Below are positions 1 through 64,000 of a stretch of 64,000 bases of DNA, one piece after another (positions within the stretch are counted from its first letter, which is position 1; each line of letters begins with the position of its first letter). The stretch is taken from positions 243,955 to 307,954 of the forward strand of contig NZ_JABSNM010000004.1 in the NCBI RefSeq assembly GCF_013294065.1. Direction: 5' to 3'. Source of the DNA: Sphaerotilus uruguayifluvii (lineage in GTDB: Bacteria; Pseudomonadota; Gammaproteobacteria; Burkholderiales; Burkholderiaceae_C). A program made the position numbers and the translations under genes. The notes beneath the pieces are model-generated. The model was not told where the DNA came from. It saw only the letters and a list, made by a program, of their open reading frames with translations, and did not search any database.

Positions 1-1
1 G

Positions 2-202
2 CTGGTCGACCGGCTGCTGGGCGAGTACCAGACCGTCATCAAGCCGCTGGGCAGCATCTTCCAGCATCTGGAGGGCATCGCCGGCTCGACCATCCTGGGC
101 AGCGGCGAGGTCGCGCTGATCCTGGATGTGGCCTCGCTGGAACGTTACCAGATCCGCCAGTCGGCGCCGCAGCGCCTGGCCCGCAGCACGGTGGCGACCT
201 GA
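2..202 (+). CDS. cheA: Chemotaxis histidine kinase CheA, C-terminal end only (partial)
   Basis: The frame is open from the window edge and stops at TGA 200-202, giving 67 residues. The segment reads VIKPLG, IFQHLEGIAGSTILGSGEVALILDV, which is the end of the CheW-like regulatory domain of CheA; that domain couples the kinase to receptors and CheW. The start and the P1-P4 domains lie outside the window. The gene is followed after 67 bp by cheR and then cheB on the same strand, so this is the tail of a chemotaxis operon. The final 15 or so residues are a non-conserved tail. Confidence 0.85.
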   Translation: MVDRLLGEYQTVIKPLGSIFQHLEGIAGSTILGSGEVALILDVASLERYQIRQSAPQRLARSTVAT

Positions 203-269
203 GCCGCCCGCCGGTCATCGCTGCTCCTCCCTCAGTCTCCCTCAACTCATCGTCCCGCCGGAAGCCGCC

Positions 270-1064
270 ATGCTGTCCCAGAAATCCTTCGAAGCCGTCA
301 CCTCGATGTTCCACAAGGTCTCGGGCATCCAGCTGACCGATGCCAAGCGCGCGCTGGTGGCCGGCCGGCTGCAGAAGCTCGCGCAGGCCCGCGGCCTGAG
401 CTCGGTCGACCAGTACGTCGAGCAGCTCATGCGCGACAACGACACCGAGGAAATGGTCCGCCTGGTCGACAAGCTGACCACCAACGAGACCTACTTCTTC
501 CGCGAGCCGCAGCATTTCGAGCGCATGAAGAGCGTCATCGAGAAGCGCTCGGCCTCGGCCGGCGAGTTCCGCGTCTGGAGCGCGGCGAGCTCCTCCGGCG
601 AGGAGGCCTACAGCATCGCGATGGTGCTGGGCAACCACTACGGCACCCGCGGCTGGAAGATCGTCGGCACCGACCTGTCGACCGCGATGGTCGACACCGC
701 ACGGCGCGCGGTCTACCCGATGGAGCGCGCCCGCCAGACCGCGCAGGCCGACCTGAAGCGCTGGTGCCTGAAGGGCCAGGGCGACAACGCCGGCAAGCTG
801 ATGATCTCGCCGGAGCTGCGCCAGAACGTCACCTTCGAGAACGCCAACCTGATGCGCCAGCTGCCGGAGATCGGCATGTTCGACATCATCTTCCTGCGCA
901 ACGTGCTGATCTACTTCGAGCCGCCGGCCAAGGCCGAGATCGTGCGCCGGGTGCTGCCCAAGCTCAAGCCGGGCGGCCTGCTGTTCACCGGCCATGCGGA
1001 GTCGATCGCCAACCTCGGCCTGCCCGTCACCAGCCTGGCCCCGGCGGTCTACACCCATGCCTGA
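270..1064 (+). CDS. cheR: Chemotaxis protein methyltransferase CheR
   Basis: This 264-residue protein methylates glutamates of chemoreceptors with S-adenosylmethionine, in the cytoplasm. The N-terminal four-helix domain covers about residues 1-75. The conserved [10 protein letters not shown] block is at 70-79. The SAM-binding block [18 protein letters not shown] is at 101-118, and [13 protein letters not shown] follows near residue 215. The ATG at 270 is chosen because the CheR domain begins at once ([17 protein letters not shown]); an upstream extension would run into the cheA tail. Its last 8 bases overlap cheB, which suggests translational coupling of the opposing methylation enzymes. Length is normal for the family. 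Confidence 0.95.
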
Positions 1065-2193
1065 ACTGCCGCGCCGCCCCGTTCCCCCTATGGGTGCCCG
1101 GCCGGTCCGGGCCTTCCTGATCGACGATTCGGCGGTGGTGCGCCGCTTCATGGCCGAGAAGCTGGCCGCCGGCGGCATCGAGGTCATCGGCACCGCCGGC
1201 GACCCGCTGTTCGCGATGCCGAAGATGACGGCCGACTGGCCGGACGTCATCGTGCTCGACGTCGAGATGCCGCGCATGGACGGCATCACCTTCCTGCGCC
1301 AGCTGATGACCGAGCGCCCCACCCCGGTGGTGATGTGCTCGACGCTGACCGAGAAGGGCTGCGAGACGACGATGGCCGCACTCGACGCCGGCGCGGTCGG
1401 CTTCGTCACCAAGCCCAAGGAGGGCCTGCGCGAGTTCCTGACCGACGACGGCAACGGCCTGGTCGCGGCGGTCAAGGCGGCCGCGCGCGCCAATGTCGCC
1501 GCCGCGGCCAGCCTGCGCAGCCAGCGTCCGGCCGCCGGCAGCGCGCCGGTGATCCGCCCGCCAACGACTCAGCAGGCGATGAGCCGCACCACCGACCGGG
1601 TGGTGGCGATCGGCCTGTCCACCGGCGGCGTGCAGTCGATCGAGGTGGTGCTGCGCGGCCTGGGCCGCACCACCACACCCGGCATCGTCATGGTCCAGCA
1701 CATGCCCGAGAAGTTCACCGCCTCGCTGGCGGCGCGGCTCGACAGCCAGTACGACCTGGAGGTGATGGAGGCCAAGGACGGCGACCGCGTCATCAACGGC
1801 CGGCTGCTGATCGCGCCGGGCGGGCGCCACATGCGGCTGATGCGCAGCGGCGCGCAGTATGTGGTCGAGGTCAAGGACGGGCCGCTGATCAACCATCACC
1901 GGCCCTCGGTGGACGTGCTGTTCAAGTCGGTGGCGCAGAACGCCGGGCGCAACGCGCTGGGCATCATCCTGACCGGCATGGGCAACGACGGCGCACGCGG
2001 CCTGCTGGAAATGCACCGCGCCGGCGCCTGGACCGCCGCCCAAGACGAGGCCACCAGCATCGTCTACGGCATGCCGGCCGAGGCGCTCAAGCTCGGCGGC
2101 GTCGACGACGTGCTGCCGCTGGGCCGGGTCGCCGAGTGGATCCACAGCGCCAGCCACCGGCCGCTGCGCACGCCGGGCGCCACGCCCGGCTGA
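1057..2193 (+). CDS. cheB: Chemotaxis response regulator / protein-glutamate methylesterase CheB
   Basis: CheB removes methyl groups from chemoreceptors once phosphorylated by CheA. The protein has 378 residues. A receiver domain spans about 17-135, with acidic pair D23/D24 and phosphoacceptor D68 ([10 protein letters not shown]). A linker follows, then the methylesterase domain from about 180. The catalytic triad is visible: S188 in GLSTGG, H215 in VQHMPEKF and D311 in [10 protein letters not shown]. The ATG at 1057 overlaps the end of cheR by 8 bp; ATG 1090 is an alternative that would still keep the whole receiver domain. It is the last gene of the visible chemotaxis operon. Confidence 0.95.
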
Positions 2194-2220
2194 TCCTCGC
2201 TGCGCGACCGGCGCGGCCTC

Positions 2221-3180
2221 TCAGCGGCCCAGGCCGCACAGCCGCGCCCGCGCGGCCTCGTACTCGCGGCGCAGCCGGGCAACGCGCTCGGCCGCCGGCA
2301 CCACCGCGTCGATCGCGCCGATGCCCTGGCCGCAGCCCCAGATGTCCTTCCACGCCTTCTTCGCGTCGCCACCGAAGTTCATCGCCGACGGATCGCTCTC
2401 GGGCAGCTGGTCCGGATCGAGCCCGGCGGCGCGGATCGACGGCTTCAGGTAGTTGCCGTGCACGCCGGTGAACAGGCTCGAGTAGACGATGTCGTCGCTG
2501 TTCGAGTCGACGACGCACTGCTTGTAGGCCTCGCTGGCCCGCGCCTCGTCGGTGGCGATGAAGGCCGAGCCGATGTAGGCGAAGTCGGCGCCCATGGCCT
2601 GCGCCGCCAGCACCGCGCCGCCCGAGGCGATCGAGCCCGACAGCGCCAGCGGACCGTCGAACCACTGGCGGATCTCCTGGATCAGCGCGAACGGGCTCTT
2701 GGTGCCGGCGTGTCCGCCCGCGCCAGCGGCGACCGCGATCAGGCCGTCGGCGCCCTTCTCGATCGCCTTGCGGGCGAAGGCATTGTTGATGATGTCGTGC
2801 ATCACCACGCCGCCCCAGCCGTGCACCGCGTCGTTCACGTCGGTGCGCGCGCCCAGGCTGGTGATGATGATCGGCACCTTGTACTTGGCGCACAGCGCCA
2901 TGTCCTGCTCGAGCCGGTCGTTGCTCCTGTGCACGATCTGGTTGATCGCGAACGGCGCGGACGGTGCATCCGGGTGCGCGGCGTCGTAGGCGGCCAGCGT
3001 CTCGGTGATCTCGGCCAGCCACTCGTCGAGCTGCGAGGCCGGGCGGGCGTTGAGTGCCGGCATCGATCCGACGACGCCGGCCTGGCACTGGGCGATGACC
3101 AGCTTCGGATTGCTGATGATGAACAGCGGCGAGCCGATGATGGGCAGCGGCAGCCGGGCAAGGACGGGGGGCAGCGGCAT
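2221..3180 (-). CDS. Nitronate monooxygenase (2-nitropropane dioxygenase-like, FMN)
   Basis: This 319-residue TIM-barrel flavoprotein resembles nitronate monooxygenases, which oxidise alkyl nitronates using FMN and O2. Related proteins can be enoyl-ACP reductase-like enzymes. Supporting segments are the N-terminal PIIGSPLFIISNPKLV, the central GLIAVAAGAGGHAGT phosphate-binding block around 155-170, and LSGSIASGGAVLAAQAMGADFAYIGSAF near 195-225. The gene faces cheB tail to tail, with only 27 bp between the stops. Its upstream neighbour is the diguanylate cyclase in the same direction, 115 bp away, so co-transcription is possible. The exact substrate cannot be read from sequence. Confidence 0.85.
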   Translation of the reverse strand: MPLPPVLARLPLPIIGSPLFIISNPKLVIAQCQAGVVGSMPALNARPASQLDEWLAEITETLAAYDAAHPDAPSAPFAINQIVHRSNDRLEQDMALCAKYKVPIIITSLGARTDVNDAVHGWGGVVMHDIINNAFARKAIEKGADGLIAVAAGAGGHAGTKSPFALIQEIRQWFDGPLALSGSIASGGAVLAAQAMGADFAYIGSAFIATDEARASEAYKQCVVDSNSDDIVYSSLFTGVHGNYLKPSIRAAGLDPDQLPESDPSAMNFGGDAKKAWKDIWGCGQGIGAIDAVVPAAERVARLRREYEAARARLCGLGR

Positions 3181-3295
3181 GGGAATGATGTCTCCTGCAG
3201 GATCGTTCGGCCAGCGCGGCCGGCCTGTCGTCGCAGTGTGCCTGCGTCCTGCCCGGCTGTCCTGTCACCCGGGTGGCAGCCGCGCGGAACTCCGG

Positions 3296-4762
3296 TCAGC
3301 GCGCCGTGCCTCGTCCGCTCGCCTTGGCCAGATAGAGCTGCGCGTCCGCCCGGCCGACCAGTTCCCGCCAGCCCAGCTCCGCATGCACGCCAAAGGCCGA
3401 ACCCACACTGGCACCGATGCGGACCGCCCCCACATCGGTGACAAATGGCAAAGCTGCCTGCGCGACGACCTTCGCCGCCACCTGCTCCGCATTCTCCGCA
3501 GACTTCAATCCGAGCAGCAGCACCGCGAACTCGTCGCCACCGAGCCGGGCCACAGCATCACTGGAGCGGACAGTCTCGCGCAGACGCTGGCCGAAGCCGG
3601 TCAGCACCTGGTCGCCGACCGCATGGCCATGGGTATCGTTGACCGGCTTGAAGAAATCCAGGTCGATGTAGAGCACACCGATCTGCGCACCGAGACCCTG
3701 CGCGACCTGGTGCTCGATCTGCTGCTCGAAGCCGAGCCGGTTCAGCAGGCCGGTCAGCGGATCATGCCGGGCCTGATCGGCCAGCCGCTCCTGCTCGCGG
3801 CGCTGCGCGGTCACGTCCTGGCTGATGCCAACGAAGCCGTCGACCTGCCCGCCATCGAGCTTGAGCGGGATGCAGGTCATCTGCAAGTACTGCAGACCTT
3901 CCGGCCCAGGATAGTCCAGCACGAAGGACACCGTCTCGCCGGCGATCGCACGGCGCATCCACGGCCGGCGCCGCGCCACCTCCAGTTCGCCCAGCACCTC
4001 CATCGCGGTACGCCCGATGATCTGCTCGCGCGGCAACCCGGCGTAGTGCTCGAAGGCGCTGTTGACGAAGTGATAGCAGTTGTCGCTTCCCACCACGACC
4101 ACGGTGGCCGGGATGGCCTCGGTCACCAGCCGCAGGATGTCGGTCTGGCGACGCAGGCTGGCACGGGCCTCGTCGCGGTCCTGCCGATCGATGGGCAGGT
4201 CACCATCAGGATGGGCTTCGCGCAGGCACTCGGTGCAGCGCAGGAAGGTCTCCCCTGGCGGCAAGGTCGGCAGTCGAGCCGGATCAGGCTCAATCGCCGG
4301 TGCCCGATCGGGACGGCGACCGGCCTCACGCATCAACATCAGCGTTCGCCCGGCCAGATCGGCCAGCGCCTCGAGCGCAGCCAGATCTTCGATCGAAAGG
4401 TGCCGCACCTGCGAATCGGCCACGCCCACGACGCCGACACGCTCTCCGCCGGGAAGACACAACGGCACTGCAGCCACACAGCGCAGCGCCGTCACGCCGC
4501 GCACCCGTGAATCATCAGCCAGTCCAGCCGATTCGCGAGCATCGGCCAGATGCAGCCGGGGCATCGCCGGCCCGGGCAACCAGGTCAGTGGCCCGCCGTC
4601 AGCACCGTCCGGCAGTCCATGCCAGAAGCACAGAGGCTCGGCATCACGCTGCTGCACCGTGAGCCAGGCCATCGGTACGCGGCATCCGAGAGCCGCCTGC
4701 CGAGCCAGCGCCGACAGCAATCCCGTCTCGCTTCCAGGCATCGCGAGTCTCCGGCTCAGCAA
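3296..4762 (-). CDS. GAF-PAS-GGDEF diguanylate cyclase
   Basis: This soluble 488-residue protein is predicted to make cyclic di-GMP. An N-terminal GAF-like sensor covers about 1-165. A CxxC pair (RCTEC) lies in the linker. A PAS domain (about 205-320) contains VVVGSDNCYHFVNSAFEHYAGL and ends in the PAC-type FVGISQDVTAQRR. The GGDEF domain runs from about 330, starts HDPLTGLLNRLGF and has an intact GGDEF active site at 408-412. Five residues before it is an RxxD product-inhibition I-site (RSSD). There is no transmembrane segment and no EAL domain. ATG 4762 is used; an in-frame ATG seven codons later is equally possible. The signal sensed is unknown. Confidence 0.9.
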   Translation of the reverse strand: MLSRRLAMPGSETGLLSALARQAALGCRVPMAWLTVQQRDAEPLCFWHGLPDGADGGPLTWLPGPAMPRLHLADARESAGLADDSRVRGVTALRCVAAVPLCLPGGERVGVVGVADSQVRHLSIEDLAALEALADLAGRTLMLMREAGRRPDRAPAIEPDPARLPTLPPGETFLRCTECLREAHPDGDLPIDRQDRDEARASLRRQTDILRLVTEAIPATVVVVGSDNCYHFVNSAFEHYAGLPREQIIGRTAMEVLGELEVARRRPWMRRAIAGETVSFVLDYPGPEGLQYLQMTCIPLKLDGGQVDGFVGISQDVTAQRREQERLADQARHDPLTGLLNRLGFEQQIEHQVAQGLGAQIGVLYIDLDFFKPVNDTHGHAVGDQVLTGFGQRLRETVRSSDAVARLGGDEFAVLLLGLKSAENAEQVAAKVVAQAALPFVTDVGAVRIGASVGSAFGVHAELGWRELVGRADAQLYLAKASGRGTAR

Positions 4763-4943
4763 GCCAGAACGGCCACGACCAGGAGCGAGGCGAGCTCGCG
4801 GACACGATGAACGTCAACACGGGGCATGGCGAGGCATCCGGCTTCGACCCCCCTGAACCACCAGGGGACCATCGGCCGTTCAGTCTCGCCGCTTCGCCCT
4901 GTGCGGGATGACCGGAGTCGGGACCGGAAAGCCCGTCACCGGA

Positions 4944-6734
4944 TCAGAACGCGTCCAGCGCCATGTCGCACACCGAGTCCGCGCCGCCGACGATCGCGTC
5001 GCGCAGGCCCGGCACCTTGACCAGGATGTGCTCGGCGTAGAAGCGCGCGGTGACGATCTTGGACTTCATGAAGTCGACGTCCTCGCCCTCGTTCAGGCTG
5101 TCCTGCGCCGCCAGCAGCGCGCGGCCCATCTGCCAGCCGGCCATCAGGTTGCCGGCCAACATCAGGTAGGGCACCGAGCCGGCGTAGGCCGCGTTCGGGC
5201 TGGCCTTGGCGCTGCCGGCGATGAAGTCGACCGCGTCCAGGAAGGCCAGGCGGGCCGCCTTCAGGTTCTTCGCGAACGACTGCGCGGCGGCATCGTCGCG
5301 CGCGGCCAGCAGCTCCTCGGTCTGCGCGATCTGGCCGGCCAGCGCCCGGGCGGTCTGGCCGCCGTCGCGGGCGGTCTTGCGGCCGACGAGGTCGTTCGAC
5401 TGGATCGCGGTCGTGCCTTCGTAGATCGTCAGGATCTTGGCGTCGCGGTAGTACTGCGCCGCACCGGTCTCCTCGATGAAGCCCATGCCGCCGTGGACCT
5501 GCACGCCCAGGCTGGTGACCTCCAGGCTCATCTCGGTCGAGTAGCCCTTGATCAGCGGCACCATGAACTCGTAGAAGGTCTGGCTGGCCTTGCGGGTTTC
5601 CGGATCCGGATGGTGGTGCGCGGCGTCATAGGCGGCACCGGAGACCAGCGCCAGAGCGCGGCAGCCTTCGGTGTAGGCACGCATCGTCATCAGCATGCGG
5701 CGCACGTCCGGGTGGTGGATGATGCTGGCCGCACCCGACACCGAGCCGTCGACCGGGCGCGACTGCACGCGGTCGCGTGCATACTGCACCGCCTTCTGGT
5801 AGGCCCGCTCGGCCACCGCGATGCCCTGCACGCCGACCGCGAAGCGCGCCGAGTTCATCATGATGAACATGTACTCGAGGCCGCGGTTCTCCTGGCCGAC
5901 CAGGTAGCCGATCGCACCGCCGTGGTCACCGAACTGCAGCACCGCGGTCGGGCTGGCCTTGATGCCCATCTTGTGCTCGATCGAGACGCAGTGCACGTCG
6001 TTGCGCTCGCCCAGCGAGCCGTCGGCACCGACCATGAACTTCGGCACGATGAACAGGCTGATGCCCTTGACGCCCTCCGGCGCGCCGGCGACGCGCGCCA
6101 GCACCAGGTGGACGATGTTCTCGGCCATGTCGTGCTCGCCGTAGGTGATGAAGATCTTCGTGCCGAAGATCTTGTAGGAGCCGTCGGGCTGCGGCTCGGC
6201 CTTGGTGCGCACCGCGGCCAGGTCGGAGCCGGCCTGCGGTTCGGTCAGGTTCATCGTGCCGGTCCAGCGGCCTTCGTTCATCGGCGGCAGGTACAGCGCC
6301 TTCTGCTCCTCGGAGCCGGCGGTCAGCAGCGCCTCGATCGCGCCGTCGGTCAGCAGCGGGCACAGCGCGAAGCTCAGGTTGGCGCTGTTGAGGATCTCGC
6401 CGCAGGCCGCGCCGATCGCCTTGGGCAGCCCCTGGCCGCCGAACTCGACCGGGTGCTGCAGGCCCTGCCAGCCGCCTTCGCCGTACTGCCTGAAGGCGTC
6501 CTTGAAGCCCGGCGTGGTGGTGACGATGCCGTCCTTCCAGCTCGAGGGGTTCTTGTCACCCTCCCAGTTCAGCGGCGCGACAACGCCTTCGTTGAACTTC
6601 GCGCACTCCTCCAGCACCGCCTGCGCGGTGTCCAGACCGGCCTCGGCGAAGGCGTCGATCTGCGTGAGCTGGTCCAGACCGGCCAGTTCCTTCAGGCCGA
6701 ACAGGAAATCCTTGAGGGGGGCTCGGTAGGTCAT
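4944..6734 (-). CDS. Acyl-CoA dehydrogenase, long (about 600-residue) subfamily
   Basis: This 596-residue flavoenzyme introduces a trans-2 double bond in acyl-CoA and passes electrons to ETF. It has the N-terminal extension of the long FadE/DmdC-like subfamily (YRAPLKDFLFGLKEL). The FAD/substrate segment is MNLTEPQAGSDLAAVRTKA (about 160-180), and ITYGEHDMAENIVHLVLARV follows. The C-terminal core has GYSTEMSLEVTSLGVQVHGGMGFIEETGAAQYYRDAKILTIYEGTTAIQ near 400-450. A helical C-terminal extension completes it. It lies 125 bp downstream of etfA on the same strand, but a terminator-like hairpin separates them. Substrate chain length is not decided by sequence. Confidence 0.92.
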   Translation of the reverse strand: MTYRAPLKDFLFGLKELAGLDQLTQIDAFAEAGLDTAQAVLEECAKFNEGVVAPLNWEGDKNPSSWKDGIVTTTPGFKDAFRQYGEGGWQGLQHPVEFGGQGLPKAIGAACGEILNSANLSFALCPLLTDGAIEALLTAGSEEQKALYLPPMNEGRWTGTMNLTEPQAGSDLAAVRTKAEPQPDGSYKIFGTKIFITYGEHDMAENIVHLVLARVAGAPEGVKGISLFIVPKFMVGADGSLGERNDVHCVSIEHKMGIKASPTAVLQFGDHGGAIGYLVGQENRGLEYMFIMMNSARFAVGVQGIAVAERAYQKAVQYARDRVQSRPVDGSVSGAASIIHHPDVRRMLMTMRAYTEGCRALALVSGAAYDAAHHHPDPETRKASQTFYEFMVPLIKGYSTEMSLEVTSLGVQVHGGMGFIEETGAAQYYRDAKILTIYEGTTAIQSNDLVGRKTARDGGQTARALAGQIAQTEELLAARDDAAAQSFAKNLKAARLAFLDAVDFIAGSAKASPNAAYAGSVPYLMLAGNLMAGWQMGRALLAAQDSLNEGEDVDFMKSKIVTARFYAEHILVKVPGLRDAIVGGADSVCDMALDAF

Positions 6735-6783
6735 TTCGGGGTCCTTTGGGGTGGTTTCAGGGGCAAAAATCGGGCGTCGGGCC

Positions 6784-6820
6784 GAAAAAAAGGCGCCTCA
6801 GCCAGTGGGGCGCCCTTTTC
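6784..6820 (-). terminator. Rho-independent terminator after etfA
   Basis: On the minus strand an AAAAGGGCGCC arm, an 11-base loop and a GGCGCC arm are followed by a run of seven T. This is a classic GC stem with a U tract, 40 bp past the etfA stop, and it would end the etfB-etfA transcript before the acyl-CoA dehydrogenase gene. Confidence 0.75.
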
Positions 6821-6859
6821 GGGGAGGTCGGCATGTCGTCTGCCGGACGATCGCAGGGA

Positions 6860-7789
6860 TCAGAGGGTCTTGACCAGCTCAGGCACGGCCGCGAACAGGT
6901 CGGCTTCCAGGCCGTAGTCGGCCACCTGGAAGATCGGGGCCTCGGGATCCTTGTTGATCGCGACGATCACCTTCGAATCCTTCATGCCGGCCAGGTGCTG
7001 GATCGCGCCCGAGATGCCGCAGGCCACATACAGCTGCGGCGCGACGATCTTGCCGGTCTGGCCGACCTGCCAGTCGTTCGGCGCGTAGCCGGCATCGACC
7101 GCGGCGCGGCTGGCGCCCAGCGCGGCGCCGAGCTTGTCGGCCAGCGGCGTCAGCACTTCGTCGAACTTCTCGCTCGAGCCCAGCGCGCGGCCGCCCGAGA
7201 CGATGATCTTCGCGGCGGTCAGCTCCGGACGGTCGCTCTTCGTGACCTCGCGGCCGACGAAGGTGCTCTTGCCGGAGTCGGCGGCTGCAGCGACGCTCTC
7301 CACCGCGGCGCTGCCACCGGTGGCGGCCGCGGCGTCGAAGCCGGTCGAGCGCACGGTGATGACCTTGACGGCGTCCAGGCTCTGCACGGTGGCGACCGCG
7401 TTGCCGGCGTAGATCGGGCGCTCGAAGGTGTCGGCGCTGACGACCCGGGTGATGTCGCTGACCTGGGCCACGTCCAGCTTGGCCGCCACGCGCGGCGCGA
7501 CGTTCTTGCCGCTGGCCGTCGCCGGGAACAGCAGATGGCTGTAGCCGCCGGCCACCGCCAGCACCTGCGCCGCGAGGTTCTCGGCCAGGCCGTCGGCCAG
7601 GCTGCCACCGTCCGCATGCAGCACCTTGGTGACGCCGGCGATCTGCGCCGCGGCCGCCGCGGCCGCCGCGGCGTTCGCGCCCGCGACCAGCACATGCACT
7701 TCACCGAGCTGCGCTGCAGCGGTCACGGTGTTCAGCGTCGCGCCCTTGATGGACGCATTGTCGTGTTCAGCAATGACGAGTGCAGCCAT
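6860..7789 (-). CDS. etfA: Electron transfer flavoprotein alpha subunit
   Basis: ETF-alpha (309 residues) holds the FAD of the ETF heterodimer and passes electrons from acyl-CoA and other dehydrogenases to ETF-quinone oxidoreductase. The N-terminal Rossmann-like half begins [20 protein letters not shown]. The C-terminal FAD domain shows [12 protein letters not shown] near 185, [32 protein letters not shown] near 230-262, and [23 protein letters not shown] near 275. It starts 1 bp after the etfB stop, so the two are translationally coupled. The acyl-CoA dehydrogenase downstream is a natural electron donor. Confidence 0.96.
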
Positions 7790-7790
7790 C

Positions 7791-8540
7791 TCAGATCACC
7801 TTCGCTTCGTTCTTCAGCTTCGCGACCAGCGTCGCCACGTCCGCCACCTTGATGCCGGCGCTGCGCTTGGCCGGCTCGGCCACCTGCAGCGTCTTGATGC
7901 GCGGCGCCACGTCCACGCCCAGCGCGTCCGGCTTGACCGTCTCCAGCGGCTTCTTCTTCGCCTTCATGATGTTCGGCAGCGTGACATACCGCGGCTCGTT
8001 CAGGCGCAGGTCCGTCGTCAGCACCGCCGGCAGCGCCACCGACACCGTCTCCAGGCCGCCGTCGACCTCGCGCGTCACCACCGCACGGCCGTCCGCCACC
8101 TCGACCTTCGACGCGAAGGTCGCCTGCGGCAGGTCCGCCAGCGCCGCCAGCATCTGGCCGGTCTGGTTGCAGTCGTCGTCGATCGCCTGCTTGCCCAGGA
8201 TCACCAGGCCGGGCTGTTCCTTGTCGACCAGCGCCTTCAGGATCTTCGCCACCGCCAGCGGCTGCAGTTCGGCATCGGTCTCGACCAGGATGCCGCGGTC
8301 GGCACCGATGGCCATCGCCGTGCGCAGCGTCTCCTGGCACTGGCTCACGCCGCACGACACCGCCACGATCTCCGTGACGATGCCCTTCTCCTTCAGTCGC
8401 ACCGCTTCCTCGACGGCAATCTCGTCGAAGGGGTTCATGCTCATCTTCACGTTGGCGATGTCCACGCCGGTGCCGTCGCTCTTCACGCGCACCTTCACGT
8501 TGTAGTCGACCACCCGCTTGACGGGTACGAGTGCCTTCAT
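7791..8540 (-). CDS. etfB: Electron transfer flavoprotein beta subunit
   Basis: ETF-beta (249 residues) binds AMP and docks the partner dehydrogenases. Family marks are the N-terminal [37 protein letters not shown] near 35-52, and the nucleotide-binding [21 protein letters not shown] near 120-140. The recognition-loop region [16 protein letters not shown] is near 190. It is first in the etfBA operon. Its upstream region (8541-8760) is divergent with murI and carries a TetR-type palindrome, so expression may respond to a fatty-acid or acyl-CoA regulator. Confidence 0.96.
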
Positions 8541-8640
8541 GCGAGGTTCTCCAAAGTCTGCATGCTGTAGATGGGGAGCCGGATTTTAGGGTCCGGCTCG
8601 GGTGGAATTGCGACGGATTGTGGCACCATCGCCTCAAAAA

Positions 8641-8657
8641 AGCACGATCGTTCGATT
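8641..8657. promoter_or_regulatory. Possible TetR-family operator upstream of etfB
   Basis: The palindrome ACGATCGT is centred at 8647/8648 and is followed by TCGATTCTAGAAT, itself containing the palindrome TTCTAGAA. Sites of the form CGAACGATCGTTCG are typical of TetR-type regulators of fatty-acid genes. The left arm here is degenerate, so the call is tentative. Confidence 0.3.
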
Positions 8658-8760
8658 CTAGAATGAAAACGGCGACGTTTCCGGGTCGCGCACTTCGGGA
8701 TCTCCCTGAGAAGGCGGCTGCTAGACTGGCCGGCCGACCTTGCCCGCCTGTCCTGCTGCC

Positions 8761-9600
8761 GTGATCACGTCGACTGCCTGCCCTCCCTCCGCGGCCACCG
8801 CACGCATCGGCGTGTTCGATTCCGGACTGGGCGGACTGTCGGTGCTGCGCGCGATCCGCTCGCTGCTGCCGGCGGCCGAACTGATGTACGTGGCCGACTC
8901 CGGTCATGCACCCTACGGCGAACGCGGCGACGCGCATGTCATCGCCCGGTCGCGGGCCATTGCCGCCTTCCTGCGCGAGCGCGGCGCCGATCTGCTGGTC
9001 ATCGCCTGCAACACCGCGACCGCAGCGGCCGTCTCCGCACTGCGCCAGGACCATCCGGTCTGGCCGATCGTCGGTGTCGAGCCGGGCATCAAGCCGGCCG
9101 CCGGACTGACGCGCAACGGCCGCATCGGCGTGATGGCCACCACCGGCACGCTGCGCAGCGAACGCTTCCGGCTGCTGGCCCAGGCCCATGCGGCCCATGT
9201 CGACCTGCGGCTGCAGCCCTGCCCCGGCCTGGCGGCGGCGATCGAGAGCGGCGAGGTGGATTCGCCCGAGGTGCGCGAGCGCGTCGCCGAACACTGCGCG
9301 CCGCTGCGCGAGCAGCAGGTCGACACCGTGGTGCTCGGATGCACGCACTATCCCTTCGTGATGCACCACATCCAGGCCGAACTCGGCGCGGACACCCGGC
9401 TGATCGACACGTCGGACGCGGTCGCGCGGCGCACCCGCCACCTGTGCGAGTCGCTGCCGGCCCGGGCCGCACCGCCGGTGGCCGCCCCCCCCGGTGTCGC
9501 CCGGCTGTGGACCACCGGCGAACAGGCCCGGCTCGAGAGCTTTGCCGGGCGCTGGCTGGACTTCGCCTGGCAGGCCGAGGCCGCATCGATCCCGGCCTGA
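8761..9600 (+). CDS. murI: Glutamate racemase
   Basis: This 279-residue cytoplasmic enzyme makes D-glutamate for peptidoglycan. The N-terminal RIGVFDSGLGGLSVLRAI places D20 and S21 in the substrate site. The two catalytic cysteines are C83 in IACNTATAA and C194 in LGCTHYPF, with H196 beside the second. No good ribosome-binding site is visible. GTG 8761 is preferred because it leaves a short leader before the conserved IGVFDSG; TTG 8740 is the longer alternative, adding seven residues. The gene is divergent from etfB, and its stop faces the ftsH terminator. Confidence 0.93.
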   Translation: MITSTACPPSAATARIGVFDSGLGGLSVLRAIRSLLPAAELMYVADSGHAPYGERGDAHVIARSRAIAAFLRERGADLLVIACNTATAAAVSALRQDHPVWPIVGVEPGIKPAAGLTRNGRIGVMATTGTLRSERFRLLAQAHAAHVDLRLQPCPGLAAAIESGEVDSPEVRERVAEHCAPLREQQVDTVVLGCTHYPFVMHHIQAELGADTRLIDTSDAVARRTRHLCESLPARAAPPVAAPPGVARLWTTGEQARLESFAGRWLDFAWQAEAASIPA

Positions 9601-9635
9601 AGGAAAGCCCCCGAGGAACGCTCCGGGAACGCCCG

Positions 9636-9666
9636 AAAAAGGCAACGGGGCCTGACGGCCCCGTTG
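9636..9666 (-). terminator. Rho-independent terminator of ftsH
   Basis: A perfect 10-bp stem (CAACGGGGCC/GGCCCCGTTG) with a 4-base loop lies at 9643-9666. On the minus strand it is followed by CC and five T. It sits 21 bp after the ftsH stop and may also slow transcripts of murI arriving from the other side. Confidence 0.85.
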
Positions 9667-9686
9667 AAGATCGCGCCTGAACCTGA

Positions 9687-11591
<1,905 letters not shown>

Positions 11592-11676
11592 CGCGGCTCC
11601 TTCATTGATCCAATCTCCTGCCCGTTTCGCGGGCCTTGCATCCGTCCAGGACAGCCGGACGAGCGCACCAACGCGG

Positions 11677-11704
11677 TAGATATGGACGATTCTAGTCCAG
11701 TCAA
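11677..11704 (-). promoter_or_regulatory. Candidate sigma-70 promoter for ftsH
   Basis: On the minus strand TTGACT (11704-11699) is followed after 16 bp by TATCTA (11682-11677), about 85 bp before the GTG start. The -35 is a 5/6 match and the -10 is weaker. TAGAAT, 4 bp past the -35, is a competing -10. Confidence 0.4.
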
Positions 11705-11808
11705 TCCCCCCCACCCTGACGAATTGACCCGAAGACCTTGTGCCCCGGGGTAAAAGTCATGGACGAGATCGACACGTGATGACGCGGCGATGACGCCGGG
11801 GTGCGAAT

Positions 11809-12489
11809 TCACGCCGCGCGGCGCTTCAGACCGATGCCGACCAGGAAGGTCTCGGCCGACTTGTCGCGCGAGGCCTTGGGCTTGCAGGGCTTGACGACGC
11901 GGAAATGTTCGCGGAACAGGTCGACCAGCTGGCTGTAGCCGCTGCCGTGGAAGACCTTGCACACCAGCGCGCCCTCGGGCTTGAGGTGCGACTGCGCGAA
12001 GTCGATCGCCAGCTCGATCAGGAGCTCGACCCGCGCCGAGTCGGTGACCCCGACCCCCGAGAGGTTCGGCGCCATGTCGGAGACGACCACGTCGACGGGC
12101 CGGCCCGCCAGCACGTCCACCAGCTGCTGCAGCACCGCGTCCTCGCGGAAGTCGCCCTGGATGAAGTGCACGCCCTCGATCGGCTCGAAGTCGAGCAGGT
12201 CCAGCGCGATGATGGTGCCGTCGAGCGCACCGACGGCCGCACCGCCCACCCCTGCCTCCTTCGGCGCGAAGCGCCGGCGCAGATACTGGCTCCAGGCCCC
12301 GGGCGCGGCGCCCAGGTCGACGACGACCTGGCCCGGACGGATCAGGTGGAAGGTCTCGTCGATCTCCTTGAGCTTGTAGGCCGCACGGGAGCGGTAGCCC
12401 TCCTTCTGCGCCTGACGCACATAGGGGTCGTTGACGTGCGCGTTCAGCCACGCCTTGTTGATCTTCTTGCTCTTGCTGTCGATCTTCAT
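11809..12489 (-). CDS. rlmE: 23S rRNA (uridine-2'-O-)-methyltransferase RlmE (FtsJ/RrmJ)
   Basis: This 226-residue SAM-dependent enzyme methylates U2552 in the 23S rRNA A-loop. ATG 12489 starts [24 protein letters not shown], the usual basic start. SAM binding is shown by [16 protein letters not shown] near 55-70, and the FtsJ lysine/aspartate framework by [23 protein letters not shown] and [13 protein letters not shown]. There is an extra glycine/alanine-rich insert ([13 protein letters not shown]) after the SAM motif. It runs toward ftsH, 217 bp away, and is divergent from yhbY with only 21 bp between starts, so the two must have overlapping promoter regions. Confidence 0.95.
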
Positions 12490-12510
12490 GCTAGGAACGA
12501 TAATAGCGGG

Positions 12511-12999
12511 ATGGCTGCCATCCAACTGACCCCGGCCCAGCGCAAGGAACATCGCGCTGCGGCCCATCACCTCGATCCCGTCGTCATGATCGGATCCGAG
12601 GGCCTGACCCCTGCCGTCCTCAAGGAGACCGATGCCGCGCTGAAGGCGCACGGACTGATCAAGGTGCGTGTCTTCAGCGACGAACGTGCCACCCGGGAGG
12701 CCCTGCTGGTGCAGCTGGCCGACCAGCTCGACGCCGCGCCGATCCAGCACATCGGCAAGCTGCTGGTGCTGTGGCGCCCGCTGCCCGAGAAGGAGCGCGC
12801 GGCCGACCGCGGCACCGGCGAGGAACGACGTGCGGCCGCCCCGCGCGTCGTCAAGCTGCTGACCTTCTCGAAGAGCGGCTCGCACCGTGCCCAGGTCAAG
12901 AAGGTGACGGTCCTGGGCAACCAGCGCCTGACGACCGGCGGCCTGGTCAAGCGCGCCAAGAAGCGCCCGATCAGCACCAAGAAGCGCCAGCAGGACTGA
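12511..12999 (+). CDS. yhbY: YhbY/CRS1 (CRM-domain) RNA-binding protein with long basic tail
   Basis: The first ~95 of 162 residues form the CRM domain ([34 protein letters not shown]) with its GxxG-type loop GSEG. YhbY associates with pre-50S ribosomal subunits. The bacterial protein is usually about 97 residues. Here about 65 more follow, rich in Lys, Arg and Ser/Thr ([35 protein letters not shown]), which probably contact RNA. It is divergent from rlmE, another ribosome-assembly gene, and ends at a strong hairpin. Confidence 0.9.
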
Positions 13000-13018
13000 C
13001 CTGCCGGCACGCGATCGC

Positions 13019-13060
13019 GGGCCGTCCCGGCATCCGGCCGGGGCGGCCCGTCTCTTTTCT
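13019..13060 (+). terminator. Rho-independent terminator after yhbY
   Basis: A 12-bp stem (GGGCCGTCCCGG with CCGGGGCGGCCC, one G-U pair) and a 7-base loop are followed by GTCTCTTTTCT. It lies between the convergent yhbY and the DUF4149 gene. Confidence 0.7.
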
Positions 13061-13073
13061 ACCGCGGGCCGGA

Positions 13074-13520
13074 TCAGGCCTGCGTCTCGCCGCCGGCCCG
13101 CCAGACCAGCACCAGCAGCAGCACGCCCTTGACCATGAACAGCGTGCTCGAGGCGCCATGCAGCGCGCCGAAGCTGAAGCTGCCCTGGCCGAGCCGCGCG
13201 GCCTCCATCATCGGCTGCAGTGCGAAGAAGCCCAGCACGGTGCAGAACAGCGCGCCCAGCACCAGCAGCAGGTTCATCGACATCACCGAGCCTCGGCCCG
13301 CGGCCATGCGCAGCGAGGCCAGGCGGCGCTCGACCAGGAACAGCGCCACCGCCAGCCCCAGGCCCGCATGGGCCTCGATGCGGAAGAGCTGACCGGCGAT
13401 GCGGCCCGCCTCGGTGCGCTCGAGCAGAGCGAACAGCGTCGGCGCGACCGCCGCGCCGAGCGTGGCGACCAGGCCGAGCCACAGCGCGGCCAGCAGCGTA
13501 CGGATGCGATACAGCAACAT
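13074..13520 (-). CDS. DUF4149 family integral membrane protein
   Basis: This 148-residue protein is of unknown function. Four hydrophobic segments are visible: about 5-30 ([21 protein letters not shown]), 45-65, 75-100 ([21 protein letters not shown]) and 122-140 ([15 protein letters not shown]). The pattern and length fit the DUF4149 family found in Betaproteobacteria, often beside yhbY and greA as here. ATG 13520 has AGGAG 8 bases upstream. It follows greA by 26 bp on the same strand, so the two are likely co-transcribed. Confidence 0.8.
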
Positions 13521-13546
13521 CGGCTCTCCTTGCCCGGCCCTGCCGC

Positions 13547-14023
13547 TCAGCAGTAGCGGACTTCGATGATCTCGTAGTTCTTCAGGCCGCCGGGCGCGTT
13601 GACGGTGGCGACGTCGCCGGCTTCCTTGCCGATCAGCGCACGCGCGATCGGCGAGCCCACCGAGATGCGGCCGAACTTGATGTCGGCCTCGTCCTCGCCG
13701 ACGATCTGGTAGGTCACCGCCTCGCCGGTCTCCTCTTCCTCGAGGTCGACGGTGGCACCGAAGACCACCTTGCCGCCGGCGTTGAGCGCCGCCGGATCGA
13801 TGACCTGGCCCACCGAAAGCTTGGCCTCGACCTCGAGGATGCGACCCTCGATGAAGCCCTGCTTGTCCTTGGCGGCGTCGTACTCGGCGTTCTCGGACAG
13901 GTCGCCCTGGGCGCGGGCCTCGGCGATCGCCTGGATGACCGCCGGACGTTCGACGGTCTTGAGGCGGTGCAGCTCTTCCTTCAGCAGCTCGGCGCCGCGC
14001 TTGGTCAGCGGAATCGTGGCCAT
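13547..14023 (-). CDS. greA: Transcription elongation factor GreA
   Basis: GreA (158 residues) enters the RNA polymerase secondary channel and stimulates cleavage of backtracked RNA. The N-terminal coiled coil (about 1-75) has the [14 protein letters not shown] tip with the acidic pair needed for cleavage. The C-terminal FKBP-like domain contains [29 protein letters not shown]. Length is typical. It lies downstream of carB in the same direction; the hairpin between them could act as a partial terminator. Confidence 0.97.
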
Positions 14024-14052
14024 GGGTGTTCTTCGATCGGTCGGGTATCAAC

Positions 14053-14098
14053 AAAAGCGAACCGCCGCCTGCTTCCTCGCGGAAGGCGCGGCGGCGGC
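14053..14098 (-). terminator. Probable terminator after carB
   Basis: On the minus strand CCGCCGCC pairs with GGCGGCGG (14062-14097), with an inner CTTCC/GGAAG stem, followed by TTCGCTTTTG. The U tract is interrupted, so read-through into greA is possible. Confidence 0.5.
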
Positions 14099-14140
14099 AC
14101 GGGGCTGCACGGGCGGCAGCCCGCGCAGTTTAGTTCAGTT

Positions 14141-17411
<3,271 letters not shown>

Positions 17412-17419
<8 letters not shown>

Positions 17420-18599
17420 TCTTCTTCTCCGCTTGCTTGTCGTTCATCAGCGCAGTGAAGCGGTCGAACAGGTAGGCGATGTCGTGCGGGCCGGGCGAGG
17501 CTTCCGGATGGCCCTGGAAGCAGAAGGCCGGCCGGTCGGTGCGGGCCAGGCCCTGCAGCGTGCCGTCGAACAGGCTCACATGCGTCGGGCGCAGGTTGGC
17601 CGGCAGCGTCTCGGCATCGACCGCGAAGCCGTGGTTCTGGCTGGTGATCGACACGCGGCCGTTGTCCAGGTCCTTGACCGGATGGTTGCCGCCGTGGTGG
17701 CCGAACTTCATCTTGAAGGTCTTCGCCCCCGAGGCCAGCGCCATGATCTGGTGACCCAGGCAGATGCCGAAGGTCGGAATGCCGGTCTCGATCAGCTCCT
17801 TGGCGGCCGTGATCGCGTAGTCGCAGGGCTCCGGGTCGCCGGGGCCGTTCGACAGGAAGATGCCGTCCGGGTTCAGGGCCAGCGCCTCGGCCGCCGGGGT
17901 CTTGGCCGGCACGACGGTGACCTTGCAGCCCCGCTCGGCCAGCATGCGCAGGATGTTGCGCTTGACGCCGAAGTCGTAGGCCACGACATGGAAGCGCGGC
18001 TCGGTCTGCGCGCCGAAGCCGGGGCCGCCGGCCTCGGTGCTCAGGCGCCACTCGGTCTCGGTCCACACCTCGGTGGCGGCGCGGGTCACGACCTGGGCCA
18101 GATCCTGGCCCGCCATGCTCGGCGCCGAGCGCGCCAGCGCGACCGCCTCGTCGATCATGGCCTGCGTCACGACGGTGTCAGCCGTGAACGACATGATGCA
18201 GCCGTTCTGCGCGCCCTTCGTGCGCAGCACGCGCGTCAGGCGACGGGTGTCGATGTCGGCGATGGCCACCGTGCCCTCGCGGACCAGGTACTCGGTCAGC
18301 GTCAGGGTCTGGCGGAAATTGGAAGCGCGGACAGGCAGATCCTTGATGATCAGACCGGCGGCATGGACTTTCGAGGCCTCGACATCCTGCTCGTTGACAC
18401 CATAGTTGCCGATGTGCGGATACGTGAGGGTCACGATCTGCCGGCAGTAGCTGGGGTCAGTGAGGATTTCCTGATAGCCGGTGATCGAGGTGTTGAACAC
18501 CACTTCACCGACCGTGTGACCGGCAGCGCCGATCGAGGTGCCATGAAAGACCGTGCCGTCTGCGAGGGCGAGAATGGCGGGAGGCAGGACGGGCAGCAC
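17412..18599 (-). CDS. carA: Carbamoyl-phosphate synthase small chain (glutaminase)
   Basis: CarA (395 residues) supplies ammonia from glutamine to CarB. GTG 18599 is preferred: CGGAG lies 5 bases upstream and the conserved [15 protein letters not shown] starts seven residues in; the open frame continues to 18803 without a better start. The N-terminal domain contains [20 protein letters not shown]. The class I amidotransferase domain carries the nucleophile in [14 protein letters not shown] and the His-Glu pair in [12 protein letters not shown]. The ribosome-binding site lies inside a long hairpin (18605-18638), suggesting translational control. Confidence 0.96.
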
Positions 18600-18604
18600 G
18601 GGAA

Positions 18605-18638
18605 CTCCGATGTGGGCAAGCCCAGCGCGGCATCGGAG
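18605..18638 (-). promoter_or_regulatory. Hairpin sequestering the carA ribosome-binding site
   Basis: Perfect 8-bp arms CTCCGATG (18605-18612) and CATCGGAG (18631-18638) enclose an 18-base loop. The loop holds a smaller TGGGC/GCCCA stem. In the mRNA the 3' arm contains the CGGAG Shine-Dalgarno element, 5 bases before the GTG start of carA. Confidence 0.45.
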
Positions 18639-18740
18639 CTCGGCGGTCAACCAGATCGTCCACGAGACCGGCACATGCCGGATCCGGGGGGTTGACGCCG
18701 CGATGGCGCTGGGCTGCGTTGTTGGCGGACAAACCTGAGG

Positions 18741-18770
18741 ATTATAGCCGGGTCGGGGTTTACCCGGCCA
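18741..18770 (-). promoter_or_regulatory. Candidate carAB promoter
   Basis: On the minus strand a perfect -10 TATAAT (18746-18741) is preceded, after 18 bp, by a weak -35 TGGCCG (18770-18765). It implies a leader of about 130 bases before carA. Confidence 0.55.
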
Positions 18771-18847
18771 GCCCCCGCACTGCTCGGAAACCAGAAGACG
18801 CACGCGACGGCGAGCACCCTGCCGGGACTGTCCCGGACTGGATCAGT

Positions 18848-20269
18848 TCAGTACTCGTCGCCGTAGCTGCCCGGCGCCAGGTTCTCGAACTTGGTCAGCG
18901 GCTTCATGAACGCCAGCTTGACCGTGCCGACCGGGCCGTTGCGCTGCTTGCCGATGATGATCTCGGCCACGCCCGGCTCCTTCGACTCCTTGTTGTAGTA
19001 CTCGTCGCGGTAGATGAACATGATGACGTCGGCATCCTGCTCGATGGCGCCCGACTCGCGCAGGTCGGACATCATCGGCCGCTTGTCGGTGCGGGTCTCG
19101 ACCGAACGGTTGAGCTGCGACAGCGCGATCACCGGGCAGTGCAGCTCCTTGGCCAGCGCCTTCAGACCGCGCGAGATCTCGGAGATCTCGGTCGCACGGT
19201 TCTCGCCGCTGCTCGAGGCCGAGCCGCTCATCAGCTGCAGATAGTCGATGACGATCAGTCCGAGCTGCCCGAACTGACGAGCCTGGCGCCGCGCGCGCGC
19301 GCGCACCTCGCCCGGCGTGAGCGCCGGCGTCTCATCGATGAACAGGCTCACGCCGTGCAGCAGGTCGAGCACCTCCGACAGCCGCCCCCACTCGTCGTCG
19401 GTCAGCGCGCCGGTGCGCAGATGCTGCTGGTCGATGCGCCCGAGCGAGCCCACCATCCGCAGCGCCAGCTGCGACGCGCCCATTTCCATCGAGAACACGA
19501 CGACCGGCTTGCGCTCCTTCACCGCCACGTGTTCGGCGATGTTGAGCGCAAAGGCGGTCTTGCCCATCGACGGCCGCGCCGCCAGGATGATCAGGTCGCC
19601 GCCCTGCAGGCCGGCCGTCATCCGGTCGAGATCGATGAAGCCGCTGGCCACGCCGGTCACGTCGCCGGCGCCGCTGTCGGCCAGCTCCTGCACCCGGTCG
19701 ATCAGCTGCACGACCAGGTTGTCGAGCGACTGGAAGCCCTGCTTGTTGCGCGAGCCCTCCTCGCCGATCTTGAAGATCTTGGCCTCGGCCTCGTCGAGAA
19801 TGGCCGAGACGGCCGCACCCTGCGGATTGAGCGCGCGCGTGGCGATCTCGTCGCTGGTCTCGACCAGGCGGCGCAGGATGGCGCGCTCGCGCACGATCTC
19901 GGCATAGCGACGCAGATTGGAGGCGCCCGGCACGCTGTTGGCCAGCGCGTTCAGGTAGGCCAGCCCGCCGACCTCGTCGGCCTTGCCCAGGCTCTGCAGC
20001 TGCTCGAAGACGGTGATCACGTCGGCCGGCCGGCTCGCGCTGATCAGCGTCATGATCGCGGTGTAGATCAGCCGGTGCTCGTAGCGATAGAAGTCCGCCT
20101 CGGTCAGCACGTCGCCGGCACGGTCGGACGCGCTGTTGTCGAGCAGCAGCCCGCCGAGCACGCTCTGCTCGGCCTCGATCGAGTGCGGCGGCACGCGCAG
20201 GCGCGCGATCTCGTCATCGCCACCGCGGGGACCGGCGGCCGGGGAATATCCGGGGAACTGGGAAGACAT
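18848..20269 (-). CDS. dnaB: Replicative DNA helicase DnaB
   Basis: This 473-residue hexameric 5'-3' helicase drives the replication fork. The N-terminal DnaB domain (VPPHSIEAEQSVLGGLLLDN, about 20-125) binds primase. The RecA-like C-terminal domain shows Walker A RPSMGKTAFALNIA near 215, DYLQLM (Walker B region) near 345, and the conserved LSQLNRSVETRTDKRPMMSDLRESGAIEQDADVI near 395. ATG 20269 starts MSSQFPGY; an ATG 36 bases upstream would only add a proline-rich leader. No intein is present and the length is normal. It is followed by the tRNA terminator on the upstream side. Confidence 0.97.
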   Translation of the reverse strand: MSSQFPGYSPAAGPRGGDDEIARLRVPPHSIEAEQSVLGGLLLDNSASDRAGDVLTEADFYRYEHRLIYTAIMTLISASRPADVITVFEQLQSLGKADEVGGLAYLNALANSVPGASNLRRYAEIVRERAILRRLVETSDEIATRALNPQGAAVSAILDEAEAKIFKIGEEGSRNKQGFQSLDNLVVQLIDRVQELADSGAGDVTGVASGFIDLDRMTAGLQGGDLIILAARPSMGKTAFALNIAEHVAVKERKPVVVFSMEMGASQLALRMVGSLGRIDQQHLRTGALTDDEWGRLSEVLDLLHGVSLFIDETPALTPGEVRARARRQARQFGQLGLIVIDYLQLMSGSASSSGENRATEISEISRGLKALAKELHCPVIALSQLNRSVETRTDKRPMMSDLRESGAIEQDADVIMFIYRDEYYNKESKEPGVAEIIIGKQRNGPVGTVKLAFMKPLTKFENLAPGSYGDEY

Positions 20270-20344
20270 GGCGCAATGATAGGCAGCACCGCCCGGCCCT
20301 GGCACAAGCAGGCGGCAGCTCGGGCCTCAGGGAATGTCAGGACG

Positions 20345-20377
20345 AAAAAAAAGAGTCGTCCGGTGGACGACTCTTTT
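20345..20377 (-). terminator. Rho-independent terminator of the tRNA cluster
   Basis: On the minus strand AAAAGAGTCGTCC, a 3-base loop and GGACGACTC are followed by eight T. It lies 6 bp after the last tRNA-Gly. Confidence 0.9.
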
Positions 20378-20382
20378 CTTGT

Positions 20383-20458
20383 TGGAGCGGGAAACGAGGC
20401 TCGAACTCGCGACCTCAACCTTGGCAAGGTTGCGCTCTACCAACTGAGCTATTCCCGC
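20383..20458 (-). tRNA. tRNA-Gly (GCC), copy 3 in transcript order
   Basis: The 76-base cloverleaf has acceptor GCGGGAA/TTCCCGC and D-loop AGCTCAGTTGGTAGAGC. The anticodon loop is TTGCCAA (anticodon GCC), the T arm is GTTCGAGCC, and CCA is encoded. It is identical to the copies at 20621-20696 and 20794-20869. Confidence 0.95.
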
Positions 20459-20483
20459 GTAACTGGCAATGACTTGTCGAAAC

Positions 20484-20572
20484 TGGTGCCCGGGACGGGA
20501 ATCGAACCCGTACGCCCCTTTCGAGGCGGCGGATTTTAAGTCCGCAGTGTCTACCAATTTCACCACCCGGGC
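20484..20572 (-). tRNA. tRNA-Leu (UAA)
   Basis: This 89-base class II tRNA has acceptor GCCCGGG/CCCGGGC, anticodon loop CTTAAAA (anticodon TAA), a long variable arm (GCCTCGAAAGGGGC), T loop GGTTCGATTCC and an encoded CCA. Confidence 0.95.
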
Positions 20573-20620
20573 CCGAAGCGAGAACCTTGATTCTTCATCT
20601 TCTGACACCAGACGAAATTC

Positions 20621-20696
20621 TGGAGCGGGAAACGAGGCTCGAACTCGCGACCTCAACCTTGGCAAGGTTGCGCTCTACCAACTGAGCTATTCCCGC
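20621..20696 (-). tRNA. tRNA-Gly (GCC), copy 2
   Basis: The same 76-base sequence as the other two copies, anticodon GCC in loop TTGCCAA, with encoded CCA. It lies between tRNA-Cys and tRNA-Leu in the same transcript. Confidence 0.95.
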
Positions 20697-20704
20697 ATCG
20701 ACTC

Positions 20705-20778
20705 TGGAGGCGCGGGGCGGAGTCGAACCGCCCTGGACGGATTTGCAATCCGCTGCATAACCGCTTTGCTACCGCGCC
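20705..20778 (-). tRNA. tRNA-Cys (GCA)
   Basis: The 74-base cloverleaf has acceptor GGCGCGG/CCGCGCC, anticodon loop TTGCAAA (anticodon GCA), T arm GGTTCGACTCC and encoded CCA with a U discriminator base, as expected for tRNA-Cys. Confidence 0.95.
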
Positions 20779-20793
20779 ACCGACATCAGGATC

Positions 20794-20869
20794 TGGAGCG
20801 GGAAACGAGGCTCGAACTCGCGACCTCAACCTTGGCAAGGTTGCGCTCTACCAACTGAGCTATTCCCGC
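20794..20869 (-). tRNA. tRNA-Gly (GCC), copy 1
   Basis: First tRNA of the cluster, 76 bases, anticodon GCC, encoded CCA. A sigma-70 promoter lies about 65 bp upstream at 20936-20965. Confidence 0.95.
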
Positions 20870-20935
20870 TTTGCTTCCGACACTTGCTGCGCTGATTTGG
20901 TTGTCTGCGCTGCGTCGAGAACGTAAGTATAGAAC

Positions 20936-20965
20936 ACTATTTTCTCGACGCGCAAGCGTTTTGGC
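20936..20965 (-). promoter_or_regulatory. Sigma-70 promoter of the tRNA cluster
   Basis: On the minus strand TTGCGC (20965-20960), an 18-bp spacer and TATACT (20941-20936) form a plausible promoter in the only AT-rich stretch between lon and the first tRNA. Confidence 0.6.
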
Positions 20966-20974
20966 CGTTTTTTT

Positions 20975-23395
<2,421 letters not shown>

Positions 23396-23484
23396 CAGAA
23401 CCTCTCTTTCTGCAGTCCCATCTGGGACCGCGGCGCCGGTTTGCAAGGGCGTTCAGGCCGCCTGCGCACCGGCGGGGGGACCAC

Positions 23485-24765
<1,281 letters not shown>

Positions 24766-24813
24766 GGGATGCGGCCTCGAGTCGAAGAAAAGGAAATGCC
24801 TGCCGCGAAGGTA

Positions 24814-25422
24814 TCAGGCGCGCTTGCTGATGACCTGGTCGATCAGGCCGTAGGTCTGCGCCTCGGCGGCGGACATGTAGTAGTCGCGCTCGGTGTCGTT
24901 CTGGATCTTCTCGAGCGGCTGGCCGGTGCGCTCGGCGAGGATGCGGTTGAGCTGCTCGCGCGTCTTCAGGATCTCGCGGGCATGGATCTCGATGTCGGTG
25001 GCCTGACCCTGCGCGCCGCCGAGCGGCTGGTGGATCATGATCTTCGAGTTCGGCAGCGCGAAGCGCTTGCCCGGCGCGCCCGCCGACAGCAGGAAGGCGC
25101 CCATGCTGGCGGCCATGCCCATGCACAGCGTCGAGACCTGCGGCTTGATGAACTGCATCGTGTCGAAGATCGACATGCCGGCCGAGACGCTGCCGCCGGG
25201 CGAGTTGATGTAGAGCGAGATGTCCTTGTCGGGGTTCTCGCTCTCGAGGAACAGCAGCTGGGCGACGACGAGGTTGGCGGTCTGGTCGTTGACCGGGCCG
25301 ACCAGGAAGATCACCCGCTCGCGCAGCAGGCGCGAGTAGATGTCATAGGAGCGCTCGCCGCGTCCGGACTGTTCGATGACGATGGGCACCATGCCCAGAT
25401 TCTGCGTGTCGATTGCGCTCAT
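24814..25422 (-). CDS. clpP: ATP-dependent Clp protease proteolytic subunit ClpP
   Basis: ClpP (202 residues) is the serine protease barrel partnering ClpX. The catalytic triad is S106 in [10 protein letters not shown]131 in MIHQPLGG and D180 in [10 protein letters not shown]. The N-terminal propeptide-like segment precedes [19 protein letters not shown]. It follows tig after 199 bp that hold three hairpins (25526-25609) and a CATAAT -10-like element near 25506, so it may have its own promoter besides read-through from tig. Confidence 0.98.
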
Positions 25423-25525
25423 TGCGGACCCTTGATGAATTCACCTTGTCTCGCACGATGCATCGCCAGCCGGGAGGGGCCGCGACGATCGCGACGAACC
25501 CGATTATGGGGGTTTGCGTTATTCA

Positions 25526-25609
25526 ACACCCGGAACGGGTGTGCCGATCATGTGACAAGGGGCGCCTTAGGCGCCCCTTGTGATCGTTTCACCGACGAAA
25601 AACGTCGGC
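25526..25609. repeat. Three successive hairpins between tig and clpP
   Basis: ACACCCG/CGGGTGT with loop GAA lies at 25526-25542. A perfect 12-bp stem ACAAGGGGCGCC/GGCGCCCCTTGT with loop TTA lies at 25555-25581. CCGACG/CGTCGG around AAAAA lies at 25592-25609 approximately. The middle stem lies 41 bp after the tig stop but has no U tract, so it is a weak terminator, attenuator or mRNA-stability element. Confidence 0.5.
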
Positions 25610-25621
25610 TTCAGGCGCGTC

Positions 25622-26929
25622 TCAGGCGCCCATCAGCTCGTCGAAGGCCAGGGCCTTGTCGGTGACCTTGGCCTTGCCCAGCACGAAGTCGGTGACGTTG
25701 GCCTCGATGACCACCGCCTCGACCTCGGCCATGCGCTGCTGGTCGCCCATGTACCAGGCGATGACGTCCTGCGGACGCTCGTAGCTCTGCGCCATCTCCT
25801 CGATGTGGGCGCGCAGCTGCTCCGGCGTGGCCGACAGCGAGTTCGCGCGCACCAGCTCGGCCAGCGACAGGCCCAGGCGCACGCGGCGCTCGGCCTGCGC
25901 GGTGAACATCTCGGCCGGGATCGGGGCCTTGTCGGCGTCCTTGATGCCGCGCTGCTTCAGGTCGGCGCGGGCATTGGCCACCAGGCGCTCGACTTCCGCA
26001 TCGACCAGTGCCTTGGGCAGGTCGAAGGAGACGGCCTTCTCGATGGCGTCCATGACGGCCTGCTTGTTGCGGGCGGCGATGCGGAACTTGACCTCGCGCT
26101 CGAGGTTCTTGCGGATGTCGGCGCGCAGGCCCTCGACGCCGCCTTCGGAGATGCCCAGCGACTCGGCGAACGCGTCATCGACGACCGGCAGGTTCTGCTG
26201 CTCGATCTTCTTCAGCGTGACCAGGAAGTCGGCTTCCTTGCCCGCCACGTCCGAGCCGTGGTAGTCGTCGGGGAACTTCAGCGGGAAGGTCTTGGACTCG
26301 CCCGCCTTCATGCCGCGCACGGCCTTCTCGAAGGCTTCCAGCATGCGGCCTTCGCCGAGCAGGAACTGGAAGTCCTCGGCCTTGCCGCCCTCGAAGCGCT
26401 CGCCGTCGATCGAGCCGTCGAAGTCGATGGTGACGCGGTCGCCGTCGGTGGCTTCCTCGCCGGCGGCGCGCTCGGTGAAGGTGCGGCGCTGCTTGCGCAG
26501 GATCTCGAGCGTGCGGTCGATCGCGGCGTCATCGACCTCGGCGCTGGCGCGCTCGATCTCGACTTCGGCCAGATCGCCGACGACGACGTCCGGATAGACC
26601 TCGAAGACCGCGTCGAACTGGACCTGGCCGTCGGTCGTGCCTTCCTTCTCGGAGATGCGCGGCGCGCCGGCCACGCGGACCTGGGCCTCGCCGGCGGCCT
26701 GCGCGAAGGCGGCGCCGACCTTGTCGTTCATCACCTCGTACTGGACCGAGTAGCCGTAGCGCTGCGCCACGACGTTCATCGGCACCTTGCCCGGGCGGAA
26801 GCCGTCGGCCTTGACCGTGCGGGCCAGTTTCTTCAGGCGGGTCTCGACCTCGTTCCTGATCTCCTCTGCCGACAGGGTCAGGGTGATGCGGCGCTCGAGC
26901 TTGTCGAGGGTCTCCACGGTAACAGCCAT
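25622..26929 (-). CDS. tig: Trigger factor, ribosome-associated chaperone
   Basis: Trigger factor (435 residues) binds the ribosome exit tunnel and folds nascent chains. The N-terminal domain has [39 protein letters not shown], containing the GFRPGK ribosome-binding signature near 42-47. The FKBP-type PPIase domain covers about 155-240 ([23 protein letters not shown]). The helical C-terminal domain follows. It is first in the tig-clpP-clpX-lon block, with tRNA-Leu 71 bp upstream. Confidence 0.97.
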
Positions 26930-27000
26930 GTTCTGAAGCTCTACAGTTGCTTGAATTCAGGAGGGACGTCCGGCGCAGGAAACCGGAAGACGTCTGCATG

Positions 27001-27087
27001 TGGTGCGCGGGGCCGGACTCGAACCGGCACGCCCGTGAAGGCGTCAGGACCTAAACCTGGTGCGTCTACCAATTTCGCCACCCGCGC
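27001..27087 (-). tRNA. tRNA-Leu (UAG)
   Basis: This 87-base class II tRNA has acceptor GCGCGGG/CCCGCGC, anticodon loop GTTTAGG (anticodon TAG), long variable arm GCCTTCACGGGC, T loop GGTTCGAGTCC and encoded CCA. It lies between the RND pump stop and tig, all on the minus strand. Confidence 0.95.
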
Positions 27088-27121
27088 GGCCTGCACCGGA
27101 TTTCCCGGAAAGCGCGACATT

Positions 27122-30100
27122 CTAGCCGAGTCGCGCGTCGCCCCGTCCGACGCGGAACCAGGCGGCATACATCGCCGGCAGCGCCAGCAGCGTCAGCGCC
27201 GTCGCCACGACCAGGCCGCCCATGATCGCCACCGCCATCGGGCCCCAGAAGACGCTGCGCGACAGCGGGATCATCGCCAGCACCGCGGCGGCGGCGGTCA
27301 GCACGATCGGGCGGAAGCGCCGCACCGCCGACTCGATCACCGCGTCGCGGTCGTTCGCGCCGGCCTCGCGGTCCTGCTCGATCTGGTCGATCAGGATCAC
27401 CGAGTTGCGCTGGATCATGCCCATCAGCGCGATCACGCCCAGCAGCGCGACGAAGCCGAAGGGCCGGTCGAGCAGCAGCAGCGCGCCGGCCACGCCGGCG
27501 ATGCCCATCGGGCCGGTCAGGAAGACCAGCATCGCGCGCTTGAAGCTCTGCAGCTGCAGCATCAGCAGCGTGAAGGTCAGGAAGAGCATGACCGGCACGC
27601 CCTTGGCGATCGAGCCCTGGCCCTTGCTGCTCTCGGCCACCGCGCCGGCGACTTGGATGTCGTAGCCCGGCGGCAGGTCGGCGCGCAGCTTGTCCAGCGC
27701 CGGCCAGATCTCGGCCGTCACGGTGGCGCCCTGCATGCCGTCGGGCACGTCGCCCTGCACGGTCACCGCGTACTTGCGGCCCTCGCGCCACATCACGCCC
27801 GGCTCCCAGACATGGCCGATGCGCGCGATCTGCACCAGCGGCACCGGACGGCCCGAGGTGGTCGGCACATAGGCGTTGCCCAGGTCGGTGATCGCGTCGC
27901 GCTCGGACAGCGGCTGGCGCATGACGATGTCGATCAGCTTGTCGCCCTCGCGGTACTGGCCCACCGGCGTGCCGCTGAGCAGCATGCGCGTGGCCTGCGC
28001 GATCGACTGGCTCGAGACGCCCAGCGCCCGCGCCTTGTCCTGGTCGATCTCCAGGCGCAGCACCTTGACCTTCTCGTTCCAGTTGTCGTTGACCCCGATG
28101 AGGTGCGGGCTCGCCTGCAGCACCGCGCGCGCCTTGTCGCCCCATTCGCGCACGATCTGCGGATCGTCGCCGACGACGCGGAACTGCACCGGATAGGGCA
28201 CCGGCGGCCCGTTGGGCAGCAGCTTGACGCGGCCGCGTGCCTCCGGGAACTCGGCCGCCAGGATCTCGGGCAGGCGCCGGCGCAGCGCCTCGCGCGAGGC
28301 CAGGTCCTTCGGCAGCACGATGGTCTGGCTGACGTTGGTCTGCGGGAAGATCTGGTCCAGCGGCAGGTAGAAGCGCGGCACGCCCGAGCCGACCCAGCTG
28401 GTCACGCTCTCGACGCCGGCCTCGCCCTTCAGGCGCGCCTGCAGCCGCTCGACCAGCCGGTCGCTCTCGCGGATCGTCGAGCCCTCGGGCAGCCAGAGGT
28501 CGACCAGGATCTCCGGCCGGCTCGAGTCCGGGAAGAACTGCTGCTGCACCCGGCCCATGCCGGCCAGGCCGAGCACGAACACGCCGACGGTCAGCCCGAT
28601 CGTGATCCAGCGGTGGTCCACGCACCAGCCCACCAGCCGGCGAAAGCGCGCGTAGAACGGCGTGTCGAACAGCTCGTGCGCCTGGCCCTCGGCATGCGGG
28701 CGCACCTTCAGCAGCCGCGCGCCCAGATAGGGCACGAAATACACCGACACCACCCACGAGATCAGCAGCGCCGCCGAGGTGACGGCGAAGATCGCGAAGG
28801 TGTACTCGCCCACCGTCGACTGCGCCAGGCCGATCGGCAGGAAGCCCACCGCGGTGATCAGCGTGCCGGTGAGCATCGGCATCGAGGTGGCGTCGTAGGC
28901 GTAGGTCGCGGCGTAGAGGCGGTCGTGGCCCTCCTCGAGCTTTCTGACCATCATCTCGACGGCGATGATCGCGTCGTCGACCAGCAGGCCCAGCGCGATG
29001 ATCAGCGAGCCCAGCGAGATCTTGTGCAGCCCGACGCCCCAGTAGTACATCGTCACGAAGGTGATCGACAGCACCAGCGGGATGGTGATGGCCACCACCA
29101 GGCCGGGCCAGATGTCGATGCGCAGCGGCCGCGTGTGCAGGCCCAGGCTGATGAAGCTCACCGCCAGCACCACGACGATGGCCTCGACCAGCACATGCAC
29201 GAACTCGCCCACCGAGCGCTCGACGGCCACCGGCTGGTCCTGCACCTGCGCCAGCTCGATGCCGGCGGGCAGGTCCTGGCGGATGCGCCCGACGCGCTCC
29301 TGCAGCGCCTGGCCCAGCGCGATGATGTCGCCGCCCTTGGCCATCGACACGCCCAGCGCGATCACCTCGCGGCCCTGGTGGCGCACCTTGACCGCCGGCG
29401 GATCGATGTAGTCGCGCCGGATGGTGGCGACCTCGCCCAGCCGGGTCATGCTGGCCACGCCGGTGGCCGGGTTGACCACGCGCAGCGGCAGCTGGCGCAG
29501 CGCCTCGATCGATCCGAACTGGCCGCCCACGCGCACCTGCAGGTTCTGGCTGCCCGCGTCGAGCACGCCGGCGTTCTCGACCGCGTTCTGCGCGCCGATC
29601 TGCGCGATCACCGCGTTCAGGTCCAGGCCGAGCTGGGCCAGACGCTGGCCGGAGAGCTCGATGAACACCTTCTCGGCCTGCGCGCCGAAGACCTCCACCT
29701 TGGCGACGTCCTTGACCTGCAGCAGCTCCGAGCGGGTGCGGTCGGCGAACTCGCGCAGCTCCTCGCGGCTGAAGCCGTCGGCCGACAGCGCGAAGATCGA
29801 GCCGTAGACATCGCCGAACTCGTCGTTGAAGAAGGGCCCCAGCACGCCGGCGGGCAGCGTCGCGCGCATGTCGCCGATCTTCTTGCGCGTCTGGTACCAG
29901 GTCTGCTGGACCTCCTTCGGCGGCGAGTCGTCCTTGATCTGGAAGATGGTCACCGACTCGCCCGGCTTGGTGTACGAGCGGATGATGTCGGCGTGCGGCA
30001 CCTCCTGCAGCGTCTTCTCGATCTTGTCCGTCACCTGGTCGGCCATCTGCTGCGCGGTGGCGCCCGGCCAGTAGGCCTGCACGACCATGGCGCGGAAGGT

Positions 30101-30259
30101 GAACGGCGGATCCTCGTCCTGGCCGAGCTGGAAGTACGCGGCCACGCCGAGCGCCATCAGCACGATCATCAGGTAGCGCGTCAGCGCCGGATGCTCGAGC
30201 GCCCAGCGCGAGATGTTGAAGCCGGAATGGCGGACGATGTCGTGGGTGTGGACCTTCAT
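27122..30259 (-). CDS. RND-family multidrug efflux permease
   Basis: This 1045-residue inner-membrane pump belongs to the hydrophobe/amphiphile efflux (AcrB-like) group and exports drugs by proton antiport. The N-terminal helix is LTRYLMIVLMALGVAAYFQL near 26-46. Porter domains and two sets of transmembrane helices follow. The proton-relay region in TM4 is ALGLLVDDAIIAVEMMVRKLEEGH, with the acidic pair DD near 408. The second half repeats the pattern (GVIALMGMIQRNSVILIDQIEQDREAG). It starts 39 bp after the adaptor gene in one operon. No outer-membrane channel gene is present, so it must use one encoded elsewhere. Substrates are unknown. Confidence 0.93.
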   Translation of the reverse strand: MKVHTHDIVRHSGFNISRWALEHPALTRYLMIVLMALGVAAYFQLGQDEDPPFTFRAMVVQAYWPGATAQQMADQVTDKIEKTLQEVPHADIIRSYTKPGESVTIFQIKDDSPPKEVQQTWYQTRKKIGDMRATLPAGVLGPFFNDEFGDVYGSIFALSADGFSREELREFADRTRSELLQVKDVAKVEVFGAQAEKVFIELSGQRLAQLGLDLNAVIAQIGAQNAVENAGVLDAGSQNLQVRVGGQFGSIEALRQLPLRVVNPATGVASMTRLGEVATIRRDYIDPPAVKVRHQGREVIALGVSMAKGGDIIALGQALQERVGRIRQDLPAGIELAQVQDQPVAVERSVGEFVHVLVEAIVVVLAVSFISLGLHTRPLRIDIWPGLVVAITIPLVLSITFVTMYYWGVGLHKISLGSLIIALGLLVDDAIIAVEMMVRKLEEGHDRLYAATYAYDATSMPMLTGTLITAVGFLPIGLAQSTVGEYTFAIFAVTSAALLISWVVSVYFVPYLGARLLKVRPHAEGQAHELFDTPFYARFRRLVGWCVDHRWITIGLTVGVFVLGLAGMGRVQQQFFPDSSRPEILVDLWLPEGSTIRESDRLVERLQARLKGEAGVESVTSWVGSGVPRFYLPLDQIFPQTNVSQTIVLPKDLASREALRRRLPEILAAEFPEARGRVKLLPNGPPVPYPVQFRVVGDDPQIVREWGDKARAVLQASPHLIGVNDNWNEKVKVLRLEIDQDKARALGVSSQSIAQATRMLLSGTPVGQYREGDKLIDIVMRQPLSERDAITDLGNAYVPTTSGRPVPLVQIARIGHVWEPGVMWREGRKYAVTVQGDVPDGMQGATVTAEIWPALDKLRADLPPGYDIQVAGAVAESSKGQGSIAKGVPVMLFLTFTLLMLQLQSFKRAMLVFLTGPMGIAGVAGALLLLDRPFGFVALLGVIALMGMIQRNSVILIDQIEQDREAGANDRDAVIESAVRRFRPIVLTAAAAVLAMIPLSRSVFWGPMAVAIMGGLVVATALTLLALPAMYAAWFRVGRGDARLG

Positions 30260-30298
30260 GGGGGGCCTTTCGCTGCGGCGTCGGCGATCAGTCGGCGG

Positions 30299-31429
30299 TC
30301 AGCGCGAGGCGGCCCGCGCCGGCTCGACATAGCGGCGCACCTTCTGGCCCGGCGTCAGCACATGCACGCCCGCGCCCACCACCTCCTGCCCGGGCTGCAG
30401 GCCCTCTGCCACCAGCACCTGGTTGCCGTCGGCGCCGCTGACGCGCACCGGCTGCGGCCGCACCGTCATCGCCTGCGCATCGAGCACCCAGACGACGCTG
30501 CGACCGCCCTGCTCGGCCACCGCCGCCAGCGGCAGGCGGATCTGGCCGTCGCGGCGCGGCCGCTCCATCGCGACCGTCGCGGTGCGGCCCAGGCGCAGCG
30601 CGGCGGTGCCGACGTCGGCCTTGGCCACGAAGGTGCGCGTGCTCGCGTCGGCCGCGGCGGCCAGCTCGCGCAGCGTCGCCGGCAGCGTCTCGCCGTCGCC
30701 GCCCCACAGCCTCACCTGCAGCGCGCCGGCGCGGTCCATCAGCGCGCGCAGCTCGGCGACCCGGTCCTCCGGCACGCTGAAGACCACGTCACGCGGCCCG
30801 TCCAGCGCGACACGCACGATCGGCGTGCCCGCGGCCACCACCGCGCCCGGCTCGGCCTCGACCGCGGTGACCACGCCCGCGCCTTCCGCCACCAGCCGGG
30901 TGTACTGCGCCTGGTTGCCCTGCACGCCGGCCTGCGCGCGCGCCTGGTCGAGCGTGGCCTGCGCGGCCTTCAGCGCGGTCTCGCGCCGCTCCAGCTCGGC
31001 ATCGCCGATGAAACCCTGCGCATGCAGCTCGCGATAGCGCTTCAGGTCCGCGCCGGTCTGCTCGGCCTGCACCTGCGCGGCGCGCAGCGCGGCGGCCGCC
31101 GCCTCCTGCCCCAGCTTCAGGTCCGCCGGATCGAGCTGCGCGATCAGCTGGCCCGGCCGGACCGTGTCGCCCAGGTCGACCTCGCGGCGCACCAGCTTGC
31201 CGCCGACGCGGAAGGACAGCCGCGTCTCGGTGCGCGCCTTCACCTCGCCGGAGAACTCCTGCACCGCCGCGACGCTGCCGCTCTCGACCTTCAGCGTGCG
31301 CACCGCCTTGACCGGCTCGGGCGCGCTTTCCTTCTTCGCGCAGCCGGACAGACCCAGCGCCAGACCCAGCACGAGACTCGACAGGACGGCCGGCCGGCCA
31401 CCGGGAAGGACGAAGGGGCGAGAGGACAT
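30299..31429 (-). CDS. RND efflux periplasmic adaptor (membrane fusion) lipoprotein
   Basis: This 376-residue adaptor links the RND pump to an outer-membrane channel. ATG 31429 has GGAG 7 bases upstream. The signal peptide ends in a lipobox (LALGLSGC, Cys near residue 29). After it come the first barrel strand (VKAVRTLKVESGSV), the lipoyl half-motifs (SFRVGGKLVRREVDLGDTVRPGQLIAQLD and VTAVEAEPGAVVAAGTPIVRVA), an alpha-hairpin of about 100 residues between them, and the C-terminal membrane-proximal domain. It is first in a two-gene operon whose promoter region contains a TetR-type operator (31476-31489). Confidence 0.93.
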   Translation of the reverse strand: MSSRPFVLPGGRPAVLSSLVLGLALGLSGCAKKESAPEPVKAVRTLKVESGSVAAVQEFSGEVKARTETRLSFRVGGKLVRREVDLGDTVRPGQLIAQLDPADLKLGQEAAAAALRAAQVQAEQTGADLKRYRELHAQGFIGDAELERRETALKAAQATLDQARAQAGVQGNQAQYTRLVAEGAGVVTAVEAEPGAVVAAGTPIVRVALDGPRDVVFSVPEDRVAELRALMDRAGALQVRLWGGDGETLPATLRELAAAADASTRTFVAKADVGTAALRLGRTATVAMERPRRDGQIRLPLAAVAEQGGRSVVWVLDAQAMTVRPQPVRVSGADGNQVLVAEGLQPGQEVVGAGVHVLTPGQKVRRYVEPARAASR

Positions 31430-31475
31430 GCGCAGGCTCCGGGGAAGGCGGATGGAAGCGGGGGATTCTGAACTG

Positions 31476-31489
31476 ACTGACTGGTCAGT
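31476..31489. promoter_or_regulatory. TetR/AcrR-type operator upstream of the efflux operon
   Basis: ACTGAC-TG-GTCAGT is a perfect 6+6 palindrome, preceded by a further partial ACTG repeat (31472-31475). It lies 47-60 bp before the adaptor start and just upstream of a CAGAAT -10-like element on the minus strand. Such GACTGAC/GTCAGTC sites are typical of TetR-type repressors of RND pumps. No tetR gene adjoins it. Confidence 0.5.
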
Positions 31490-31576
31490 AATGTAGGAGA
31501 GCACGCCGAGCGGTGTCAAACCGCGCGCAGGCCCGCGGAGATAATCGGGCCTCCACGCCCTTGCGCCCCCTCAGGC

Positions 31577-32404
31577 ATGTCCGTCGACCACTACGAGAAC
31601 TTTCCCGTCGCCTCGGTGCTGTGCCCGCCGGCGCTGCGCCCGGCGGTCATCGCGATCTACGGCTTCGCGCGCACCGCCGACGACCTCGCCGACGAGGGCG
31701 ACGCCACGCCCGAGCAGCGCGCCACCGATCTGGCCGCCTACCGCGAGGACCTGCGCCGCGTCGCGCACGGCCAGGATCCCTCGCCGCGCTGGGGCGCGGT
31801 CTTCCGGCCGCTGATGCCGGTCTTCCGGCGCCACCATCTGCCGCTGCCGCTGCTCGAAGCGCTGCTCGACGCCTTCGAGCAGGACCTGCACCAGAGCCGC
31901 TATGCCGACCGCGGCGAGCTGCTGCGCTACTGCGAGCGCTCGGCCAACCCGGTCGGGCGGCTGCTGCTGCACCTGTACGGCGTGCGCGACGACGCCTCGC
32001 TCACCCAGTCGGACGCGATCTGCACGGCGCTGCAGCTCATCAACTTCTGGCAGGACCTCAGCCGCGACCTGCCGCGCGACCGCCTCTACGTCCCGCTGGC
32101 CGACTGCGCGCGCTACCACGTCACGGTCGAGGCGCTGATGGCGCAGCGCGACACCGAGGCCACCCGCGCCCTCGTCGCCGACGAGGTGGCCTGGGCGCGC
32201 CGGCTGATGCTCGACGGCGCGCCGCTGGCCACGCGGCTGCCCGGACGCACCGGCTGGGAGCTGCGGCTGGTCGTGCAGGGCGGCCTGCGCATCCTCGACA
32301 AGATCGAGGCGATGCGCTGCGGCACGCTGGCGGCGCGGCCGCGGATCGGGGCGTGGGATGCGCCGCGGCTGCTGTGGCGGGCGGCGCGGATGCGGGTGAC
32401 CTGA
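31577..32404 (+). CDS. hpnC: HpnC, hydroxysqualene synthase
   Basis: HpnC (275 residues) is a trans-isoprenyl diphosphate synthase-like enzyme that converts presqualene diphosphate to hydroxysqualene in the HpnC-HpnD-HpnE route to squalene. It opens with the HpnC-type SVDHYENFPVASVLCPP. The two aspartate-rich motifs are FARTADDLADEGD near 34-46 and LINFWQDLSRDLPRDRLYVP near 155-174. HpnD and HpnE, its pathway partners and usual immediate neighbours, lie 13 kb downstream at 45462-47587, beyond an inserted island. Its stop is 30 bp from the stop of the convergent defence operon. Confidence 0.9.
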   Translation: MSVDHYENFPVASVLCPPALRPAVIAIYGFARTADDLADEGDATPEQRATDLAAYREDLRRVAHGQDPSPRWGAVFRPLMPVFRRHHLPLPLLEALLDAFEQDLHQSRYADRGELLRYCERSANPVGRLLLHLYGVRDDASLTQSDAICTALQLINFWQDLSRDLPRDRLYVPLADCARYHVTVEALMAQRDTEATRALVADEVAWARRLMLDGAPLATRLPGRTGWELRLVVQGGLRILDKIEAMRCGTLAARPRIGAWDAPRLLWRAARMRVT

Positions 32405-32434
32405 GCCAAGCACAGCGCCCGGTGAGACGACCTC

Positions 32435-34204
32435 TCACCAACACATAGCGAGGTGCCCGACATCCTCGAACGGACGACCTGTTTCCCCAGAGCGATACGC
32501 CGCAGAGCCGTTCCGCTTCTGCCAAGTCACCTCGTTCTTGCAGCCATGGCACGTTGCCTTGAACGCCATGTGCGACACCTCCCAGGCGGTCGATTCCGCT
32601 CCACAGACACGGCAGCGGTCCAGCAGTGCCAGACGCTCGATCGCCTGCTGCAGCGCATGCCGGGTCTGCTCATTGCATGAGCCTGCATTGATCGCCTGCA
32701 AGACCTCATCCCGCTCGGCTCCAGCCACCAAGGGGCGATCCATCACCCGGTCATTGCCGCTTGACCGCAAGGCTTTGGGGACATTGCGGACCACGAACGG
32801 ATAGCCCGCCAGCAGATGCCGCATCAGCCAGTGCTCGATGACCTGCTGCACCCGCTCGACTCCGTAGAACTGCAGCGGGTTGAGCACGGCATCGGCGCCC
32901 GGTTGCTCCGCCTTGCCCTCATCGGCATGGCTGAACACGACGTGCCGCTCCTCGCCTGCGATGCTCCCTGGCGCAAGGCACCATGGCTGTTTTCCTCGCC
33001 GAGCCGGCACGAACCGCAGACGCGGCATGGACACCCCTGGAAGGCTCGCCTCGACCAGCCAATCCAGCCCGTCTCGGTTCAGGGTCAACGGTCTGGGATG
33101 GTGTCGGCGGATCGCGTCCAGCGCATGCCGGATCAGCAAGCCCACCTGCTCGCTGTGCTCTTCACCCGCCTTGCGTGACTGCTCGAAACGCTCGGCAGGC
33201 GTGCGGGCCACCTGATCGAGATCGGCATGGGCCAGTTGCCACAGCGGGCGCAGATGCCGGTAGTGCGGATCGTGCCGCAGGATGTTGGTGCTGCGCAGCG
33301 TCAGCCCCGTGAATCCCAGCGATGCCACCTGCGCCACAGGACTGCGCTGCATCTGCAGGACCTTGCCAAGCTGGCGCTGGAGTGTCTGCAGCACCTGCTG
33401 CGCAGACTGGGTTTCATCGGCATCGAACGCCTGCCCCCAGAGGCGGCACAAGGCTTCGCGCAGCCGGTAGTCGAGGCGCTCAGCATTGCTCAGGCTCGCG
33501 GCTTCCTCGCGCTTGGCCAACAGTGCCGAGAGTTCACGAATGCGGTGCCGCAGCAACTGCGCGAGTCGATCGAGCAGGTGGGCGAACACCCGGTTCTCGT
33601 AGATCGCCAGTTCATCATCGCTGACCTCGGCCAGCAGCCGTGACGGCACCACGCCCGTGATCTCGCGTCGCGCCCAGTCTTCGGAATGCGCCGCGAGCCG
33701 CACCTGGGCACCCAAGGCCACCCTCCGCGCCCGGGACACCGGCACGAGCTCGGTGTCGTAGCGCATGTCCATGCGGGGGCGCTGGGCGATGGTCTGCAGA
33801 TGTCCGGCGATGAGCGTTTTCTCCAACTGAATTTCGAGCCGATTCATCTCGGCCAGATGCCCGAGCTGCGCGGGCATCACGGGAGAGAGCAAGGGCTGGT
33901 CGGCAGCACCCGCCTGCCACTCGCGCCACTGCTTCGCCACCGCCTTGATCGCCTCGTCGATCAGTGAGTCCGGTACCTGACCATCGGACTCAGGCGGAGA
34001 CTGCAAGAAATCGTGGAGAGACTCCTCCTCTGTCGCACCGGAAGACAACAGGCACCGGGCGCTTCCATCGCTCCACAGCACCTCACCGGCTTGGAGGTCG
34101 ATCGACCGATTCAGGCGGGCGGCCACCAGCAACCGGTATCGACCGGGCTCGACCTGCGAGGGCAAATCGGTTTCAGCGCCCGTGAAGCGATCGAACACCC
34201 TCAT
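32435..34204 (-). CDS. DUF2357-like protein with C-terminal zinc ribbon (McrB partner)
   Basis: This 589-residue protein is last in the seven-gene operon; its ATG overlaps the McrB-like gene by 4 bp, so the two are coupled. An all-beta N-terminus (RVFDRFTGAETDL, YRLLVAARL) is followed by a helical middle. That part contains DDELAIYENRVFAHLLDRL, with YENR at 202-205, the hallmark of DUF2357 proteins paired with McrB-like ATPases. A C-terminal zinc ribbon has C531, C534, C552 and C555 (CRVCG...CHGC). Related proteins often end in a PD-(D/E)XK nuclease fold, but I cannot find a convincing catalytic set here. A McrC-like partner or nucleic-acid sensor role is an inference. Confidence 0.65.
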   Translation of the reverse strand: MRVFDRFTGAETDLPSQVEPGRYRLLVAARLNRSIDLQAGEVLWSDGSARCLLSSGATEEESLHDFLQSPPESDGQVPDSLIDEAIKAVAKQWREWQAGAADQPLLSPVMPAQLGHLAEMNRLEIQLEKTLIAGHLQTIAQRPRMDMRYDTELVPVSRARRVALGAQVRLAAHSEDWARREITGVVPSRLLAEVSDDELAIYENRVFAHLLDRLAQLLRHRIRELSALLAKREEAASLSNAERLDYRLREALCRLWGQAFDADETQSAQQVLQTLQRQLGKVLQMQRSPVAQVASLGFTGLTLRSTNILRHDPHYRHLRPLWQLAHADLDQVARTPAERFEQSRKAGEEHSEQVGLLIRHALDAIRRHHPRPLTLNRDGLDWLVEASLPGVSMPRLRFVPARRGKQPWCLAPGSIAGEERHVVFSHADEGKAEQPGADAVLNPLQFYGVERVQQVIEHWLMRHLLAGYPFVVRNVPKALRSSGNDRVMDRPLVAGAERDEVLQAINAGSCNEQTRHALQQAIERLALLDRCRVCGAESTAWEVSHMAFKATCHGCKNEVTWQKRNGSAAYRSGETGRPFEDVGHLAMCW

Positions 34205-36642
34205 CCGCCACGCTCCAGACGCTGAATATCCCGGCGCAACGGTGTCAGACAGCGGATCGGCTCACCGTCAAGCTCGCAGTCTTCCCACATCTTCAGCAAA
34301 GCCTCTTCGACCTGCCGCAGGTCATCCGTCCCGACGTCGTGCCGTCCAATCACCTTGCCATCGCGGAACATCCGACTCGACAGGAGGTGGTCAACGGCCA
34401 AGGCCTCGCTCCCCCCTGCATCGATCACGACGGGCACGAACCGCATCATCTGGCGCTCCAGCCGGTTGCCCCAGCCAAGGCCGAACGTGCCAGCCAGGAG
34501 TCGGGTGAGTTCGCTGTCGTTGATGAATGCCATCAAGTCCACGATCTGAGGCGTCAATTCCCTGCAAACCACGTCAAACCGATCCACCAGACTCTGATGG
34601 CTCCAGGTCACGGGCTTCAGCCGACGCAGGCCAGACTCCGGCCTCTCTTGTCGCGGCAGCTCCAGCACGAACGCCCGGTCATGCGTCTTGTCCGCAAAGG
34701 CGTTCGTCGTCTCGTCGTGATTGGCGGTGCCGATGAACCACACGTTGGGCGTCAGCTTGATGTCGCGACCATCGCGCAAGTGCTTCGGTCCGCCCTGAGC
34801 CGGTCCAGACTCCATCAGGTTGATCCAGCGATCCGATTCACCCATTTCCATCGCCGACAGGAACTCGGCGAAATACTGCTCGGGGCGCGACAGGTTCATT
34901 TCATCGAGCAGCACGATGTGCAGTCGATCGCTGTCGGCTTCGGTCTGTGCCCGGTACAGCGCCTGCAGCGTGTTGCGCTCGTAGTAACGCTTCTCGAAGG
35001 CGTTGTAGTGCCCGATCAGGTCGGCGCGGTCACGCCAGCCGGCCTGGACCGGCACTGTCGTGCAGACGCCACCGACCGCCTTGGCAAAGGCGGTGGCCAG
35101 ACTGGTCTTGCCGGTGCCGCTGATGCCCTGGAAGACATGCAGCTGGCTCATCGCCAAGCCGCCAAGGAAGAGCTGCAGTTCCTCCTTGCGGAAGTAGAGC
35201 TGCTTGCCCTTCTCGGCGTGGGCGATGCGGCATTGCAGTTCATCGACCAGCTGGCTCAGCTTGTCCGGCACCGGATCGGTATGGACCCGCACGGTCAGCT
35301 CGGCGTCCATGCGCGTCAGCTCGGGGAAGACCGTCTTCTGCTGCTGGCGGTTGAGGAGGTCATCGACATCCTGCTGCAACTGGCTGACGGCCCCTTGCAG
35401 CAAGGCACGGTTCGTTTCCAGCACCTTGCGGGTCTTCTGCCAGTCCTCGCGCTCGGTGACGCTGCGCTGCCACTCGGACTGGCGACGGCGCAAGTCGAAC
35501 AGTTCCTGCTCGGCCTGTGTCAGCCTCTGCTGCAGGTCATCTCGCTGCAGACGCAACTGGCTGGCGTCCTCCTCGGCGCCTCCAGCCAGCAGTTCCTGCA
35601 CCTGCCGGTCCAGGTCACGGTTGCGCTGGCGCAGCGCGTCGAGCTCGTCGAAAAGGCGCTGCGGATCGTCGCCGATCCGATCACGCAGTTCGCCGAACTC
35701 ATCAAGTTCCTGCTGCAGCCGATCCGCATGCTCATGAGCCTTGTCGAGCCGGGATTGAAGCCGCTGCGACTGTCGCAGCGCCTCATCAAGCTCGCGCTGG
35801 CATTCCTCTCGGATCTCTTCGGTGAGCGAGCCGCGCCGGACACGCAGCAGTTCCTCGTTCATCGCCAGTTTCCGGTCACGGGTCTCCAGCGCCAGCTCAT
35901 GCGCGTTGATCTGCAGCTCACGCTCGTGCAGCACCGCCTCCTGCGCCTGCACACCCGCCTTGAGCGCCTCGACATCTTCACGCGCACGGTCCAGCAAGAC
36001 GGCGCGGTGCTGGACGATCTCGGCAGGCAGGCGGTCGCGGCGCTGCTCCAGTTCCTCGACCTGCTGGCGCAGCGTCTGCAACGACGCCTCCCGCTCCAGC
36101 ACGATCTGCCCGCGCAGCTCGGCCGCCTGACGTGTCAGCGCCTCCTGCTGCCGCACCACCGCCAGCCGCTGCTCGTCCAGGGTCTCGCGCTCGCCAGCCA
36201 GCGCAAGGCGAGCCGTTTCAAGCTCCGCCCGATCCTGTCGCTGTTGCGCTTGCTCGATGTCGAATGCCGCCCGATCAGCAGCCAGACGGGCCGACTCCTC
36301 GGACAGGCGACCTTGCAGCGTCTCCCGCTCGGCCTCCAGCGCACGCCCCGCGCTGACGCTGCGGTCGTGTGCATCCTTGAGACGAGTTCCCCAGGAAGCG
36401 AACTGCTCGACCCAGGCAGCGAATTGCTCATGCTCCGGCATCGACAAGGACGCCGCCCAGGTGCGGATCTGCGTCTCGTCCCATGCCGTGTCAGGCGGTG
36501 CCTCCGGCAACAACGGCGCGGTCTGCTCCCGCGTCGCAAACAGCTTGTTCAGCAAGCCACTGGGGCGCGTTGCTGATGCAGGACTCGCCGCCGTGCTGCC
36601 GGTCGGTCGGACAGGCGGCGCGGCTTTCTTGTGCTTCCCCAT
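34201..36642 (-). CDS. McrB-like AAA+ NTPase with long coiled coil
   Basis: This 813-residue protein has a short N-terminal region, then roughly 300 residues (about 75-410) of near-continuous charged coiled coil (repeated Glu/Arg/Gln/Leu heptads). The AAA+ domain of McrB type follows: Walker A GISGTGKT at 506-513, Walker B VLLDEMNLSRPEQYF with D580, and GTANHDETTNAF as the McrB-specific sensor region near 637. Classic McrB carries a DNA-reading domain in place of this coiled coil. Here the coiled coil may act as a spacer or oligomerisation arm, as in SMC-like defence ATPases. It starts 26 bp after the winged-helix gene and is coupled to the DUF2357-like gene. Confidence 0.8.
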   Translation of the reverse strand: MGKHKKAAPPVRPTGSTAASPASATRPSGLLNKLFATREQTAPLLPEAPPDTAWDETQIRTWAASLSMPEHEQFAAWVEQFASWGTRLKDAHDRSVSAGRALEAERETLQGRLSEESARLAADRAAFDIEQAQQRQDRAELETARLALAGERETLDEQRLAVVRQQEALTRQAAELRGQIVLEREASLQTLRQQVEELEQRRDRLPAEIVQHRAVLLDRAREDVEALKAGVQAQEAVLHERELQINAHELALETRDRKLAMNEELLRVRRGSLTEEIREECQRELDEALRQSQRLQSRLDKAHEHADRLQQELDEFGELRDRIGDDPQRLFDELDALRQRNRDLDRQVQELLAGGAEEDASQLRLQRDDLQQRLTQAEQELFDLRRRQSEWQRSVTEREDWQKTRKVLETNRALLQGAVSQLQQDVDDLLNRQQQKTVFPELTRMDAELTVRVHTDPVPDKLSQLVDELQCRIAHAEKGKQLYFRKEELQLFLGGLAMSQLHVFQGISGTGKTSLATAFAKAVGGVCTTVPVQAGWRDRADLIGHYNAFEKRYYERNTLQALYRAQTEADSDRLHIVLLDEMNLSRPEQYFAEFLSAMEMGESDRWINLMESGPAQGGPKHLRDGRDIKLTPNVWFIGTANHDETTNAFADKTHDRAFVLELPRQERPESGLRRLKPVTWSHQSLVDRFDVVCRELTPQIVDLMAFINDSELTRLLAGTFGLGWGNRLERQMMRFVPVVIDAGGSEALAVDHLLSSRMFRDGKVIGRHDVGTDDLRQVEEALLKMWEDCELDGEPIRCLTPLRRDIQRLERGG

Positions 36643-36668
36643 GGTCTTTGTGCTTTCAGATCCAGGAT

Positions 36669-38150
36669 TCAGAAATACGGAATGAACTGCTCATGCCACT
36701 CGACGGCGAAGTCCGCCATGTCGAGGCTGTGCTGGCGGTCAAGTCGCTGCCCGCTGGCGTGGCTGCCCTTGTTGCGCAGGTCGGTCAGCTCCAGCATCCG
36801 CACCCATTGCAGGGCGCGCGCCGGCAGTTGCCGCAGCGGGTGTGTATCGTGCTCCCGCGTACACAGCAATGCACCGACCCAGAGTGCCTTGAAGGGCCGG
36901 TCACGCCGCTCGATGGCCAGCCGGGTGTCCTTGAGCTTCTGGCCGGACAACACCGCCAGCACTTCGTCATCCAGCGGCGCTTGCAAAGGCAGCTCCCGCA
37001 GCAAGTCGCCAAGCACCCGCCGCGTCCATTCGGTTCGCGGCCAATCCCGCGTTTCGATCGGCCACCACTCCAGCATCCACTGCACCGTGGCTTCCATCAG
37101 GGCGCTGCATTCGGTCAGCAGGCTGTTCAGCTCTTCGTTCTGGACGCGCTCCTGGTGCAGCAAACGGTCCCGCTGACGGAGAACACGACCCATGTGCTCA
37201 CGCAGCTTGGTGTGCTCCGGCCGGTTCAGGTGCGGCATCGACGACAGATCCAGCTCGGTGCGGAGTTCCAACTGCGCAAGCCAATCGGCTGCACTCAGGG
37301 AACCCGTGTCCTCGTTGGGCATCAGCTTTTTGCGCATCCGCCCAGCCAGCTCCGGGAACTGGCCCAGGCTTTGCTGCAGCGGCTCACGCAGCCATTTCAC
37401 CGCTGGCACGAATCGCCACGGATCGCTGACCAGCCACGGCTGCGGATCATCGGGATTGACGTAGACCTCGCACCAGACATGCGCCAACTGCGTTCGCTGG
37501 AGATCGCCGCAGAACTCGATTTCATCGCTGACGAACTCCACATCGTCCGACAGCGTTTCGACCCGGCCCCCGGCTTGCGCAGCGGCGTGGTCACGGCGGT
37601 GCTGCTGCCACGCCTTCAGAACCTCTGCCAGATCGGCACGCGCTGGTGCTTTCACCGGCAACACGACGGGCCGCTCGATTCGACCGCTTCCTCGCTCCAG
37701 GAGAAATTCGAACTGGCCTTTCTCGTTCACGCCCTTGGGTTCGATTTCCGGCAGGTCCGCACTCAGACGCGGCCACCAGTGTCCGAACACGGCATCCTGA
37801 AACACATGCTGCTGGCTCAGGCGCGGCGTCCGGTGGTCATCACCGTCGAGCATCCTGGCCCCCTCCGGGGTCAGTCGCAGTCGCTGATCCAGCCATCCCG
37901 AGGGCTGGAGTTCCTTGGTCACGATGAAGCGGACCAGATCCCGATCGAGTTCCAGCAGCGTCGCCACCTCGGCGAGATCGCTCTTTCCAGCTCGCAGCAA
38001 GCCGAGGATGGCCGACTGGAACAGGTTAAGCGCAGGCACCTGATCCGGCGCGACGACCGGCCACACATGCACAGGCCACAACACCGCGACATGCGGCCGC
38101 TTCGACGGGCGTGACGTCGGCCAGCGCAGGAAAAGGTCAGGCGATTTCAT
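36669..38150 (-). CDS. Unrecognised protein with N-terminal winged helix and C-terminal HEPN-like RNxxxH motif
   Basis: I do not recognise this 493-residue protein as a whole. ATG 38150 overlaps the helicase stop as ATGA. Near residues 40-105, FQSAILGLLRAGKSDLAEVATLLELDRDLVRFIVTKEL...RLRLTPEGARML reads as a winged helix-turn-helix. The middle is Trp-rich (HVWCEVYVNPDDPQPWLVSDPWRFVP) and looks like a beta domain also seen in phospholipase-D-like or defence-linked proteins. A helical C-terminal part ends with LTDLRNKGSH; R459 to H464 fits the RNxxxH motif of HEPN ribonucleases, and a helix follows to the end. It is a possible effector or DNA-binding adaptor of the system. Confidence 0.6.
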   Translation of the reverse strand: MKSPDLFLRWPTSRPSKRPHVAVLWPVHVWPVVAPDQVPALNLFQSAILGLLRAGKSDLAEVATLLELDRDLVRFIVTKELQPSGWLDQRLRLTPEGARMLDGDDHRTPRLSQQHVFQDAVFGHWWPRLSADLPEIEPKGVNEKGQFEFLLERGSGRIERPVVLPVKAPARADLAEVLKAWQQHRRDHAAAQAGGRVETLSDDVEFVSDEIEFCGDLQRTQLAHVWCEVYVNPDDPQPWLVSDPWRFVPAVKWLREPLQQSLGQFPELAGRMRKKLMPNEDTGSLSAADWLAQLELRTELDLSSMPHLNRPEHTKLREHMGRVLRQRDRLLHQERVQNEELNSLLTECSALMEATVQWMLEWWPIETRDWPRTEWTRRVLGDLLRELPLQAPLDDEVLAVLSGQKLKDTRLAIERRDRPFKALWVGALLCTREHDTHPLRQLPARALQWVRMLELTDLRNKGSHASGQRLDRQHSLDMADFAVEWHEQFIPYF

Positions 38151-41100
38151 GGCGTCTCCCTGGCGTGCAGCCGCGCCTCGGCATCGCAGAAATCCAGGAA
38201 GGCGCACATCTCCGGCACGGCCTCGCGGGATGCCTCACCCTCGAACATCGCCCGATCGCCAACCGCGATCAGCAACCGGCGTTGGCGGCTCATCGCCACG
38301 TTGAGCCGGTTGGCCGTGCGCAAGTGGCCGTACTTGCGGCTCCAGACTCGCTCCTGGGCGCTGCGCCGCTGTTCAGTCTCGTCAGGCGTGCAGCCTTCAG
38401 ACAGGCTGGAGGCGGACAACGGCAGCGTGTTGCATCGGACGACAGACAGCACCACCACATCGAACTCCTTGCCCTGGAAGGCATCGACCGTGCCGACATG
38501 CAGGCGCTTCGGGAGCGAGCCACCCAGCGCAGCCAGAATCTCGTCACGCTGGGCGGCGTAGAAGGTGATGACCCCGATGCTCTTGTCCTCGGGCAGCTCC
38601 TTGAGCAGACGAGACACCTCGTGCGCCACCCGCCAGGCTTCGACCTGACGCCGACGGCTGGCGCCGGACCGGTCCTCCAGCCCCTTGACCTGCGGGACAT
38701 CGATCCAGGCACACACCGATGAGCCATGACCAGGCACCAGCCATTCAAAATCGCTCGCCGGCCGGCCTGAATGAACCTGACCGAGCCCTGCTCGTTCATA
38801 GAACTGCCGGCTCACGAAATCACCCAGCCGGGGGTGCATGCGGAACTGGGTGTCGAGCATCACGACCCGCGAGAAGCCATCCGCCGCCGCCCGCTGTTGA
38901 AGCTGTCGCCACAGCCGCTCGAACAGGCTGTCCCGGTAGACCTTGCTGCTGGCCTGGTCGCCACGCTCGGCACGAATCTCGTCCTCGATCTCGCTGTCGA
39001 GCAAGTGGGGCAATTGCCGGTGGTCGCCGACCAGGACGATGCGCCGCGACGCGAGCGCCATCGGCACGAGCAGGTCCAGCGGATTGGCCCGAGCGGCCTC
39101 GTCGATGATCACGCTGCCGAACTGCAGGCTCCTCATGGATGGAGCGTCCGGCTTGTCGGTCTTGAGCAGACTCATGTGACGGCTGGCCGCCTGCTGGCAG
39201 GTCGCGCCGACGATGCTGCTGTAGGCCTTCACGGCCCGATGCACCTGATCTGGGTAGGCACCCAGTGCATCCCGATAACGGATCAACACGCCGTGGACCC
39301 CATGGCGCGATTCGCGCACCTTGTCCGCCAGTTCGGTCTGCAGTCGCTGCAACAGGCCACGCGCCTGATCATCCAGCCGATGGCGCTGCACGACGGGGCA
39401 CCAGTCGGGCCGCAAGCGGTCGATCAGCGCATCGCGCAGGCTGGACAAGGCTTCCAGCAGTGCGGCATCAGGCAATCTGTCCGCATCGCTCGCCTGGAGC
39501 AGCAGCGCCTCATCCGCCGCGGTCATCAGTCCGGCCTCGTGGCGCAGCAGACCGCGCACCTTGTGTGCCTGGGCCGGACCGTCATCTTCAAAGGCCACGG
39601 CCTGACAGCGCAGCGCCCTCACCCGCCTCAGCAGCATCCTGCGGCGTGCAGGCGACAGCGACTGCGCCACCTGCGCCGGCGCCGGCGGCTGCTCCCGATA
39701 GTTGCCCCAGTCGGACTGCCACGCGGCGCCGGGCCGTATGCGCAGACGGCCGAGTGCTCTGAGGCAGTCATCCAGGTCATCCAGTGCCCGTTGACGCTCC
39801 CCAGGCTCCACGCCCAGCAGAAGCAATCGGTGCACCTGCCGATCCAGCTCCACCAGCAGGGGTGCCGAAGGGTCGGATTGCTCCATCTGCTGCACTCGGG
39901 CGGACATCGCCTGTTCCTTGCGCTCACGCCATGCACTCACCGGATCGAACTCGTCACGACGGCGAGCCGACCCGCCCACCTTGACCGCAGGCAGGCCATA
40001 GACCTCGGTACGCTCCAGCGCGTTTTCCACCGCGTCGTGCTGGAAACTCGACACCAGCACATCGTGCGCGATGAGCTGCCCCTCGTTGAGTTCGGACAGG
40101 CGCCGTTCCAGCGCGGCGATCACCTGGGTCTTGCCTGTCCCGGGCGGGCCGATGATCAGCGCAATGTCCGGGGTGTTCAGGGCCACTCGAACCGCCTCTT
40201 CCTGCCTTGTGGTCGGTCTGCCACTGCGGAAGCTCTGGCGTGCATACGGCGTCAGGGCGGTCAGTGTCGAGGGCCGCTGGGTCGGCGTCGGCACATCCTG
40301 AAGCAACGCCCGCAGCGTCTTCACGCCTGCACCCGAATCGATGGCCCGCCGCGCACTCAGACGCCGCTCATGCTGGGTCCGATGGCCTGCCAACGACAGA
40401 TACATGTGACCACTCGGGGGCGGCGGCTTCCTCGACTCTCCTTTCACGACAAGGCCGTCACGCAACCACTGCGGCTCGCCTCGAAAGATCCGACGCCGAT
40501 CGCGGTGCTCCAGGTCGGTGTAGTAATCGCTGTTCCAGTCCGGCGCCTCGTCATCCAGCTCGACTTGATCATCGTCAGACGCCAATTTCTTCCAACGATC
40601 ACGAAACGTATTCAACGCATCCGTCTGAACCGTCAGGCGCCATCCCCCACCTTCATCGCTGGCGGGCACGCACGCGGTGTAGGACAACGACTGTAACTCG
40701 GCGGCCCGCGTGACTTCGCGCACCCACTCCTTCTGGCCGTAGAGGCTCCACAGTTCCAGATAGGTACCAAACGACGTGACCGCCGTGTCCAGCAGGAGTC
40801 GCTGGGATGGCTCCTGCGGCTGAACCCCGGCGCTGGCGTCGACGAACCGAACCGCACCCGTCATGACGATGCAGGCATCGTCCTCGCTCGCCGGGCGCTT
40901 CGCCGTGCGCTCGACCCAGAACACCTGCTGGTCATCGCGCTTCAGGTCGAGTCGAAAGCGCCGTCCGATCAGTTGCATCGCCCGGACGTCACCCCGCTCC
41001 CGAGGACACACGAACACGCGGCCCAGTGCCTCATCGCCCGCCACCGGGCAGACAAACTCATCGGTCAGCCACTCCACCGCCGAGGCGACGACCGGCTGGT

Positions 41101-41479
41101 CGATGCGCATCTGCTGGTGCAGGCTGTCCGCCACCCGCTGATCGACACCAATCTCGAATGCCGATTCAGACGAGACGGCCTGCATCGGCACCAGGCAGTG
41201 CAAACCGACCCTCGCCGACTTGGCACCCTGGCCTCTGGCCTGGGCCAGCACCCACAGCACGTCAAGGTTCTGGGCATGCAGCAGCAGCGATCCGGCATCA
41301 GGCGCTGGTTCGATTTCGGCGATCCGGTCATCCTGCCGCAGCAATAGCCTGCCGCCACCCTCGGCGGAACGCACCACAACTTCGCTCGAGGTCTGCCATG
41401 TCTTCGCATCGAAATCACGACCGATGACGTGGGCGCCGTGGATGCCTCGGGACAACAGGGGCGATTCATGGAGCTGCAT
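38147..41479 (-). CDS. Large SF1 helicase of the DNA2/UPF1 type
   Basis: This 1110-residue protein carries the complete superfamily 1 motif set in its C-terminal two thirds. Walker A is [12 protein letters not shown] (444-451). A long helical insert follows, then DEAA in VIIDEAARANP (793-796), motif III VLVGDHRQLPHLLD, motif IV DTQFRMHPRLGDFVS, motif V GTVDAFQGKEFDVVVLSVVR and motif VI NRLNVAMSRQRRLLIAVGD. The ~430-residue N-terminal region is mostly beta and unassigned. No RecB-type nuclease is evident. ATG 41479 has GGGAG upstream and starts 15 bp after the kinase stop. It is probably the nucleic-acid translocase of the island system. Confidence 0.85.
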   Translation of the reverse strand: MQLHESPLLSRGIHGAHVIGRDFDAKTWQTSSEVVVRSAEGGGRLLLRQDDRIAEIEPAPDAGSLLLHAQNLDVLWVLAQARGQGAKSARVGLHCLVPMQAVSSESAFEIGVDQRVADSLHQQMRIDQPVVASAVEWLTDEFVCPVAGDEALGRVFVCPRERGDVRAMQLIGRRFRLDLKRDDQQVFWVERTAKRPASEDDACIVMTGAVRFVDASAGVQPQEPSQRLLLDTAVTSFGTYLELWSLYGQKEWVREVTRAAELQSLSYTACVPASDEGGGWRLTVQTDALNTFRDRWKKLASDDDQVELDDEAPDWNSDYYTDLEHRDRRRIFRGEPQWLRDGLVVKGESRKPPPPSGHMYLSLAGHRTQHERRLSARRAIDSGAGVKTLRALLQDVPTPTQRPSTLTALTPYARQSFRSGRPTTRQEEAVRVALNTPDIALIIGPPGTGKTQVIAALERRLSELNEGQLIAHDVLVSSFQHDAVENALERTEVYGLPAVKVGGSARRRDEFDPVSAWRERKEQAMSARVQQMEQSDPSAPLLVELDRQVHRLLLLGVEPGERQRALDDLDDCLRALGRLRIRPGAAWQSDWGNYREQPPAPAQVAQSLSPARRRMLLRRVRALRCQAVAFEDDGPAQAHKVRGLLRHEAGLMTAADEALLLQASDADRLPDAALLEALSSLRDALIDRLRPDWCPVVQRHRLDDQARGLLQRLQTELADKVRESRHGVHGVLIRYRDALGAYPDQVHRAVKAYSSIVGATCQQAASRHMSLLKTDKPDAPSMRSLQFGSVIIDEAARANPLDLLVPMALASRRIVLVGDHRQLPHLLDSEIEDEIRAERGDQASSKVYRDSLFERLWRQLQQRAAADGFSRVVMLDTQFRMHPRLGDFVSRQFYERAGLGQVHSGRPASDFEWLVPGHGSSVCAWIDVPQVKGLEDRSGASRRRQVEAWRVAHEVSRLLKELPEDKSIGVITFYAAQRDEILAALGGSLPKRLHVGTVDAFQGKEFDVVVLSVVRCNTLPLSASSLSEGCTPDETEQRRSAQERVWSRKYGHLRTANRLNVAMSRQRRLLIAVGDRAMFEGEASREAVPEMCAFLDFCDAEARLHARETP

Positions 41480-41494
41480 GTCGATCTCCCTGCC

Positions 41495-42925
41495 TCACCA
41501 CTTGAAACGCCACACGTCGTGGGTTCGATCGCCAGTGCCCAGATGGAGGACATGGGCCACACCGCGCCTGGGCAACTGCACACGCCCTCGCAGTGGCAGC
41601 AACCGGGTACTCCCCGATGTCTGCAGAGAGACCTGATGCCCGTGTTCGACTTGGATCGCCAGATCGTCCCCTGCGACCCACAGGGACATCACGGAGTCGC
41701 TTTCAGCGTGACAAGCCGTGCCTGGAGGCGCTGCACGCAACGCGACCGGCTCACTGGCCACGGTCTGAACATGCCCTGTCATGATCCAGCAGTTTTTCGG
41801 GTCGGCCAGTTCCCCCAATTCCGCCGGAGCGGCAAAGACCGAATGAACCAAACGCAGCACGCTCCCTGCCGGCTGGGCCGTGTCGCAGAAAGGACAGCAC
41901 AGGTCCCGGTTCCACAGGAACGTGCTGCCACAGCCATCGTGCTCGGTGTCGCACAGCACCTGCATCGCAACCGCTGCCTCGAACGCCTCGGCCCACTCCG
42001 CCATCAATGGCCGCTCACCCGCAGCGAGAACACCGAGCCGGAAACATCGGTCAAACAGATCACGCAGGACGGGTGTGCAGACCAGCTCTCTCGGTATCCC
42101 GAGGCTGGCCCGATTCGACTCGTCCTCGGGATGGTCGACCCACGGCAGTTCACCGCGCAGTGCGGGCTCTTCACGCTCGCTGTCCTGATCCACCAGATCG
42201 CCACTCTTGAAGGGATGCAGCACCGTAAGCAACTGGAAGGCCATGACGGCAAAGCTCCAGATGTCGGTGTACGTGCTGATGCCGCGCTCGCCGCACAACA
42301 GCTCAGGCGCGCCGTAATCCGGGGTGTAGAGCTGCAAGCTGCTGTCCCGGACGGCGTAGGTCAGGTTGTCGCAGTCGATCAGCCAGACTTCTGCGTGCTC
42401 GTGCGACTCGGAGACGAACACGTTCTTGGGCGAGAGATCGCCATGCGCAATGCCCAGTCCGTGCAGCCTGGCCATGACCCGCGCCAACCGAGCCAACAGG
42501 CGCAGACGACGGCGCAGGCCGCCTGACGCCAGATAGCCGCTCAGCCCCTCCCCGTCCAGAAACGCCTGCTGGGCCTGCGTGAGCAGTTGCTCCAACGGCA
42601 CCAGACCATCCATCAGCTCCATCACGTAGCCCGCCCGAGGCTTGACGATCAAGGCCTTGGGCATCGCGATCGGCAGGTCGTTCTCGGTGATGGGCAGGCG
42701 ATGCACCTGCTCGATCTGGCGCTTCCAGTCGATAGACCTGGGATCCGTGCCGGGCCATCTGCTGACCTTGACCAACAAGCGGGCATCAGCTTTCGTCGTG
42801 ACGACAATCCCTTGCCCACCCTCGGCCAACTTCTTGCCCAGTTCATGAACGTGGCCTCGGTCATCCTGGACACGCTGACCCTCGCCCGGCACCTTCTCCG
42901 GCCGGGCATGCGCTGTCGGTTTCAT
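41495..42925 (-). CDS. TerY-P triad serine/threonine protein kinase with zinc-binding tail
   Basis: This 476-residue soluble kinase has a glycine-loop-like LAEGGQGIVV, a VAIK-like LLVKV lysine, catalytic loop HGDLSPKNVF (HGD at 161-163) and metal-binding LIDCDNL in place of DFG. YGAPEL replaces the APE motif. After the kinase domain (about 30-310) a cysteine/histidine cluster (CDTEHDGCGSTF...CCPFCDTAQ, about 320-355) can form a zinc ribbon, followed by a beta-rich C-terminus that may be an FHA-like module. The kinase lies 4 bp after the PP2C gene. Such kinases form the TerY-P triad with PP2C and the vWA protein. Substrates are unknown; the helicase and McrB-like neighbours are candidates. Confidence 0.85.
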   Translation of the reverse strand: MKPTAHARPEKVPGEGQRVQDDRGHVHELGKKLAEGGQGIVVTTKADARLLVKVSRWPGTDPRSIDWKRQIEQVHRLPITENDLPIAMPKALIVKPRAGYVMELMDGLVPLEQLLTQAQQAFLDGEGLSGYLASGGLRRRLRLLARLARVMARLHGLGIAHGDLSPKNVFVSESHEHAEVWLIDCDNLTYAVRDSSLQLYTPDYGAPELLCGERGISTYTDIWSFAVMAFQLLTVLHPFKSGDLVDQDSEREEPALRGELPWVDHPEDESNRASLGIPRELVCTPVLRDLFDRCFRLGVLAAGERPLMAEWAEAFEAAVAMQVLCDTEHDGCGSTFLWNRDLCCPFCDTAQPAGSVLRLVHSVFAAPAELGELADPKNCWIMTGHVQTVASEPVALRAAPPGTACHAESDSVMSLWVAGDDLAIQVEHGHQVSLQTSGSTRLLPLRGRVQLPRRGVAHVLHLGTGDRTHDVWRFKW

Positions 42926-42929
42926 CTCA

Positions 42930-43637
42930 TCACTCCCTGAACACCATCGCCACGGTCTTGTCGTCCGAGTGCAGTGGCGTGGCCCAATGGGTCAATTCAT
43001 GCGTCAACCAGCGTCGCGCCTGCCGGCGGCTGCGCTGCTGGATCTGCCGGTGGACGACCTGCGTGAAACCGTCCAGCGACGCTGCAGCCAGATCGTCCGA
43101 CACGCCATCGGTCATCAGCAGCACCAGATCCCCCGGCTCGCGCAGCGTGAAACTCGCCGTGTGCCAGTCAGACCATGCCCGGTGCGTGCCCAAGGCGCGG
43201 GTCTGGTTGCCGAAGCCGGGACGGTCCGGCGTGATCACCTGCACCCGCCCTCCGAGCCGGCACAGCACCATTCCGTCACCGAGCTGCCACACCCGGGCAC
43301 GTCCCTCGGCATCGCACACCAGCCACAGCAGCGTGGTCGCGGCACAGGACTTGTCCTGCCATGGCACCAGCGCCAGCCACCGCCGATACAGATCGGTGGC
43401 GCACTGGCGAGCAGGCAGTTCCTGCCAGGATGCAGGCGACCACTGGCGAGCGATCTGCTGCGCGGCCCGCACCGCCAGCCGGGAACCTGTTGCACTGCGT
43501 GCGCGGGAACCCAGTCCATCCGCCACCGCAACAATCCAGCCCCCGCGCCATCCCCGCAAGGCCAACGCATCCTGACCTGGCTGGAACGTCTGCAGATGGG
43601 CCGGCCCCGTCACGCAGGCGCCTGCCGCACGCAGCAT
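42930..43637 (-). CDS. PP2C-family protein phosphatase (TerY-P triad)
   Basis: This 235-residue phosphatase has the PP2C metal-site motifs GGWIVAVADGLGSRARSATGS near 33-52 and LVLLMTDGVSDDL near 175-187, plus the central ATTLLWLVCD strand. It lacks a membrane anchor, so it acts in the cytoplasm. Its ATG touches the terY stop codon (TAAATG) and its stop is 4 bp from the kinase start, so the three triad genes are translated as a block. It probably reverses phosphorylation by the neighbouring kinase. Confidence 0.9.
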   Translation of the reverse strand: MLRAAGACVTGPAHLQTFQPGQDALALRGWRGGWIVAVADGLGSRARSATGSRLAVRAAQQIARQWSPASWQELPARQCATDLYRRWLALVPWQDKSCAATTLLWLVCDAEGRARVWQLGDGMVLCRLGGRVQVITPDRPGFGNQTRALGTHRAWSDWHTASFTLREPGDLVLLMTDGVSDDLAAASLDGFTQVVHRQIQQRSRRQARRWLTHELTHWATPLHSDDKTVAMVFRE

Positions 43638-44444
43638 TTACAGCGCGTCCAGGTCCAGATCGTCGTCCGGCGGCACCATGCCCAGATCAAGTCCGACCGA
43701 CTGATCGGGTGTTGCGCTTGCCGACCTGGACGCCACGCTCATCGTCACCGCACGGAAGAAACGCACGATGTCGCGAGCATCATGTGCATCGAACAGCGTC
43801 GCCTCAGGGCCATTGGGAAACTGCTTCAGCATCTCGCGATCGGCATCGGCGCCGATCGCCATCGCGAAGCGGGACGCCTTGCTGCCGCGCTCGCTGCTGC
43901 ACAAGGCCTGTAGCGGCTGCTCCCAGTCATCCGTCGGTGCCCCGTCGGACACGAGCACCAGCACGGGTCGGTAAGCGCGCGACGGGATGCGCTCCTTGTC
44001 TTCGAGCAAGCGGCGAGCCAGATCGAACGCCTTGCCCATCGGGGTCGGACCACTGGCCGCCAGCGGTTTCATGGCCGTGACCTCATGGGCCGCGACGAGC
44101 GGCAGATGCTCCTCCGCCGCCCTGCCGCCAAACGTGATCAGTCCGACCTGAATCTCCGCTCTCAGACGCGACTCCTTCGCGAAGCTGCTGACCATGTCCC
44201 GCAGAGCCACGTTCAGCAACTCGATCTTGTTGCCCTCGACCATGCTGCCGCTGACATCGGCCAGGACGATGACAGGCAGCGGCCTGGGTTGTGGTGCGGC
44301 AAACGATTTCAGCTTGGTCACCGCCGGTGTGGCCTTGGCCGGATGCGCAGAGGCCGGCATCAGGGCGTCATGCTCTTTTCTCCGAACGATGGTGGCGTTG
44401 TGATGCCGACTCTCGTTGTCCTCGTTGTAGCTGCCCCATCCCAT
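43638..44444 (-). CDS. terY: TerY-like von Willebrand factor A domain protein
   Basis: This 268-residue protein has a vWA domain with an intact metal-ion-dependent adhesion site: DVSGSM at 63-68, a threonine in GPTPMGKAFDLA and VSDGAPTDDW. ATG 44444 is chosen for its strong upstream AGGGAGAAATC. The N-terminal 50 residues are polar and rich in His, Asn and Arg; the C-terminus is an acidic tail (PPDDDLDLDAL). With the next two genes it forms the TerY-phosphorylation triad known from ter stress systems and tested as an anti-phage module. It is first in the seven-gene operon and may be a phosphorylation-controlled scaffold. Confidence 0.9.
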   Translation of the reverse strand: MGWGSYNEDNESRHHNATIVRRKEHDALMPASAHPAKATPAVTKLKSFAAPQPRPLPVIVLADVSGSMVEGNKIELLNVALRDMVSSFAKESRLRAEIQVGLITFGGRAAEEHLPLVAAHEVTAMKPLAASGPTPMGKAFDLARRLLEDKERIPSRAYRPVLVLVSDGAPTDDWEQPLQALCSSERGSKASRFAMAIGADADREMLKQFPNGPEATLFDAHDARDIVRFFRAVTMSVASRSASATPDQSVGLDLGMVPPDDDLDLDAL

Positions 44445-44456
44445 GATTTCTCCCTG

Positions 44457-44477
44457 TTGATACGAAAAGACTATCAA
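44457..44477. promoter_or_regulatory. Inverted repeat just upstream of terY
   Basis: TTGATA and TATCAA, spaced by 9 bases, form a perfect inverted repeat 13 bp upstream of the terY start, beside the ribosome-binding site. It could be an operator that controls the island operon. No regulator gene is in the island. Confidence 0.35.
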
Positions 44478-44603
44478 AACAGGCGCATATCGTTCATTCA
44501 GAAACCTCGAAGAACGGATGGAACAAGAACAAAGACCCTGGCCCCGTGAAATCTGATGCGCGCAACCGGGTCAGTGACTGGAGCCGATTCGCTGAGAGCG
44601 TGT

Positions 44604-45113
44604 TCACGATCTCCTGAGGAGCAAGGCCAGAAAGGCGAGATGGACGAACTGCAGGCTGGTGTTGAGCCAGCGCTCGCAGTTCTTCCACAGGCGTCGGTTC
44701 TTCTCCAGCCAGGCGAAGCTGCGCTCGACGATCCAGCGCTGGGGCATGACCGCAAAGGTGTGCAGTTCGCTGCGCCGGGCCACCTCCACCGTCACCCGCT
44801 CGCCCAGGATCTCGCGCACGCCGTGCTCGAACGGTCGACCCACATAGCCGCCATCGAAGAGCACCCGGCGCACCCCCGCCAGGGCCGCCTTGCCGTGCTC
44901 GAGCGCCTGCAGCGCTCCCTTGCGATCGGTGACCTCGGCCGTGGTCACCGCCACCGCATGCGGCCAGCCCTGCGTGTCGACCACGATGTGGCGCTTGATC
45001 CCCGAGACCTTCTTGCCCGCGTCATAGCCCTTGAACCCGGCCGTGTCCGCGTTCTTCACGCTCTGCGCGTCCACGATCAACAGCGTCGGCGTGGCGCTGC
45101 GCCCCTGTCTCAC
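44604..45113 (-). CDS. IS5-family transposase, C-terminal frame (orfB)
   Basis: This frame holds the DDE catalytic core: first Asp in LLIVDAQSVKNA, second in RVLFDGGYVG, and Glu in the RWIVERSFAWLEKNRRLWKN signature. It is expressed by frame change from orfA rather than from its own start; the frame is already open upstream of the GTG at 45113 (NQVGAARV) back to a TAA inside the A tract. It ends 8 bp from the left terminal repeat end. Joined to orfA by dropping one base it gives a single protein of 266 residues. Confidence 0.85.
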   Translation of the reverse strand: MRQGRSATPTLLIVDAQSVKNADTAGFKGYDAGKKVSGIKRHIVVDTQGWPHAVAVTTAEVTDRKGALQALEHGKAALAGVRRVLFDGGYVGRPFEHGVREILGERVTVEVARRSELHTFAVMPQRWIVERSFAWLEKNRRLWKNCERWLNTSLQFVHLAFLALLLRRS

Positions 45114-45405
45114 GCGGGCCGCGCCAACCTGATTTTTTTAAAGCCCGCTCCAGCGTGCTCACACCCTCCGCATCGGGCTCGCTCCACTTGCGCCACCACG
45201 CGTAGACCGTGCTCCACTTCGGAAAATCCGCCGGCAGGAAGCGCCACTGGCAGCCCGTGCGCAGCAGGTACAGCACGGCGCAGAACACCTCGTACAGGTC
45301 CACCGTCGTCGGCTTGGTGCGCCGGCGCACTCCCCTCAGCAGCGGCTCGATCTCCGCAAACCGCTCTCGGCTGATGTCACTCGCGTAGACTTTTCTCTTC
45401 GGCAT
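45022..45405 (-). CDS. IS5-family transposase, N-terminal frame (orfA)
   Basis: It starts MPKRKVYASDISRERFAEIEPLL, the N-terminal DUF4096-like part of IS5-family transposases, and contains LLRTGCQWRFLPADFPKWSTVYAWWRKW. Real homology ends at the run of seven A (45133-45139), where a +1 frame change (or RNA polymerase slippage losing one A) joins orfB; a -1 change would meet a TGA soon after. The remaining 40 codons to the stop are out-of-frame tail. The ATG lies 39 bases inside the element end. Confidence 0.85.
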   Translation of the reverse strand: MPKRKVYASDISRERFAEIEPLLRGVRRRTKPTTVDLYEVFCAVLYLLRTGCQWRFLPADFPKWSTVYAWWRKWSEPDAEGVSTLERALKKSGWRGPRETGAQRHADAVDRGRAEREERGHGRVQGL

Positions 45406-45461
45406 CCCCGCATTTTCAGGGCAGTCGGGATCGTGAACACGCTCTGAGACAATCGCCCCCC

Positions 45462-46304
45462 ATGACCACCTCCCCCGAGCACTACGTCCAAGAGAAGGCG
45501 GCCGGCAGCGGCTCGAGCTTCTACTACGCCTTCCTCTTCCTGCCGCCGGAGCGCCGCGCGGCGATCACCGCGTTCTACGCCTTCTGCCGCGAGGTCGACG
45601 ACGTGGTCGACGAGACCAGCGACGCGGGCGTGGCCGCCACCAAGCTGGCGTGGTGGCGCACCGAGGTGCAGCGCGCCTTCTCGGGCGAGCCGACGCATCC
45701 GGTCATGAAGGCGCTGATGCCGCACGTCACGCTCTACCAGATCACGCCGGCGCACCTGCTGGCCGTCATCGAGGGCTGCGAGATGGACCTGCAGCAGAGC
45801 CGCTACCTCGACTATCCCGGCCTGAAGCGCTACTGCCATCTGGTGGCGGGCATCGTCGGCGAGGTCGCCGCGCGCATCTTCGGCCAGACCGAGGCCGCCA
45901 CCACCGCCTACGCGCACCAGATGGGCCTGGCCTTCCAGCTCACCAACATCATCCGCGACGTCGGCGACGATGCGCGGCGCGGCCGCATCTACCTGCCGAT
46001 CGACGAGCTCAAGCAGTTCGACGTCAAGGCGCACGAGATCCTCAACCGCGGCTACAGCGAGCGCTTCACCGCGCTGATGAAGTTCCAGGCCGAGCGCGCC
46101 CACCAGGCCTACGACCAGGCGCTGGCGCTGCTGCCCGCGGCCGACGCGCGCGCGCAGAAGCCCGGCCTGATGATGGCCAACATCTACCGCACGCTGCTGC
46201 GCGAGATCGAGGCGGCCGAGTTCCAGGTGCTGCACCAGCGCATCTCGCTGACGCCGGTCAGGAAGCTCTGGATCGCGATGAAGACCAACTGGCGCGGCCG
46301 GTGA
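45462..46304 (+). CDS. hpnD: HpnD, presqualene diphosphate synthase
   Basis: HpnD (280 residues) condenses two farnesyl diphosphates to presqualene diphosphate. The aspartate-rich motifs are FYAFCREVDDVVDETSD near 35-50 and FQLTNIIRDVGDDARRGRIYLP near 160-182. The N-terminal HYVQEKAAGSGSSFYYAFLFLPPERR is typical of HpnD. The ATG lies only 17 bp after the IS end and lacks a clear ribosome-binding site, so the natural promoter or the link to hpnC has been lost or replaced. It overlaps hpnE by 4 bp. Confidence 0.93.
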   Translation: MTTSPEHYVQEKAAGSGSSFYYAFLFLPPERRAAITAFYAFCREVDDVVDETSDAGVAATKLAWWRTEVQRAFSGEPTHPVMKALMPHVTLYQITPAHLLAVIEGCEMDLQQSRYLDYPGLKRYCHLVAGIVGEVAARIFGQTEAATTAYAHQMGLAFQLTNIIRDVGDDARRGRIYLPIDELKQFDVKAHEILNRGYSERFTALMKFQAERAHQAYDQALALLPAADARAQKPGLMMANIYRTLLREIEAAEFQVLHQRISLTPVRKLWIAMKTNWRGR

Positions 46305-47587
46305 GCCGCGTCGCCATCGTCGGCGCGGGCTGGGCCGGGCTGGCGGCAGCGGTCGCCGCGGTCGAGGCCGGCCACGCGGTGACCGTCCTCGAGATGGCGC
46401 CGCAGCCCGGCGGGCGCGCGCGCAGCCTGGCCGCCGAGGGCGCGGCCGGCGGCGATCCGGCCGACCGGCTCGACAATGGCCAGCACATCCTGATCGGCGC
46501 CTACACCGCCACGCTCGGGCTGATGCGCCGCGTCGGCGTCGATCCCGACGCGGTGCTGCGGCGCCAGCCGCTGGCGCTGCTCGACCAGGACGGCGTGGGG
46601 CTGCGGCTGCGCGCGGGCTCGCCGCTGCTCGAATTCGGTCGTGCGGTCTGGGCGATGCGGCACTGGCGGCTGTCGGAGCGGCTGGCGCTGAGCTCGGCCG
46701 CGCTGGGCTGGCTGCTGCGGGGCTTTCGCTGCGACGCGGGTTGGACGGTCGCCCAGCTCACCGCCGGACTGCCGGCGCGGGTGCGCGCCGAGATCCTCGA
46801 CCCGCTGTGCGTGGCGGCGCTGAACACGCCGGCGCCGGAGGCCAGCGCGCCGGTCTTCCTGCGGGTGCTGCATGACGCGCTGTTCTCCGGCCCTGGCGCC
46901 AGCGACCTGCTGATTCCGCGCCGGCCGCTGGCCGAGCTGCTGCCCGAGCCGGCCTGGCGCTGGCTGCAGCAGCACGGCGCGACGCTGCACACCGGCCGAC
47001 GCGTGCGCACGCTGGAGCCCGAACCCGCGCCGGGCGGCGGCTGGCGGGTCGACGGCGAGGTCTTCGATCAGGTGGTGCTGGCCTGCCCGCCGGCCGAGGC
47101 GGCGCGGCTGACGCGCGCGGTGGCTCCAGGCTGGGCGGCGCAGGCCGAGGCCTTCGGCTTCGAGCCGATCATCACCGGCTATGTGCAGGCGCCGGGCGCG
47201 CGGCTGGCCGCGCCGATGGTCGCGCTGGCCGAGGGGCCGCAGGCGCCGGCGCAGTTCGCCTTCGACCACGGCGCGCTGGGGCTGCGGGCCGGGCGCTTCG
47301 CCTTCGTGGTCAGCGGCGCGGCGCCCTGGGTCGAGCGCGGCCTGGAGGCCACCGGCCAGGCGCTGCTGGCGCAGGCCCGCGCCGTGCTGCGCGACCTCGG
47401 CGAGGGCGAGCCTGCGGTGCGGCTGGAGCGGCTGGTGGCCGAGAAGCGCGCCACCTTCCGCTGCGTGCCGGGGCTGGTCCGCCCGCCGGCGCAGATCGCG
47501 CCGGGGCTGCGCGCGGCCGCCGACTGGATCGAGGGGCCGTATCCGGCCACGCTCGAAGGGGCGGTGCGCAGCGCCCTTGCCCGATGA
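46301..47587 (+). CDS. hpnE: HpnE, hydroxysqualene dehydroxylase (FAD)
   Basis: HpnE (428 residues) is a FAD-dependent amine-oxidase-fold enzyme that reduces hydroxysqualene to squalene. GTG 46301 overlaps the hpnD stop (GTGA). The dinucleotide-binding motif is VAIVGAGWAGLAAAVAAVEAGHAVTVLE at 4-31, followed by GGRARSL. The middle has the family's WTVAQLTAGLPARVRAEILDPLCVAALNTP near 145-175. The C-terminal FAD-contact region is DWIEGPYPATLEGAVRSA. Squalene can feed hopanoid cyclisation, but no cyclase (hpnF) lies in the window. Confidence 0.92.
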   Translation: MSRVAIVGAGWAGLAAAVAAVEAGHAVTVLEMAPQPGGRARSLAAEGAAGGDPADRLDNGQHILIGAYTATLGLMRRVGVDPDAVLRRQPLALLDQDGVGLRLRAGSPLLEFGRAVWAMRHWRLSERLALSSAALGWLLRGFRCDAGWTVAQLTAGLPARVRAEILDPLCVAALNTPAPEASAPVFLRVLHDALFSGPGASDLLIPRRPLAELLPEPAWRWLQQHGATLHTGRRVRTLEPEPAPGGGWRVDGEVFDQVVLACPPAEAARLTRAVAPGWAAQAEAFGFEPIITGYVQAPGARLAAPMVALAEGPQAPAQFAFDHGALGLRAGRFAFVVSGAAPWVERGLEATGQALLAQARAVLRDLGEGEPAVRLERLVAEKRATFRCVPGLVRPPAQIAPGLRAAADWIEGPYPATLEGAVRSALAR

Positions 47588-47631
47588 AGGCTTGCTGAAA
47601 CTGCGCAACCGCCCGCCCGGATCGCGGGAGA

Positions 47632-47653
47632 CGTGAACCTTTTCACGTTGACA
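47632..47653 (+). promoter_or_regulatory. Palindrome and -35 element upstream of the multicopper oxidase
   Basis: CGTGAA-CCTT-TTCACG (47632-47647) is a perfect palindrome directly followed by TTGACA (47648-47653), a consensus -35. Seventeen bp later AACACT is a poor -10. The stretch is unusually AT-rich (AAATATTTACATT), as expected for a promoter with an upstream operator. Confidence 0.45.
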
Positions 47654-47714
47654 CAAATATTTACATTGGAAACACTTCTTCCCGTAGCAGACGCCAACGG
47701 AAAGAGAGTTCCCC

Positions 47715-49643
47715 ATGATCACCCGCCGCCACCTCCTTGCCGGAGGCACCCTGGCCGGCCTGAGCACGCTGGTTCCCGGCGCCGCCCGGGCCGGTTCGCT
47801 GCTGAGCAACCTGCTGCAGCTCACCTTCGGCGCGCTGCAGCAGATCGTCTACTCGCTGCCGGCCGACAACGGCAGCACGCCGTCGACCGGCACCGGGACC
47901 ACCACCCGCCTCGACGGCCGCGTCCATCCGAAGTTCGTCAACGCGCTGCCCGACCCGAACCGGCCGCTGAACTGCTTCCAGCCCTCGAACCTGCTCGGCA
48001 ACGCCTATGTGCTGCGCCTGCGCGAGTTCAGCACGCAGATCGGTCTGGTCAATCCCGCCGGCCAGAAGCTCACCACGGTGCTGTGGGGCTACGGCACGGC
48101 GCTGCAGGCGCCGACCTCGCCGGGACGGACCTTCTCGGTGCGCTCGGGCAGCAGCATCCAGGTCACCTACGTCAACGAGCTGATGCGCAATTTCCAGCCG
48201 ATCGCGCACCGGCTGCCGGTCGACACCACGCTGATGTGGGCCAACCCCGGCAACCTCGGCGGCCTGGCGCCGGTGCCGCTGGTGGCGCACCGCCACGGCG
48301 GCGCCCAGGGCACGACCAGCGACGGCCTGCCCGACGGCTGGTCGACGCCGGACGCCAACTTCAATGGCGTGCCCGACCTGCGCGGCCGGCTCTGGAGCCA
48401 GCCCTACACCTTCGATAACCGCCAGGAGGCGGGCCACCTCTGGTACCACGACCATGCGCTGGGCGTGACGCGGCTGAACGTGCACATGGGCCTGGCCGGC
48501 CACTACCTGATCCGCGACGCCAACGAGGACCAGCTGTTCTCGCGCAACCAGCTGCCCTTCGCGCCCTACGAGATCCCGCTGGCGATCCAGGACCGCATGT
48601 ACGACAGCACCGGCCGGCTGTTCTATCCCGCGACCGATCCGGCCAACCCGGCCGCGCCGAAGCCGACGCACCTGCCGGAGTTCTTCGGCGACTTCATCAT
48701 CGTCAACGGCGTGCCCTGGCCGGTGCACCAGGTCGAGCCGCGCGCCTACCGGCTGCGCCTGCTCAACGGCTGCGACTCGCGCTTCCTCGACCTGAGCTTC
48801 GTGCGGCCGGACGGCAGCGCGCTGACCTTCCACCAGGTCGGCACCGAGCTGGGCCTGATGGACGCGCCGGTGCCGATGACGAAGCTGCTGCTGGCGCCGG
48901 GCGAGCGCGCCGACGTGGTGGTGAGCTTCCGCGGCCTGGCCGGCCAGGGCGTGCGCCTGCTCAACAGCGCGCCGACGCCCTTCCCCGGCGGCGCGGCGGT
49001 CGATGCCGCCACCGCCGGCCAGATCATGCTGTTCCAGACGGTGCTCGCCATGAACACCGCCCGCCCCGACACGACGCTGCCGACCTTCCTGCGGCCGGTG
49101 CACGGGGCGCTGCCGGCGCCCTCGACCGTCGGCGCGAAGGTGCGCAAGCTGCTGCTGCTCGAGGGCACCGATCCCTACGGCCGCCTGCAGACGATGCTGG
49201 GCACGGTCAACCCGGCCGCCGGCAACCCGGTCAGCCCGGCGCACGGCACCTTCCTGTACTCGGACCCGGTCACCGAGACCGTCGCACTGGGCAGCACCGA
49301 GGTCTGGGAGATTCACAACACCACGGTCGACGCGCACCCGATCCACCTGCACCTGGTCGACTTCCGCGTGCTCGAGCGCCAGCCCTTCTCCGGCACCGTC
49401 GTGCCCAAGCCGATGGGCGCCGGCGGCGCGATCACCGGCGGCTGGCTGACGCAGGTCTCGCTGACCGGCGCGGCCCGCCCGGCCGGCGCGCACGAGGCCG
49501 GCCGCAAGGACACCGTCGTCGCCTATCCCGGCGAGGTCACCCGCATCCTGGTGAAGTTCCCGCGCGCGGGCGAGTATGTCTGGCACTGCCACATCCTCTC
49601 GCACGAGGACCACGAGATGATGCGCCGCTTCGTCGTCGCGTGA
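47715..49643 (+). CDS. Tat-exported multicopper oxidase (CotA/bilirubin-oxidase-like)
   Basis: This 642-residue oxidase has a twin-arginine signal (ITRRHLLAGGTLAGL) ending near GAARA at residue 26. Copper ligands are HRH (192-194), WYHDH (H245, H247), HPIHLH (541-546) and HCHILSHEDHEMM (C625, H630 and M635 as type 1 ligands). The layout fits CotA-type three-domain laccases. It would oxidise phenols, bilirubin-like compounds or metal ions such as Cu(I) or Mn(II) with O2 in the periplasm. It is first in an operon with a SCO copper chaperone and a cytochrome c. The true substrate is not shown by sequence. Confidence 0.93.
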   Translation: MITRRHLLAGGTLAGLSTLVPGAARAGSLLSNLLQLTFGALQQIVYSLPADNGSTPSTGTGTTTRLDGRVHPKFVNALPDPNRPLNCFQPSNLLGNAYVLRLREFSTQIGLVNPAGQKLTTVLWGYGTALQAPTSPGRTFSVRSGSSIQVTYVNELMRNFQPIAHRLPVDTTLMWANPGNLGGLAPVPLVAHRHGGAQGTTSDGLPDGWSTPDANFNGVPDLRGRLWSQPYTFDNRQEAGHLWYHDHALGVTRLNVHMGLAGHYLIRDANEDQLFSRNQLPFAPYEIPLAIQDRMYDSTGRLFYPATDPANPAAPKPTHLPEFFGDFIIVNGVPWPVHQVEPRAYRLRLLNGCDSRFLDLSFVRPDGSALTFHQVGTELGLMDAPVPMTKLLLAPGERADVVVSFRGLAGQGVRLLNSAPTPFPGGAAVDAATAGQIMLFQTVLAMNTARPDTTLPTFLRPVHGALPAPSTVGAKVRKLLLLEGTDPYGRLQTMLGTVNPAAGNPVSPAHGTFLYSDPVTETVALGSTEVWEIHNTTVDAHPIHLHLVDFRVLERQPFSGTVVPKPMGAGGAITGGWLTQVSLTGAARPAGAHEAGRKDTVVAYPGEVTRILVKFPRAGEYVWHCHILSHEDHEMMRRFVVA

Positions 49644-49654
49644 GGGGAAGCGCG

Positions 49655-50305
49655 ATGAAGATCCGGAGCGCGGCGGCGCTGCCCGCGCTGCTGCTGGCCG
49701 GGGCGGCGCTGGCCGCGCCCGGCGCCCGCCCGGCCCCGCAGGACGAGCTCTGCCACGGCACGACGCCGGCGGCCTCGGCGGCGTCGGTGCCCCCCGCCCC
49801 GGCGTCCCAGGCGCCGGTGCGCAGCCTGCAGAGCGTGACGCTGCCGGCGGTGCGCCTGCGCACCCAGGCCGGCGGCGCGCCGGTCGCGCTGGCGGACTCG
49901 ATCGGCGAGGACCGCCCGGTGCTGCTGAACTTCGTCTTCACCAGCTGCACGACGATCTGCCCGCCGATGACGCAGATCTTCGCGGCCGCGCAGGAGCGGC
50001 TGGGCGAGCGGCGCGCGCAGGTGCGCATGATCTCGATCTCGATCGATCCGGGGCAGGACACGCCGGCGCGGCTGCGCGAGTACGCCGCACGCTTCGACGC
50101 CGGCCCGCAGTGGCTGTTCCACACCGGCAGCGCCGACGCGATCGACGCGGTGCAGCGCGCCTTCAACGTGCACCGCCCGGACAAGATGGGCCACACGCCG
50201 GTGACCTTCGTGCGTGCGCGCGGCAGCCGGCAGTGGGTGCGGCTCGACGGCTTCGCGTCGCCGGAGCAGCTGGTGCGCGAGGCCCTGGCCGGCGGCACGC
50301 CGTGA
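49655..50305 (+). CDS. SCO1/SenC-family copper chaperone
   Basis: This 216-residue exported thioredoxin-fold protein has a signal peptide (KIRSAAALPALLLAGAALAAPG). The copper site is CTTIC (C98, C102) plus the distal H180 in MGHTPVTF. ATG 49655 is preferred to GTG 49640 because AGGGG lies 8 bases before it. SCO proteins usually insert copper into cytochrome oxidase CuA. Here the gene lies 11 bp after a multicopper oxidase, so it may metallate that enzyme instead. It overlaps the next gene by 4 bp. Confidence 0.9.
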   Translation: MKIRSAAALPALLLAGAALAAPGARPAPQDELCHGTTPAASAASVPPAPASQAPVRSLQSVTLPAVRLRTQAGGAPVALADSIGEDRPVLLNFVFTSCTTICPPMTQIFAAAQERLGERRAQVRMISISIDPGQDTPARLREYAARFDAGPQWLFHTGSADAIDAVQRAFNVHRPDKMGHTPVTFVRARGSRQWVRLDGFASPEQLVREALAGGTP

Positions 50306-51975
50306 GGCGGCGGGTCCTGCCGGTCCTGCCGGCCCTGCTTGCCCTGCTGGCGATGCCCGCGCTGGCCGCGCCGGCTCCCGAGGCCGCCGCGCTCGGCGAG
50401 CAGCTCTACCGCGAGGGCCGGCGCGCCGACGGCGCGCCGCTGCAGGCGCTGCGCGAGCACGGGCTGACGGTGTCGGGCCGGGACGCCGCCTGCATCCAGT
50501 GCCACCGCGCCAGCGGCATGGGCGGCGCCGAGGGCAGCAGCCGGGTGCCACCGATCGTCGGCGCCCGGCTCGACGCGCCGGGCCAGGCGGGCCCGGGCAC
50601 GCGGGCGCGCGTCGCGCCGGGCCTGCAGCGCCAGCCACCGGGCGGCGAGCAGCGTCCCGCCTACGACCGCGAGCATCTGGCGCGCGCGCTGACCGCCGGC
50701 ATCGACGCCGGCGGGCGCGCGATGGACGCGCTGATGCCGCGCTACCGGCTCGATGCGGCCGAGGTCGCCGCGCTCGACGCCTACCTGCACACGCTCACGG
50801 TCGGCGCCGCGCCCGGCTTCGACGGCCGCGTGCTGCACCTGGCGACGATCGTCGGCGCCGACACCGCGCCCGAGGTGCAGGAGGCCGGCGCCGGCGTGCT
50901 CGCCGCCTGCCTGGCCGAACGCTCGCCGCGTGCCGGGGCCGAGGCCGAGGCGGGCACCGGCGCGCCGCCCTGGGTGCTGCACCGCTGGACGCTCGGCGCC
51001 GATCCGGCGCGCTGGTCCGCCGAGCTGCAGGCGCTGCAGCAGGCGCAGCCGGTCCTCGCGCTGATCTCCGGCCTGACCGGCCCGGACGGCCGCGGCGCCT
51101 GGCAGCCGGTGCAGCAGCACTGCGAGCACGAGGGCCTGCCCTGCCTGCTGCCGCAGGGGCCGTCGATCGACGACCGCCAGCCGCTGCGCTGGACGCTGGC
51201 CTTCAACCGCGGCGTCAGCCTCGAGGCCTCCGGGCTGGCCCAGGCGCTGGGCGAGCCCGACGAGGACGGCCGCGCGCCACCGCGCCGGCTGCACCAGATC
51301 GTCCAGAGCCGCGACGAGGCCAGCCGGCTCGGCGCGGCGCGGCTGGCCGAACGGCTGGCGGCGGCGGGCGCGCCGGTGCATGTCGAGCCGCCGATCGACC
51401 TCGACACCCCGGGCCTGGGCGCTGCCGCCGCGATGGCGGCGCTGCGCACGGCCACGCCCGACGAGGCCTGGGTGCTGTGGCTGGACGGCGCGGCGCTGGC
51501 GCGGCTGGCGGCGCTCGACGCGCCCGCACCGCAGGCGCGGGTGGTCCTGTCCGGCGAGAGGCTGGCCGGCCGCTTCGAGGCGGTGCCGCCGGCCTGGCGC
51601 GCGAACGTGCGGCTGACCTGGCTCTGGGACCGGCCGGGCCGCACCCGCGCGCGGCTGGCGCTCAATGCCGGCCGCTGGCTGCTGTCGCACGAGCGCGCGC
51701 CGGCGGCCGACCCGGCGCTGCTGCAGATCCAGGCCCACGCCTACTCGGCCTGCGAGCTGGCCGCCAGCGCGCTGCGCCGCATGGGCCGCGAGGTCGGCCG
51801 CGCCCATTTCATGGAGCGGATCGAGGAGGCCGAGGAAGCCGCCACCGCCACCGCGCTGCCGCGCTTCACGCTCGGCACGAACCGGCGCGAGGCCTCCTCG
51901 ATGCTGTGGCGGCTGCGCTTCGAGCCCGGCCGCGACGAGCCGGTGCCCGACGGCGAGCCGCTGTCGCCGCCCTGA
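50302..51975 (+). CDS. Fusion of c-type cytochrome and periplasmic binding-protein-like domain
   Basis: This 557-residue exported protein starts at GTG 50302, overlapping the SCO stop. A signal peptide (VLPVLPALLALLAMPALAAPAP) precedes a cytochrome c domain (about 30-170) with CIQCH at 64-68 and a likely axial Met in AMDALMPRYRL. The remaining ~380 residues begin GRVLHLATIVGADTAPEV and contain LALISGLTGPDGRGAW and VLWLDGAALARLAAL, the layout of a type I periplasmic binding protein. It may pass electrons to, or sense ligand for, the multicopper oxidase. In Leptothrix a manganese-oxidase operon also ends in a heme protein, an analogy only. Confidence 0.75.
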   Translation: MRRRVLPVLPALLALLAMPALAAPAPEAAALGEQLYREGRRADGAPLQALREHGLTVSGRDAACIQCHRASGMGGAEGSSRVPPIVGARLDAPGQAGPGTRARVAPGLQRQPPGGEQRPAYDREHLARALTAGIDAGGRAMDALMPRYRLDAAEVAALDAYLHTLTVGAAPGFDGRVLHLATIVGADTAPEVQEAGAGVLAACLAERSPRAGAEAEAGTGAPPWVLHRWTLGADPARWSAELQALQQAQPVLALISGLTGPDGRGAWQPVQQHCEHEGLPCLLPQGPSIDDRQPLRWTLAFNRGVSLEASGLAQALGEPDEDGRAPPRRLHQIVQSRDEASRLGAARLAERLAAAGAPVHVEPPIDLDTPGLGAAAAMAALRTATPDEAWVLWLDGAALARLAALDAPAPQARVVLSGERLAGRFEAVPPAWRANVRLTWLWDRPGRTRARLALNAGRWLLSHERAPAADPALLQIQAHAYSACELAASALRRMGREVGRAHFMERIEEAEEAATATALPRFTLGTNRREASSMLWRLRFEPGRDEPVPDGEPLSPP

Positions 51976-51981
51976 ACGACA

Positions 51982-52013
51982 AAGGCCGGGGCCCCTTGCG
52001 GAGCCCCGGCCTT
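51982..52013. terminator. Bidirectional hairpin between the cytochrome gene and sodB
   Basis: An 11-bp stem AAGGCCGGGGC/GCCCCGGCCTT with a 10-base loop lies between convergent stops. U tracts are short on both strands (CTTCG and TTTG), but position and stem strength support termination. Confidence 0.6.
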
Positions 52014-52036
52014 CGTGGCGGCAGGATCGGAGACGA

Positions 52037-52621
52037 TCAGGCGGCGAAGTTGGCCTCGGCGAACTTCCAGTTCGCCAAGCTGTTCAGGAAGGTCTCGACG
52101 AACTTCGGGCGCAGGTTGCGGTAGTCGATGTAGTAGGCGTGTTCCCACACGTCGACGCACAGCAGCGCGGTGTCGCCGGTCGTCAGCGGGGTGCCGGCGG
52201 CGCCCATGTTGACGATGTCGACCGAGCCGTCGGCCTTCTTCACCAGCCAGGTCCAGCCCGAACCGAAGTTGCCCACGGCCGAGGTCTGGAAGGCCTTCTT
52301 GAACTCGTCGAACGAGCCCCACTTGGCGTTGATCGCGTCGGCCAGCGCGCCGGTCGGGGCACCGCCGCCGTTCGGGGTCATGCAGTTCCAGAAGAAGGTG
52401 TGGTTCCACACCTGGGCGGCGTTGTTGTAGATGCCGCCGCTGGAGGTCTTGACGATCTCTTCCAGGCCCTTGCCTTCGAACGCGGTGCCGGGCACCAGGT
52501 TGTTCAGGTTGGTGACGTAGGCCTGGTGGTGCTTGCTGTAGTGGTAGTCGAAGGTCTCGGCCGACAGGTGCGGAGCCAGGGCGTCCTTGGCATACGGCAG
52601 GGCGGGCAGTTCGAAAGCCAT
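52037..52621 (-). CDS. sodB: Iron superoxide dismutase
   Basis: SodB (194 residues) is a cytoplasmic dismutase of superoxide. It aligns with E. coli SodB without gaps over most of its length. The metal ligands H27 (FDYHYSKHHQAYV), H74 (VWNHTFFW), D157 and H161 (DVWEHAYYIDYRN) are present. The AAQVWNHTFFWNCM context fits iron rather than manganese. There is no signal peptide. The gene is convergent with the cytochrome gene and separated from xseA by 140 bp without visible features. Confidence 0.97.
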   Translation of the reverse strand: MAFELPALPYAKDALAPHLSAETFDYHYSKHHQAYVTNLNNLVPGTAFEGKGLEEIVKTSSGGIYNNAAQVWNHTFFWNCMTPNGGGAPTGALADAINAKWGSFDEFKKAFQTSAVGNFGSGWTWLVKKADGSVDIVNMGAAGTPLTTGDTALLCVDVWEHAYYIDYRNLRPKFVETFLNSLANWKFAEANFAA

Positions 52622-52761
52622 GTGTGAATCCTTCGTGGTTGGGGTGCGAGAGGGTGATCAAGGGCCGGCGCGCCACCCGGAGCGGCGCTCGCCGGCGGCT
52701 CGGCGGCTCATTGTAGGGAGAAGCCTCTTCTTTCGCAGGGCCGGGCCCGATCGCCGCAGCG

Positions 52762-54045
52762 TCACGCTGCGCCGTCGTCCGGCCAGACCTCGGCGACGTC
52801 CAGCGCCAGGCGGCCGTCGGCGAGCCGCGCCTGCAGGCGCCGGCCCGGGCGGAGCGCGCCGACGCCGACCAGCGGCCGGCCCTGCTCGTCCTCGAGCAGC
52901 GCATAGCCGCGCGCCAGCACCCGCTGCGGGTCGAGCGCGGCCAGCCGGGCGCCCAGCAGCTCCAGACGGCGCGCGGTCTCGCCCTGGCGCTGGCGGCGCG
53001 CGTCCGTCAGGCGCTGCGCCAGGCGCTCGAGCCGCGCCTGCTCCGCCGCCAGCCGCGCGGCGGGCAGACCGGCATGGCGCTGGGCCAGCAGCGCCAGCCG
53101 GCGGTGCTGCGCGTGCAGCGCGTCGGCCGGGCGCGACAGGCGCAGCGCCGCGCGGTCCAGGCGCTGAGCCTCGCCGTCGAGCCGGAAGTCCACCCGCTGC
53201 CGCAGCCGGCGCGCGAGCTGCCGCAGCGCGCGCAGGCAGTCCTCGCGCGGCGGCGCGGCCAGCTCGGCCGCGGCGGTGGGCGTGGGCGCGCGCAGATCGG
53301 CGGCGAAGTCGGCCAGCGTCGTGTCGGTCTCGTGGCCGACGCCGCAGATCACCGGCACCGCGCTGGCGGCGATCGCGCGCACCACGCGCTCGTCGTTGAA
53401 GGCCCACAGGTCCTCGAGCGAGCCGCCGCCGCGGCAGACGATCAGCAGCTCGACGCCCTCGAGCTGCCCGGCCGCCGCGATGGCGCGCACCAGCTGCGCT
53501 GGCGCCTCCGCGCCCTGCACCGCGGCCGGGCACAGGATCACCTCGACCTGCGGCGCACGCCGCGCCAGGGCGCTCAGCACGTCGCGCAGCGCCGCGGCCG
53601 CCGGCGAGGTGACCACCGCGATGCGCCGCACGAAGGCCGGCACCGGGCGGCGGCGCGCCGGATCGAACAGCCCCTCGGCCTGGAGCTTCGCCTTCAGGCG
53701 CAGGAACTGCTCCATCAGCCGGCCCTCGCCGGCCGGGCGCATCGCCTCGACGATCATCTGCAGCTCGCCGCGCGGCTCGTAGATCGCCAGCCGGCCGCGC
53801 AGCTCGACCTGCAGGCCGTCGCGCGGCGTGAAGTCGAGCAGCGACGCCGCGCGGCGGAACATCGCGCAGCGCAGCCCGGCCTCGCCCTGGGGCGAGCGCA
53901 GGTTGAAGTAGCAGTGGCCGCTGGCGGCGCGGGTGAAGCCGGCCAGCTCGCCGCGCACCGCCACCGCGCCGAAGCCGTCCTGCAGCGCCTCGCCGACGGC
54001 GCGCACCAGCGCCGCGACCTCCCAGATGCCGTCACCTTCGGACAC
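52762..54045 (-). CDS. xseA: Exodeoxyribonuclease VII large subunit
   Basis: XseA (427 residues) is the catalytic subunit of the single-strand exonuclease ExoVII. The OB-fold is N-terminal (AVAVRGELAGFTRAASGHCYFNLRSPQGEAGLRCAMFRRAA, about 28-70). The catalytic domain (about 130-310) contains RIAVVTSPAAAALRDVLSALARRAP, CRGGGSLEDLWAFNDERVVRAI and ICGVGHETDTTLADFAADLRAPTPTAAAE. An arginine- and alanine-rich coiled-coil tail binds the small subunits. xseB is not adjacent. ATG 54045 starts MSEGDGIWEVAALVRAV, so residues before the OB-fold are few. Confidence 0.95.
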   Translation of the reverse strand: MSEGDGIWEVAALVRAVGEALQDGFGAVAVRGELAGFTRAASGHCYFNLRSPQGEAGLRCAMFRRAASLLDFTPRDGLQVELRGRLAIYEPRGELQMIVEAMRPAGEGRLMEQFLRLKAKLQAEGLFDPARRRPVPAFVRRIAVVTSPAAAALRDVLSALARRAPQVEVILCPAAVQGAEAPAQLVRAIAAAGQLEGVELLIVCRGGGSLEDLWAFNDERVVRAIAASAVPVICGVGHETDTTLADFAADLRAPTPTAAAELAAPPREDCLRALRQLARRLRQRVDFRLDGEAQRLDRAALRLSRPADALHAQHRRLALLAQRHAGLPAARLAAEQARLERLAQRLTDARRQRQGETARRLELLGARLAALDPQRVLARGYALLEDEQGRPLVGVGALRPGRRLQARLADGRLALDVAEVWPDDGAA

Positions 54046-54165
54046 GATCGTGCTCCGGCCGAGAAATCTTCATGTTGCGGTCACATTGATGAAAAATGAG
54101 GCAACCCAGGAAATTGCGTTGCCCGACAGCCACTTGCAAGCTTGCCACCCAGGTTTTCCAAAGAC

Positions 54166-54188
54166 TTGTCCACAGGCTCCGTGGACAA
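54166..54188. promoter_or_regulatory. Inverted repeat between xseA and exbB
   Basis: TTGTCCAC and GTGGACAA with a 7-base spacer form a perfect 8-bp inverted repeat in the 270-bp divergent gap. Each arm (TTGTCCACA, TTGTCCACG) is one or two changes from a DnaA box, so an operator or DnaA-binding role is possible. The rest of the gap shows no gene. Confidence 0.35.
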
Positions 54189-54315
54189 TCCTGTCGCCGG
54201 CCGCGGCCTGCCGGCACCGGTCCGGAGCGGCGGGGAGGCTCCGGCTTGAGGCCATAATCAGCGCCGCTGCGCCATCCCGGCACAGCGGTCCTTGCGACGC
54301 CCTGGGGAAAGACCT

Positions 54316-54936
54316 TTGTTTTCGATCATACAAGCCGCTGGCTGGCCGATCTGGCCGCTGATCCTGTGCTCCATCGCCGCGCTGGCGATCATCATCGAAC
54401 GCTTCATGAGCCTGCGCGCAGCCCGCATCGTTCCGCCGACGCTGCTCGACGAGGTGATCACGCTGACCCGCAGCGGCCTGCCCGCGCCCGACGTGCTCGA
54501 CAAGCTGCGTGACAGCTCGGTGCTCGGCGCCGTGCTGGCCGAGGGCATCCGCGCCGCCGCCACCGACGCCCGCGGCGACGAGACCCAGCTTCGCAACGCC
54601 TTCGAGAGCGCCGGCCGCGTCGCCGCGCACCGCCTCGAGCGCTACCTGAACCTGCTGGGCACGATCGCGTCGGCCGCGCCGCTGCTGGGCCTGCTGGGCA
54701 CGGTGGTGGGCATGATCGAGATCTTCGGCTCGCAGTCGCCCGGCTCCGGCAGCAACCCCGAGCAGCTCGCGCACGGCATCTCGGTGGCGCTGTACAACAC
54801 CGCCTTCGGCCTGATCATCGCGATCCCCGCGCTGGTGACCTGGCGCCATTTCCGCGGCCTGGTCGACGGCTACCTGCTGCAGATGGAGCAGGCCGCCGAG
54901 CGGCTGCTGCCGCAGCTGCTGCGCGTGCGCCGCTGA
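54316..54936 (+). CDS. exbB: MotA/TolQ/ExbB-family proton channel protein
   Basis: This 206-residue inner-membrane protein energises TonB-type transport or an envelope process together with ExbD. TTG 54316 is preferred because GGGGAAAG lies just upstream and the protein then starts MFSIIQAAGWPIWPL, the usual ExbB start. Transmembrane helices are at about 8-30, 110-135 (LGTIASAAPLLGLLGTVVGMIEIF) and 150-175 (ISVALYNTAFGLIIAIPALV). It precedes exbD and lpxK, an order conserved in Burkholderiales, where the pair is thought to serve the cell envelope. Confidence 0.9.
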   Translation: MFSIIQAAGWPIWPLILCSIAALAIIIERFMSLRAARIVPPTLLDEVITLTRSGLPAPDVLDKLRDSSVLGAVLAEGIRAAATDARGDETQLRNAFESAGRVAAHRLERYLNLLGTIASAAPLLGLLGTVVGMIEIFGSQSPGSGSNPEQLAHGISVALYNTAFGLIIAIPALVTWRHFRGLVDGYLLQMEQAAERLLPQLLRVRR

Positions 54937-54961
54937 AGCCGCCCGCACGAGGAGCCGCACG

Positions 54962-55399
54962 ATGGCGATGAACTTCCGTCCGCGCCGCGCCGAGGAGCCG
55001 GAGATCAACCTGATCCCCTTCATCGACGTGCTGCTGGTGGTGCTGATCTTCCTGATGCTCACCACCACCTACGCCAAGTACACGCAGCTGAAGGTGACGC
55101 TGCCAGTGGCCGAGTCGAACCGGCTCGACAGCCGCCCGCGCGAGCTGATCGTCGGCGTGTCGTCCGAGGGACGCTACAGCCTGAACGGCCAGCCGGTCGA
55201 CGGCAGCGGCGTCGACGCGCTGGCCGCGGCCCTGGCCGCCGCCGCCCAGGGCGAGCGCGACCGCCCGGTCATCATCTCGGCCGACGCGATGGCCGCGCAC
55301 CAGAGCGTGATCAACGTGATGGACGCCGCGCGCCGCGTCGGGCTGGTGCAGCTGACCTTCGCGACCCAGTCCTCCAGCCGTGGCGGCAGCGGCCGCTGA
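54962..55399 (+). CDS. exbD: ExbD/TolR-family protein
   Basis: This 145-residue partner of ExbB has one transmembrane helix (INLIPFIDVLLVVLIFLML, about 14-33) with the conserved Asp of the proton path (D22 region, FIDVLLV). A periplasmic TolR-like domain follows (about 60-140). ATG 54962 has GAGGAG 8 bases upstream; ATG 54968 is a possible internal start. Its last 20 bases overlap the lpxK start. Confidence 0.92.
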   Translation: MAMNFRPRRAEEPEINLIPFIDVLLVVLIFLMLTTTYAKYTQLKVTLPVAESNRLDSRPRELIVGVSSEGRYSLNGQPVDGSGVDALAAALAAAAQGERDRPVIISADAMAAHQSVINVMDAARRVGLVQLTFATQSSSRGGSGR

Positions 55400-56459
55400 C
55401 GACGCCCGCGGCGCGGCCGCCCGTCTCGAGGCGATCTGGCGCGACGGCGGCCCGGCGCAGTGGCTGCTGCGGCCGCTGGCGCTGCTGCACGCCGCGCTGG
55501 TCGGCCTGCGCCGCGCGCTCTACCGAGCCGGCCTGCGGCGCCGCGAGCGCCTGCCGGTGCCGGTCATCGTCGTCGGCAACCGCGTCGCCGGCGGCGCCGG
55601 CAAGACGCCGGTCACGATCGCGCTGGTGCAGGCGCTGCGCCAGGCCGGCCGCCGGCCCGGCATCGTCTCGCGCGGCCACGGCCGCAGCCACACCGGGACG
55701 ATCCGCGAGGTGCAGCCCGCCGACACGGCCGCCGACAGCGGCGACGAGCCGCTGCTGATGCGCCGGCGCACCGGCGCGCCGGTGGTGGTCGGGCGCGACC
55801 GCGCCGCCGCCGCCCGCGAGCTGCTCGCCCGCCATCCCGACACCGACGTCATCGTCTGCGACGACGGGCTGCAGCACCTGCGCCTGGCGCGCGACATCGA
55901 GATCGTCGTCTTCGACGAGCGCGGCGCCGGCAACGGCTGGCTGCTGCCGGCCGGCCCCTTGCGCGAGCCGGTGGATGCGCCGCCGGCCGGCCGCGTCCAG
56001 CTCGTCGTGCTCAACACCGACCGCACCGAGCCGCCACCCGGCGCGCCGCCCGGCGAGCGCAGCCGGCGCCAGCTCGGCCGCCCGGTGCCGCTGGCCGACT
56101 GGTGGCGCGGCACGCCGAGCGACACCGCCCTGACGGACGAGGCCGCCTGGGCTGCGCTGCGCGGGCGTCGCCTGCTGGCCAGCGCCGGCACCGGCCAGCC
56201 CGCGCGCTTCTTCGACGCGCTGCGCGCGCACGGCCTCGAGATCGACACGCTCGCGCTCGACGATCACCACGACCACATGACGCTGCCCTGGCCCGCCTCG
56301 GCCACCGAGGTGCTGGTCACCGAGAAGGACGCCGTCAAGCTCGATCCGGCCCGGCTGGCCGCCGAACGGCCCGGACTGCAGGTCCAGGTGGTGCCGCTCG
56401 AGCTCCAGCTTCCCGCCGCATTGATCGCGGCCGTTCTCCAGGCCCTGCCGGCAAGGTAG
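55380..56459 (+). CDS. lpxK: Tetraacyldisaccharide 4'-kinase LpxK
   Basis: LpxK (359 residues) adds the 4'-phosphate of lipid A at the inner membrane. The N-terminal amphipathic region is followed by the P-loop [19 protein letters not shown] (about 61-78), SRGHGRS near 98, [19 protein letters not shown] near 160-180, and the C-terminal HHDHMTL and [14 protein letters not shown] 55380 lies inside the end of exbD. The neighbours Trm112 and kdsB also belong to lipopolysaccharide-linked clusters. Confidence 0.95.
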
Positions 56460-56470
56460 CATCCACGCCC

Positions 56471-56689
56471 ATGGACACCCGACTGATGCAACTGCTCGTC
56501 TGCCCGATCTGCAAGGGTCCGCTGACGCACCTGCACGACACCCACGAACTGCTCTGCCCGGCCGACCGGCTGGCCTTCCCCGTGCGCGACGGCATCGCGG
56601 TCATGCTCGAGAACGAGGCGCGCAGCGTCGATCCCGACACGATCGCACCGCCGCCGCCCGCCCTCGCCATGCCACCCGCCGCGCCGTGA
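56471..56689 (+). CDS. Trm112/YcaR-family small protein
   Basis: This 72-residue Trm112-like protein has [18 protein letters not shown] (C11, C14), a third Cys in [21 protein letters not shown] and an Ala/Pro-rich tail. It lies between lpxK and kdsB in nearly all relatives. The E. coli homologue YcaR occupies the same place. Its role is unclear, though Trm112 proteins elsewhere stabilise methyltransferases. It overlaps kdsB by 4 bp. Confidence 0.9.
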
Positions 56690-57471
56690 CGATGCTCGAC
56701 TGCACCGTCCTGATCCCGGCCCGGCTGGCCTCGACCCGGCTGCCCGACAAGCCGCTGGCCGATCTGGCCGGCGTGCCGATGGTGGTGCGCGTGGCGCAGC
56801 GCTGCCGCGAGGCCGGCGCGCGCGCGGTCGTCGTGGCCGCCGACTCGCCGCGCATTCTCGAGGCCTGCCAGGCGCACGGCGTCGACGCGGTGCTGACCCG
56901 CGCCGACCACCCCACCGGCAGCGATCGCCTCGCCGAGGCCTGCACGCTGCTGGGCCTGGACGGCCGCGACATCGTCGTCAACGTGCAGGGCGACGAGCCG
57001 CTGATCGATCCGGCGCTGGTCGCCGCCTGTGCCGAGCGGCTGCAGGCGCATCCGGAATGCGTGATGAGCACCGCCGCGCACACGATCGACAGCGTCGAGG
57101 AATACCTCAACCCGAACGTCGTCAAGGTGGTCACCGACGCGGCCGGGCGGGCGCTGTACTTCTCGCGCGCGCCGATGCCGTGGTGGCGCGACGGCCACGC
57201 GCAGGGCGTGACGGCGCTGCCCGATCCGGCGCCGCTGCGCCACATCGGCATCTACGGCTACACCGCCGGCTTCCTGCGCCGCTTTCCCGCGCTGCCGCCG
57301 GCGCCGCTCGAGCAGATCGAGTCGCTCGAGCAGCTGCGGGTGCTGTGGCACGGCGAACGCATCGTCGTGCACCTCAGTCCGCAGCGCCCCGGCCCCGGCG
57401 TCGACACGCCCGAAGACCTGGCGCGGGTGCGTCGCATCTTCGAACAGCGCTCGTCCGCGGACACCCGCTAG
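56686..57471 (+). CDS. kdsB: 3-deoxy-manno-octulosonate cytidylyltransferase
   Basis: KdsB (261 residues) makes CMP-Kdo for lipopolysaccharide. The N-terminal nucleotide motif is [22 protein letters not shown] (about 8-29). Others are [50 protein letters not shown] near 104 and [10 protein letters not shown]. The C-terminus has [15 protein letters not shown] and the [15 protein letters not shown] block with [15 protein letters not shown] 56686 overlaps the Trm112 stop; ATG 56692 is an alternative two codons later. Confidence 0.95.
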
Positions 57472-57506
57472 ACCATTCCGCGCCCGACGCAAACCCTGGG
57501 CAGACC

Positions 57507-58320
<814 letters not shown>

Positions 58321-58359
58321 TCGCCGGCAGCGCGCCCGCCGCGCTGCCCGCCTCCCGAC

Positions 58360-58383
58360 AAGGCCGCCCTGCGCGGCCTTTTT
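58360..58383 (+). terminator. Rho-independent terminator of adk
   Basis: An 8-bp stem AAGGCCGC/GCGGCCTT with a 5-base loop is followed by TTT, giving a five-T run, 40 bp after the adk stop. Confidence 0.85.
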
Positions 58384-58395
58384 CGTTTCCCCCAG

Positions 58396-58417
58396 TTGAC
58401 GTTTACGTCAACGTCAA
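58396..58417. promoter_or_regulatory. LiuR-like (MerR-family) operator upstream of the short-chain dehydrogenase
   Basis: TTGACGT-TT-ACGTCAA (58396-58411) is a perfect palindrome, followed by a third half-site CGTCAA (58412-58417). Motifs of this form are bound by LiuR-type MerR regulators of branched-chain amino-acid and fatty-acid breakdown in proteobacteria. It lies 65 bp before the gene start. Confidence 0.55.
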
Positions 58418-58481
58418 CCAGCATCACGCCCCACCGGACCTCTCCCACAACTCCGCAACGCACAACGCAGGAACACATTCC

Positions 58482-59240
58482 ATGGACATCGCAGGCAAGG
58501 TTTTCATCGTCACCGGCGCGGCCTCGGGCCTGGGCGAAGGCGCGGCGCGCATGCTGGCGCGCGAGGGCGCGAAGGTCGTCATCGCCGATCTGCAGGCCGA
58601 GCGCGGCCAGGCGGTCGCCGACGAGATCGGCGGCGCCTTCGTGCGCTGCGATGTCTCCAGCGAGGACGACGGCCGCGCCGTGGTGGCGCAGGCGCTGTCG
58701 ATGGGCGCGCTCTTCGGCCTGGTCAACTGCGCCGGCATCGCGCCGGCAGCGCGCACCGTCGGCAAGGACGGCGCGCATGCGCTGGGCCTGTTCGCCAAGG
58801 TCATCCAGATCAACCTGATCGGCAGCTTCAACATGATCCGTCTGGCCGCCGAGGCGATGGCGAAGAACGCGCCCGAGCCCACCGGCGAGCGCGGCGTGCT
58901 GATCAACACCGCCAGCATCGCCGCCTTCGACGGCCAGATCGGCCAGGCGGCCTACGCGGCCAGCAAGGGTGGCGTGGTCGGCATGACACTGCCGATCGCG
59001 CGCGACCTGTCGAAGAACGGCATCCGCTGCATGACGATCGCGCCGGGCATCTTCGGCACGCCGATGCTGTTCGGCATGCCGCAGGAGGTGCAGGATGCGC
59101 TGGCCGCCGGCGTGCCCTTCCCGAGCCGCCTGGGCAAGCCCGAGGACTACGCCAAGCTGGTGCAGCAGATCGTCACCAACGACATGCTCAACGGCGAGGT
59201 GATCCGCCTGGACGGCGCGATCCGCCTCGCGCCGCGCTGA
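58482..59240 (+). CDS. Short-chain dehydrogenase, 3-hydroxyacyl-CoA dehydrogenase type II-like
   Basis: This 252-residue NAD(P)-dependent enzyme has the Rossmann motif VTGAASGLGEG (10-20), NCAG near 83-86, catalytic Ser in NTASIAAFDG and YxxxK in YAASKGG near 162-168. The C-terminal PEDYAKLVQQIVTNDMLNGEVIRLDGAIRLAPR and overall sequence resemble HSD17B10-like 3-hydroxy-2-methylbutyryl-CoA or 3-hydroxyacyl-CoA dehydrogenases. Those act in isoleucine or fatty-acid breakdown, which the LiuR-like operator upstream supports. It appears to be monocistronic. Confidence 0.88.
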   Translation: MDIAGKVFIVTGAASGLGEGAARMLAREGAKVVIADLQAERGQAVADEIGGAFVRCDVSSEDDGRAVVAQALSMGALFGLVNCAGIAPAARTVGKDGAHALGLFAKVIQINLIGSFNMIRLAAEAMAKNAPEPTGERGVLINTASIAAFDGQIGQAAYAASKGGVVGMTLPIARDLSKNGIRCMTIAPGIFGTPMLFGMPQEVQDALAAGVPFPSRLGKPEDYAKLVQQIVTNDMLNGEVIRLDGAIRLAPR

Positions 59241-59290
59241 CCGATCGGCGGCACCGCGCCGCCCGGCGGCGGCGACTTCATGCCACCATC

Positions 59291-59304
59291 GTGACCTGCA
59301 TCAC
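59291..59304. promoter_or_regulatory. CRP/FNR-like palindrome upstream of ggt
   Basis: GTGA-CCTGCA-TCAC has the GTGA-N6-TCAC form of CRP-family sites, 30 bp before the ggt start. No -10 or -35 elements stand out nearby. Confidence 0.3.
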
Positions 59305-59333
59305 GACTGCCCCCGCAGCTCCAGGGAGAACGC

Positions 59334-61145
59334 ATGATCCTTCGCCGCCCTGCCCCGACCCTGCTCGCCACCGCCACGCTGCTGGCGGCCTGCGCCACGC
59401 CGCCGGCCCCGCCCCCCGACGCCGGCCTGCCGCGCCAGCCCGAGATCGCCACCGGCCAGCAGGCTGCCCGACCCGCCAGCCGGCATGCACGGTTCGCGGT
59501 GGCCGCGGCCAATCCGCTGGCCACCGAGGCCGGCCGGCAGATGCTCGCGCGGGGCGGCTCGGCGCTGGACGCGGCGATCGCGGTGCAGATGGTGCTGACG
59601 CTGGTGGAGCCGCAGTCCAGCGGCATCGGCGGCGGCGCCTTCCTGCTGCACTGGGACGGCCAGCGCGTGCAGGCCTTCGACGGCCGCGAGACCGCGCCGG
59701 CCGCCGCCGACGAGCGCCTGTTCCTGACGCCGGAGGGCAAGCCGATGGCCTTCATGGACGCGGTGGTCGGCGGGCGCTCGGTCGGCGTGCCCGGCACGGT
59801 GCGCATGCTGGAGATGGCGCACGCGCAGCACGGCCGGCTGCGCTGGGCCGAGCTGTTCGAGCCGGCGATCCGCCTGGCCGAGACGGGCTTCCCGGTCAGC
59901 CCCCGGCTGCACGCGATGCTGCAGGCCGAGACGCACCTCAAGAACGACCCCGCGGCCGCCGCCTTCTTCTACCAGCCCGACGGCACGCCCTGGCCGGTCG
60001 GCCACCGGCTGAAGAACCCCGAGCTGGCCGAGGTGCTGCGCCACCTGGCGCGCGACGGCTCGCGGGCGCTGCACGAGGGCGAGATCGCGCAGGCCATCGT
60101 CGCCAAGGTGCAGGGCCACCCGGGCAATCCGGGCCGGATGACGCTGGCCGACCTGGCCGGCTACCGGGCGAAGGCGCGCGAGGCGATCTGCCACGCCCAT
60201 CTCGCCGGCGGGCACAGCTGGCGGATCTGCGGCTTTCCGCCGCCGAGCTCCGGCGCGATCACGGTCGGCCAGATCCTCGGCCTGATGGCGCGCAGCCCGG
60301 CCGCGCGCGAGCCGCTGGCGGCCGACACCGGCCTGCCCTCGGCCGGCTGGCTGCACACCTACATGGAGGCCTCGCGGCTGGCCTTCGCCGACCGGGCGCA
60401 GTACCTGGGCGATCCGGACTTCGTGCCGGCACCCGGCGGCGACTGGTACAGCCTGCTCGAGCCGGCCTACCTCGACGAGCGCGCCGCGCGCCTGGGCCCG
60501 CAGCGCGCGCCCTCGGCGCCGGCCGGCACGCCCGGCGGCGTGCGCACCGGCCTGGCGCCGATGCCCGAGCAGATCGAACACGGCACCAGCCACATCAGCA
60601 TCGTCGATGCCGCGGGCCGGGTGGTGTCGATGACGACGACGATCGAGGACGCCTTCGGCGCGCGCCAGATGGTGCGCGGCTTCCTGCTGAACAACGAGCT
60701 GAGCGACTTCAGCTTCGCGCCGGCCGACGCCGCCGGCCGGCCGGTGGCCAACCGGGTCGAGCCGGGCAAGCGCCCGCGCTCGTCGATGGCGCCGACGCTG
60801 GTCTTCGACGACCAGGACCGCCCGGTGGCCACCGCCGGCAGCCCCGGCGGCGCGCTGATCATCCACTACACCGCCCGCACGCTGCACGGCCTGCTGCAGT
60901 GGCGGCTCGACCCGCAGGCCGCCATCGACCTGCCCAACTTCGGCACCACCGGCGGGCCGGTGGTGCTCGAGAAGGGCCGCTTCCCCGCCCCGGTCATCGA
61001 GGCGCTGAAGGCCCGCGGCCACGAGGTGCGCGAGCAGGACATGACCAGCGGCCTGCAGGCGATCGCGCGCGGCACGCAGGACGGGCGGACGGTCTGGCGG
61101 GGCGGCGCCGATCCGCGGCGCGAAGGCGTGGTGCTGGGCGACTGA
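59334..61145 (+). CDS. ggt: Gamma-glutamyltransferase, lipoprotein type
   Basis: This 603-residue enzyme hydrolyses glutathione and other gamma-glutamyl compounds in the periplasm. The signal peptide ends in lipobox LLAAC (Cys about residue 21), suggesting membrane anchoring. The large subunit starts near HARFAVAAANPLATEAGRQMLARGGSALDAAIAVQ. Autoprocessing should occur before T418 in HGTSHISIVD, giving the nucleophile of the small subunit. Later motifs are MTTTIEDAFGARQM, SSMAPTLVF and SPGGALIIHY. Upstream AGGGAG marks the start at 59334. Its stop faces the ParA-like gene, 9 bp away. Confidence 0.94.
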   Translation: MILRRPAPTLLATATLLAACATPPAPPPDAGLPRQPEIATGQQAARPASRHARFAVAAANPLATEAGRQMLARGGSALDAAIAVQMVLTLVEPQSSGIGGGAFLLHWDGQRVQAFDGRETAPAAADERLFLTPEGKPMAFMDAVVGGRSVGVPGTVRMLEMAHAQHGRLRWAELFEPAIRLAETGFPVSPRLHAMLQAETHLKNDPAAAAFFYQPDGTPWPVGHRLKNPELAEVLRHLARDGSRALHEGEIAQAIVAKVQGHPGNPGRMTLADLAGYRAKAREAICHAHLAGGHSWRICGFPPPSSGAITVGQILGLMARSPAAREPLAADTGLPSAGWLHTYMEASRLAFADRAQYLGDPDFVPAPGGDWYSLLEPAYLDERAARLGPQRAPSAPAGTPGGVRTGLAPMPEQIEHGTSHISIVDAAGRVVSMTTTIEDAFGARQMVRGFLLNNELSDFSFAPADAAGRPVANRVEPGKRPRSSMAPTLVFDDQDRPVATAGSPGGALIIHYTARTLHGLLQWRLDPQAAIDLPNFGTTGGPVVLEKGRFPAPVIEALKARGHEVREQDMTSGLQAIARGTQDGRTVWRGGADPRREGVVLGD

Positions 61146-61154
61146 TCAACCGGA

Positions 61155-62192
61155 TCACCGGCAAGGAAAAGTCACGTCGGCATGGGCCGCGATCCGTGTG
61201 GCCAACGCCTTGAAATCCTGGTAGCACGCCCGCACCGCATCGATGTGAGAACCGATGGCACCGTCGGCCGCCCGCAGGAGGAACATCGGCTTGTGGGCGT
61301 CCATTGCCAGCGGCATCAGGCTGCGGTAGTGCCTGAGCAGCGCCAGCATGTACGGATCGTCACCGGGTGACGGAATCAGCTGACCGACGCCGTCCCTCTC
61401 AGGTTCACCCTTGATGCGGCAGACCGTCTCGCCCAGGACCACTTCCCGATAAACCCCAGGCACCCGGTCAACCCAGGCTTGGTATGCCTTCACGGGTCGG
61501 CTTTCTCGCACGCTGTGCTGCATCACGACATAGCCGACAGGCTGCATCTCCCCAGAAGGCAGCTCGATCGAGGTCCCGGCGGGAACCTCCTCGACACGCT
61601 TCTTCCAGCCTTTGCGCCACTCTCGCAGCGTCGGACCCAAGTTGCGCAGGCCCTGTAGCGAGAACAGGTCAGGCGCCAGCGGCAGCACCACCTGCTCGGC
61701 GGCGATCAGCGCCGAGCGGTTGATCGCACCCAGATTCGGTCCCACATCGATCAGCACCAGATCGGCCGACATCTCGCGCGCACCCGCCAAGATGATGCGA
61801 TGGAAGGCCGTGAGCACACGGAACGCGGCCTCCTGCCCATCCAGGCATTTCGGCCAGTTCTCCGACAGCAGATCCTCGAAACGGGACAAGGCCAGATGCC
61901 CGGGAATCAGCCCAAGTTCAGGTTTCAGCCGCTCGACCACAGGCGCAAGGATGTCACCCGTGCGGGCCATCAGCGGACGCAGACAGTCATGGATCGTGCG
62001 CGGCTCGCCGTCATCGCTCCACAGCGAGACCAGCCGGTCCTCGTCGAGGAACATGGCCGTGAGGTTGGCTTGCGGATCCAGGTCGGCCACCAGCACCCGC
62101 ACGCCGTGCTCGGCGTACATCCACGCCAGGTGATAGACCAGCGAGGTCTTGCCGACGCCGCCCTTGTTGTTGAAGAAGGCAATCGACTTCAC
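61155..62192 (-). CDS. ParA/MinD-type ATPase of an accessory two-gene module
   Basis: This 345-residue protein has the deviant Walker A of ParA ATPases (FNNKGGVGKTSL, K10 and K15), the DLDPQANLTAMFL switch region near 39-51 and Walker B VLIDVGPNLGAINRSAL near 145-160. It is much longer than chromosomal ParA; the C-terminal 120 residues (from GYVVMQHSVRESRPVKAYQAW) are extra and uncharacterised. The ATG overlaps the stop of the upstream AlbA_2 gene by 4 bp. No parB gene or parS-like repeats are seen, so plasmid or chromosome partition is unlikely. A role with the AlbA_2 protein in defence or stress is inferred. Confidence 0.8.
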   Translation of the reverse strand: MKSIAFFNNKGGVGKTSLVYHLAWMYAEHGVRVLVADLDPQANLTAMFLDEDRLVSLWSDDGEPRTIHDCLRPLMARTGDILAPVVERLKPELGLIPGHLALSRFEDLLSENWPKCLDGQEAAFRVLTAFHRIILAGAREMSADLVLIDVGPNLGAINRSALIAAEQVVLPLAPDLFSLQGLRNLGPTLREWRKGWKKRVEEVPAGTSIELPSGEMQPVGYVVMQHSVRESRPVKAYQAWVDRVPGVYREVVLGETVCRIKGEPERDGVGQLIPSPGDDPYMLALLRHYRSLMPLAMDAHKPMFLLRAADGAIGSHIDAVRACYQDFKALATRIAAHADVTFPCR

Positions 62193-63388
62193 GAGGTGCC
62201 CCTGTCAGGCGTGCGGCCGCGGATCGTGACTCCGAACACGCGGTCGTCGATCTCGAAGTCCGGCGGTGGGTGGCCGGCGTCCCGGAGCAGCTGCTCGGCA
62301 CGCTGGATGCCGTAGCCGAACTTGTTGACGTAGTCCATCGCCTTGAGCGCCTCGGCAAGCACGGGGTTGCGGTAGGCGTTGCGTCGCGTCAGCGTGTCGC
62401 GCGTGACGGTGCCGTAGAGCCCGCCCGGGTTCTGTATCTCGATGCGATCACTGAACCAGTAGAACCGAATCGGGCTGGTTGATGCGTAGTCCCGGTGCAT
62501 CACGGCGTTGAGCAGCAGCTCACGCAGCGCCCATTGCGGATAGGCAGACTCTGGTCGGTCTTGAAAACCCCGTCCGGCCCCGAGTGCGACGGCGTTATGT
62601 GCGTCGATGCGCGCCCGCAGCGCCTCAATGACCGTACGCAGGTCGCCATCGATCTCCTTCTGATCGATAGGCAGCTCGGTCATCGTCGTACCGGGAAAGC
62701 GCACGAACTGGACATACGCCCCGGGCAGGAAATAGCGCGGGTTCTTGCCGAACAGCAGGATGCCGGCCACGGTCGGGCAGTGCGCGATCAGGTCGAAGCA
62801 GCGCAGCGAGGCATACTTTTCTTCGGTGCTGCGGTGGTTGGCAGCAATGACATCCGGATTGACGGTCAGCGCGCGGTAGTCCTCGAACAGCCGGTGGCTG
62901 AGATCGCCCAGGACCGCCTCGCGCACCGGATGGATGTCGAAGGTGGTCACCAGCGCGGAGCGCCGCTCCGACAGGACACGCTCCTCCTGCTCGTTGGCGA
63001 CCGCCTTGCGCGGACCGACGCGAATGTGGACCTTGCCCTTGTAGCGCACCGGTGGCACGCTGGACGGCTGCACCTCGACCACCGCCACATCACCGCCGGG
63101 CAGGCTGAACTTGGCGACGCTCATGGCAGGCGGCGGCAGCACGTTGCCATCCGCCCGGATGCCGGCCAGGTTGCGCAGCAGCAGATCCGTCACCTGCAAG
63201 CCGTCGAGCGCCCCATCGTCGCGCACGCCGATCAGCAGGTAGCCGGGCGTGCGGTGGTTCGGGTAGTCGTTGGCGAAGGCGCAGATGGCTTCGGCGAACT
63301 TGTCGGTGTTGCTGATGGACGTGGTCCGCTCGATCCGGTCGGATTCGAGGTCAGTCAGCAGGGATTCGAGTTCCTGGGGTGTCAGCAT
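62189..63388 (-). CDS. AlbA_2 (Schlafen-type) and GHKL ATPase domain protein
   Basis: This 399-residue protein starts MLTPQELESLLTDLESDRIERT, the ExxxxE-type opening of AlbA_2/Schlafen-AlbA domains (about 5-125), with FAEAICAFANDYPNHRTPGYLLIGVRDDG. The C-terminal half has a GHKL/HATPase-like domain: ALRELLLNAVMHRDYASTSPIRFYWFSDRIEIQNPGGLYG (N box with N and H-R-D). ATG 63388 gives the domain start; an open frame upstream to 63427 adds only a non-conserved leader. Family members are putative nucleic-acid-binding ATPases, many in mobile or defence contexts. It is coupled to the ParA-like gene. Confidence 0.85.
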   Translation of the reverse strand: MLTPQELESLLTDLESDRIERTTSISNTDKFAEAICAFANDYPNHRTPGYLLIGVRDDGALDGLQVTDLLLRNLAGIRADGNVLPPPAMSVAKFSLPGGDVAVVEVQPSSVPPVRYKGKVHIRVGPRKAVANEQEERVLSERRSALVTTFDIHPVREAVLGDLSHRLFEDYRALTVNPDVIAANHRSTEEKYASLRCFDLIAHCPTVAGILLFGKNPRYFLPGAYVQFVRFPGTTMTELPIDQKEIDGDLRTVIEALRARIDAHNAVALGAGRGFQDRPESAYPQWALRELLLNAVMHRDYASTSPIRFYWFSDRIEIQNPGGLYGTVTRDTLTRRNAYRNPVLAEALKAMDYVNKFGYGIQRAEQLLRDAGHPPPDFEIDDRVFGVTIRGRTPDRGTS

Positions 63389-63439
63389 GCGTGCAGGATG
63401 CCAAAAGATCAGGGCATCTGAAACCACATCATCACACGG

Positions 63440-63906
63440 TCAGATCCCTGCGTGCCACCGCAGCGCCAGCCAGCCCGCCACCACCGCCAGCGTCACGAGC
63501 GTCACCGGCACGCCGGTGCGCGCGTGGCGGCGCCAGTCGATCGTGATGCCGCAGCGCGCGGCGGCGTCCACCACGATGAGGTTGGCGATCGAGCCGACGA
63601 TCAGCAGATTGCCCGCCATCGTGCTGACCAGCGCCAGCGTCACGCCGACGTGCTCCCCTTGGGCGAGCGGCATCAGCACCATCACCGCCGGCACGTTCGA
63701 CACCAGGTTGCTCAGGCCCAGGATGGCGACGAAGAGCGTGGCCGGCTCGGCCAGATCCACGCCCTGCGTCCCCAGCCAGGCCACCGCCTGACGGGTGAGC
63801 CCGGTCTGTTCCAGCGCTTGGTTGACGACGAACAGGCCCATGAACAGGATCAGCAGCGGCCAGTCGATCAGGCTCATCACCCTCGACGAGTGGAAGCGCT
63901 GGCTCA
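63440..63906 (-). pseudogene. Ion/anion permease (ArsB/NhaD-like), C-terminal fragment cut by an IS
   Basis: The frame runs into the IS end at 63906/63907, so the N-terminal part is separated from it. About 155 residues remain: DWPLLILFMGLFVVNQAL, LFVAILGLSNLVSNVPAVMVLMPLA, LALVSTMAGNLLIVGSIANLIVVD and a final hydrophobic helix. The SNLVSNVPAVM and AGNLLIVGSIANLIV re-entrant-type loops are typical of the ion transporter superfamily that includes ArsB and NhaD. The codon before the IS is part of SQRFHSSRV, with no start signal. The rest of the gene should lie beyond the IS. The ion is unknown. Confidence 0.8.
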
Positions 63907-64000
63907 GAGCGTGTTCACGATCCCGACTGCCCTGAAAATGCGGGGATGCCGACGAGAAAAGCCTACGCGAGTGACATCAGCCGAGAGCGGTTTGCGGAGA
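63907..64000 (+). mobile_element. IS5-family insertion sequence, start of a second copy (truncated by window)
   Basis: GAGCGTGTTCACGATC begins at 63907. The next ~80 bases match the transposase end of the complete copy (45444 leftward) with only about two differences. The 3 bases before it are TCA, a TNA-type target. It interrupts the permease gene. The element is in the opposite orientation to the first copy. Confidence 0.9.
63946..64000 (+). CDS. IS5-family transposase N-terminus (partial)
   Basis: It starts MPTRKAYASDISRERFAE and continues beyond the window. It differs from the first copy (MPKRKVYAS...) at two of the first residues. The ATG is 39 bases inside the element, the same distance as in the first copy. 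Confidence 0.85.
   Translation, partial: MPTRKAYASDISRERFAE

Follow-up and report, generated by a model that had tools for sequence, protein, structure and literature searches.

A seven-gene operon of Sphaerotilus uruguayifluvii is a Type II CoCoNuT with a TerY-P triad

Introduction

Seven genes of Sphaerotilus uruguayifluvii are packed into 12,010 bp on the minus strand, at positions 32435-44444 of the window, by which we mean the whole analysed stretch of 64,000 nucleotides (assembly GCF_013294065.1, contig NZ_JABSNM010000004.1, positions 243,955 to 307,954). The questions that they raise are: (i) whether they form one system, and of what kind; and (ii) how such a system might be controlled. 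A first-pass annotation had taken them for a single composite defence operon and implied that the gene set might be undescribed. We find this interpretation to be partly supported. The operon is a single defence system, as was judged; however, it is of a published kind, namely a Type II CoCoNuT with a TerY-P triad (described by Bell et al. 2024, eLife, PMC11090510).

Results

The operon and its genes

From the first gene to the last, the operon encodes a TerY-like vWA protein, a PP2C-type phosphatase, a kinase with a zinc ribbon, CnuH, CnuE, CnuB and CnuC (Table 1). In the ORF reading of the window the successive gaps are 0, 4, 15, -4, 26 and -4 bp; the minus-strand array with small gaps that had been claimed is thus borne out, with the order as stated. 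All seven reading frames are open and every catalytic motif that was checked is intact. Two gene starts allow a choice. The listed start of CnuE is GTG 38207, but aligned relatives begin near ATG 38150, a start at which the gene would overlap that of the helicase by 4 bp. For the vWA gene both TTG 44477 and ATG 44444 are possible, and 44444 was retained. The gene identities proposed in the first-pass annotation proved correct.

Table 1. Features of the operon and its flanks, in window coordinates
Feature	Positions	Strand	Evidence
hpnC, left flank	31577..32404	+	NCBIfam HpnC 325 bits, cut-off 250
CnuC, DUF2357-family McrC homologue with C-terminal zinc ribbon	32435..34204	-	relatives named DUF2357
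CnuB, extended helical region (putative coiled coil) and McrB-like AAA+ GTPase	34201..36642	-	AAA_5; PADLOC PDC-M26A 1.1e-40
CnuE, winged helix and single C-terminal HEPN	36669..38150	-	RxxxxH motif R478-N-K-G-S-H483
CnuH, UPF1-like SF1 helicase	38147..41479	-	Pfam AAA_12 7.3e-39; AAA_11 matched in two stretches
Ser/Thr kinase, zinc ribbon and C-terminal beta-rich domain	41495..42925	-	Pfam protein kinase 2e-13
PP2C-type protein phosphatase	42930..43637	-	Pfam PP2C_2 E 4.8e-40
TerY-like vWA protein	43638..44444	-	Pfam VWA E 3.7e-12; MIDAS DVSGSM / T / SDG
Operon 5' leader	44445..44594		RtcR-like gene absent upstream; no sigma-54 box reaching 9/12; no sigma-70-like match
IS5-like insertion sequence, between operon and hpnD	44595..45445		DDE_Tnp_1 4.7e-28, DUF4096 3.6e-20 (Pfam)
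hpnD, right flank	45462..46304	+	NCBIfam HpnD 387 bits, cut-off 279

The signalling triad is well preserved. The MIDAS motifs of the vWA protein are intact in all 30 aligned copies, and the metal-site motifs of the phosphatase (DG / GD / (T/S)DG / DD) are present in 26 of 26. The zinc ribbon of the kinase consists of four cysteines (C325, C332, C344 and C347) and is followed in reading order by a beta-rich domain, residues 357-476. The strand order in a structure model had raised the suspicion of an FHA-like sandwich. A profile search against PDB sequences returned nothing below E 0.058 for this domain, and Pfam gave no convincing match across 11 members; in each of two structure searches the 50 matches listed were kinases.

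In CnuH, approximately 340 residues separate Walker A (444-451) from Walker B (791-796), reflecting a large insertion after Walker A. Both Walker A and motif VI, (N/C)VAMSRQR, are found in 32 of 32 copies. The CnuH of Type II CoCoNuTs is described as beginning with domains that are SmpB-like (SPB) and RNase-toxin-like (RTL) (PMC11090510). CnuE has 493 residues, with a winged helix at residues 56-127 (P0003 numbering; PF24409 25.9 bits, slightly below the cut-off of 27) and one HEPN-like region. Its structure model shows a winged helix and an HEPN-like fold, and the RxxxxH motif is invariant among aligned copies; the best Foldseek match of the model in the PDB was Csm6, at a non-significant E of 0.42. 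A viral origin found no support, as no CnuE relative appeared in phage records and 51 pattern matches on viral contigs yielded 0 confirmed relatives.

CnuB carries the motif GTA-N-H-D-ETT at 638-646, and this NxD form occurs in 28 of 28 aligned copies, one copy cut by a contig end being excluded or included as aligned. Its N-terminal region matches SMC-like and coiled-coil profiles, each weakly; residues 91-440 include 3 prolines and are 51% D/E/K/R/Q, with no peak at a 3.5-residue periodicity. No Pfam model matches CnuC (P0001, 589 aa) itself, but a relative that is 35% identical over 79% (P0171) passes PF09823 with 24.9 bits against a cut-off of 23.3. The zinc ribbon of CnuC has two CxxC motifs (531-534 and 552-555), of which C534, C552 and C555 are kept in each of the 27 copies; the first cysteine is not universal. 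Between residues 340 and 529 the aligned copies contain no conserved D...(D/E)xK and no column with lysine in at least 60%, E450 being the sole acidic column kept in all. The CnuC of Type II CoCoNuTs is described (PMC11090510) as retaining a nuclease fold that is inactive, together with an IG-like domain. The conserved nuclease signature of the operon is instead the HEPN-type motif, and because the HEPN domain of CnuE is the only recognisable nuclease, RNA is the predicted target.

A recurrent gene set

Leaving aside the putative coiled coil of CnuB, the defining Type II features that were tested are all found in this operon: CnuB is of the NxD form, CnuH has the insertion, CnuE combines a winged helix with one HEPN RxxxxH motif, and CnuC is a DUF2357/zinc-ribbon protein that has lost the nuclease residues. 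The TerY-P triad with its kinase-zinc ribbon is also present; in Type II CoCoNuTs it is reported to be very frequent, although not core (PMC11090510).

Among 31 loci sampled from other species, some of them near copies of one another, 23 keep all seven genes in the same order and on the same strand. Of the remaining eight, four run off the end of a contig; in the other four, all actinobacterial, no PP2C was detected. Given this recurrence, the array is not a chance assembly, and the triad and the four genes that follow it, whose separate occurrence in relatives would have told against one system, are not mostly apart. The operon family recurs in several phyla with a patchy distribution and transfer between phyla. 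A copy on a Polaromonas plasmid has the defence gene ZorA as a neighbour.

Insertion site and missing regulator

The operon lies within a 13,057-bp insertion that separates the hopanoid-synthesis genes hpnC and hpnD. In each of the nine genomes retrieved from the same genus these two genes are neighbours, with a gap of -4 to 74 bp. The insertion sequence on the hpnD side of the operon has a transposase split over two frames and inverted repeats AGAGCGTGTTCACGATC; a second full copy (98%) and many partial ones occur elsewhere in the genome. The GC content of the cassette is 0.64-0.675, compared with 0.71-0.79 at 46-62 kb; however, the window is equally low at 20-26 kb, and GC was therefore not taken as evidence of insertion.

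An RtcR-like CARF/sigma-54 regulator lies upstream in 17 of the 31 relative loci, and is a frequent but not defining accessory of Type II CoCoNuTs (PMC11090510). None is present in the window flank of our operon, and no match in the genome extends over the CARF portion (residues 1-167) of the Polaromonas regulator. A PF06956 search gave 0 matches, with a model that barely detects such regulators. Positions 44430-44620 contain no sigma-70-like or terminator-like match, and the best sigma-54-like word in 320 nt of the window scores 8/12, lies inside the insertion sequence and is equalled in 0.21 of shuffles. In many relatives, sigma-54-type -24/-12 boxes lie in the stretch that separates the operon from the RtcR-like gene. 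Their presence there supports the proposal, already published, that CoCoNuTs are transcribed under the control of RtcR homologues. Several lineages, that of the present operon included, have copies with no RtcR gene upstream. On the tree, the RtcR state changes 6 times (4 forced) with L007 left out, a locus whose contig begins too near upstream to judge; counted as lacking RtcR, it raises the figure to 7 (5 forced).

Discussion

Mechanism and alternatives

We favour, with a probability of about 0.65, a reading in which this Type II CoCoNuT blocks phage by coupling the UPF1-like helicase CnuH to the HEPN ribonuclease CnuE, gated by the CnuB-CnuC GTPase pair and likely switched by the triad. We infer an RNA-degrading defence under the control of the vWA protein, phosphatase and kinase. 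The complex would detect a sign of infection, which might be aberrant RNA, or RNA bound to ribosomes, encountered by CnuH. The vWA protein may provide a scaffold on which the kinase, with its zinc ribbon, phosphorylates a component and the PP2C resets it. A CnuB ring hydrolysing GTP would drive the active state, and CnuE would cut RNA and halt the growth of the phage, probably at some expense to the cell. The defence is probably abortive. In relatives (over half of those examined), an RtcR-like activator encoded next to the operon would provide a further switch, at transcription.

Several other readings deserve consideration. The gene for an McrB-like AAA+ protein overlaps by 4 bp that of its DUF2357-family partner, as might be expected if CnuB and CnuC translocated on modified phage DNA and cut it while the other five genes regulated them. 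Such canonical Type IV (McrBC-like) restriction is nevertheless very improbable, given that NxD replaces NxxD in every aligned CnuB, that CnuC has no conserved D...(D/E)xK and that the conserved nuclease signature is HEPN-like. Nor can the earlier statement that McrB-type NTPases drive restriction be applied here as it stands: CnuC lacks a conserved PD-(D/E)xK and the sole recognisable nuclease is the HEPN of CnuE. It also seems quite unlikely that the operon serves a stress or metal response, in which the triad would sense metals or damage, the helicase and McrBC parts would process the cell's own RNA or DNA, and phage defence would be incidental. TerY-P triads have been tied to tellurite resistance and hypothesised to be metal-sensing switches (Anantharaman 2012, via PMC11090510), zinc ribbons occur in both the kinase and CnuC, and the RtcR-like regulators of relatives may, by analogy, respond to RNA damage. 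Against this stand the ZorA neighbour on the Polaromonas plasmid, the patchy distribution with inter-phylum transfer, and the phage protection that a cloned Type II CoCoNuT is reported to have given P. aeruginosa PAO1 (2025, PMC12735699), all of which are compatible with a second role.

The cassette could instead be a silent passenger that landed in the hpn operon without its RtcR regulator and was capped by the insertion sequence. This would fit the lack of a nearby RtcR-like gene and of a CARF match in the genome, the insertion sequence immediately upstream and the leader without sigma-54 or sigma-70 matches; however, seven open frames with intact motifs and the RtcR-less copies in several other lineages make it unlikely. 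Mokosh type I consists of a kinase-helicase fusion, MkoA, plus MkoB, and the notion that we are dealing with a Mokosh-type system with extra genes is hardly credible. PADLOC MkoA does match CnuH (7e-86) and, by its N-terminal part, the kinase (3.7e-14), and MkoB matches CnuE (2.6e-6). The cover of kinase and helicase by one model had suggested that Mokosh I might be a fused STK-CnuH, an idea that we rejected: helicases outside CoCoNuTs equal or beat CnuH against MkoA (326 bits for L089, from the same genome, and 280 for L094, compared with 283 for CnuH), and the full-length MkoA-like L090 scores only 83 bits with the CnuH profile and has no match at E 1e-3 with the kinase profile. Kinase and helicase are, moreover, separate genes here. 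The portions of the literature available to us yielded no link between CoCoNuT and Mokosh.

Returning to the Type II CoCoNuT reading, the absence of the RtcR-like activator implies that control would be post-translational or use another promoter, and the several lineages without it suggest that the kinase/phosphatase triad might suffice. A tentative and somewhat doubtful extension is that this CoCoNuT has been freed of transcriptional control by loss of the RtcR/CARF-sigma-54 switch, which the family would have discarded on more than one occasion. The triad alone would arm and disarm the helicase-HEPN complex, and the beta-sandwich that follows the kinase zinc ribbon would sense infection. If so, RtcR-less copies would allow the post-translational switch of CoCoNuTs to be studied separately from the transcriptional one. 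The sigma-54 boxes and the RtcR-less lineages bear on how a large RNA-degrading defence stays off in uninfected cells. The locus is ordinary in kind, except that it lacks the regulator that accompanies more than half of the relatives studied. With its assignment, a seven-gene operon that had no annotation can be referred to a named system, and a false claim of novelty is removed.

Comparison with known systems

Mokosh type I shares with this operon a UPF1-like helicase, a kinase and a partner with a weak match in the winged-helix region, and differs in the fusion of kinase and helicase. Canonical McrBC shares the McrB-like AAA+ protein and the DUF2357-family protein; in contrast, our operon has NxD rather than NxxD, no conserved PD-(D/E)xK and five additional genes. 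Stand-alone TerY-P (Gao et al. 2020, via PMC11090510) has the same vWA, PP2C and kinase triad. Its kinase carries a C-terminal OB fold; the kinase here has a zinc ribbon and then a beta-rich domain that gave no convincing sequence match, and the PADLOC STK_OB and TerY models match weakly (E 0.0014 and 0.021).

A comparison within the genus is offered by an operon of genome G004 (L054/L098), which is called Type III-A CoCoNuT-like from its sizes, gene order and position in the tree. It shares the order vWA, PP2C, kinase, CnuH, CnuE, CnuB, and the CnuH profile spans the full length of its CnuH (L054); Type III-A-like CnuH sequences group separately (100/99). Its CnuE frame has 745 aa and its McrC homologue 1365 aa with DUF2357, compared with 493 aa and 589 aa here. 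Type III-A CoCoNuTs are described as having two HEPN domains and a fusion of the McrC homologue with Hsp70-like and HEAT domains (PMC11090510). Type III-A was rejected for the present operon, with its 589-aa CnuC without a Pfam match and its CnuE with one HEPN-like region.

Finally, the operon departs from the Type II CoCoNuT, as presented in the available portion of PMC11090510, in having neither an RtcR-like CARF regulator nor a DUF4258/BrnT-like gene upstream, in its placement between hpnC and hpnD with an insertion sequence at its 5' end, and in the beta-rich domain after the kinase zinc ribbon, of which that portion makes no mention. It agrees with the same account in gene set, NxD CnuB, wHTH-HEPN CnuE with a single HEPN, DUF2357/zinc-ribbon CnuC without conserved nuclease residues, and kinase with a C-terminal zinc ribbon.

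Results

The operon reported in the first-pass annotation as seven genes is real and was correctly seen, and its coordinates hold, with only the start of the winged-helix/HEPN gene moved. It is a described system, Type II CoCoNuT, and consists of the TerY-P triad (TerY-like vWA, PP2C and kinase) followed by the helicase CnuH, CnuE (winged helix/HEPN), the McrB-like CnuB and CnuC (DUF2357). Pfam matches were obtained for the vWA domain, PP2C, protein kinase, UPF1-like helicase and McrB-like AAA domain; the winged-helix match of CnuE is slightly below the Pfam cut-off, and CnuC has no Pfam match of its own. In PADLOC, CnuB is assigned to candidate family PDC-M26A, and the Mokosh models match CnuH, CnuE and part of the kinase. 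After its zinc ribbon, the kinase has a beta-rich domain, modelled at high confidence, which ends in W-x-F-x-W in most aligned Type II copies and for which neither Pfam nor the PDB sequences gave a convincing match. Elsewhere in the genome, L089 may be a further defence locus of the helicase-nuclease kind: after its helicase come a protein that carries a PIN domain at the C-terminus and one of ClpB-like AAA_2 type, with PADLOC matches to PDC-M37B / DolB.

Features of the window and of one further locus in the same genome
Feature	Position	Strand	Remarks
tRNA cluster, five genes	20383-20869	-	three Gly-GCC, one Leu-TAA, one Cys
Insertion	32405-45461		13 kb; parts hpnC from hpnD-hpnE
Seven-gene operon	32435-44444	-	successive gaps 0, 4, 15, -4, 26, -4 bp
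Start of CnuE gene	38150	-	ATG
Kinase beta-rich domain	41495-41863	-	residues 355-476
IS5-like element	44595-45445
Right end of window	63906-64000		contig end, inside a further copy of the IS5-like element
L089	6646-16008 (contig 22)		second UPF1-like helicase, 1324 aa

A pattern scan of 84,980 species genomes with a 55-row CnuE alignment returned 31 loci, and 23 of these contain all seven genes in the same order and on one strand, which bears out the co-occurrence that the first-pass annotation had put forward for checking. Gaps in the complete loci range from -92 to 42 bp, with starts chosen in the analysis. Four other loci are cut by contig ends (six genes in L009, where CnuB is cut, five in L023, three in L018 and two in L022), and the four actinobacterial loci have six genes each; no PP2C was found in these four by phmmer, or by profile in the two so searched.

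Among 399 genomes of the same taxonomic order, with at most two candidates scored per genome, 11 encode a CnuB-like protein (E <= 1e-8), only the window's own exceeding 95 bits; the vWA protein was found in four, the window's among them (E <= 1e-20). Type II therefore looks rare in this order. CnuE matches were present in two of 60 close relatives, namely the window's own genome and G004, of the same genus. The G004 operon (L054 / L098) has the window's gene order, and because its CnuE is longer and its McrC homologue is 1365 aa, it looks like the related Type III-A; an RtcR-like regulator lies a few kb upstream of it.

By annotation, the seven genes also occur on two plasmids, a conjugative one of Polaromonas with ZorA near the operon and a mobilizable one of Rhodoferax; a third plasmid match, in Pseudanabaena, has 23.5% identity. 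In a CnuH tree of 36 rows, the window falls inside Type II, closest to Polaromonas and Paucibacter, and near-identical proteins are spread across Desulfovibrionaceae, Comamonadaceae and Rhodocyclaceae. CnuH is nearly identical in L012, L013, L014 and L017 (Nitratidesulfovibrio, Azospira, a Burkholderiales MAG and Comamonas), which points to recent transfer between phyla.

The operon is flanked by the hopanoid-synthesis genes hpnC (left) and hpnD (right), then hpnE, all on the plus strand. A search of 13 genomes from the genus gave an HpnC match in 12, the window's included. The distance from hpnC stop to hpnD start is -4 to 74 bp in nine fetched genomes of the other eleven; in G001 and G007 the HpnC and HpnD matches are ~110 bp apart, as judged from match positions, and in G004 (83% complete) no HpnC match was found. 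The distance in the window is 13,057 bp, filled by the seven genes and the IS5-like element. Because hpnC and hpnD are adjacent in relatives and separated here by these contents, the cassette is an insertion between hopanoid genes, with the IS at its 5′ side. The genome carries a second full copy of the element (98%) and numerous fragments, for the most part at the ends of contigs. The inserted genes lie on the strand opposite to the hpn genes, and hopanoid synthesis from hpnD and hpnE in this strain may be affected.

Many related operons adjoin an RtcR-like gene, encoding a CARF/sigma-54 activator. With the regulators of Polaromonas (PADLOC RtcR_PspF2, CARF-AAA-HTH, 1.3e-190) and Rhodoferax as queries, 17 of the 31 loci showed a matching gene upstream of vWA, as did both plasmid operons; upstream sequence was too short to score in L007, L018 and L022. 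The match begins at residue 7 or earlier, spanning the CARF part, in 15 of the 17; of the other two, L023 is contig-cut and L024 is weak (from residue 74 or 82, 127 bits). In L012 the match is split over two adjacent frames. A DUF4258/BrnT-like gene, mentioned in PMC11090510, is likewise common upstream of relatives' operons, and the window has neither gene upstream of its operon. None of the 12 matches to the Polaromonas regulator in the window's genome begins before residue 168, and all start within the sigma-54 activator part; a PF06956 search of this genome gave none, with a model that barely detects such regulators. On the tree without L007, presence of RtcR requires six changes, four of them forced by supported branches, so the regulator was lost or gained repeatedly.

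A sigma-54-type word, scored out of 12 in the 93-320 nt between RtcR and operon, reaches at least 9 in 15 of 19 RtcR-bearing loci and at least 10 in ten; L024 and L027-L029 have none of at least 9 in that stretch. In the 320 nt upstream of 12 RtcR-less operons, the window's included, a word of at least 9 occurs in two, L004 and L026, both of which keep the BrnT-like gene. Within one group of near relatives, whose members are not independent, the word ends 51-52 nt before the vWA start. Boxes of -24/-12 type (TGGCACG-N4-TTGCT and variants) are seen at or just past the end of the RtcR-like gene in L010, L012-L015, L017, L019, L020 and L100, and are not mentioned in the word-searched passages of PMC11090510.

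Discussion

The conserved and intact parts argue that the cassette most likely encodes a helicase-RNase pair under the control of a GTPase pair and a phospho-switch. RNA is the predicted target, as argued in PMC11090510, because no nuclease other than the HEPN site can be recognised. A signal would lead to phosphorylation, which would set the GTPase state and in turn RNA cutting. The main alternative is that the window's copy is a silent passenger. If it is instead a working helicase-RNase system, then, since there is no RtcR-like gene for transcriptional control, the triad or another promoter would serve.

The first-pass annotation left it possible that the seven-gene set was undescribed; it is in fact of a kind already named Type II CoCoNuT by Bell et al. 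(eLife 2024, PMC11090510). In that paper, the parts are the helicase CnuH, CnuE with a winged helix and one HEPN, CnuB as a coiled-coil NxD McrB, and CnuC as a DUF2357 protein with an inactive nuclease and a zinc ribbon, and the TerY-P triad (vWA, PP2C, kinase-zinc ribbon) is very frequent with this type. The CoCoNuT name is also used by other authors (PMC12447246). According to a 2025 study (PMC12735699), a system that it labels ‘CoCoNut Type II’, from clinical P. aeruginosa, was cloned into PAO1, and every system tested except JukAB resisted at least one phage. To this known system the present analysis makes modest additions: the insertion between hpnC and hpnD, the IS, the missing regulator, the sigma-54-type boxes of relatives and the beta-rich domain of the kinase.
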